Below are positions 1-37,165 of a stretch of 37,165 nucleotides of DNA, piece by piece (positions within the stretch are counted from its first letter, which is position 1; each line of letters opens with the position of its first letter). This DNA comes from Pyrinomonadaceae bacterium. Lineage in GTDB: Bacteria; Acidobacteriota; Blastocatellia; Pyrinomonadales; Pyrinomonadaceae. Position numbers and translations under genes: made by a program. Location of the stretch: positions 1-37,165 of the forward strand of contig JAMQPI010000310.1 in NCBI GenBank assembly GCA_023717565.1, in the 5' to 3' direction. The notes beneath the pieces are model-generated. The model made no database searches. It was not told the DNA's origin and saw only the letters and a list, made by a program, of their open reading frames with translations.

Positions 1-1
1 C

Positions 2-1267
2 AAGATTGTCGATCTGCTGGCGGAGCGTTTCGATATTGTGGTCCGTTATCAGGGCGGACACAACGCCGGCCACTCTGTGCAGGTTGGTGATCGCTCCTTC
101 GTGTTGCACCTGCTTCCTTCCGGGATCGTACACCAGGGCAATATCTGCGTGCTCGGCAATGGCATGGTGATCGATCCGAAAGCATTCTTTGAAGAAGCCG
201 ACCGACTGATGGAACAGGGTATTGAGGTCTCGCCCGACAGGGTCAAGATCAGTTCGCGTGCGCACCTGATACTTCCCTACCATCGGGCTCTAGACCACAC
301 CAGCGAAGAGCGGCTCGGCAATGAGAAAGTTGGTACGACCCTGCGAGGGATTGGACCGGCTTACGAGGACAAGGCAGGCCGTAGGGGAATCCGCACGGCC
401 GACGCCCTGGTGCCTGATGTCTTGCGGTCTCGGATTGAGCGAAATCTCGAAGATGCGAACCGGATCATCCAGGCTTATGGTGGTGAGAAACTCGACGTCG
501 ACGAGATCTTCAACGAGATGTCGAGACTCACTGAACGACTCGGCAACTTCATCGGCGATACGACACACTATCTGAATATGGCGGCCGCCGCAGGGCAGTC
601 AATACTTCTCGAAGGGGCGCAGGCGACGCTGCTGGACGTAGATCATGGGACCTACCCGTTCGTTACCTCATCGAGTACTACCGTGGGTGGCGCGATTTGT
701 GGTACCGGTCTCGCGCCAAATCGACTCACCGGCGTGCTGGGGATTGTGCGCACGTATACGACGCGTGTCGGTGAGGGACCATTCCCAACTGAGATGCTTG
801 AAGGTGAGGCTGAACTGGGCCAGCTCATTCGCGAGCGTGGCCGCGAGTACGGCGCCTCCACGGGTCGACCACGTCGCTGCGGCTGGTTTGACGCGTTCGC
901 CACGCGTTACGCCGCGGAGATCAACGGCTTCACGTCGGTGGCGCTCACCAAGCTGGACGTGCTCGACTCTCTGGATGAGATAAAGGTCTGCACTGGTTAC
1001 AAGTTGGATGGGCGAGTCCTTGATTCGCTCCCGGCTGTTGCTCAGGACCTGCGTCGCATCGAACCGATCTACGCAACGCTGCCGGGCTGGAAATCTTCCA
1101 CGGTGGGCACTACTGATATGAATTCCCTTCCCGCTAATGCCCGCCGCTACGTCGACTTTCTCTCCGAACAAATTGGTGTAGAAATCGGCTTAGTCTCCAC
1201 CGGCCCTGAGCGCTCCCAAACAATCATCGTCCACGACTCCGCCCTCGGCACCTGGCTCGCCAACTAA
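2..1267 (+). CDS. purA: Adenylosuccinate synthase, 5'-truncated by window edge
   Basis: PurA makes adenylosuccinate from IMP and aspartate using GTP, the first committed step from IMP to AMP, in the cytoplasm. The reading frame is open back to base 2 and reads KIVDLLAERFD before the ORF-track start, so the GTG at 38 is internal and roughly ten N-terminal residues (the GDEGKGK loop side) lie outside the window. Family landmarks visible are RYQGGHNAGH (IMP/GTP site), GIGPAYEDK, the LLEGAQATLLDVDHGTYPFVTSS block and STGRPRRCGWFDA followed by LTKLDVLD. The C-terminus ends in the usual VSTGPERSQTI region, so the 3' end is intact. About 421 codons are present, against a usual length near 430. A tRNA gene and a decayed ORF follow on the same strand. 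Identification is secure. Confidence 0.97.
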   Translation, partial: KIVDLLAERFDIVVRYQGGHNAGHSVQVGDRSFVLHLLPSGIVHQGNICVLGNGMVIDPKAFFEEADRLMEQGIEVSPDRVKISSRAHLILPYHRALDHTSEERLGNEKVGTTLRGIGPAYEDKAGRRGIRTADALVPDVLRSRIERNLEDANRIIQAYGGEKLDVDEIFNEMSRLTERLGNFIGDTTHYLNMAAAAGQSILLEGAQATLLDVDHGTYPFVTSSSTTVGGAICGTGLAPNRLTGVLGIVRTYTTRVGEGPFPTEMLEGEAELGQLIRERGREYGASTGRPRRCGWFDAFATRYAAEINGFTSVALTKLDVLDSLDEIKVCTGYKLDGRVLDSLPAVAQDLRRIEPIYATLPGWKSSTVGTTDMNSLPANARRYVDFLSEQIGVEIGLVSTGPERSQTIIVHDSALGTWLAN

Positions 1268-1274
1268 TTCAAAG

Positions 1275-1412
1275 TCCAACGTAAATGTCCGATATGCTTC
1301 AGCTTGTCGTCGAGATGGGCAAGGCTCAATGTGCGACGCTAGTGGTAGTTTCATGACTTGAGTGTCCATAATGTTGACGACAAGCTGAAGCATGTCGGAC
1401 ATTTACGTTGGA
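1275..1412. repeat. 37-bp near-perfect inverted repeat with 64-nt spacer
   Basis: The left arm (1275-1311, beginning TCCAACGTAAATGTCCGA) and right arm (1376-1412) are reverse complements with a single mismatch (T versus C at the 18th position of the left arm) over 37 bp. The spacer of 64 nt has no ORF. The structure begins 8 nt after the purA stop and ends about 50 nt before tRNA-Lys. The right arm is followed by further TTGGAC direct copies. It could act as a large transcript hairpin ending purA mRNA, or be a non-autonomous MITE/REP-like element. No clear target-site duplication was seen. Confidence 0.85.
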
Positions 1413-1414
1413 CA

Positions 1415-1444
1415 TTGGACGTTGGACTTTCCGTTAGGTAGAAT
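1415..1444 (+). promoter_or_regulatory. Candidate promoter for tRNA-Lys
   Basis: TTGGAC (1415-1420) and TAGAAT (1439-1444) are separated by 18 nt and lie about 20 nt before the tRNA 5' end, as expected for a sigma70-type promoter. TAGAAT matches the -10 consensus in 5 of 6 positions, but the -35 is weak. Adjacent copies of TTGGAC arise from the end of the inverted repeat. This is a weak call from sequence only. Confidence 0.3.
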
Positions 1445-1464
1445 GCCATTCATCCGTTTGATGT

Positions 1465-1537
<73 letters not shown>

Positions 1538-1594
1538 AATTCAATAACTCACCCAAACAAAGAAAGGCGGTGGCTCACCAGGCCGCAAGATCTT

Positions 1595-1756
1595 ATGGCA
1601 AAAAAACAGAACAGTGGACTCTCCGTAAAAGCTCATCGTGGAGATGCCAAAACACTTGTCGCTTTAAATCTGCCTAAAGCGAAGACGAAGAATCTGGCGG
1701 GGTCTTCGATCGAAGTCGCTCCCAAGGGCCAGAAATCGTACTTTCTGCAAGAATAA
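1595..1756 (+). CDS. Small basic ORF, probable truncated N-terminal stub of a phospholipase-D-like protein
   Basis: This 53-codon ORF is too short for the ORF track. It starts MAKKQNSGLSVKAHRGDAKT and ends SYFLQE. The pattern 'VKAxxGDAKTLxAxNL ... NLAGxxIxVxPxGQxxYxL' resembles, from memory, the N-terminal segment of bacterial PLD-domain proteins, where it precedes two HKD domains. The in-frame stop at 1754 looks like a frameshift product: shifting one base at 1751/1752 gives NNLRFKVDRLLF, which continues the expected 'YxLQNNLRF' pattern until a TGA at 1794-1796. No HKD domains follow, because a Tat-secreted oxidoreductase begins at 1819. It is therefore best read as a relic; a genuine small protein is the alternative. 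There is a weak AAGGCGG upstream. Confidence 0.5.
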   Translation: MAKKQNSGLSVKAHRGDAKTLVALNLPKAKTKNLAGSSIEVAPKGQKSYFLQE

Positions 1757-1818
1757 CTTGCGGTTCAAAGTGGATCGCTTGCTATTCCGTTCGTGACGTT
1801 TGTGACTTCCATACACCT

Positions 1819-3018
1819 ATGAAAAACCGGAATTCAATTAGCTCCAGGCGTGATTTCTTAAGACGATGTTCGCTGGCGACGGCGGGGCTCGCTGCTGGAA
1901 TTAGTCTTCATCCGCGCCTGACCACTATGGGTCGTTTCGGAGAGCGCCGACTGGGTGTGGCATTGCTCGGGCTGGGCCGGTACGCGACCGGACAACTGGG
2001 ACCCGCCTTATTGGAAACTAAGCGTTGTTATCTCGCCGGCGTTGTGACAGGCCATCCGGAGAAGGCCCAGAAGTGGGCACAAACCTACAAGCTGAATAAG
2101 AAGAACCTTTACAACTACGAGAACCTCGATCGGATTGCTGACAATCCGGAGATTGATATCATCTACGTGGTTACGCCTCCAGGTCTTCATCCCGAGTTCG
2201 TGATCCGGGCGGCTAAAGCAGGCAAGCACGTAATCTCGGAAAAGCCGATGGCCACAACCGTAGCTGACTGCGATCGGATGATCGCCGCGTGCAAAGCGGC
2301 TAAGGTAAAACTCGGCATCGGCTATCGTCTGCACTACGATCCCTTTCACAAAGAAATGGTGCGCCTGTCCAGCCAGTCAGAGCTTGGGCCAATCACCGGG
2401 ATGACGGGTCGCTTTGCCTTTGTGCTGGGCGAACGCGAGTTTCGGATCGACAAGAAGCTGGGCGGCGGCGGACCGCTGATGGATCTGGGTATTTACCTTA
2501 TCCACGCCGCTTGTATGGCCACCGGGAGCACGCCGGTTTCAGTAAAGGCACACGAAGAACCAAAACAAAAGCCGGAACTCTTCAATGAGGTCGAAGAATC
2601 TCTTAGTTGGACCATGGAGTTTTCAACCGGCGCCAAATTGGATGCGTCTACCAGCTTCAACGGTAGCGGCAACCAGTTTCGGGTTGAGGGAAAGAAGGGT
2701 TGGATCGAGTTCAAACAGGCGTTTTCTTATCGCGGTCTCGTCTGTGATACGAGTCGCGGGCCGATGACCTACCCGACAATCAATCAGCAAGCCGCCCAGA
2801 TGGATGATTTTGCTGACTGTATCCTGACTGGCCGCGACACCATCGTGCCAGGTGAACTTGGCCGTCGTGATATGCAGATAATCACCGCTATCTATGAATC
2901 TGCGCGAACAGGCAGAAGCGTGTCGGTCCGGACTAGCGGCGGACTAGCGATAACCACCCCAGAGTATCGACAAACTCCCAGCGTTGATAGATACCGCGCG
3001 GCGGTACCGACCTCATGA
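1819..3018 (+). CDS. Tat-exported Gfo/Idh/MocA family oxidoreductase
   Basis: A 399-aa NAD(P)-dependent sugar or polyol dehydrogenase-like protein of the glucose-fructose oxidoreductase family. Residues 1-30 form a twin-arginine signal (SSRRDFLRR followed by a hydrophobic stretch), so it is predicted to be exported folded with its cofactor. A Rossmann segment VALLGLGRYA lies near 47-56, the family EKP motif (HVISEKPMA) at 138-145, and the C-domain GGGPLMDLGIYLIH at 216-229, where Asp222 and His229 are likely catalytic or substrate positions. Length is normal for the family. The gene is monocistronic and ends 15 bp from the convergent PEP-CTERM gene. No clear Shine-Dalgarno precedes the ATG. 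The substrate cannot be told from sequence; many acidobacterial paralogues act on unknown sugars. Confidence 0.9.
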   Translation: MKNRNSISSRRDFLRRCSLATAGLAAGISLHPRLTTMGRFGERRLGVALLGLGRYATGQLGPALLETKRCYLAGVVTGHPEKAQKWAQTYKLNKKNLYNYENLDRIADNPEIDIIYVVTPPGLHPEFVIRAAKAGKHVISEKPMATTVADCDRMIAACKAAKVKLGIGYRLHYDPFHKEMVRLSSQSELGPITGMTGRFAFVLGEREFRIDKKLGGGGPLMDLGIYLIHAACMATGSTPVSVKAHEEPKQKPELFNEVEESLSWTMEFSTGAKLDASTSFNGSGNQFRVEGKKGWIEFKQAFSYRGLVCDTSRGPMTYPTINQQAAQMDDFADCILTGRDTIVPGELGRRDMQIITAIYESARTGRSVSVRTSGGLAITTPEYRQTPSVDRYRAAVPTS

Positions 3019-3033
3019 GACCGCCGCGCCGAG

Positions 3034-3675
3034 TCACTGCAACCGCCGCTGCCTGAGCCTCCTTCGCTGTAAAGCTGCCAGCCCTCCCAATCCACTTCCT
3101 AGCAACAACATAGTCATGGGCTCAGGCACCGGTGCCGTACCAGCCTGAGTTACCGTCACTGTCGCAAACTGCGAGGTGAAGACAATCGGAGTCGTCGCGC
3201 CGGTAATATCGATCACGAATAGAGCGTTGGCTCCCGTGGGGTCCGACGTCGTAAACGGCGTGAACGTGCTGTTGAGCAGGAAGAACGAGAATGAATCGGG
3301 TGTGGAACCCCCGACGAAATTCGAACTGAGCGTCAGTGAAAACGTCGTTAAGCCGCTTCCGAACGTAGTGCCCTGCAAGAATTCGTTGAAGAACACAGAC
3401 GTTGTTAGTATCAAAGGTGGGCCGGTCAGCGAGCCCGTTACATTGCCGGCGCTGGACGACAAACCCAACACTCCCGTCGTGGTGAACGCGGCAATTGTAG
3501 CCGTGTTGTTCTGCAACGGAATTCCGCCGAGAAAATCGAAGGCCAGGAACCCCGCGGTACCGGCAATCGGTGTCGTGTTGATCGACACATTAAAAGTGAT
3601 GGGATCAGCCGATGCTCGCGTGAAACTGAGCAGCGCGCAGGCAACTAAGAGGATGGATCGAAACAGCGTTTTCAT
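3034..3675 (-). CDS. PEP-CTERM sorting-domain protein
   Basis: A 213-aa secreted protein. Residues 1-23 are a Sec signal peptide ending near RASA-D. The middle is a beta-rich Thr/Ser/Gly/Phe sequence, including the segment FLAFDFLGG that I associate with a recurrent PEP-CTERM family. The C-terminus has the full tripartite signal: VPEP at 183-186, a hydrophobic stretch (MLLLGSGLGGLAAL), then an Arg-rich tail. Such proteins are processed by an exosortase and placed at the cell surface, often with exopolysaccharide; no exosortase gene is in this window. The start is supported by AAGGAGG six nt before the ATG. It lies 24 nt after the lipase-like gene on the same strand, so the two are probably co-transcribed. 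The specific function is unknown. Confidence 0.9.
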   Translation of the reverse strand: MKTLFRSILLVACALLSFTRASADPITFNVSINTTPIAGTAGFLAFDFLGGIPLQNNTATIAAFTTTGVLGLSSSAGNVTGSLTGPPLILTTSVFFNEFLQGTTFGSGLTTFSLTLSSNFVGGSTPDSFSFFLLNSTFTPFTTSDPTGANALFVIDITGATTPIVFTSQFATVTVTQAGTAPVPEPMTMLLLGSGLGGLAALQRRRLRQRRLQ

Positions 3676-3699
3676 GATTCCTCCTTGGAATATTCCTGA

Positions 3700-6624
3700 T
3701 TAGGGGGCAACCGAAGTACGGTACAAATTCAGTGAATAGTTAATCGCGCTCCGGTCGGGATTAAGGAATCGCAGGGTGAATTGCGCACTGCCGCCCGGCG
3801 GCAATGATAAGCCTTCACCCGGAAGAGGTATCGTCAGGTAAGAACTGCCAACCGGCGCCAGAGCCTCCGTTAAGCCCGATTTATTAACCAGGGTCACGTT
3901 AGGCGTCAGGCCGGAGAACACGAGGTATAGGGAAGCCGGCAGCGTCACAGCTGACGTGTTGGTAATCCTCAAGTCCTGAACGAAGAAGCCAGTCACGCGA
4001 TCCAACCTGAGCCCAGATCGGGAGATGGTCACTTGTGACGTGAGATCGGCTGGCGCCAGCGGGCTCGCCGGATCTTCCACCACAAAAGTCGCAAAGTCAG
4101 AAAGGCTTCCGCTCCTCGCGGCGACGGAGCCAAAGCCCTGGCCTACGATCTGGACCAACCCGTCACCGTTTACTGTCACCACTGATTCGTTGCTGGATGT
4201 GTAAGTGGTGCCAGTGAATGGCGAGGTGAGATCGAGCACCGAGCCGTCGGCGTAGGTTCCGTTAAGGTACAACTGCTGATCTGGCGCGTCTGGTGCAACC
4301 AGGAAGTTGTGTTGCTGCAGCGCGATGCTGTCGGGAGTTCCAGTCGGCCTGATGCCAACAACCACAGGAGCACCCGCGAAGTAATTTCCAACCGTATCGG
4401 TGAAATCCGGTGTGATCGTTAGAGGTCCGGTGATCGCCGGCGGAACAACAAACGTTGCCGAGAAGCTCAGGCCAGCAGTGAAGGTAGCAGAAACATGCGT
4501 CAGGTTTTCCAGCGTTGCGCCTACCGTGTTGGCAGGCGTGAGCGGCGGCGCTAACTCCACAACCATATTGACTGTTTCTCCGGGAGCGAAGATGGTTCCA
4601 GCAGCCGGGCTCGTTAGAGTTACCCGGGGATCTACAGCGGCGGGAACATCATCTCCACCCTTGCCGATTGCTTCCTTATTGAAATACGTTTGCGAAGCCA
4701 GAGGATTGGCCGCTCCTCTCATTGGGCCCCCTGGTCCGCACTGGTTCGCATAGTCCTGCTGGTCAAGTGCCCCGCCTCGCCCAGGTACCGTCCTGGGAGT
4801 ACCGGCTCCATTCGACAGCACCCCTGGCAACGTCGACGCGAGACCGCTGTCTGGCCCGTCGAGGATCTGAAACGATCTAGTCGCTACGTTGGCGCCATCT
4901 GTGATGCCGCGTTGCACGCCGGGAATTCCGGGGATGTGGAAGTGAATGTACTCGGTGAAGTTGACACCGCCGAGGCCACCTTGCTGGCTGGACAGCGGCA
5001 CTACCGCATCATTCATTTCACGGAAGCGAAATCCATCTACCGTCGCCTGAGGAAAGTGGAACGCGAAGTTGGTGCATATCGCCGCACCGCTGACTGGATC
5101 AAATACATAGTTAGTGCAGTACCTTTCAGTCAGCGCGCTCTCGAACGACTTGATGCCGAAGAAAGTCGCACCGCCCCAATACGGCGCAGGACTCGCAGGA
5201 GTGCCGGCTGGACCACCCGTTCCGGTGATTACCTGCGACTTCAGATTTGTGCCACCAGACATCACCTGCAACGCGGGACTGTTTTCCGACAGATCGCAGA
5301 CCGCGCCGTTCACAATGCTGCCACCAGTGATGCCGTTGACCGTCGCCACGGCCCTCGCAGGGTTTACTCGGTGCAGTCCGACGAGCAGATTAGCGAAGTT
5401 ACTTCCGAAATGTGGCGTATCGAGCGTAATCAGCCGGTGTACGTCGCCCTTGTCTAGGTTGTCGGGCCGCATATAGTTAGCGCTGCCCGCAAAGAGGCGC
5501 GTCAACAACCCTCCCATGCTGTGACCTATTACGTCGGCTTGGGTGCCGGCGTAACCCTTGCGCCGGAAATTGGTGAGAGCTTGATTGATGAACCCCTGCA
5601 CCCGCGTTTGATTTGTCGAGAAACTTGAGCCATTGGTTGGCCGATAGTCTCCAGCATATGTTGTATGAGTCTGATCGTTGCGCACGAAGTCGCTGTTCCA
5701 GCCACTACCATCGCTCCAGACTCCGTGAATCAACATCACTGGCGGGCGAACGATCTTTGTCTGCGCGCGAAACCTGCTGGTATTCCCGTTGCCAATATTA
5801 GGAGTGAAGGTGAACTCCACCGTGATGGTCCGGCTGTTCGATGAATCGCCGTAGAAGCTCGGCGGCGTGTAGTAGGAGAAGCCGTAGTTCAAGCCGGAGA
5901 CGGGTTGCGTCGTGGTCAACGGCGTCTGAACTGTGCCCTGATCCAGAGAAGAAGTGGAGACGATCTCGAAACAGCCGGTCCCGGTCAGACCCGAAACCGT
6001 TCGCAGCAGCAGAGCATTCACTCCATCACTGGCAACACCCTGGATCGGCAGGCCACACATCGCCTGGAGTGCCGGATTGGTTGTTAACGCTGAAGCACCG
6101 GCATCGCGGCAGGCCTTAATGGGATCGTTGGCGTCCAGAAACTTCTTATCGATGCCGGCGCCAGACTTGTTGACGTCCCAGGCGCCGAGGGGAAAAACGC
6201 TCACGACGAAGCCAGGTGTCAGAGGTGTGATTCTGAGCAGCGTCTGGCCCACGCTAATACCGAAAATCGTGAAGCGGTTACTCACTGTTTGCCCTTCCGG
6301 GATGGTGACAATCGGCAGAAACCCTTGTCTCGTGTCTCCCGCGGCAACAAAAGCGGGATTGTCCGAGCTCAGCCGAAACACGGCGCCACCCATAGGCGCC
6401 GGCGCACCAATCACGACGGACAGGTTCAGAGGCTGACCCACGGGAACAGAAATGGAGTCCAATAAGCCGCCCTGATTCGGACATCCGGGTACGGCGTTGG
6501 GGGTTACCGAGTTGATGGTTCCGGGACTTTCCGGAAGGAATGGGCGAGGCTGATTCTGCGCGAAGACTGTCAAGCAGGTGCAGAACCCAACCAGGATCAG
6601 AGCCGAGGGCTTGAGGAATGACAT
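3700..6624 (-). CDS. Large secreted alpha/beta-hydrolase (lipase/esterase-like) with bacterial Ig-like C-terminal domains
   Basis: A 974-aa exported protein (signal peptide 1-22, ending VFAQ). Residues 50-290 are beta-rich with no clear family. An alpha/beta-hydrolase core begins at PPVMLIHGVW (oxyanion HG at 300-301) and has the nucleophile elbow GHSMGG at 367-372 (Ser369), followed by LITLDTPHFGS, typical of triacylglycerol lipase/PGAP1-like folds. Asp539 (REMNDAVVP) and His561 or His563 (EYIHFHIPG) are candidates for the other triad members. Residues about 667-760 look like an Ig-type domain (TLTSPAAGTIFAPGETV), 780-855 like a BIG2 domain (SSNESVVTVNGDGLVQIV), and the last 100 like another beta-sandwich. 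AAGGAGG sits seven nt before the ATG. Its partner downstream is a PEP-CTERM protein. The substrate is unknown. Confidence 0.85.
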   Translation of the reverse strand: MSFLKPSALILVGFCTCLTVFAQNQPRPFLPESPGTINSVTPNAVPGCPNQGGLLDSISVPVGQPLNLSVVIGAPAPMGGAVFRLSSDNPAFVAAGDTRQGFLPIVTIPEGQTVSNRFTIFGISVGQTLLRITPLTPGFVVSVFPLGAWDVNKSGAGIDKKFLDANDPIKACRDAGASALTTNPALQAMCGLPIQGVASDGVNALLLRTVSGLTGTGCFEIVSTSSLDQGTVQTPLTTTQPVSGLNYGFSYYTPPSFYGDSSNSRTITVEFTFTPNIGNGNTSRFRAQTKIVRPPVMLIHGVWSDGSGWNSDFVRNDQTHTTYAGDYRPTNGSSFSTNQTRVQGFINQALTNFRRKGYAGTQADVIGHSMGGLLTRLFAGSANYMRPDNLDKGDVHRLITLDTPHFGSNFANLLVGLHRVNPARAVATVNGITGGSIVNGAVCDLSENSPALQVMSGGTNLKSQVITGTGGPAGTPASPAPYWGGATFFGIKSFESALTERYCTNYVFDPVSGAAICTNFAFHFPQATVDGFRFREMNDAVVPLSSQQGGLGGVNFTEYIHFHIPGIPGVQRGITDGANVATRSFQILDGPDSGLASTLPGVLSNGAGTPRTVPGRGGALDQQDYANQCGPGGPMRGAANPLASQTYFNKEAIGKGGDDVPAAVDPRVTLTSPAAGTIFAPGETVNMVVELAPPLTPANTVGATLENLTHVSATFTAGLSFSATFVVPPAITGPLTITPDFTDTVGNYFAGAPVVVGIRPTGTPDSIALQQHNFLVAPDAPDQQLYLNGTYADGSVLDLTSPFTGTTYTSSNESVVTVNGDGLVQIVGQGFGSVAARSGSLSDFATFVVEDPASPLAPADLTSQVTISRSGLRLDRVTGFFVQDLRITNTSAVTLPASLYLVFSGLTPNVTLVNKSGLTEALAPVGSSYLTIPLPGEGLSLPPGGSAQFTLRFLNPDRSAINYSLNLYRTSVAP

Positions 6625-7267
6625 TTTTGGCCTCCTTGGTAATGGCTAGAGGCAGTTGCTGAATTGAGGTGGATAGCGGTCGGATCGCCATCACCTCAAA
6701 TGTCGCCACTGCGTGAGCGAACAGTTAGTGTGCGAAAGGCGCACACAGAACGGCAGACCTACGTTCCTGATGTCAGAGTCGTGTTAACCCGAGTTGAAGA
6801 GATTTGGAGTTTGTGCGCAACTGTCCTACTCCCACGAAGAACGTCGCTGTGTCCTGAATGCTGTCCCCTTGAAATCCCACGTAAAGAGAACCTATCTAAC
6901 AACCGGCCTTGGATGCAAAACGAGGTGAACTGAACGAGATGGCCGCCGATAACTCCACGAAATGTGGTTGGTTGTTCCCTGAGAGGGAGAGCCGCAAACG
7001 ACTGACCACGGCTTCGTACTGACTATCGGTTCGGGTACTCTACGCTCATTCTGCGTCAGTCGCAAGACTTCTCTGGATAGACGAGATTGACTCAATGACC
7101 GGCTGATTCCGACGATCCACGAATGCACCGATCCTGGCGGACTGAGCTTGAAATCGCAGATGGACTTCTGCTCGATTGACTGCGCACGCCCTTCTCGCGA
7201 CTGCACCGCAAACTCGCTAGAATCCCTTATTTCTCTGCTTTTTGAGACCTGCAAACTCAGGCCCCAA
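6625..7267. other. Intergenic stretch, no gene recognised
   Basis: About 640 bp between the lipase-like gene and the second PEP-CTERM gene. The track ORFs here (6664-6933 plus, 6892-7254 minus) lack a ribosome-binding site, a signal peptide or a recognisable motif and overlap each other in opposite frames. I see no tRNA, terminator-quality hairpin or repeat. It may hold the promoter of the lipase gene in its left part, but no confident -35/-10 pair was found. Confidence 0.5.
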
Positions 7268-7828
7268 TCAACTCTTGATACGCCGACGCCTCCGCCAAGC
7301 GGTACCCAGACCCGCGAGACCGCTACCCAGTAATAGCAGGCTCGTCGGCTCCGGTATCGGCCGAATGGTCAAAGTTAGACTGCCGAGTCGCACAGTACCA
7401 GGCCCGAGTTGCGAATAGGTCAACACGGCCACTCCGTCCGTCAACAACGAAAGATTGCCGGCAGATAAATGGAAGACAAACGGGGTCGGACCAGATGTTC
7501 CGAAGGCTCCCGTGCACGGCGCACCGGTAGCACACTGGGTAGTCTGGAGACTGTCGAGAAAGAGTGTTACCGGCGCAGTAGTACCGTTGATGGAATTTCC
7601 AAACGTACCGCTTAACGTCGCCGAGCCTATCTCAAATCCGGCCGGTAAGGTGAAACTGAAAGTCGCAACTGTCAGCTGCGGACGGGGAAAAACACCACCA
7701 ACAGTAAACGGACCGTTGAAGTCGGGAACCGTCAACGTGATTGCGTCAGCCCGCGCAGCCCTGGCTGAGCACAGGCACAGGACGACAAATAGAAACATTA
7801 TGAAACCAGACTTGTGTGAACGAAGCAT
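7268..7828 (-). CDS. PEP-CTERM sorting-domain protein
   Basis: A 186-aa secreted protein. The signal peptide spans residues 1-28 (hydrophobic FIMFLFVVLCLC, cleavage near ARA-D). The mature part is beta-rich and contains two Cys (CATGAPC, about 99-105). The C-terminal sorting signal is complete: IPEP at 158-161, the hydrophobic segment LLLLGSGLAGLG, then RRRRRIKS. AGAGG lies seven nt before the ATG. It shares little with the other PEP-CTERM protein in the window beyond signal and sorting regions. It is divergent from the PhoX-type gene across a 309-bp gap. The body matches no family I can name; a surface or biofilm-matrix role is only what is known of the class. Confidence 0.88.
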   Translation of the reverse strand: MLRSHKSGFIMFLFVVLCLCSARAARADAITLTVPDFNGPFTVGGVFPRPQLTVATFSFTLPAGFEIGSATLSGTFGNSINGTTAPVTLFLDSLQTTQCATGAPCTGAFGTSGPTPFVFHLSAGNLSLLTDGVAVLTYSQLGPGTVRLGSLTLTIRPIPEPTSLLLLGSGLAGLGTAWRRRRRIKS

Positions 7829-8137
7829 GTCTTATCCTCTCAGTTGTATTGGCCTCTAAACACAGAGGCACCTTCGTGTTTTGTGAAGTGCGGTGACAAA
7901 GGTCGAAGCAACCCTTTGCAACCTTTCGGAGATCGCTGAACAAGATAAAGTTCGAGTACCGCAAAATACACAGGTCGAGGGATCTATCAAGTTAAGTTCA
8001 ATTGAACACTCTGTGAACTCTTCACCTCCCTTCTGTTGACACCTCATTCTTAATAATCCGTTCATCGAAAGTTTACAGGCACATAACAACTCCTCCTTAA
8101 GATGCGAGCCTAACCTAAAAACCAAAGGAGAGTTGAA
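7829..8137. other. Divergent intergenic region between PEP-CTERM and PhoX-type genes
   Basis: About 310 bp that must carry the promoters of two divergent genes. It is AT-richer than its surroundings near 8035-8100. A TTGACA is at 8036-8041, but the nearest -10-like TAATAAT is only about 10 nt away, so no sigma70 promoter is called. AAGGAG at 8125-8130 is the ribosome-binding site for the GTG start at 8138. Confidence 0.5.
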
Positions 8138-9511
8138 GTGGGAAAACTGAACAGACGATCATTCCTTGGGCGTACAGCGGTGGCGGGCGGCGCGGTTCTG
8201 GCTCTGGAAGGGCTGATGGCCAGCAGCAAAATGTTATCTCTGCCAGGCAGCCGCGTGTACGCAGGCGGGGCCGGCGACTACGGCCCACTCATTGCCCAGG
8301 CTTCAAACAACACCGGTGCGATGCGTCTCAAGCTGCCGGCAGGATTTCAGTACACGGTCATCGGCACGCAGGGCACTGTCATGGGAGATGGCCGCCCCAC
8401 GCCGGCCGCCCACGACGGCATGGCGGCTTTTGACGCCTACGGAATGATCCATCTCGTGCGGAATCACGAGCTGCAAGGAGGCGCCGCGTCGAGTGTTGCC
8501 TTCGGCTCGATTCCTTACGATCCCAAGGCCCTCGGGGGAACCACAACGGTCGTTGTCGATCCAGTAACCCGGCTGGTGGCTTACGACTTTGCTTCACTGA
8601 GCGGCACAGTACGAAACTGCGCCGGCGGTCCGACGCCATGGGGTTCCTGGCTAACTTGCGAGGAGACGTTGTTGGCCCCAGCGGCGAACAACTCCTACAC
8701 TAAACGTCATGGGTACATCTTCGAAGTCGCAGCTGCTAATTACGGTGAGACAACTCCGGTTGCACTGACTGCGATGGGACGTTTTGAACACGAAGCTGTA
8801 GCCGTAGACCCGGCAACCAGCATTATTTACGAAACCGAAGACGCGAACCCCAGTGGCTTCTATCGCTTTGTGCCGAGCCAGCCCGGTTCGATTGGGCAGC
8901 CGGCGAATCTTGCAGCAGGAGGTACGCTCCAAATGCTGGCCGTGGCCGGACAATCAGGCTACGACACCAGAACTGGGGAGACGCCGGGAGTGCCTCTGGA
9001 TGCAGTCTGGGTCAATATCGATTTCCCGGATCCGCAAACCGGACAGCCATCATGCGTCAATCAGGGTATCGCGAGGGGCGGTGCGAGGTTCGCGCGGTTG
9101 GAAGGCGCCTGGTATGGCAACGGCAGTATCTTCTTCGTCTCAACTAGCGGTGGCAACTCGGGGCTTGGTCAGGTTTGGGAGTACACGCCTACCGGGGCTG
9201 ACACCGGCATCTTGAAGCTCGTATATGAGTCAACCAGTTCGGCCGTACTGGAAGCACCCGACAATCTTCACTTCACTCCTCGCGGGGGCATCTTGCTTTG
9301 TGAGGATGGAGGCGGGTTAAATTTCTTACGAGGATTGACTCCAGCAGGTGTGGTCTTCGATTTCGTCGGCCACAACGCCTCCAATAGCGAAGTTGCCGGC
9401 GCAACTTTCAGTGGTGATGGCCAAACTCTCTTCTTCAATTACCAGGGCACCGGCGAAACGTTTGCTGTCTGGCCCCGGGATGGGCACTCGTGGGAAGAAG
9501 GTGCGCTGTAA
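8138..9511 (+). CDS. Tat-exported PhoX-type (DUF839) alkaline phosphatase-like protein
   Basis: A 457-aa exported protein of the PhoX/DUF839 family, whose characterised members are iron- and calcium-dependent phosphomonoesterases. The twin-arginine signal NRRSFLGR is at 6-13. Family landmarks are RNHE (108-111), the CAGGPTPWGSWLTCEET block (161-177) with the metal-ligand Cys/Glu region, FEHEA (216-220), YETEDANPSGFYRF (231-244) and LLCEDGGG (386-393), and a late GATFSGDGQTLFFNYQ. All are in family order, so the fold and metal site appear intact. The GTG start is chosen because AAGGAG lies seven nt upstream and the Tat signal follows at once. The gene stands alone, convergent with GH97. Enzymatic activity is inferred from the family; some acidobacterial DUF839 proteins have no tested function. 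I give no phoX symbol because the subfamily is uncertain. Confidence 0.88.
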   Translation: MGKLNRRSFLGRTAVAGGAVLALEGLMASSKMLSLPGSRVYAGGAGDYGPLIAQASNNTGAMRLKLPAGFQYTVIGTQGTVMGDGRPTPAAHDGMAAFDAYGMIHLVRNHELQGGAASSVAFGSIPYDPKALGGTTTVVVDPVTRLVAYDFASLSGTVRNCAGGPTPWGSWLTCEETLLAPAANNSYTKRHGYIFEVAAANYGETTPVALTAMGRFEHEAVAVDPATSIIYETEDANPSGFYRFVPSQPGSIGQPANLAAGGTLQMLAVAGQSGYDTRTGETPGVPLDAVWVNIDFPDPQTGQPSCVNQGIARGGARFARLEGAWYGNGSIFFVSTSGGNSGLGQVWEYTPTGADTGILKLVYESTSSAVLEAPDNLHFTPRGGILLCEDGGGLNFLRGLTPAGVVFDFVGHNASNSEVAGATFSGDGQTLFFNYQGTGETFAVWPRDGHSWEEGAL

Positions 9512-9562
9512 ACGCCTCCTTGCCAGCCTTAGATCCAACGGAAGAATCGATCCCACTAAATC

Positions 9563-9602
9563 ACACGAAACAACACGAAAGGAATTTAGTGTTGTTTCGT
9601 GT
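9563..9602. terminator. Stem-loop between convergent genes (possible bidirectional terminator)
   Basis: ACACGAAACAACAC (9563-9576) and its exact reverse complement (9589-9602) form a 14-bp stem around a 12-nt loop, between the convergent PhoX-type and GH97 genes. No clean T-run follows, so intrinsic termination is uncertain. The surrounding bases repeat the same TTTCGTG/CACGAAA words. Confidence 0.5.
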
Positions 9603-9673
9603 AGTTTCGTGGATTCTGTCTGTAGTCCGATTGGTTTTGAGAAATACTCGGTAACAGCATTTGACGACTTGTT

Positions 9674-11662
9674 CTATGGGGCTGGATAAATCCTCGCGGC
9701 CCAACCACCGCCGGCCGACATCTTGATCTTCAGTTTGGTAGTTCTACCAACTCGGCTTCTTACCTTCAGGTAGTCACTGCCATGGCGGTCGGAGTTGACA
9801 CCGTCTTGATAAGCGTCCATTTGAAAGCTGCCCTCAGGAAGAAAAGAAAGGTCCGCTGACAATTCTCGCGGCGTCCAGTCGGTCATTGCTCCCAGATACC
9901 AATCGCGACCGCTACGGCGGGCCATCATCACATAGTCACCCATCCGGGCGTCCACCACCCTGGTTTCGTCCCAGACCGTAGGCACCGGGCCCAGGAACTC
10001 CATTACTTCGGGTTCCCGCAGATAGTTTGACGGATTGTCGGCCAGCATTTGCAGCGGACTCTCGTAGATCACGTACATCGCAAGTTGATGGCACCTTGTC
10101 CCCTGGCTCATCGGCTGCTCGAAGATCGGAACAAAGCTGGCCTTCTGGGCATTGACCATCGCGCCTGGCGTGTAATCCATCGGTCCAACAAACATTCGAC
10201 TGAACGGTAACGTTACATCATGCTCCGGCTCCGCGTATTTGCTCCACTTACTCTGTTCGAGACCTCTGACTCCTTCAGTGGAAATCAGGTTCGGCCAGGT
10301 GCGAGTCATGATCGCCGGCCTGATGGCTCCATGAAAATCGACGAGCATCTTACGCTTAGCCGCCTCGCGAGAAATCTTATGATAGAAGTTTATTACCGGC
10401 TGATCGTCCCGTTGCATGAAGTCGACTTTGATCCCTTTGACACCCCACTTTTGAAACTGGTCGAGTGCGGGTTCGAGTTGGTCGTCGAGCGTCTTCCAAA
10501 CCACCCACAAAATAATCCCAACTTTCTTCTGCCGGCCATACTCCGTCAGTTCCGCTATGTTCATCTCAGGAACGACGTCCAGGAGATTTCCCAGCTTGTA
10601 CCAGCCTTCGTCCAGAATGATGTACTGGATGCCGTATTTTGACGCGAAGTCGATGAAGTACTTGTAGGTCTCTGTGTTGACCCCGGATTTGAAAGGCACG
10701 TTGTAGATATTATTTGCGTTCCACCAGTCCCAGGCTACCTTCCCCGGCTTGATCCAGGAGGTGTCTTCAACCTGAGAAGGACTGGCCAGGAGGTAGACAA
10801 GTTGATTTGTCAACAGGTCTCCATCCTTCTCAGCAAGACCCAGGAGTCGCCAGGGAAACGTCCGTTTGCCACGGGTAACAGCTATGTAGTCGGCAGCCTG
10901 GGTTACCCGCAAGTCTCGGTCCCTGGTTAGTTGCTCCTTAAGAGGAAAGGGTGGAAACACACCGGCAAGACTGTTGCCGCTGTTGCCTCGGAACCATAGT
11001 CCGGGATAGTCCTCAACATCCGCGTCCGCGACAGCTATCTTGATACCATCGCCCGCATCCACAACTACCGGCACACTCCCGAGCGTTTGCGGCGTAATGC
11101 TCTTCAACGAAACGTAGCCAAACTCTCGTTCGTTGTGCGAAAAGAAGCTTTCTTCCTTGGGATAGTAAACAGAATAGTTTGAGGCAAAGTTAAGATTAAC
11201 TTCCTCAGCATAGATCTTTACTTCACTTCGCGGCAGCGACGTCTCGAACCGGTAGGCCACACCTTCGTTGTAAGCGCGAAACACCACGGTGTAATCGCCC
11301 TCCATCTCCAGCCGCAGCTCGGCAAAGTGTTCATGAATGCGAGCAGACTTCTGCGCCACCGGAGCGACCAGCTGTTGTTCGACCGACCGCCGGTGAGGAG
11401 TAATGACCTTCGGATCCTGGCCCAATACGGCCTTATCAACCGTCATGGTAGCCGTCGCATCCTGAACCAAGGTCTTCCCCTTGAATAGGACGCTATATGA
11501 GAGTCGACCGAGGGTCTTCACCTTGATTTGAACTCGACCATCAGGCGAGCTCAGGTCGAAGTCTGACTGACCCGAAATAGTGGTTGCCGCGCAGAACAGG
11601 GCAGCTAACACGACAGCTATGCGCGCACACTTCCACCTACCGTCTGAACATTTTCCGAGCAT
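9674..11662 (-). CDS. Glycoside hydrolase family 97 protein (predicted retaining alpha-galactosidase type)
   Basis: A 662-aa exported enzyme. The signal peptide (about 1-32) is followed by the GH97 N-terminal beta-sandwich (FDLSSPDGRVQIKVKTLG, 35-52). The TIM-barrel part starts at KPGKVAWDWW (305-314) and has IIILDEGWY near 348-355, GIKVDFMQRDD at 410-420 and STEGVRGLEQ at 461-470. Known family biology: inverting members (SusB) lack a catalytic Asp at the KVDF position, while retaining alpha-galactosidases use it as nucleophile. Asp414 here, with a Glu near 463, therefore points to the retaining group. The C-terminal all-beta domain is complete. GGAGG lies eight nt before the ATG. It is the last gene of a leftward same-strand block, 52 nt after the XylF-like gene. 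Calcium dependence is expected from the family. Confidence 0.92.
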   Translation of the reverse strand: MLGKCSDGRWKCARIAVVLAALFCAATTISGQSDFDLSSPDGRVQIKVKTLGRLSYSVLFKGKTLVQDATATMTVDKAVLGQDPKVITPHRRSVEQQLVAPVAQKSARIHEHFAELRLEMEGDYTVVFRAYNEGVAYRFETSLPRSEVKIYAEEVNLNFASNYSVYYPKEESFFSHNEREFGYVSLKSITPQTLGSVPVVVDAGDGIKIAVADADVEDYPGLWFRGNSGNSLAGVFPPFPLKEQLTRDRDLRVTQAADYIAVTRGKRTFPWRLLGLAEKDGDLLTNQLVYLLASPSQVEDTSWIKPGKVAWDWWNANNIYNVPFKSGVNTETYKYFIDFASKYGIQYIILDEGWYKLGNLLDVVPEMNIAELTEYGRQKKVGIILWVVWKTLDDQLEPALDQFQKWGVKGIKVDFMQRDDQPVINFYHKISREAAKRKMLVDFHGAIRPAIMTRTWPNLISTEGVRGLEQSKWSKYAEPEHDVTLPFSRMFVGPMDYTPGAMVNAQKASFVPIFEQPMSQGTRCHQLAMYVIYESPLQMLADNPSNYLREPEVMEFLGPVPTVWDETRVVDARMGDYVMMARRSGRDWYLGAMTDWTPRELSADLSFLPEGSFQMDAYQDGVNSDRHGSDYLKVRSRVGRTTKLKIKMSAGGGWAARIYPAP

Positions 11663-11714
11663 CGGTTAAGCCTCCGCTACGTTAGATTTGCTTCCGCCGT
11701 CGTATGTGAGGAGG

Positions 11715-12812
11715 TCATTGTTGCGCCTTCGTCTTTTCCGTCGATGGCCATTGTTCGCGTGGAACGTTGCGATAGATGTCGTCCATCTTGTGATAGCCAT
11801 CTTTGACAATCGTCTGAACGATGTTGTCCTTATTAACTACTATCGGCTCCAGCAGAATTGATGGCACATCGATCTTCCCATTATTAACCTTGGAGGTCGT
11901 CTCGAGCTTCTCGTGTCGCCCCAAAGCAACCGCGGCTTCGGCAGCCCGTCGGGCCAGTTGGGCTATTGGCTTATAGACAGTCATTGACTGGGTTCCGGCT
12001 ACAATCCGCTGTAATCCGCCCAGATCGGCATCCTGACCTGAAACCAGGACCTTGCCGGCAAGTTTCTGTCCTTCCAAGGCCTGCACTGAACCTCCCGCAG
12101 TCGCATCGTTCGACGCGACGATGGCTACCACATCATTGTTGGCTTGGGTCAGCGCATTCTCTGTTGCGCGCAAGGCTTCGCTGGCCAGCCAATCTTTGGC
12201 CCACTGGTCCGAGACAATCTTAATGCTCCCCTGGTCCACTGCCGGCTGCAGCACGTTCATCTGCCCTTTGCGAAACAGGAGCGCGTTATTATCTGTGGGG
12301 GCGCCACCGATTAACACGTAGTTGCCCTTCGGTGCCCGTTCTAGTAAATAGCGGGCTTGCAACTCACCAACCTTCTCGTTGTCAAATGACACGTAGAGTG
12401 CGGGCTCGCTATTTCGTATCAAGCGGTCATAAGCGATCACCGGCACATTCTGGCCTTTAGCAGCGTCCACGATTGATCCCATCACCTCACCGTTATGCGG
12501 GACTACAACCAGAACGTCTACTCCCTGCGTCAACAAGTTTTCCGCTTGTTGCATCTGCACGCGGTCATCGCCGTTAGCAGCCTGCACCACAACCTCCGCT
12601 CCCAATTCTTTGGCGTATTGCACAAAGAGATCGCGATCGCGTTGCCACCGCTCCTCTTTGAGAGTATCGAGCGAGAGCCCGATACGGATAGGACGTGGGC
12701 CGGCGGTAGCGCCAGTGTTCCCGGCTGGTTCTTTCGTGCAAGATAGTGTGGAAAGAACTATGACGGCGGTGATAGTCCCGGTCAGTAAACGCAAACCTAT
12801 TCCATTTGGCAT
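11715..12812 (-). CDS. xylF: D-xylose-type ABC transporter substrate-binding lipoprotein (XylF-like)
   Basis: A periplasmic sugar-binding protein of the Peripla_BP_4 fold, closest by eye to XylF. Matching segments are ERWQRDRDLF, VQAANGDDRVQMQQAENL, SFDNEKVGELQA, GNYVLIGGAPTDNNA, VVAIVASNDATAGG, VLVSGQDADLGG and QSMTVYKPI, all in XylF order. The ORF track starts at 12830; I prefer the ATG at 12812 because GAGG lies six nt upstream and the resulting leader (MPNGIGLRLLTG...) is a compact lipoprotein signal ending STLSC-TKE. The cysteine would be lipidated, anchoring it in the inner membrane as in other ABC binding proteins. No ATPase (XylG) or permease (XylH) gene lies nearby, which is odd. It sits between a CRTAC1 gene and GH97 in one tight block. 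Ligand specificity for xylose rather than another aldose is not proven. Confidence 0.88.
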   Translation of the reverse strand: MPNGIGLRLLTGTITAVIVLSTLSCTKEPAGNTGATAGPRPIRIGLSLDTLKEERWQRDRDLFVQYAKELGAEVVVQAANGDDRVQMQQAENLLTQGVDVLVVVPHNGEVMGSIVDAAKGQNVPVIAYDRLIRNSEPALYVSFDNEKVGELQARYLLERAPKGNYVLIGGAPTDNNALLFRKGQMNVLQPAVDQGSIKIVSDQWAKDWLASEALRATENALTQANNDVVAIVASNDATAGGSVQALEGQKLAGKVLVSGQDADLGGLQRIVAGTQSMTVYKPIAQLARRAAEAAVALGRHEKLETTSKVNNGKIDVPSILLEPIVVNKDNIVQTIVKDGYHKMDDIYRNVPREQWPSTEKTKAQQ

Positions 12813-12863
12813 CAAGAACCTCGATATCATGAGAAATTGTAGAACGGTTTTGAACCTAACGAT

Positions 12864-14558
12864 TCAGCCTCCCTCGACCACCTTGATGTATTTGTTGATC
12901 GGTGGGTTGGTAAGCTTATCAACACGCCCGCTGGGCCATTTGATTTCAACGCTGTCGATCTTCGTCGCTTTTCCTAGGCCCAGGATCTCGCGTGGATCGT
13001 GCGACGAAAGAAAGCTGCCACCACCGATCTTGAGACGGCGGTGCTTCACGCCTCCCGCCTCCCAACTGATAATTGCACCTACCGCACCCGGATTGCTCCG
13101 AGTAGAGACCAGCTGAAGTCCAAGCCAGTTGTTACGACTACCGCCCTCATTTCTAAGCAGTATCGGCGCTTCGCCGTTGTTGATGATCAGAACGTCGAGA
13201 TCGCCATCGTTGTCATAATCTCCTACCGAAAGACCACGTGCGGGAAAATCTTTACTAAAGGCAGCGCCGGAAATCGCGCTCACGTTTTTGTACTTGCCGT
13301 TGACGTTTTCGAACAGCAACAAAGGCTCTTTGTACTTCACTTTCAGGGACTGAACCTCGATCATGTCGTCGGGATGTCCGTTCGCCAGAATCAAGTCGGG
13401 ATCTCCATCGTTGTCATAATCAAAAAACTTCGAGCCCCAACCGCTGAGTAAGCGCGTAGCCGGCGCAATCTCGCCGGGGTTATCGAGGAAAGTCACATCC
13501 TTTTGGTTTTGATATAAGCTGAAGAGCTCCTGATCAATATTAGCCACGAACAAGTCCTGCCAGCCGTCCCCATCAAAGTCAGCCGCATCTACTCCCATAC
13601 CCGAACGCGGTGATCCCGAATCGCTGTATGCCACTCCCGACACGAGACCCACCTCTTCAAATTTGTTCTTACCTTTGTTCAGAAAAAGGAAGTTGGCAAC
13701 TGTATCGTTCGCTACGAATAAATCCATCAACCCGTCGTTGTTTACGTCGGTCGCGACCGCACCGAACGATTTCCCAAGCGCGCTGGCAATCCCCGAGTCT
13801 CTGCTTACGTCCGCGAACTTGCCGCCACCTTCGTTGTGAAACAAGTAGCTGGGGCGGGGCTTGAAAACCCGGGGCACGCAATAGTAGCGACGACCGATAC
13901 GGTTGTCGCCGCAGAAAATTGTCCCCTTGCCGCTATATTGCACGAAGCTGGAGACAAAAAGATCGAGCTTGCTATCGTTATCGTAATCAAACCAGGTTGC
14001 GCAGGTTGACCAGTTTGGAGCAGCCACTCCGGCTTCGTCGGTGACCTCTTTGAAGGTGCCGTTACCGCTATTGTGGAATAAGACATTGCGCCCATAGTTA
14101 GTGACATACAGGTCCTGCCAGCCATCGCCGTCGTAATCCGCTGCCGCCGCGCCCATTCCGAAATGACCCATCTGCCCACAAGCGACCCCGGCTTTGTCCG
14201 TGACGTCGGTGAAGGAGCCGTCGCCGTTATTACGATAGAGAGCATTTTTAATCGGCGTTTTTGGCGTATAGAAGTCTGACGGCCCGCTATTAACCAGGTA
14301 AATGTCCATCCAGCCATCATTGTCGAAGTCGAAGAAAAGGCCACCACCACCACAGGTCTCCGGCAAATGGCGAGATTCGGAGCGGCCGTTGTCGTGCACC
14401 CAGTTAATTTTCGATTGAGATGGTGGAACTTCGGCAAAAACAATGGGAGTGGAGGGCGATACCTGGTTTGTTTTCGTTAGCGGTGCGGACGAATAAAGCC
14501 CAGTCTCAGTTACGGTGACCAAGCCGATCACCAGGGCTACTACAACAAGATATCTCAT
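12864..14558 (-). CDS. CRTAC1 family protein (FG-GAP/VCBS repeats plus ASPIC/UnbV domain)
   Basis: A 564-aa exported protein (N-terminal hydrophobic leader 1-25). Residues about 45-470 are a seven-bladed-propeller-like array of FG-GAP repeats carrying calcium-type motifs such as [72 protein letters not shown] and [12 protein letters not shown]. The C-terminus (about 480-560) is an ASPIC/UnbV domain (NNWLGLQLV ... [19 protein letters not shown]). These proteins are extracellular or periplasmic; their molecular role in bacteria is not settled. The gene begins 10 nt after the heptaheme cytochrome stop and ends 33 to 51 nt before the XylF-like start, so co-transcription is likely. No good Shine-Dalgarno precedes the start, so it may be translationally coupled. 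Confidence 0.93.
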
Positions 14559-14568
14559 GCTTTGAGTT

Positions 14569-15708
14569 TCAATTAGGAAACTTTTCCCCAGGCTTTACTA
14601 TCCGAATGTAGTGGTCAGTGAACTTGAAGTGCGCCGGCTTCACTTCTATTTTAGCCATATGGCACGTCGTGCAGTCTTTGTTGGCAACCGGACAACTCGA
14701 TGAGCTACCCTGAGTTGCCGGCTTGCCTTTCAAAGCATGACACGCCAGACACTTCGGGTCGTAATGGGCTGCGTCCTCCTTGAGTGGCTCATGAGGATTA
14801 TGGCACGCTGTGCAACTTATCTTCCGATCATCTGAGTAACACTTACTCAGGAAAATACGATACGGTTGAAACCGAACGTTATTGATCTCCATACTTCTCA
14901 GCAGCGAGAACTCCTCAGCGCCCCGATGGCAGGACGCACAAAACTGCTGCGTCAACTCGTCACCGCTAAGCCGCCCGGGGTTGAAAATTAGTTTTGTATC
15001 GGACTCACCTTCCTTAGCGGCGGCCACATGTTGTCCCCCCGGACCATGACAAGCTTCACAGCGAACGCCGTGTGCGAGTTTATCCAGTCGAACCTGGCCT
15101 GCGGTGACGGCACCGGTAGAGTGACAGCTGAAGCAACTCGACACTTCGTTCGGTGTGAGCAAGCGTCCAACGGCTGCTGTCAGCGACTCCGGAACCGAAC
15201 GCGACGCGCCGATGGTAAAGTCGAGCCCCTTTGGTTCGTTGTAAAAACTGACCAGGCTCTCGTAGAACTTTCCCTCCTGCTGAAGCATGTATGTTTGACC
15301 CATTCTGCCTTGTCCGAAGGCATAAACTATGGGCAATGAGATTGTCTCCTTTCCGTCAGTCACCGAGTAAGAGCTTTGCTTACCGTTACGCTTGATCTCA
15401 TATGAGTAAGGACCAACACGCATCGACAATTGCGGATTCTGGACCAGCACCCGGGAATCAGCGACAGGTTCCATTGCCAGGGCCATGCCAGTTTGCGCAT
15501 ATGCGCCAAACATCTTCTTATGACATTCACCACAGGCCTGGTCGCCCACAAACTCCGCGCCTGCAGGTACTCTTCTGGGATTCCATCGTTGTGCTGAGCT
15601 CACCTGGCCACTCGCGAGCGATGGTCCCCAGGAAGCAACCCCCACGGCCAACAAACCCAATATGATGGCAATCAAGGTCAGAGAATACTGGCTGACAGGT
15701 CGACTCAT
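14569..15708 (-). CDS. Secreted heptaheme cytochrome c
   Basis: A 379-aa exported multiheme c-type cytochrome with a signal-anchor or signal peptide at about 9-27. Seven CxxCH haem sites are visible: CGECH (59-63), CFSCH (192-196), CEACH (217-221), CASCH (257-261), CTACH (299-303), CLACH (320-324) and CTTCH (346-350). The haems are clustered in the C-terminal half; the first is isolated by about 130 residues of beta-rich sequence containing no haem motif. Cytochromes with this arrangement resemble the cytochrome c-554/doubled-CxxCH families, but I cannot assign a defined enzyme. It should act in the periplasm in electron transfer and needs the c-type maturation system, not present here. It lies 64 nt after a TPR gene and 10 nt before the CRTAC1 gene. 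Confidence 0.9.
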
Positions 15709-15772
15709 TATTTAGTTCGTTCTCGTTCGCATAATTCGAGGTGTTCGGCAATCCAGTCCTTTGTGCGACGGT

Positions 15773-17074
15773 CTACTGCGGGTTTGCCTTCTCCTGTTTC
15801 GGGTCGGGCTCTGGCCCGGGCCTCTGACCATCGCGCTTCTGCTCAAACTTGTCCTGGAGTTGCTTGAAGATCTCGCGCTCGCGGGCAGCATCTTGTTTCC
15901 GGCCACCGCGCGCGTAAGCTCGAGCGAGAGCGAAGTGCATTTCGGGACTTGAAGGCGCGAGTTTTATCCCTTCCTCCAGCTCTTTTATGGATCTGTCAAT
16001 CTGGCCGAGCTCAAGAAGGATCCTCCCTAACACGTTTCGTGCCGCATATAATTTTGGCGCAAGTTGCACAGCCTTTTCAGCGAGAGGCAATGCTTCGTTG
16101 TATTGATCGCGCTTCAGGTACTCGAAAGCCATTTGGACCATCGCTGGAAAATGCGACGGTGAAATTTCCAGCTCTCGCTTGAACTCTTTAAGGGCAGTGT
16201 CCGCGTCCTGCGACAGCATGAAAACCCCGAATGCGTAATGAACATTTGGATCATTTGGGTACCGAGCCAACAGCACGTCAAAAGCCGCGCGTGCCTGATC
16301 CAAACGACGAGCGGCCATGTCAAATCCCGCCTGACCAGCTGTCATTACCTTTTCTCGCTTGTCCGGCGGAACCTCCTTAGGTAAATACGGCATTCTTAGC
16401 ATCGTCAACCCAAAGGCTTCGATGACTTTCGGACTTTCGTGGCCAACCCGCATGAACTCCTTAAGGATGTCGTAGGAAATTTCGAACTGGTCAAAGCGGA
16501 TATAGAGAAGCGCCGTATGGTAACGAACCACGGCCGCCAGTTCCGAATCGTCATTGACACCCAGAGATCGTCCTCGTTGCAACGAAACTACGGCCTGTTC
16601 GTACTCGGCGGTTTGAAACAAACATAAACCGAGCATTGCCCACGCCGGTCCTCTGGTGGGTTCAAGGGCCACGAGATTCTGAAAGGCGTTGCGGGCCTGA
16701 GTATAGTCGTCTTTTTGATAAAAGATTGCCCCCACATACCACCAGCCGTCCGGCCACTTTGGCCGAATGTTTAGAGCTTTGCCATAGAGTGAAATCGCCT
16801 CGTCGAATCGCTCCCCCAACCGGGCATCGTCGGCAAGCTTTACGAGTCGGTCAAACTCCGCACTGGCGTCGGTTGGTGCTACCCTTTGCGCAGTCGATGC
16901 TTTTGCTCTGGATTTGCGTGGTGTTTGAGCACTAGACAACGCGGGACACACCAGCAACAGTGCCACTAGTATTAACTTCCAGTTCAGAATCTTAGCAGTG
17001 GCCACAAGAAACCTATTGCGGCTGCGGTTGCTTTGTGATGCCATTGGAATTTGAGGGAGGCTTAGGAGAAACAT
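15773..17074 (-). CDS. Secreted tetratricopeptide repeat protein
   Basis: A TPR protein with an N-terminal hydrophobic segment (LNWKLILVALLLVCPALSSAQ) acting as signal peptide, followed by a Lys/Arg-rich linker and about eight to ten TPR units (e.g. GKALNIRPKWPDGWWYVGAI, NLVALEPTRGPAWAMLGLCL, KAVQLAPKLYAARNVLGRIL), and a charged tail of QKRDGQRPGPEPDP type. The start is uncertain. The ORF track uses 17122; I chose the ATG at 17074 because GGAG is nine nt upstream. An ATG at 17044 and a GTG at 17005 (8 nt after the upstream stop, giving the cleanest signal peptide) are alternatives. It overlaps the upstream TPR gene with any ATG start, which suggests translational coupling. It probably acts as a periplasmic scaffold for its neighbours, the cytochrome and CRTAC1 protein; this is inference. 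Confidence 0.85.
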   Translation of the reverse strand: MFLLSLPQIPMASQSNRSRNRFLVATAKILNWKLILVALLLVCPALSSAQTPRKSRAKASTAQRVAPTDASAEFDRLVKLADDARLGERFDEAISLYGKALNIRPKWPDGWWYVGAIFYQKDDYTQARNAFQNLVALEPTRGPAWAMLGLCLFQTAEYEQAVVSLQRGRSLGVNDDSELAAVVRYHTALLYIRFDQFEISYDILKEFMRVGHESPKVIEAFGLTMLRMPYLPKEVPPDKREKVMTAGQAGFDMAARRLDQARAAFDVLLARYPNDPNVHYAFGVFMLSQDADTALKEFKRELEISPSHFPAMVQMAFEYLKRDQYNEALPLAEKAVQLAPKLYAARNVLGRILLELGQIDRSIKELEEGIKLAPSSPEMHFALARAYARGGRKQDAAREREIFKQLQDKFEQKRDGQRPGPEPDPKQEKANPQ

Positions 17075-18245
17075 TCTGATCCGCTCCACCCGGTGAACCT
17101 GGTTGTTTAGCTTGCTGCTCATCGCTCAATTTTTGAATGATTGCTTTCTGACGATCGCCATCCTCTTTGCGATTCAACCGGTAATAAACTGACGCCAACA
17201 GGACTCGGGCCTCGATAAAGTCCTCGTACTCTTTCAAAACGCCCTCGAGCAGTGGCCGGGCCTCACCTGGCTTTCCGGCTACAGCATAGACCGCGGCCAA
17301 GTGGTAACGAGCATACTGATCCCGGGGGCGCAAGCCGATCGCTCGTAACAAATGGTTTTTGGCTTCATCAATCTGCTTGTCCTGCCGCAGCAGTATTCCA
17401 AGATAAAGATTGGCATCGAAGTCATTTGCGTTGCTTGCTAATTCACTCTTGAATGCGATTTTCGCCTTTTCCGTATCTCCGAGCCGCATCAACACCCGAC
17501 CATACCATGCCTGAATTGCCGGAAGCTTCGGATTCAACTCAATGGCGTGTTGGATCTCTTTAAGGGCACCTTCAGCATCATCTGCCAGTAAGAGGATCGA
17601 GGCCATCAAAAGTCGTGCTTCGGCTGAATCGTCACCGCGGAACACTCGATCAATGATTTGCTGTCCTCGGCTTAGCTGTCCGTCACCGATGAGTGCGCTA
17701 CCGAGCAAGTACGCGAGCTTACGGTCATTTGGGTCCGTCTCCGCCAGCGGCGAAAGAAGTTCTATGACTCTTTTATACTCGCCCAATCTAACCAGGCAAT
17801 CTGCCAACACTAGTCGCGCATTCGGCACCTGGGAGCTGGTTGGAGACGCGACTAAAAATCGATCCAATTCAGTTGCGGCTTCTGAAAACCAGGCTGCCTT
17901 GTAATATGCCAAAGCCAGATTGAAACGGATTGTTTGATTGGCGGCATCAATAACGAGAGCCTGCTTGTATTGCTCAATTGCCTTTTCATACCGCCCCAAG
18001 CCAGAGTATGCCGCACCCAAATTTGAACGGACATCGACGCGCCCAGGGTGCTTGGTCAATATGGCCAAATAAGCGCGAACTGCACCCTCCAAGTCTCCGC
18101 TCTGGTGCAACTGAGTAGCCTGCTCAAACTCTCGCTCCACATCCAGCGAGGGACGCTGTACTGGCACCTGGCTGGCAGAGACGGCCCCCCAGATGAAAAG
18201 CGGAATTATCACCAAGGCGCTTCGACATCGATTTTCGATTGCCAT
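17013..18245 (-). CDS. Secreted tetratricopeptide repeat protein
   Basis: A 410-aa protein with a signal peptide at 1-26 (ALVIIPLFIWGAVSAS-Q), about ten TPR units from residue 35 to 370 (e.g. YLAILTKHPGRVDVRSNLGAAYSGLGRYEKAIEQY, HAIELNPKLPAIQAWYGRVL), and a Pro/Gln-rich disordered tail. It is the first gene of the leftward block TPR-TPR-cytochrome-CRTAC1-XylF-GH97 and overlaps the next TPR gene. TPR arrays bind peptides or proteins, so a role in assembling a periplasmic complex is plausible but unproven. Start codon ATG at 18245 is directly before the signal peptide; no strong Shine-Dalgarno is seen. The promoter should lie in the 369-bp divergent gap shared with the VWFA gene. Confidence 0.88.
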   Translation of the reverse strand: MAIENRCRSALVIIPLFIWGAVSASQVPVQRPSLDVEREFEQATQLHQSGDLEGAVRAYLAILTKHPGRVDVRSNLGAAYSGLGRYEKAIEQYKQALVIDAANQTIRFNLALAYYKAAWFSEAATELDRFLVASPTSSQVPNARLVLADCLVRLGEYKRVIELLSPLAETDPNDRKLAYLLGSALIGDGQLSRGQQIIDRVFRGDDSAEARLLMASILLLADDAEGALKEIQHAIELNPKLPAIQAWYGRVLMRLGDTEKAKIAFKSELASNANDFDANLYLGILLRQDKQIDEAKNHLLRAIGLRPRDQYARYHLAAVYAVAGKPGEARPLLEGVLKEYEDFIEARVLLASVYYRLNRKEDGDRQKAIIQKLSDEQQAKQPGSPGGADQNVSPKPPSNSNGITKQPQPQ

Positions 18246-18614
18246 TTAGGAATTCCAGGCGAGCCTAAGATTTCTAGAGAGGGAGTATACAACACTCGCT
18301 TTCAGGGTTTCCAAGCGGGACCGTGTCAGGGGTGTTGAAACATGCCAGTAAAAGGGGTACAGATGGCTGCTCGCTACCATTGATAGGGCCCTCGCTTCTG
18401 ACCTCTGCTGTTCCAATCTTTGGGAATCCCGAATCGAGGGCTTGATTCACCACACTGGCTTACTGGAGTTCAGACTCGAACAACACTATACTCAACACAT
18501 CCTTCAAGTGATCCTGGCCGCTCCAAGGATGTTTATGCGTCCGGCTGCCAGTCCCGATCATTGAGCCTTTGCACCGGTGGCAAAATAGAGTCAAAAGTTG
18601 AGGCAGAATTTCCA
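18246..18614. other. Divergent intergenic region between TPR and VWFA genes
   Basis: About 370 bp that should carry two divergent promoters. The ORF track extends the VWFA gene into it, but that peptide lacks domain character and precedes a good signal peptide, so it is treated as non-coding. GAGG at 18600-18603 is the probable ribosome-binding site of the VWFA gene. I could not find a convincing -35/-10 pair or operator palindrome. Confidence 0.5.
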
Positions 18615-20840
18615 ATGAGATCTCTTTTAAGCTTGGCACTGATAATCACAACGACCTCGGCTTCTCTTATCTTCGGCCAGACTCCAACTTCGCAGGATCA
18701 AGACGATGTCATTCGGGTCAAAACGAATGAAGTCAAGCTGGATGTTGTTGTTAAGGATAAGAAGGGACGCCCTATCAAGGATCTGAAGCCCACCGATTTT
18801 GAAGTCTCTGAAGACGGCGTACCTCAAAAGGTCGAATCATTTCGCTTTGTGATGCAGGGAGCCGAGCGTCCGAAACCGGAGGTTAAGCGCGATAAATCTC
18901 AACCAGGCGAGACAACTGCCCCTGTCGAAGAGCCCGCAACGCCGACCGCGCCACGGCGATCTACACTGGCCGTAACCGCGCTGGTTTTTGATCGACTATC
19001 CCAGGAAGCTCGGTCCTTAGCCCGAAAGGCCGGTTTGGCTTATGCGCAGGAGAGTATGGCACCTGGAGACTTCACTGGGGTGTTTGGCATTGATCAATCA
19101 CTGCGCACGGTGCAATCGTTCACCGACAGTTCGGTATTAGTTAAGGAGGCAGTTGAGCGAGTTACGGGAACAGCTACATCTACATACGCATCAGGCGCTG
19201 CGACTATGCAGACTAACGCCGACCGAAGTATCGTGCTAGACGGGCGAATATCGTCATCAATGCAGGCAGCTTCAGCAGCTGGCGCCAGCGGGGATAGCGC
19301 GGGCGCGTCAGCCGAAGGCCAGGCGGCGGGGCAGGCAGCGGCCGACCAGATGCTATTGGAGATGCAGAACCAAATGCTCGACCACTATGAGCGGCTGGAG
19401 CGGGACCAGCAGGGTTTTGCCACTATTAATAGCCTTCTGGCTGTAATCAGCCCAATGCAGAATTTGCCGGGGCGAAAAACGATTATTCTCTTTTCCGAAG
19501 GCCTAAAGATGCCCCCAGCTGTACAGGCAAAATTTCCAGCCGTCATAAACGCCGCTAACCGTGCGAACGTCAGCATCTATTCGATCGATGCCGGTGGGTT
19601 GCGCATAGAGAGCGGAACTACCGAAGCCGCGCGTGAGCTTAACTCGCTTGCCGCTGGGCGGATGCAACAGCAAGCTCGTGGTAATGAGGGTGGAGTCAAT
19701 GGTCCTTATACTCGGGCTTTGGAGCGAAATGAAGACTTACTCCGCTTTGATCCTCGTAGTGGCCTGGGTTCGCTATCGGACGAAACCGGCGGCTTTCTGA
19801 TTCATGACACGAACGATTTGGTGGCTGGCCTCCGGCGTATCGATGACGATATGCACGGGTACTACTTGCTCACTTACGTGCCTCAGAACAAAGACTATGA
19901 TGGCCGTTTTCGACAAATCAGCGTCAAAGTAACGAGACCAAATACCGAGGTGCAATCACGCAAAGGCTATTATGCAGTTGAGTCCGTTGGTCAGCTGCCG
20001 ATGTTGGACTATGAAGCGCCCGCCATCGCTGCGGCGCGAAATTTCAAAGCCGCCAATGAATTCCCTTTTCGGGGCGCAGCATTGAGCTACCCGGCAGCCG
20101 GTCGTTCAGGTTTGACTCTAGTTCTCGCCGAGGTGCCGATTTCTGCATTTAACCTTGCCTCAAGCAGTGACAACAAGACCTACAACTCTGATTTTTCCAT
20201 TGTGGCGTTGATCAGAGATCCATCACGCCAAGTGGTTCAAAAGTTAAGCCAGCACTATTCGCTTAACGGCCCGCTTGAGAATCTCGCCGCGGCGAAGAAG
20301 GGTGAGGTCCTCTTCTATAGGGAAACACAACTGCCCCCTGGTAAATACCATGTTGAATTGATTGCCTATGATGCGACGACTCGCAAGGTAAATGTCAGCC
20401 CCAGTTCGCTTGAAATTTCTAGCGCTGACGACTCAAGACCACGCCTGAGTAGCGTAGCTGTACTGAAGCGGGCGGAGCGCCTTAGTCCTGATGAGCAGAA
20501 ACGTGATCAGCCGCTCCGCTTCGGAGAACTACTTGTCTACCCCAACTTAGGTGAACGCATTGATCGCTCGGCGGCCAAGCAGCTGGCATTTTTCTTCACC
20601 GCCTGGGCGGCCAAGGGAGCCACGAAGCCGATGCATGTAACCCTGGAGATTCTTCAGAATAAACGGCAGGTAGGCCAGACATCAGCAGAGTTACCGCCAG
20701 CCGATGCACAGGGTCAGATAAAGTATGCCAGTTCTTTCCCACTCGATAAGTTTCAGCCCGGGGTGTTTGAGTTGAAAGTCACCATCAGTGATGGCCAGTA
20801 CAATGTGAGTCGTTCGACGCAGTTCACTCTCGGCAGTTAA
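18615..20840 (+). CDS. VWFA-related Acidobacterial domain protein, secreted
   Basis: A 741-aa exported protein from the ATG at 18615 (ORF-track start 18420 rejected: residues 1-65 look random, and MRSLLSLALIITTTSASLIFGQ is a typical signal peptide). The first mature segment, VVVKDKKGRPIKDLKPTDFEVSEDG, is the diagnostic opening of the VWFA-related Acidobacterial family (TIGR03436). A von Willebrand A-like core follows with GRKTIILFSEGLKMP and ANRANVSIYSIDAGGLR. Within the core is a Gly/Ala/Ser-rich low-complexity insertion around ORF residues 275-310. A family-typical GYYLLTYVPQNKDYDGRFRQISVKV and a C-terminal beta-rich region complete it. The canonical MIDAS DxSxS is not obvious. It is encoded opposite to both flanking TPR genes. 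Function in the family is unknown; adhesion or protein binding at the cell surface is a reasonable guess. Confidence 0.92.
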   Translation: MRSLLSLALIITTTSASLIFGQTPTSQDQDDVIRVKTNEVKLDVVVKDKKGRPIKDLKPTDFEVSEDGVPQKVESFRFVMQGAERPKPEVKRDKSQPGETTAPVEEPATPTAPRRSTLAVTALVFDRLSQEARSLARKAGLAYAQESMAPGDFTGVFGIDQSLRTVQSFTDSSVLVKEAVERVTGTATSTYASGAATMQTNADRSIVLDGRISSSMQAASAAGASGDSAGASAEGQAAGQAAADQMLLEMQNQMLDHYERLERDQQGFATINSLLAVISPMQNLPGRKTIILFSEGLKMPPAVQAKFPAVINAANRANVSIYSIDAGGLRIESGTTEAARELNSLAAGRMQQQARGNEGGVNGPYTRALERNEDLLRFDPRSGLGSLSDETGGFLIHDTNDLVAGLRRIDDDMHGYYLLTYVPQNKDYDGRFRQISVKVTRPNTEVQSRKGYYAVESVGQLPMLDYEAPAIAAARNFKAANEFPFRGAALSYPAAGRSGLTLVLAEVPISAFNLASSSDNKTYNSDFSIVALIRDPSRQVVQKLSQHYSLNGPLENLAAAKKGEVLFYRETQLPPGKYHVELIAYDATTRKVNVSPSSLEISSADDSRPRLSSVAVLKRAERLSPDEQKRDQPLRFGELLVYPNLGERIDRSAAKQLAFFFTAWAAKGATKPMHVTLEILQNKRQVGQTSAELPPADAQGQIKYASSFPLDKFQPGVFELKVTISDGQYNVSRSTQFTLGS

Positions 20841-20892
20841 TCACGACGCGGTTTTGATTTCAAAAAAGATGCGGCGGTAGTCGTAGCTTTAT

Positions 20893-21900
20893 TCATTTCT
20901 TCCGAATCTGGAGTTCGAGTTCTTTGGCTTCTTTTGCGTATTCTCCCCGCGGCGCTTCCTCAAGGTAAGCTTGAAGAGATCTAGATGCCTCTGTAACATC
21001 TCCCCGGCTCAGGTAAACGCGCGCTAAGTGGTAGTGAGCGGCGACACATTCACCGGCTGCCATGACCAGGGATTTAGTCAACTCGCGCTCGGCCTCTTGA
21101 AAATTTCCCATTTCGAGTTCCGCGATGCCCACCCACAAATACGCTACTGCTCGAGTACTGTCGATCGCAATCGCCTGGTTCAACTGCGAAATCCCGCCCA
21201 AGTAATCTCTGCGTTCGATTTGAACCAGGCCCATATTGAACTTCGCGTTGTAATTTTTTGCGTCATTCTCAAGCACGGTTCGAAAATGCTTTTCCGCCTC
21301 GTCCAGGCGCTTGAGCTTAAGATATTGCGCACCCAGATCATTACGCGCCGCGAGATACTGTGGGTAAATGGAGATTGCTACTTCGAAGTGCGCGGCAGCT
21401 TGGGGAAAGTCTCCTTTGCTCACGAACTTCAGTCCCAGGGCGTATTCCTTTTTCGCCGCTGATGGAATCGATTGCTGCAGTTCCGCGGCAGAAACCACTC
21501 GGCTGCCCGACCGGGTGAACTGCAGGCCCTTCTTCTCCCTCAGTTCCAGGGTTAGATCCACCATCAACCCGCGACCTAGTTCAACCCTTCTAACAACCGG
21601 TTCATAGTCGGAGTCGACAACTTCAGCCTGCACATAGTAAATACCCTGACCCAGGTTTCTTATGTAGAACTCGCCACTCTTATTGGTGTAGAGAGTCGAC
21701 AGAACGCTCTGCGAGGTTTTTAGCGTGATTCTCGCGTATCGCTCAGCCGCAAATCCTGAGGGAAGAACCACTCGACCTTGGATCACGGCGTTATTGGAAT
21801 CCGCCGTCACGTGCTGAGGTTCAACTTCCTGTGCGTGCGAAGTTACGGCCAGCACACACCAACAGGCAAATCCCACACAGGCGCGAGCAGTTCTACTCAT
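20893..21900 (-). CDS. Secreted protein with carboxypeptidase-regulatory-like domain and TPR repeats
   Basis: 335 aa from the ATG at 21900. The ORF track starts at a TTG at 21951; the internal ATG directly precedes a signal peptide (ACVGFACWCVLAVTSHAQ), so it is preferred, though no Shine-Dalgarno is evident. A beta-sandwich carboxypeptidase-regulatory-like domain (VIQGRVVLPSGFAAERYARITL ... GEFYIRNLGQGIYYVQAEV) is followed by about five TPR units (FEVAISIYPQYLAARNDLGAQYLKLKRLDEAEKHF). The TonB receptor upstream begins with the same kind of domain. The gene follows that receptor's terminator by about 50 nt, so it may be separately transcribed. A periplasmic partner of the receptor is possible but only inferred. 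Confidence 0.87.
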   Translation of the reverse strand: MSRTARACVGFACWCVLAVTSHAQEVEPQHVTADSNNAVIQGRVVLPSGFAAERYARITLKTSQSVLSTLYTNKSGEFYIRNLGQGIYYVQAEVVDSDYEPVVRRVELGRGLMVDLTLELREKKGLQFTRSGSRVVSAAELQQSIPSAAKKEYALGLKFVSKGDFPQAAAHFEVAISIYPQYLAARNDLGAQYLKLKRLDEAEKHFRTVLENDAKNYNAKFNMGLVQIERRDYLGGISQLNQAIAIDSTRAVAYLWVGIAELEMGNFQEAERELTKSLVMAAGECVAAHYHLARVYLSRGDVTEASRSLQAYLEEAPRGEYAKEAKELELQIRKK

Positions 21901-21950
21901 AAAGCCACGTTGAGCAAGGGCGCTTGCTGAAGTTATTACGGGCCCAGTCA

Positions 21951-21993
21951 AAGTGAAACGGCGCGAGAAGCGGTTTTGTCGCCCCTCGCGCCG
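21951..21993 (-). terminator. Intrinsic terminator of the TonB-dependent receptor gene
   Basis: On the minus strand CGGCGCGAG (21993-21985), a 17-nt loop and CTCGCGCCG (21967-21959) form a perfect 9-bp GC-rich stem. It is followed by TTTCACTTTG, a T-rich tract, 28 nt beyond the receptor stop codon. The placement, GC-rich stem and T-tract fit rho-independent termination. Confidence 0.72.
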
Positions 21994-22021
21994 AAGATTG
22001 ATGTACCGCCTGGCCGGCGAA

Positions 22022-25000
22022 TTAGAATGTGAACTTCAAAGCAAATTCCACAATTCGACGACCGTGCTTGTTGACGACTTTGCCAAAGTTGTCAATGGTG
22101 TTCTGGGTATAGCGGAATCCCTGTGTCGGATCGCAGGGATTTGACGTTCCACCAGCTCCGTTATTAGTAGTGACTCTCGCGTTGCAGACAGTGTCCAGCG
22201 CGAGAAAGATATCGCTACCGGTTAAGTTAGTGGAAGTAACATTGATTTGCGTCGGATACGCCTGATTGAACACGTTGAAGAGGCCAGTCCGGAACTGAAG
22301 CTTCATATCTTCTTTGATCGTGAAGTTCTTGAAGAAAGAGATGTCGAAGTTGCTCCGACCGGGAGTTCGGATGTAGAAGGGCGGTTGCGACGGCCCGGTG
22401 TTCGGAAATGTTGGAATTTGCAGCTTGCTAAGGTCGTATGCCTTGTCACCCAGTGTGGTGCCGCCCACTGCTGGATTTCCAAGGTAGATCGGTGTAATGG
22501 CACCCAGGCTGGCACCAGCATTGGTGCCATTGAACGCATCGGAGCCATACCATCCAACCGCATTACCCGCTGAGGCTATGTCACCGGTGAATCTTAGACG
22601 AATTGGTATTCCGCTCTGGATCGTCGTAATACCCGACATCTGCCATCCATTAAGGAACCCTCTCCCAACGGTGTTATCGAAACTGCCGCGGGCAAATTTC
22701 GGCAGGCTATAGTTGTACGACAGGTTGAAAACGTGAGTGCGATCGAATGGAAGCACACCCCAGCTTCTGCCCCTGGTATCAATCGGGTCGGCCCATGCAG
22801 CTCCATCACTCTCGTTGGTAGCTACCGTTCCTAGTGCCTTGCCAAAGGTATACGTGGCAAAGTATTGAAGGTTCTTGCCTGAGTGGCTTAGGGTCGCCTG
22901 CAGCGAGTGATACGTGGAGGTACCGGTAAATTGATAGACACCCACTGAGTTGAATGCGTCGAATGGCCTACGCGACCGAAGCACGGAACCATCAAGACCG
23001 GCGCGGTTAACGGGAACGGATAGATCGACACCGTTTATCGTACCGCTAGAGAATGTTCCTAGAGGAACGATGTTTAGGTTCCGTTGCTGAGGTAAGTGCC
23101 TGCCCTGAGTGCTAACATAGGCAACTGCCAGGATGTTGTCCCAAGGCAATCTCTTTTCAACCGTCAAGCTCATGTTGGCAACTCTTGGAATCTCGTTTGA
23201 TTCAAGATCGCGGGAGTTCACGTTGACGTTTGAAATCGTGGAGAATGGATCAACGTTCGCCAAATCGCCAATCGTAAACCCATTACCACCATTTCCCCAG
23301 GGCATACCGACGGTCGCGCTATAGGTGTTAGGCAATTGGCCGCTGGAATAATAATCGTAGTTACCCTGCACGCGGTTGTAGAAGAGCCCCGCACCAGCAC
23401 GAACCACCAAATCACCCTTGCCGCCAACATCCCAGGCAAAGTTCAGTCGTGGCATCCACTGAACTGGTAAGTTATCAAGAACGCCCTTAGGAATTTCCCC
23501 CCGGGCCGCCAATTTATACCCGTTTGGATTGTTGCGGTTCCCGTTTATGAAGACCCCACCACCACGAACATATGACGCAGGATCAAATAGAACACCCAGG
23601 CCTTTTCGCTCGAAGTTTTGGGGCAGATAAGCCAAACGCAAGCCTGCCTCAATCGTGAGATCAGGACGCACCTTCCAGCTATCCTGACCGTAGAACTCGT
23701 AGTTGTAGTAACGGAAGTTATCAATCGGACGCTGAGTGGCCTGCGTGAACTGAATCGGTCTGCCAGTAAACAGGTCACCGTAGTTGTTGCCGGTAGCATT
23801 GCTTTGGCCCCATTGCGCAACTTCCATGTTGGTATCACTGTTCGACTGTTGCCGTTTGTTCGCCTGTTCGATGAAGGCACCGAATTTGAACGTATGCGAA
23901 TTATGAACCTTCACCAGGTTGTCCGTGATCGCAAAGCTATCGTTCCAGGCTAAAACCGGGTAACCGTACGCAGTATGAAAATCACCGTTGCCCCACGTCA
24001 GCACACTGAGGGGAACATAGGGATTTTGACTGTCGTTGGCAAAGAAACCGACTCTCGAAAGACCCAGCCCAGCGTAGGACACTTTCTCGGGCTCAGCGAA
24101 GTCGTAGTTCAGCTTCAGCTTGCTGGCGCTGAACAGGACCTCGTTGGTCATCGTAGAATCGATAACGTTAGTTAAGTTGACGACCACGGAACGACCCAGG
24201 TTCTTGCTGGTGAGCTTACCGGGGAGCTCGTAATTCGACGAATTCCACCAAAGCCCACGCGGAAAACCCTGCTCCTCGTATTCGCGCGCAAAACGAACAT
24301 ACAGCTTGGTCTTTTCGCTGATGGAGTAGTCAAAGCGCGAGGTGAACTGATTTCTATTGTTCGGCCTGAGTACGCTGTAGACGTAATTGTTTTGGCCGAA
24401 GGGAACAGATAGATTGGGCGCCGGGAGTAGATTCAATATCGCCCTGCCGAAGGGATCGGCGCAGGGCACCAGGTTGTTGTTGGGTGCCGCATCTGAAGAG
24501 TCGTTGTTGTTATTGCCGGGAACCCCGTTAGCTGTGCATCCCGTCGGAACATGAATCGAACCCGCGGGCGACTCACCAAAGTCGCCAGCCCGCTCTCTCA
24601 CCGTAGGCACCCTAAACTTATTCGATCCTTCGTCAACTTGCTGATAGTAGCGCTCGTAGCCGACGAAGAAAAACAACTTGTCGCGATTGCGATTGAACTT
24701 AGTCCAAGGCAGCAGCACCGGTCCGCCGACGTTCCCTCCCGGATAGTTGTACTTGCTCTTGGGGCGCTCGACACCGTTAATACTGTTCGAGCGATCATTG
24801 GCTTGAAATTTATGATTGCGCAGGTAGTCATATATCGAGCCGTGAAAACCACTGCTCCCACCCTTTGTGGTGGCACTTATCTGAACAGCGCTGATTCCGT
24901 GTTCAGCCGCGTAATTGCTGGTCTGAACTTTTACCTCCTGCACCATGTCAGGGTTGGCAGTTATCACGGTTCCATTGTTGGAGCCAATGTCGATCATGCG

Positions 25001-25645
25001 CGAGCCATCGATGGTGACGTTGTTTTGCTCGCCACGCAAACCATTCACGTGATAATTGGCGTTCGCGTTAGCGCCACCACCGAACGAAATGCTCTCAAGG
25101 TCGGTATTGTCGGGAGCAACGACGCCCGGGAGAATTCGCAACAACTCAAGAGAGCTGCGACTGATGATTGATAAGTTATCAATCTGGGCCGCCGTAATCG
25201 TATTCTCTTTGGCTCCGGTTTCCGTCTCGAGCCGATCCCCCGTTGAAGTAACGGTAACGGTCTCGGTCGCTTGCCCAATTTCCATCGTAATATCCAGAGC
25301 GCGCGTGCTACTCGTTTCGAGGGAAAGGTCAGACCGCTCTGCCGTCTTGAAGCCTTGGGCCTCAATTTTAAGCGTGTAAAGGCCAGGGCTCACCGCAGAA
25401 AAAACGTAGGTGCCATCATCGCTGGTTTTTGTCGGCCGCTCATCTTTCGTTCGAGTGTTGATCAGCGTCACCGTAGCGTCGCGGAGTATTGCGCCTTGCT
25501 GGTCCTTAACGACCCCGCGCAGCGTCGCACTACCCGTAGATTGTGCGAATGACGATCGCGCGCCGGCAACAAATGCCAGGCAAATCACGAAGCTTAAGAA
25601 GAGGAAAGTCAGATTGAACGGCTTGCGCATATGTGTTGTATTCAT
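22022..25645 (-). CDS. TonB-dependent outer-membrane receptor, Oar-like, with N-terminal carboxypeptidase-regulatory domain
   Basis: 1207 aa from the ATG at 25645, chosen over the track start (25708) because AAGGTGA lies eight nt upstream and a signal peptide (FLFLSFVICLAFVAGARSSFAQ) follows. Domains in order (ORF-track numbering): carboxypeptidase-regulatory-like 60-145 (ATLRGVVKDQQGAILRDATVTL ... YVFSAVSPGLYTLKIEA), a TonB-box/plug region 150-270 (VTVTSTGDRLETE, LLRILPGVVAPD, YHVNGLRGEQNNVTIDG), then a long beta-barrel ending in RRIVEFALKFTF with the terminal Phe expected for BAM recognition. It imports a large substrate with energy from TonB-ExbBD, which are not encoded here. No SusD-type lipoprotein gene flanks it. 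GH2 is 0.6 kb upstream on the same strand. Substrate is unknown; the neighbourhood suggests oligosaccharide, but Oar-like receptors also handle other cargo. Confidence 0.93.
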   Translation of the reverse strand: MNTTHMRKPFNLTFLFLSFVICLAFVAGARSSFAQSTGSATLRGVVKDQQGAILRDATVTLINTRTKDERPTKTSDDGTYVFSAVSPGLYTLKIEAQGFKTAERSDLSLETSSTRALDITMEIGQATETVTVTSTGDRLETETGAKENTITAAQIDNLSIISRSSLELLRILPGVVAPDNTDLESISFGGGANANANYHVNGLRGEQNNVTIDGSRMIDIGSNNGTVITANPDMVQEVKVQTSNYAAEHGISAVQISATTKGGSSGFHGSIYDYLRNHKFQANDRSNSINGVERPKSKYNYPGGNVGGPVLLPWTKFNRNRDKLFFFVGYERYYQQVDEGSNKFRVPTVRERAGDFGESPAGSIHVPTGCTANGVPGNNNNDSSDAAPNNNLVPCADPFGRAILNLLPAPNLSVPFGQNNYVYSVLRPNNRNQFTSRFDYSISEKTKLYVRFAREYEEQGFPRGLWWNSSNYELPGKLTSKNLGRSVVVNLTNVIDSTMTNEVLFSASKLKLNYDFAEPEKVSYAGLGLSRVGFFANDSQNPYVPLSVLTWGNGDFHTAYGYPVLAWNDSFAITDNLVKVHNSHTFKFGAFIEQANKRQQSNSDTNMEVAQWGQSNATGNNYGDLFTGRPIQFTQATQRPIDNFRYYNYEFYGQDSWKVRPDLTIEAGLRLAYLPQNFERKGLGVLFDPASYVRGGGVFINGNRNNPNGYKLAARGEIPKGVLDNLPVQWMPRLNFAWDVGGKGDLVVRAGAGLFYNRVQGNYDYYSSGQLPNTYSATVGMPWGNGGNGFTIGDLANVDPFSTISNVNVNSRDLESNEIPRVANMSLTVEKRLPWDNILAVAYVSTQGRHLPQQRNLNIVPLGTFSSGTINGVDLSVPVNRAGLDGSVLRSRRPFDAFNSVGVYQFTGTSTYHSLQATLSHSGKNLQYFATYTFGKALGTVATNESDGAAWADPIDTRGRSWGVLPFDRTHVFNLSYNYSLPKFARGSFDNTVGRGFLNGWQMSGITTIQSGIPIRLRFTGDIASAGNAVGWYGSDAFNGTNAGASLGAITPIYLGNPAVGGTTLGDKAYDLSKLQIPTFPNTGPSQPPFYIRTPGRSNFDISFFKNFTIKEDMKLQFRTGLFNVFNQAYPTQINVTSTNLTGSDIFLALDTVCNARVTTNNGAGGTSNPCDPTQGFRYTQNTIDNFGKVVNKHGRRIVEFALKFTF

Positions 25646-25947
25646 GTTTAAGTCACCTTCTCTACCTTCGTTTTGAGCGGAACGAACGCTTAGCAACCTG
25701 AGAGACATGGCGTCCTCCGACGGACTAATCAGTGGGTTGATTGACTGCCTACGAAAACGACTCGCGAGCGAACCTAGTAAGCACGTAACGCCGCTTAGAA
25801 AAAACCACGAGCAGGGAGCGGCTCGCCGTATATACCTAGAGGGAGCTTCTCAAAAGTAAGGAGCTCCTCTCTCTAAGCTTTCAAACGGAAACTAGAACTA
25901 ACCCGCGAATATGAACGAAGAAGTTTGTTGCACTACCTGACAAAAGC

Positions 25948-25977
25948 ATTACTATTACGATTCCGATCCTTTGTCAA
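25948..25977 (-). promoter_or_regulatory. Candidate promoter for the TonB receptor gene
   Basis: Read on the minus strand, TTGACA (25977-25972), an 18-nt spacer and AGTAAT (25953-25948) form a sigma70-like pair, with the -35 exactly matching consensus. The implied 5' leader is about 300 nt before the ATG. The -10 matches in 4 of 6. The TTGACA is also one arm of the palindrome at 25970-25992. Confidence 0.35.
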
Positions 25978-25992
25978 GACCTTTTTGACAAA
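25970..25992. promoter_or_regulatory. TTTGTCAA-N7-TTGACAAA palindrome, possible operator
   Basis: An exact 8-bp inverted repeat (25970-25977 and 25985-25992) with a 7-nt spacer overlaps the candidate receptor promoter. A further TGACAAAA occurs at 25938-25945, 48 nt from the copy at 25986-25993. Three copies of one word around a promoter fit a repressor or activator site, but no regulator gene is in the window. Confidence 0.45.
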
Positions 25993-26266
25993 AACCTTAA
26001 CTCCTCTTCGATCGACCTTCTTTATTCGTTAGCGGCGTTGTTGCGGACACCGCAGTGGGGCTATCGGGTGCTCGCTACCTGCAAGAGTTATGCCTCTTCG
26101 GTTGCGACCCAGATTATGCGTGATTTACGAGAGAAGAGTTGTCGCTGCGTTATGTGACTACGAAATAATGAACCGAAAACACAAAGTTTGATCCGAAAAC
26201 ATATATTCCTTTTCATGATTTTGGAATACGTCGACAGATAGTTTTTGAACTCAATCTAGTCGTGAA

Positions 26267-28711
26267 TCACTTCGCTTCGATCGCCACCGAGCCTTGCGTC
26301 AAGCCGTCAGAGGTCGCCTTCAAGGTCATTCTTGCCGGTCTGTCCGGCGACTGAATAATCGCGAGAGCCAGACCATGGAACGCTTTTCGATAATTCGCTT
26401 TGAACGGCTCGTGGCTGACTTGACTACCGTTGTCGACCGCGGCAATCGACCCTCCCCCGATCAGTTGAAACCTGACCAGGTTATCTGCATAAGGAACCAC
26501 TATGCCGTTCGCGTCAACGACCTTAACAGTCACAAATGACAAGTCGCTGCCGTCCGCCTTAGTCACCTTACGGTCGGGGCTCAGAATGATTCTGGCGGGT
26601 TGACCGGCAGTGCGCACTTCTCGAGTCAACACAATCTTCCCCTGACTGCGCGACACCGCCTTCAGTACGCCTGACTGGAAAGGCACTCGCCACATCACGT
26701 GCAGCTCGTCGCCTAACTTCCGCTTCGTACCTAACGACTTGCCATTCAAGAACAACTCGACCTCATCGCTGTTGAAATAGGCCCAGACATCGATCGTATT
26801 CCCTTCCTTCCAATTCCAGTGCGGGAAGATGTGCAGGACCGGGTTGCTGGTCCACTCGCTCTGATACATGTAATAGGTATCTTTGGGAAAACCCGCCAGG
26901 TCAATAATACCGAAATACGAGCTACGCGCTGGCCATGGATATGGTGTTGGCTCCCCAAGGTAATCCCAGCCAGTCCAAATAAACTGACCAGCAAAGAAAT
27001 CGGTTTTCTTGACTAACTTCCAGGTCTCTTCCTGAGTAGATCCCCAGGGAGCGCTGCAATTGTCGTAAGCCGAACAGGAGTAGTCGGCGTTGCCATCCTT
27101 CAAGGGAACGTCCCAGGCCGTCGGCCATCGGCGCATGACGTCAGACGGCATATCGTAACTGCCGCGGGTGGCCAGACTCGAAACGGTTTCCGTGCCAATA
27201 ATCGTTCGACCGGGAAAAAGCTTCGGGAATTGAGGGATGCGATCGTGCGCATAGTTGATCCCGATCAAATCCAGGTCGGCGTTGGCGATAAGCGTGTTCT
27301 TCGGGTCTACAAAGTTGCAGGCGGCGGTGATCGGACGCGTCTTATCCAGACGGCGAACGATGCCGGAGAGTTCCTTTCCGATAACGCCCGCGGCTGGATC
27401 GCCGCCCCACTGCTCGGAGATCTCATTGCCGATGCTCCACATGAAAACACTGGGATGATTACGATCACGCAGCACCAGGTCTTCCAGATCGCGTTTGTGC
27501 CACTCGTCCCAGTCGAGGTGATAGTCGAATTTCGTCTTCTGCTTCTTCCACATGTCAAAGGCTTCGTCCATCACGATGAAGCCCATCCGGTCAGACAGAT
27601 CGAGCAGCTCAGGAGCGGGCGGATTGTGTGACGTCCGAATAGCGTTCACGCCCATCGCTTTCAGGATCTCGAGCTGGCGTTCGAGTGCGCGCGTGTTGAC
27701 TGCGGCGCCCAAGGCACCCAGGTCGTGGTGATTGCACACACCGTTAATCTTCACTCGCTTACCGTTCAGAGAGAATCCTTTCTCGCGGTCGAAAGCAAAG
27801 TAGCGAATCCCGAAATGCGTTTCGTAAGTATCAACTATCACGCCGTCAACTGGGTGCCCGTTCTGAGCCACCTCGGACACGGCCCTGTACAAGTATGGCT
27901 GCTCAACCGACCAGAGCCTTGGCCGCTTCACTATCAACTCATGCGGCACTTCCGAAGCAGCACCCTTGGCCACGACAATGGTTGACTCAGTCTGGCCGAC
28001 TTCCTTACCACCCGCATCGTAAAGAATTGTCGTCAAGGTTACGGACGCATCGGCCTGGGAGTCGTTTCGGACCATCGTCTCGAACTTGATTCTTGCTGAC
28101 TGGTCGCTGACCTCTGGTGTGGTGACATAAGTGCCCCAATGATCGACGTGGATCGGATTGGTCGTCGTCAACCAGACATTGCGGTAGATGCCAGAGCCTG
28201 AATACCAGCGAGAATTTGGCTGTTGAGAGTTGTCTACTTTCACTGCGATTAAATTTTTCTGATTCCCGTAATTCAGATAGGGCTCCAACTTGTATTGAAA
28301 GGAGCTGTATCCGTACGGCCGTTTCCCCAGATAATGCCCGTTAATCCAAACCTCGCTGTTGCGGTAAACACCGTCGAAGTCGATGAAGACTAAAGTGCCC
28401 TTATTAGCTTCAGGAATATCAAAGGTCTTTCGATACCAACCGATACCGCCTGGCAGCGCCCCGCCGCCGAAACCGGCAGGATGCTTTTCATCGAATTCCC
28501 CTTCGATACTCCAATCATGGGGGAGGTTCAAAACTCGCCATTTTGAATCGTCGAGTTCGGGCGCCTGTCCGTTTGAGACATCGCCCAGGTGGAAGCGCCA
28601 ACCCGCATTGAACTTGATCGTTTTACCCGGCCTTGGGTTGGCCTGGATCGACAAGAGTGAAAGCAGGAAAAACGTTGCCAGGAAGGCTGCCAGCCTGATA
28701 TGCATCTTCAT
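26267..28711 (-). CDS. Glycoside hydrolase family 2 protein (beta-galactosidase-like), secreted
   Basis: An exported GH2 enzyme of about 814 aa. The track start at 28723 is a TTG; I prefer the ATG at 28711, which directly precedes a signal peptide (IRLAAFLATFFLLSLLSIQA). Domains in track numbering: jelly-roll sugar-binding domain about 37-190 (WRVLNLPHDWSIEGEF, GGIGWYRKTF, SSFQYKL), Ig-like domain 190-310, TIM barrel 310-600 with GVCNHHDLGALG, IRTSHNPPAPELLDLSDRMGF and the acid/base Glu434 in MWSIGNEIS, nucleophile Glu512 in IIGTETVSS, then DUF4982-like and a final Ig-type domain (LTREVRTAGQPARIILSPD). The pattern is that of large exo-acting beta-galactosidases of the Bacteroidetes PUL type. 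It is divergent from a small cytochrome c gene. Exact substrate is not determinable. Confidence 0.92.
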   Translation of the reverse strand: MKMHIRLAAFLATFFLLSLLSIQANPRPGKTIKFNAGWRFHLGDVSNGQAPELDDSKWRVLNLPHDWSIEGEFDEKHPAGFGGGALPGGIGWYRKTFDIPEANKGTLVFIDFDGVYRNSEVWINGHYLGKRPYGYSSFQYKLEPYLNYGNQKNLIAVKVDNSQQPNSRWYSGSGIYRNVWLTTTNPIHVDHWGTYVTTPEVSDQSARIKFETMVRNDSQADASVTLTTILYDAGGKEVGQTESTIVVAKGAASEVPHELIVKRPRLWSVEQPYLYRAVSEVAQNGHPVDGVIVDTYETHFGIRYFAFDREKGFSLNGKRVKINGVCNHHDLGALGAAVNTRALERQLEILKAMGVNAIRTSHNPPAPELLDLSDRMGFIVMDEAFDMWKKQKTKFDYHLDWDEWHKRDLEDLVLRDRNHPSVFMWSIGNEISEQWGGDPAAGVIGKELSGIVRRLDKTRPITAACNFVDPKNTLIANADLDLIGINYAHDRIPQFPKLFPGRTIIGTETVSSLATRGSYDMPSDVMRRWPTAWDVPLKDGNADYSCSAYDNCSAPWGSTQEETWKLVKKTDFFAGQFIWTGWDYLGEPTPYPWPARSSYFGIIDLAGFPKDTYYMYQSEWTSNPVLHIFPHWNWKEGNTIDVWAYFNSDEVELFLNGKSLGTKRKLGDELHVMWRVPFQSGVLKAVSRSQGKIVLTREVRTAGQPARIILSPDRKVTKADGSDLSFVTVKVVDANGIVVPYADNLVRFQLIGGGSIAAVDNGSQVSHEPFKANYRKAFHGLALAIIQSPDRPARMTLKATSDGLTQGSVAIEAK

Positions 28712-28802
28712 TCTACGGTTCAACTCTCTGCCGCTGTCGGCGACTATGGTCTTTGCGAAGTGCCCCCATGAGAGCCTGCAACCAGAGTTGCGTACTTATG
28801 GG

Positions 28803-28831
28803 TTGACACTAGAAGCAAGATAAGGAATGTT
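28803..28831 (+). promoter_or_regulatory. Candidate promoter for the small cytochrome c gene
   Basis: TTGACA (28803-28808), a 17-nt spacer and AATGTT (28826-28831) precede the start at 28868 by about 37 nt. The -35 is exact, but the -10 matches consensus in only 3 of 6, so the call is weak. Confidence 0.3.
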
Positions 28832-28867
28832 AGTCGACAATAGTATTTGGCTTTAACTGGAACTACG

Positions 28868-29260
28868 ATGAAAGTCTTCTTCAAAGCGGCGTTACTGATC
28901 CCCTTATTCTGCTTTGGATATTTGTGCTCCGCGTCACACGTTGGCGATCCGGAATTTCAGGACAAAGTCCAAACGCCTACTCTCTCAGCCCTTCAAGTCA
29001 ATCGAGCTAAGCAATTGTTCACAGAAAAGTGCGTTAGATGCCACGGCGCAGACGGACGCGGCCAAACGGTTGTGGGCGGCATGCTGGACATCCCGGACTT
29101 CACAGACAAAGACTGGTGGAATGATATCGAAGACCAACGCCTCATTGAATCCGTTCGGAATGGAAAGGGCGGTATGCCTAAGTTCGGGAAAAAACTGACC
29201 AGCCAGCAGATCGTCTTGTTAGTTACTTACGTCCGACGATTCGACACATCATCCCGTTAG
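28868..29260 (+). CDS. Small secreted monohaem cytochrome c
   Basis: 130 aa from the ATG at 28868; the track start at 28847 is a TTG and adds no useful residues. The N-terminal hydrophobic segment (1-23) is a signal peptide or lipoprotein-like leader. The haem site CVRCHG is at 55-60, and the class-I distal methionine is at about 103 in GGMPKFGKKLT, followed by the C-terminal helix QQIVLLVTYVRRF. The DxDWW-type middle loop is typical of cbb3-like or c6-like domains. It is an electron carrier in the periplasm; its partner cannot be told. It stands alone, divergent from GH2 and convergent with the next gene. Confidence 0.93.
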   Translation: MKVFFKAALLIPLFCFGYLCSASHVGDPEFQDKVQTPTLSALQVNRAKQLFTEKCVRCHGADGRGQTVVGGMLDIPDFTDKDWWNDIEDQRLIESVRNGKGGMPKFGKKLTSQQIVLLVTYVRRFDTSSR

Positions 29261-29327
29261 ATTTCTTTGCACCCCTACCCTTAGGGCCCCCCGGTGTAAG
29301 TCATCACGGCGAGCCCTACCGCGTGGT

Positions 29328-30041
29328 TCAATTCTGAAAGACTAAGTTATCAACGACGACTGTTCCGGCGACGGGCGTGCAGGGTCCGCAGTACGCAGCC
29401 ACGCTTATGGCCGTGAGCTTTTTGAGAACATCCTTCGTTGCAACTCTGGGTTCTGCCCATTGCGGTTGTACCAAAGATTTGAACGGAACCTTGTAGGTGT
29501 TGAAGCCCGGGCTGACCTTGAAGGTCATTTGGGGATAGCCGTTGGTAACATTGATGCCCTGCCCGCGGCTCATGAACTCGATCCTTAGCGATGTTACGCC
29601 GGTTGCGTAAGCTTGCAGCATCAAATATTTGTAGGCGCTGACATCATCGGCAACTGTTTTTCCGTCCTTGTCGGGCTGACCATGTATCTCCAGTCCGACC
29701 CCGGCCCACTGATTCGGGGCTACTAGTTTGTAATCGAACGAGAGTGCCCTATTTGGACTGTCCTTTGAGGTTCTGACTAGTTCGGGTCCCTTGAAGCTAC
29801 TCTTTAGTGTCGCGTTCTCTTCGTAGGAGGTCACTTGCACAAAACCCCCACGACTGCTGACAGGACGGTTGTCAGTCGCGGTCTCAAAGTCGGCATAGAC
29901 TAATTTGTCGGCCTCCGGGGTTGCGGTCGCAGGATCCTGGAGATACTCAGTTCCAACCGTTGATGTCTGAAGACTCCCATGTACCAGTGCAACTGAGCCC
30001 AGCAAGAGGCAAACAAGGAGAAAGAACTTTAGATAGTTCAT
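29328..30041 (-). CDS. Secreted beta-sandwich protein, putative carbohydrate-binding (CIA30/CBM11-like)
   Basis: 237 aa from the ATG at 30041, with AGGAGG six nt upstream; the track start at 30140 is rejected since its first 33 residues have no signal character. Signal peptide: LKFFLLVCLLLGSVALVHG. The mature part reads VYADFETATDNRPVSSRGG ... ALSFDYKLVAPNQWAGVGLEIHG ... YKYLMLQAYATGVTSLRIEFMSRG ... TYKVPFKSLVQPQW ... TVVVDNLVFQN, the layout of a galactose-binding-like jelly roll such as CBM11 or the CIA30 group: opening 'DFE' strand, central strands and a terminal 'DN(L/I)xF' strand. Two Cys (YCGPCTP) are near the end. It follows the GH3 gene by 141 nt on the same strand, so a role in binding glycan for that enzyme is plausible. 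Family assignment is by eye only. Confidence 0.75.
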   Translation of the reverse strand: MNYLKFFLLVCLLLGSVALVHGSLQTSTVGTEYLQDPATATPEADKLVYADFETATDNRPVSSRGGFVQVTSYEENATLKSSFKGPELVRTSKDSPNRALSFDYKLVAPNQWAGVGLEIHGQPDKDGKTVADDVSAYKYLMLQAYATGVTSLRIEFMSRGQGINVTNGYPQMTFKVSPGFNTYKVPFKSLVQPQWAEPRVATKDVLKKLTAISVAAYCGPCTPVAGTVVVDNLVFQN

Positions 30042-30182
30042 CGATTTCCTCCTACCCAAACTGTTTGAATTGACGATTGGACTTAAGTTAGCGTGCGACT
30101 TGAACAAACTTATTCTAGCGATCTTCCTGAGAGTGCACAAGAGTTCCCTTTTTAACTAAGTGATTCCGAGGAATGGTTGAGA

Positions 30183-32390
30183 TCAATTCTCAACCGACGT
30201 TTGAGCAAGATTAAACTTGCTCTCGAGACGAATGTCTCGCGAAGAACTGCCAATCACAATCGTAAACTCACCCTTCTCAGCAACCCAGCCTTTCTTGCCA
30301 GGATCGTAGTAGGCGAAGGCGCTACGTGCGAGCGGAATCGAGACCTGCTGCTTCTCGCCAGGCTTGAGGAGCACTTTGTGAAAGCCCTTCAACTCTTTAG
30401 CGGGCCGGGGCAAACCAGGTTGGGCTTGATTCACATACAACTGCGCCACTTCGGCACCTTCACGCGTGCCTGTGTTTTCAATTTCAAACTCGGCGATTGC
30501 CACCGGTCCGGTTGGATTCTGAGCCTCGGTTAGCTTCAGCGAAGAGTATTTAAAGCTCGTGTAAGAGAGACCGTAACCAAAGGGAAAGAGAGGCTCGATC
30601 TTCTTCGTATCAAACCACCGGTAACCCACCAGGAGCCCTTCAGCGTATACCTCTTGTCCGTTCTTGCCCGGGTAAGCTCCCAGGGCATGGGCCGGCGAGT
30701 CTTCGAGTTTTTTGGGAAAGGTGCAGGGCAACTTACCTGAGGGGTTAACGTCGCCAAACAGAACTCTGGCCAGCGCATTTCCGCCTTCCATTCCGGGATA
30801 CCAGGCCAGCATTAAGGCAGGAACTTTCGCAAGCCATGGCCCCATTTCCATTGGCCCGCCGCCAAGGAAGATGACGATTGTGCGGGGGTTTGCCTCGACC
30901 ACGCGTTGGATCAGATCATCCTGTCCGTAAGGAAGTTTCATGTCCTTGCGGTCGGAGGCCTCGGCGTCGAAGAACTTTGAATGATTGAGTCCGCCGATGA
31001 TTATCGCAACGTCCGCCTGGCTGGCCGCGCGCACGGCCCTTTCCAAGAGATCAGGATCAGGTTCTGCCCGGTAGCCGGTTGAGTAGGTGACGTTCACACG
31101 CTGACCGGCGCGCCTCACAATTCCTTCCAGAGGTGTGATCTCATAAAAGGTCTTGATCCTGGCACTGCCACCGCCGTAGGCCTGGAGTTGCACGGCATTC
31201 TCGCCAATAACAGCAACTGACTTGATCTTTGCTTCATCGAGAGGAAGCACGTTACCCTCGTTCTTGAGCAAGACCATTCCTTCTTCAGCGACGCGTCGAG
31301 CTGTTTCCTGATGCGCTTTGGTATTGATCGCTCCGGGACCTCGCCCGTTGAGAGCGCCTATCGCGATCATCTGCCTGAGGTTTCGTCGCACTTTATCGTC
31401 CAGAATCGACATCTGGAATTCGCCTTTGCTCAGTCCTTCGCGAAATGGCCCAGCCAGATAGAAGTTATCGTAGGGTTTCTCCGTACCCATCTCGAGATCG
31501 AGCCCGTTCAATACCGCTTCCCGAGTGTCGTGGGTTCCGTCCCAATCGGACATTACCAGTCCCTTGAACCCCCACTCCTCCTTCAGAACCTTGTTGAGCA
31601 GGTAGTTGTTGTGGCAGGCGTGTTCGCCGCGAAACTTGTTGTAGGCGCCCATGACACTCAGCACTCCGGCGTCCTGAACCGCCGCTTTGAAAGCCGGCAG
31701 GTAGATCTCGCGCAGAGTCCTTTCGTCCATCTCTACATTGATCGTGCCCCGCTCCCATTCCTGATTGTTGCCGGCAAAGTGTTTGACGCAGGAAGCAACC
31801 TGATGCGACTGCACGCCGCGAATGTACTCAACCGCCATCAGCGACGTTAGCAGCGGATCTTCCCCCCAATACTCAAAGTTGCGTCCGTTCAAAGGGGTGC
31901 GCATTATGTTTACACCAGGGCCTAGCATGATCTGTTTGTCGCGTTTCAGGGCCTCTTCGCCGATTACGTCGCCATACGCGCGGGAGAGTGCCGGGTTAAA
32001 GCTCGCCGAAAGTCCGATCAAGGCCGGCATCCACGAAGCGAAGTCATCAGTGCGACCGGCAGGCTTCCAGGTATCCGGCCCGACGTCCTCTCGTACGCCG
32101 TGTGGTCCATCCGAGAGCCACCGGCGGGGAATACCCAGGCGGGGGATCGCGGCAGTGGTAAATTTCGAGTCGGCATGTACCAGGGACAGCTTCTCCTCGA
32201 GTGTGAGACGTGACAGCAAATCGTCAACGCGCTGTTCCAATGGTTTAGCCGGGTCGAGATACAAGGCTTTCTCCTGCGCGCGATGTGAGCTCGTTGACAT
32301 GGCCAGCGCCGCAACTACGACTGTTGACGCGAGCAGGAAGCGGAGTCCGAAAATATTTACAGATCTCACACCGCAGTTTCTTGGTTTCAT
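30183..32390 (-). CDS. Glycoside hydrolase family 3 protein (beta-glucosidase/beta-xylosidase-like), secreted
   Basis: 735 aa from the ATG at 32390 (track start 32477 rejected; its first 29 residues are charged and lack a signal, whereas a hydrophobic segment FLLASTVVVAALAM follows Met30). N-terminal TIM-barrel domain: RVDDLLSRLTLEEKLSLV, WLSDGPHGVRED, LGPGVNIMRTPLNGRNFEYWGEDP, KHFAGNNQE and the nucleophile motif VMSDWDGTHD (Asp311 track numbering, 282 from Met30). C-terminal alpha/beta sandwich: EGMVLLKNEGNVLPLD, GGLNHSKFFDAEASDRKDM, then an FnIII-like end (EIENTGTREGAEVAQLYV ... ELKGFHKVLLKPGEKQQV). It removes terminal beta-linked sugars from oligosaccharides in the periplasm or outside. 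It is upstream of the putative carbohydrate-binding gene on the same strand. Substrate is uncertain between glucosides and xylosides. Confidence 0.93.
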   Translation of the reverse strand: MKPRNCGVRSVNIFGLRFLLASTVVVAALAMSTSSHRAQEKALYLDPAKPLEQRVDDLLSRLTLEEKLSLVHADSKFTTAAIPRLGIPRRWLSDGPHGVREDVGPDTWKPAGRTDDFASWMPALIGLSASFNPALSRAYGDVIGEEALKRDKQIMLGPGVNIMRTPLNGRNFEYWGEDPLLTSLMAVEYIRGVQSHQVASCVKHFAGNNQEWERGTINVEMDERTLREIYLPAFKAAVQDAGVLSVMGAYNKFRGEHACHNNYLLNKVLKEEWGFKGLVMSDWDGTHDTREAVLNGLDLEMGTEKPYDNFYLAGPFREGLSKGEFQMSILDDKVRRNLRQMIAIGALNGRGPGAINTKAHQETARRVAEEGMVLLKNEGNVLPLDEAKIKSVAVIGENAVQLQAYGGGSARIKTFYEITPLEGIVRRAGQRVNVTYSTGYRAEPDPDLLERAVRAASQADVAIIIGGLNHSKFFDAEASDRKDMKLPYGQDDLIQRVVEANPRTIVIFLGGGPMEMGPWLAKVPALMLAWYPGMEGGNALARVLFGDVNPSGKLPCTFPKKLEDSPAHALGAYPGKNGQEVYAEGLLVGYRWFDTKKIEPLFPFGYGLSYTSFKYSSLKLTEAQNPTGPVAIAEFEIENTGTREGAEVAQLYVNQAQPGLPRPAKELKGFHKVLLKPGEKQQVSIPLARSAFAYYDPGKKGWVAEKGEFTIVIGSSSRDIRLESKFNLAQTSVEN

Positions 32391-32559
32391 ATTCAATCCC
32401 AGTTCCTCAAGTATGGTTTCAGCTCTGCTTATCAGTTTCCTTCTGCATGAAGGGCGTACTCTGTTTTGCGGGCGCAAATTTGCGCGGGATGATACCGATA
32501 AATGTGACGGGCGGCAATGACCCTCCAGTTTGCATTGCGGCTTTTGTCTAATTTGAACC

Positions 32560-32636
32560 CATATCGATGCTACGGCTTTTTTTAGAACTCATATCGATGC
32601 TACGGCTTGTTGGTACTCATATCGATGCTACGGCTT
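32560..32636. repeat. Three copies of CATATCGATGCTACGGCTT at 28-30 bp intervals
   Basis: Identical 19-bp copies start at 32560, 32590 and 32618 (spacings 30 and 28), each preceded by AACC/AACT/TACT. The third copy runs directly into the left arm of the large inverted repeat. They are too few and too unevenly spaced for CRISPR and are more like iterated element ends. Confidence 0.85.
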
Positions 32637-32880
32637 TGCCGCCCGATGTGAGGCCGTGGCTTGCCCCGCCGGATAGCTGCTAGAAAGATTTGGGCTATGT
32701 CCCTCGCTCGGGCTCCCCCCCCCTTTGCGTAGGGATATAGTGGGATGCAGCGAGATGGTGCTAAAGCGAACGAGGCAAACCGCAGAATCAGAGGCCCGAG
32801 ACCGAACCAGGGCACAGCCCAAAGGTTTCTAGCAGCTATCCGGCGGAGCAAGCCTCCGCCTCACATCAGGCGGCAAAGCC
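32632..32880. repeat. Large inverted repeat, 55-bp arms, MITE-like
   Basis: The left arm 32632-32686 (GGCTTTGCCGCC...CTGCTAGAAA) and right arm 32826-32880 are reverse complements at 51 of 55 positions. Inside, a weaker continuation pairs GGGCTATGTCC with GGGCACAGCCC, so the whole 249 bp is roughly palindromic around a 139-bp centre that contains a C9 run. No transposase is encoded. It fits a small non-autonomous element or a long intergenic palindrome. Confidence 0.85.
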
Positions 32881-32937
32881 TTACCGCTGCCTGAGAGGTT
32901 CTCTGCTCCGGAGGAATCTCAGCGAGAGATTTCTTGT

Positions 32938-34314
32938 TTACTTCGCCTCGACGACCGCGTCCATCTCCAGCGCGTCTTCGCCAAGGAACGCGCGCCGTCT
33001 TTCACGGAGAGTGAGCAGGATGTGGAGAGCCAGCATCAAGACAGACGCCGCTATTATGGCCACCAATCCAGCTCGCAAGTTGCCAGCATCGCCGCCCACC
33101 GCGCTGGAGACATAGCCGACCGCCGGCGGAATTACCAGGAGCCCGGCGAAGCCAACTCCCATCACCAGACTCATTGCGGTGCCGGCCATCCGGGGCATCA
33201 TTACCGAGGCCAGTCCAACCGACGTAGGAAAGATCGGCCCCATACCAAAGCCAGCGGCAATTAACCCCAGACGCACGGTACCCGCGTTACTCGCAGTAAG
33301 CGCAATGCTCAATGAGACGGTGGTCAGTAACGAGCCTGCCGTTATCAAGAGAAAACTATTCACGCGGAGTACCGCGAGAACAAAGCTCGAAACCAAACGA
33401 CCTAAGAGCAGCGCTATGGCAAACAAGGTAAGGGTCCGAAACGAATAGCCAGCTACAGCAATGCCCAACGGATCAGTTTCGAAGAACTTGCTGAGCGACT
33501 CGGGTGAGACTCGCGCAAGCTCCTGCAACTGCGTAGCGCTTATCCCCTGGCTGGCGAGGATTTGCTCATCACGCTGCATGAAGGTCACTACCCACTTACC
33601 GACCGACACCTCCGCACCGACATACATAAACAGCCCGAGCGCCAGCAACAAGAACGAAGGATTGCGAAACAGGCCCGCCGCTCCGCCCATCGTCGATGAC
33701 CCGGAATGCATTGGCGCAGGGAACCGCGGCACCAGCACGAACAGAAACAAAACCACGGTCATAGCCCCCAGAGCCGAGAAGATCAGGCCCAATCCTCCGC
33801 GCTGCTGCAATCCCTGCACAACCAACGGCAACGCCGCCAGTCCCAGGCCAAAGCAAATGTCTAACAAGTTAAGCGCGGCATTGCGCCAGGCTGGAGCCAC
33901 ATCAACGACCAGCGCGTGCCCCGAGGCAACAATAGCATTTGCACCCATTCCAAGCGCCAGTGAACAAGCAAAGACTAGTGGCAGCGCCGCCCCCGCCTGC
34001 ACTTTTGTCACTGTCAGTGCAAAACCGCCCATTGAAAGGATAACCACAGCGGCGCCAACCGCGAGCGCGAACTTCTTTCCCAGGCGGTCGATAATGGGCC
34101 CGCTGACCAGGTACGCCAACACTGCGCCAATCGCATTAATAAGTAAGAAAGTGCCGACCGCACTGTCGTTGGGTAGAAACTGGTTACGTTCGAGCGTGGG
34201 GAGTACCGAACCGGGCAGCGCCGCGAGCAGTCCGTAGACAAAGATGCCGAAGAAGGCAATAAACATTAACATCAGTTCGTGCCCTCCGAACGATCTCTTT
34301 TGTTGTGTGCTCAA
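32938..34314 (-). CDS. MFS transporter (sugar-type)
   Basis: A 458-aa inner-membrane protein with twelve predicted transmembrane segments and a charged loop-2 signature (GPIIDRLGKKFALAVGAAV). It resembles FucP/sugar:H+ symporter-type MFS proteins by overall layout, with a long central loop (VTFMQRDEQILASQGISATQL...) and the conserved GPIFPTSVGLAS in the second half. Its start is a TTG at 34314, which I accept because AAGGTGA lies about six nt upstream; the first ATG would start only at residue 15 inside the first helix region. It likely moves monosaccharides released by neighbouring glycosidases, an inference from context. It is followed by repeats and preceded by an unrelated membrane protein on the same strand. 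Confidence 0.9.
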   Translation of the reverse strand: MSTQQKRSFGGHELMLMFIAFFGIFVYGLLAALPGSVLPTLERNQFLPNDSAVGTFLLINAIGAVLAYLVSGPIIDRLGKKFALAVGAAVVILSMGGFALTVTKVQAGAALPLVFACSLALGMGANAIVASGHALVVDVAPAWRNAALNLLDICFGLGLAALPLVVQGLQQRGGLGLIFSALGAMTVVLFLFVLVPRFPAPMHSGSSTMGGAAGLFRNPSFLLLALGLFMYVGAEVSVGKWVVTFMQRDEQILASQGISATQLQELARVSPESLSKFFETDPLGIAVAGYSFRTLTLFAIALLLGRLVSSFVLAVLRVNSFLLITAGSLLTTVSLSIALTASNAGTVRLGLIAAGFGMGPIFPTSVGLASVMMPRMAGTAMSLVMGVGFAGLLVIPPAVGYVSSAVGGDAGNLRAGLVAIIAASVLMLALHILLTLRERRRAFLGEDALEMDAVVEAK

Positions 34315-34443
34315 TCAGGTCACCTTCACTTTCCATCGGATTCTGTAAGGCAGGGGTCAGTCGAAAAGCTCACGCTTTGGCCGGCGCATCATAAACGAGG
34401 AAGCTAAAGGTTGGAACTAAAATCGGTTTGGCTGCACTCGCGC

Positions 34444-35382
34444 TCAAACAGTAACGGAACGCTTCCGATCATCGGATCCAATTTGTGCGTTCCCTTCACT
34501 AACATGCGGGTTCGACTTCCGGCCACTGAATAACACCCAAACCAGTAGCCAGCCGAAGAGAAAATTCGAAGTTGCCGTTTCTAACAGATGCGCCATCCGC
34601 ACTTCTGCCGGCATAAACGGATTGGGAATTAGCAATAGAGAGTTCATTACTACCGCGAACAGCAGCCCAACCACCAATCCAGTCTCCCACCAACGACCTC
34701 TCATCATTCGTATGACCAGCACCGCCAAAGCCGTCCACAGCATGGCCCGCACAACCTGGAGCGGCACCAGCCAGGGCGTGTCCCTGAGCACGCTAGCCAT
34801 CTGTATCAAGAAACTTCCCGGATCGCTGCCGCCGTAATAAGCGCGCACCGCTGGACTCTGCCAGGCGATGAAGTAGCCGAAGGAGAAATATATGACGACG
34901 TAGGCGATGGCAATCACTGCGAGCTTCCAGGCCCATTCGCGGAGAGGCAGGTTCAAGCGTGAGCTACCTTCTTCTTCCCCCCGGTTATGCTTTCTTTTTC
35001 CCAGCACCAGCACAGCCAGCGGCGAGAAGAGTGCCGCCGTTATCCCTCCCGCCAGCAAGATGCGCGGCAACATGCCCGGAGGCAAACGAGTCAGGAAGTA
35101 GGCGGTCTCGATCTGGGGCATGAACGTCGAGATGCCGAAAAATATGAGGAAGACCGCTCCAATCAGTTTCCAGCCTGCCCAACGGGATCGAACTATGACG
35201 TAAGTCAACAGAACCGTATTCAGGCAGCTGACAACAAAGAGCGCAAATGCCGGATTAACTTCGCCAGGTGCGGGTTGCTCAACGGGCAACTGAAACACTG
35301 CGGCTGAGACGGCCGAAAAGCAAATGAAATAAAGGAACACCAGCACAATGAGCTTAACGAGGAATATGAGACTACTTTTCAT
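34444..35382 (-). CDS. Multi-pass membrane protein of unknown function
   Basis: A 312-aa protein with eight likely transmembrane helices (about 6-29, 45-65, 71-88, 107-127, 151-173, 203-224, 233-253, 266-287) and short loops. The loop after helix 4 is charged (GKRKHNRGEEEGSSRLNLPLREW), and the C-terminus is cytoplasmic-type, polar and basic (GRKSNPHVSEGNAQIGSDDRKRS). I recognise no catalytic or transporter motif. It is divergent from the TolB-like gene and 129 nt upstream of the MFS gene on the same strand, so it could be co-transcribed with it, though the gap is long for that. Start ATG at 35382; only a weak purine-rich stretch precedes it. Confidence 0.85.
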   Translation of the reverse strand: MKSSLIFLVKLIVLVFLYFICFSAVSAAVFQLPVEQPAPGEVNPAFALFVVSCLNTVLLTYVIVRSRWAGWKLIGAVFLIFFGISTFMPQIETAYFLTRLPPGMLPRILLAGGITAALFSPLAVLVLGKRKHNRGEEEGSSRLNLPLREWAWKLAVIAIAYVVIYFSFGYFIAWQSPAVRAYYGGSDPGSFLIQMASVLRDTPWLVPLQVVRAMLWTALAVLVIRMMRGRWWETGLVVGLLFAVVMNSLLLIPNPFMPAEVRMAHLLETATSNFLFGWLLVWVLFSGRKSNPHVSEGNAQIGSDDRKRSVTV

Positions 35383-35416
35383 ATCTCTTATCTCACTTTG
35401 TTTTTGACGATTGGTG

Positions 35417-35452
35417 CTCTTCAGCAGAGCTTCGCTCGGAACTGCTGAAGAG
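35417..35452. promoter_or_regulatory. Perfect 11-bp inverted repeat in divergent promoter region
   Basis: CTCTTCAGCAG (35417-35427) and CTGCTGAAGAG (35442-35452) flank a 14-nt spacer, in the 149-bp gap between two divergent genes and about 43 nt upstream of the TolB-like promoter. It could be an operator for either gene or a stem-loop. No regulator is nearby. Confidence 0.55.
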
Positions 35453-35494
35453 TACGTGGCGCCCGACTGATTCGTTCGCGCTAATATTTTTCAA

Positions 35495-35522
35495 TTGCAT
35501 TTCAGCGGTACGTTCGTATAAA
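35495..35522 (+). promoter_or_regulatory. Candidate promoter of the TolB-like gene (near-leaderless)
   Basis: TTGCAT (35495-35500), a 16-nt spacer and TATAAA (35517-35522) form a good sigma70-like pair. The -10 ends nine nt before the ATG at 35532, so the transcript would start within a few nt of the start codon. The absence of any Shine-Dalgarno before this ATG agrees with a leaderless mRNA. Confidence 0.5.
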
Positions 35523-35531
35523 AGCTGATTC

Positions 35532-37058
35532 ATGAAAATCTATAACCTCCTTGCAGTCGTAGCGTTCGTTACCTTGTATATGTCGTTACCCGGCAATCCA
35601 TCGCTTTCGCCGCAGGAACCGTTGGGCGTGTTTGCCGGACACGACGATGTCGGCAATCCCGCTAAGTCCGGCGCCGCGACCTATGACCCAGAGAAGCAGC
35701 AATACGCGATCGAAGGTGCCGGCACCAACATGTGGTTGGGCCGCGATGAATTTCAGTTCGCCTGGCGAAAATTGAAAGGGAACTTCATCCTGACCACCAA
35801 GGCTGAGTTCATCGGCAAGGGCGTGGAGGAACACCGAAAGATAGGATGGAACGTACGCTCCAGTCTGGATCCAGATTCTCCGCACGTCACGGCAGTGGTG
35901 CACGGCGATGGCCTCACATCGCTGCAGTTCCGCCGAACCAAAGGAGCTATCACAGAACAAGTGATATCACCGCTCAAAGCCGCCGATATCATTCAGCTGG
36001 AGAGAAGAGGAAGCGTCTTTATTATGTCCGTGGCTCGGTTTGGCGATCCGTTTGTCACCGAACAAATTGCCGACATAGCGTTGGGCGATGAAGTGATCGC
36101 CGGCCTCTTTGTCTGCTCGCACAATAAGGACGTGGTCGAGAAGGCCGTGTTTCGCGATGTGCGCATTACCGTGCCGGCAAGTGACACCTTTGTTCCCTAC
36201 CGGGATTACATCGGCAGTAGCCTCGAAGTTATGGATGTAGCCACCGGAAGCCGCCGAATCCTCCACACGTCGCCGGATTCTTTACAGGCGCCTAACTGGA
36301 CCAACGATGGCAAGGCATTGATCTACAACAGCAAGGGTCGTCTATACCGTTTCGAACTGGGCGGTAAAAAGCCCGTGGTCCCGGTAGAAATCAACACCGA
36401 TTTTGCCACCAACAATAATAACGATCATGTGCTTTCTTTCGATGGCAAGATGCTGGCGATCAGCCATCACGTCAGGGAAGAAGAAAACAGATCCAACGTC
36501 TTTGTCGTTCCGGTTCAAGGAGGCAAGCCCAGAAGGATAACCTCGAAAGGACCTTCCTATCTTCATGGGTGGTCGCCGGACGCGAAGTTCCTGATTTACA
36601 CCGGACAACGTGACGGAGAGTTAGACATCTACAAAATACCGGTTGCCGGAGGTGAGGAGGTTGCCCTGACCAGCGCCAAGGGCGTCGATGATGGACCGGA
36701 GTATACCCCTGATGGAAAGTATATTTACTTTAACTCAACGCGTAGCGGCAAGATGCAGATCTGGCGTATGAAACCTGATGGAACCAATCAGGAGCAGGTG
36801 ACCAATGATGAATTCAACAACTGGTTCCCGCATATCTCTCCGGATGGGAAGTCAATCGTGATCTTGTCCTTTCCCAAAGACATAGATCCCGCCGATCACC
36901 CATTCTACAAGCACGTCTACATTCGCGTGATGCCGCTTGCAGGGGGAGTTCCGAAGGTGATCGCCTACCTGTACGGCGGCCAGGGTACGATCAACGTTCC
37001 CTCCTGGTCACCCGACAGCAAAAGGATCGCGTTCGTTAGCAATACGGATCGATGGTGA
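35532..37058 (+). CDS. TolB-like beta-propeller (PD40) protein with N-terminal concanavalin-like domain, secreted
   Basis: A 508-aa protein with a short hydrophobic N-terminus (NLLAVVAFVTLYMSL) that should act as a signal peptide. Residues about 50-215 resemble a DUF1349/concanavalin-like sandwich (FAWRKLKGNFILTTKAEF ... HRKIGWNVRSSLD ... VVHGDGLTSLQFRRTKG). Residues about 225-505 carry TolB/PD40 propeller repeats, each with a W-(S/T)-x-D-(G/A)-K core: APNWTNDGKALIY, HGWSPDAKFLIYTG, PEYTPDGKYIYFNS, PHISPDGKSIVILS and PSWSPDSKRIAFVS. It is not TolB itself, since the Tol-Pal N-domain is missing and the gene is not near tol genes. Propellers of this kind bind proteins or glycans. The stop TGA at 37056 ends a complete gene. 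Confidence 0.88.
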   Translation: MKIYNLLAVVAFVTLYMSLPGNPSLSPQEPLGVFAGHDDVGNPAKSGAATYDPEKQQYAIEGAGTNMWLGRDEFQFAWRKLKGNFILTTKAEFIGKGVEEHRKIGWNVRSSLDPDSPHVTAVVHGDGLTSLQFRRTKGAITEQVISPLKAADIIQLERRGSVFIMSVARFGDPFVTEQIADIALGDEVIAGLFVCSHNKDVVEKAVFRDVRITVPASDTFVPYRDYIGSSLEVMDVATGSRRILHTSPDSLQAPNWTNDGKALIYNSKGRLYRFELGGKKPVVPVEINTDFATNNNNDHVLSFDGKMLAISHHVREEENRSNVFVVPVQGGKPRRITSKGPSYLHGWSPDAKFLIYTGQRDGELDIYKIPVAGGEEVALTSAKGVDDGPEYTPDGKYIYFNSTRSGKMQIWRMKPDGTNQEQVTNDEFNNWFPHISPDGKSIVILSFPKDIDPADHPFYKHVYIRVMPLAGGVPKVIAYLYGGQGTINVPSWSPDSKRIAFVSNTDRW

Positions 37059-37065
37059 GGGGGTT

Positions 37066-37082
37066 TCACCCTGTAAGGGTGA
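37066..37082 (+). terminator. Short hairpin after the TolB-like gene
   Basis: TCACCCT-GTA-AGGGTGA forms a perfect 7-bp stem with a 3-nt loop, 8 nt after the stop codon. It is followed by GATGTTTATAG rather than a T-run, so termination is uncertain. The word looks like a dispersed repeat, but no second copy is seen in this window. Confidence 0.45.
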
Positions 37083-37165
37083 GATGTTTATAGCCCCGGA
37101 CGCCCAACCCCAGATCCATCGCCGTTGGGAGGGGCGGAACTCAACTTGACAGATTCTCATCAAGC

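Follow-up and report, generated by a model that had tools for sequence, protein, structure and literature searches.

Exchangeable glycosidases beside a conserved receptor-TPR-cytochrome-CRTAC1 module in Acidobacteriota: a candidate polysaccharide-utilisation-type locus

Acidobacteriota are abundant glycan degraders that are difficult to culture, and their polysaccharide uptake is poorly known. In a Pyrinomonadaceae genome (G000; 6.9 Mb in 735 contigs), genes for a multihaem cytochrome and a CRTAC1-type protein lie in one row with genes for a sugar-binding protein and a glycosidase, raising the question of what could link redox proteins to sugar uptake. The row is part of contig C644, analysed over its whole length of 37,165 nt (the window). 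A first-pass annotation had proposed that its six genes form a redox or scaffold module coupled to sugar uptake, possibly one undescribed system.

The six genes are all encoded on the minus strand. In the direction of transcription they encode two exported TPR proteins, TPRa (17013–18245) and TPRb (15773–17122, start probably near 17044), an exported heptahaem cytochrome c (14569–15708), a CRTAC1-type exported protein with FG-GAP and UnbV_ASPIC domains (12864–14558), a XylF-like xylose-binding lipoprotein (11715–12830, start probably at 12812) and a GH97 glycosidase with a signal peptide (9674–11662; Glyco_hydro_97 domain match of 355.8 bits). Domain and profile matches, together with seven CXXCH motifs in the cytochrome, bore out the family assignments of the first-pass annotation. 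On inspection, export signals were found at the N-termini of all six proteins, with a lipobox-like LSTLSC in XylF. TPRa and TPRb overlap by at most 110 nt if TPRb begins at its first ATG and by approximately 30 nt from the likelier internal start. The gaps measure 64 nt (TPRb-cytochrome), 10 nt (cytochrome-CRTAC1) and 52 nt (XylF-GH97). The CRTAC1-XylF gap is 33 nt, or the 51 nt given originally if XylF begins at its second ATG (12812), which is directly preceded by GAGG. A sequence scan found no terminator-like site within the junctions of the block, and promoter and terminator matches were no commoner than in shuffled sequence. A single transcript for the six genes is therefore plausible. 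A −10-like TACAAT lacking a good −35 is present just upstream of XylF.

Comparison with other genomes showed that the conserved unit does not coincide with these six genes. It reaches upstream to position 25708 and takes in a divergent gene for an acidobacterial VWFA domain protein (TIGR03436; 18420–20840, plus strand) and two further minus-strand genes, encoding TPRc (CarboxypepD_reg-like domain plus TPR; 20893–21951) and an Oar-like TonB-dependent receptor with CarboxypepD_reg, Plug and OMP_b-brl_4 domains (22022–25708). The order Oar receptor, TPRc, VWFA, TPRa, TPRb, cytochrome, CRTAC1 was identical in another species of the genus (G013, L039) and in a member of another family (G330, L145), and partial contigs of G002, G003 and G113 were consistent with it. 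TPRa and TPRb are one fused protein in G106, and in a Terriglobia MAG (L059) the Oar, TPR, cytochrome and CRTAC1 genes are consecutive. The cytochrome gene overlaps its neighbours or lies 4–30 nt from them at four loci (L038, L039, L040 and L059). Fusions were also found between a related seven-haem cytochrome and TPR (L151) and between TPR and FG-GAP (L146).

The same partners were enriched around the cytochrome more broadly. CRTAC1 genes occurred at 27 of 35 cytochrome loci and at none of 20 random loci (Fisher 8e-9), and TPR genes at 21/35 against 0/20 (5e-6); the corresponding counts were 18/35 and 2/20 for Oar (0.003) and 14/35 and 1/20 for VWFA (0.005). The random control is small, comprising 20 stretches, some of them short, chosen beforehand from twelve of the same genomes. 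At the distant cytochrome loci L151–L153 and L155, no module gene was found within 400 nt of the cytochrome. Cytochrome orthologues from three further members of the genus were approximately 70% identical, and those from two further genera of the family 61–67%. A one-query scan of the genome contigs recovered six loci only. Across the phylum the subfamily was sparse, being present in at least 19 of 396 genomes (E ≤ 1e-40, four candidates scored per genome). Together these results show the module to be real, old and patchily distributed across families and classes of Acidobacteriota. The TPR-TPR-cytochrome-CRTAC1 stretch forms one end of a wider conserved cell-envelope block around an outer-membrane importer. 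No description of the module was found in searches of open-access papers on UnbV, CRTAC1 or FG-GAP proteins with multihaem cytochromes, TonB receptors or Acidobacteria.

The XylF and GH97 genes lie outside this core. Among the loci compared, the order CRTAC1-XylF-GH97 was confined to the window genome; elsewhere CRTAC1 is followed by GH3 (G013), a TPR-TonB_C gene (G003) or a gene on the opposite strand (G106, G330). The idea of six genes forming one undescribed system was therefore dropped. Uniqueness to this strain, the outcome that would have counted against a module, applies to XylF-GH97 and not to TPR-cytochrome-CRTAC1. The pair looks like a locus-specific addition at the end of the module.

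XylF exceeds the TIGR02634 cut-off (426.9 bits against 389.55) and aligns over the full length with 4ywh and 3m9w, yet it differs from the XylF of the XylFGH D-xylose ABC transporter in having no xylG or xylH gene in the window; the complete xylFGH set of the same genome is on contig C118. In a tree of 31 XylF sequences of the family, copies adjacent to XylG were placed apart from 11 orphan copies, which include that of the window; two changes were required, and the split on the orphan side had support of 86/95. The orphan copies that were checked neighbour genes for pectin, xylan and arabinan use (GH28, pectate lyase, GH88, GH10, GH43 and FGGY kinase). Since XylF here has no ABC partners, any coupling to sugar uptake would run via the TonB receptor, via xylGH encoded elsewhere, or both. 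The closest characterised relatives of the GH97 protein are the retaining alpha-galactosidases 3a24 and 5e1q, far ahead of SusB, and it keeps the motifs GIKVDFM and STEGVRGLEQ. It is of the retaining alpha-galactosidase type; because its score against the NCBIfam equivalog NF053844 (744.6) is below the cut-off of 800, an alpha-galactoside substrate is likely and not certain.

Such a tail could mean that the block is two units, a TPRa-TPRb-cytochrome-CRTAC1 operon and a separate XylF-GH97 pair that drifted alongside with no functional tie. The differing genes after CRTAC1 in other genomes and the −10-like sequence before XylF fit this explanation. Against it, G106, of another genus, has a sister XylF of 74% identity adjacent to and upstream of its Oar gene, at the opposite end of the same module, and the junctions in the window are on one strand, with gaps of 51–52 nt and no terminator-like site. 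We regard two unconnected units as unlikely.

Glycosidases recur beside the module while their family varies (GH97, GH3, GH31, GH20, GH2/42). Among non-module neighbours of 370–1000 aa, 17 of 86 proteins at cytochrome loci belonged to GH families counted at least twice, compared with 0 of 84 from random loci of the same genomes; GH families occurring once were left uncounted on both sides. The 86 proteins included six of GH20, five of GH3, two each of GH31, GH30 and GH16, and three FGGY kinases. Part of this signal comes from orthologous loci (the GH20 neighbours are orthologous, 66–73% alike where measured), which lowers the effective numbers; when GH20 and GH3 contributed one count apiece, the comparison was 8/86 against 0/84 (p = 0.007). 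GH20 adjoins the cytochrome at six loci, GH3 follows CRTAC1 in G013, GH31 lies within the module between TPRa and CRTAC1 in G101, and GH2, GH3 and GH42 occur in the module neighbourhood of G106. In the window, two locus hydrolases lie upstream of the receptor on the minus strand: a GH2 beta-galactosidase GalB above its NCBIfam cut-off (26267–28723) and a GH3 glycosidase whose nearest models, arabinopyranosidase and beta-glucosidase, score below cut-off (30183–32477). Taken with GH97, these enzymes point to a plant glycan containing galactose and pentose as the probable substrate. The part of the original proposal that tied a redox or scaffold module to sugar uptake thus stood in that TPR, cytochrome and CRTAC1 recur together and sugar enzymes are enriched around them, and fell in that XylF and GH97 are outside the core.

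At L003 (contig C605 of the window genome, 6229–13931), L045, L048, L050, L051 and L053, paralogous cytochromes, 44–49% identical, adjoin a conserved GH20 hexosaminidase; an Oar receptor and CRTAC1 genes in tandem are present at several of these loci. They represent a second form of the module, which has a hydrolase of its own. Elsewhere, a cytochrome 48% identical was found in a MAG labelled Acidimicrobiia (L058, VFZK01000345.1, 1003–2154), likely through a mis-binned contig or transfer. The cytochrome genes of L159 (G264) and L046 (G001, contig C80) are apparently split over two frames and appear to be decaying copies or assembly errors. Other genes of the window include one on the opposite strand, directly beyond GH97, for a PhoX-family protein bearing a Tat-like signal (8138–9511), one for a 974-aa alpha/beta-hydrolase-like protein flanked by PEP-CTERM proteins (3034–7828 overall; 3034–3675, weak, and 7268–7828), and one for an exported protein without family match (29328–30140) that is conserved near the module also in G106 (L042, 6590–7330).

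The cytochrome has 379 aa, with CXXCH motifs at residues 59, 192, 217, 257, 299, 320 and 346. In an alignment of 36 sequences, all seven haem motifs were kept, as were His 227, 306, 360 and 366 and Met 75 and 351. These conserved distal ligands, four His and two Met, are fewer than the seven haems, so that an open haem site is possible; the AlphaFold model (pLDDT 81) itself holds no haem. The model has a beta domain between the sites of haems 1 and 2, and the three-helix bundle found at the C-terminus of NrfA-family proteins is not seen in it. A profile search returned OcwA (E 5e-12), MtrA, 'cytochrome cf' and c554, with approximately 80–100 residues aligned. In the fold search OcwA was best (E 1.6e-4, TM 0.42, rmsd 12.7) and MccA second (prob 0.91, E 0.09); matches beyond these two were dismissed as noise. 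OcwA acts at the cell surface as a terminal reductase, with nitrite and hydroxylamine among its further substrates; it is related to c554 and NrfA, and shares with MccA an extra beta-sheet domain missing in other NrfA-family proteins (PMC6703420). The window cytochrome shares with this group a Cytochrome_C554-like haem pattern of 11 residues and, in its model, the beta domain, but differs in its seven haems, its small size, its bundle-less model and a low identity of 16%. It could be a small relative of the OcwA/c554/NrfA line.

This resemblance raises the alternative that the core serves respiration or extracellular electron transfer, the heptahaem cytochrome delivering electrons to an external acceptor such as Fe(III) or humics, or reducing a small N or S compound, with the glycosidases as bystanders in a glycosidase-rich genome. 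The rank of OcwA as best solved relative by both profile and fold, followed by MccA by fold and by MtrA and c554 by profile, the position of the beta domain and the possible open site all favour it. However, the OcwA match is short and of poor fit, the three-helix bundle is absent from the model, and bystander enzymes would poorly explain a constant core with changing glycosidase families. The barrel also counts against it, and with its Plug and CarboxypepD_reg domains, those of a TonB receptor, rules out a porin-cytochrome conduit with a Plug-less MtrB-type porin and the cytochrome inside. We regard this main alternative as unlikely. The Verrucomicrobia porin-multihaem cytochrome clusters (PMC5615132) and MtrAB also combine a barrel gene with a multihaem cytochrome gene in glycosidase-rich bacteria; the module differs from them in its receptor, in a heptahaem rather than octahaem or decahaem cytochrome, and in its CRTAC1, TPR and VWFA partners.

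Possible redox partners were found at some loci. In the window, a small exported monohaem CBB3-type cytochrome c (28847–29260, plus strand) may be an electron partner. No certain periplasmic sugar dehydrogenase was found there, only a GFO/IDH protein with a Tat signal (1819–3018). At L148 (9249–12808) the cytochrome gene is directly followed by one for a GMC oxidoreductase and one for a protein of 197 aa with no Pfam match, an arrangement that resembles a dehydrogenase-cytochrome set, and at L154 a PQQ dehydrogenase gene is located two genes from the cytochrome on the opposite strand. Both fit a periplasmic sugar oxidation and do not show it. A 3-keto-glycoside pathway with electrons passing from a glycoside 3-dehydrogenase to the cytochrome, prompted by the GMC gene, was kept as a sub-hypothesis only, since GMC is not among the recurrent neighbour families.

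We favour, at a probability of roughly one half, the explanation that the block makes up the distal portion of a polysaccharide-utilisation-type locus whose core forms one envelope assembly with variable hydrolases and a redox arm. The Oar-like receptor would bring oligosaccharides through the outer membrane, with the TPR, VWFA and CRTAC1 proteins as a binding or scaffold layer. Exported glycosidases, swapped per locus (here GH97 and the upstream GH2 and GH3), would trim the substrate. Lipoprotein XylF would bind freed xylose and pass it to an XylGH transporter encoded elsewhere, or be a spare binding protein. The cytochrome would be the electron carrier of a periplasmic redox reaction in the sugar pathway or next to it; annotation by similarity cannot by itself show any sugar role. 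We infer the physical assembly, the substrate, the electron donor or acceptor and the partner of XylF. Like SusCD-type loci of Bacteroidota, the locus combines a TonB-dependent receptor, exported glycosidases and binding or scaffold proteins, with a constant importer set and varying hydrolases. Unlike them, it has an Oar-like receptor instead of SusC, plus TPR, VWFA, CRTAC1 and heptahaem cytochrome genes; SusD had no Pfam match among the window genes scanned, and the SusC/SusD pair, the criterion for such loci, was absent from them. The unrecognised SusD, like the want of a certain sugar dehydrogenase in the window, weighs against the explanation we favour. More speculatively, the module may be an undescribed redox-coupled system of glycan acquisition, in which a receptor complex with an OcwA/MccA-like cytochrome and a CRTAC1 propeller would act on glycans, or on an electron shuttle, by oxidation or reduction as uptake proceeds, the hydrolases being swapped per substrate.

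The conserved receptor-TPR-cytochrome-CRTAC1 module beside exchangeable glycosidases would serve as a marker for glycan loci in Acidobacteriota. It also suggests testable roles for bacterial CRTAC1/UnbV proteins and, in sugar use, for a multihaem cytochrome.
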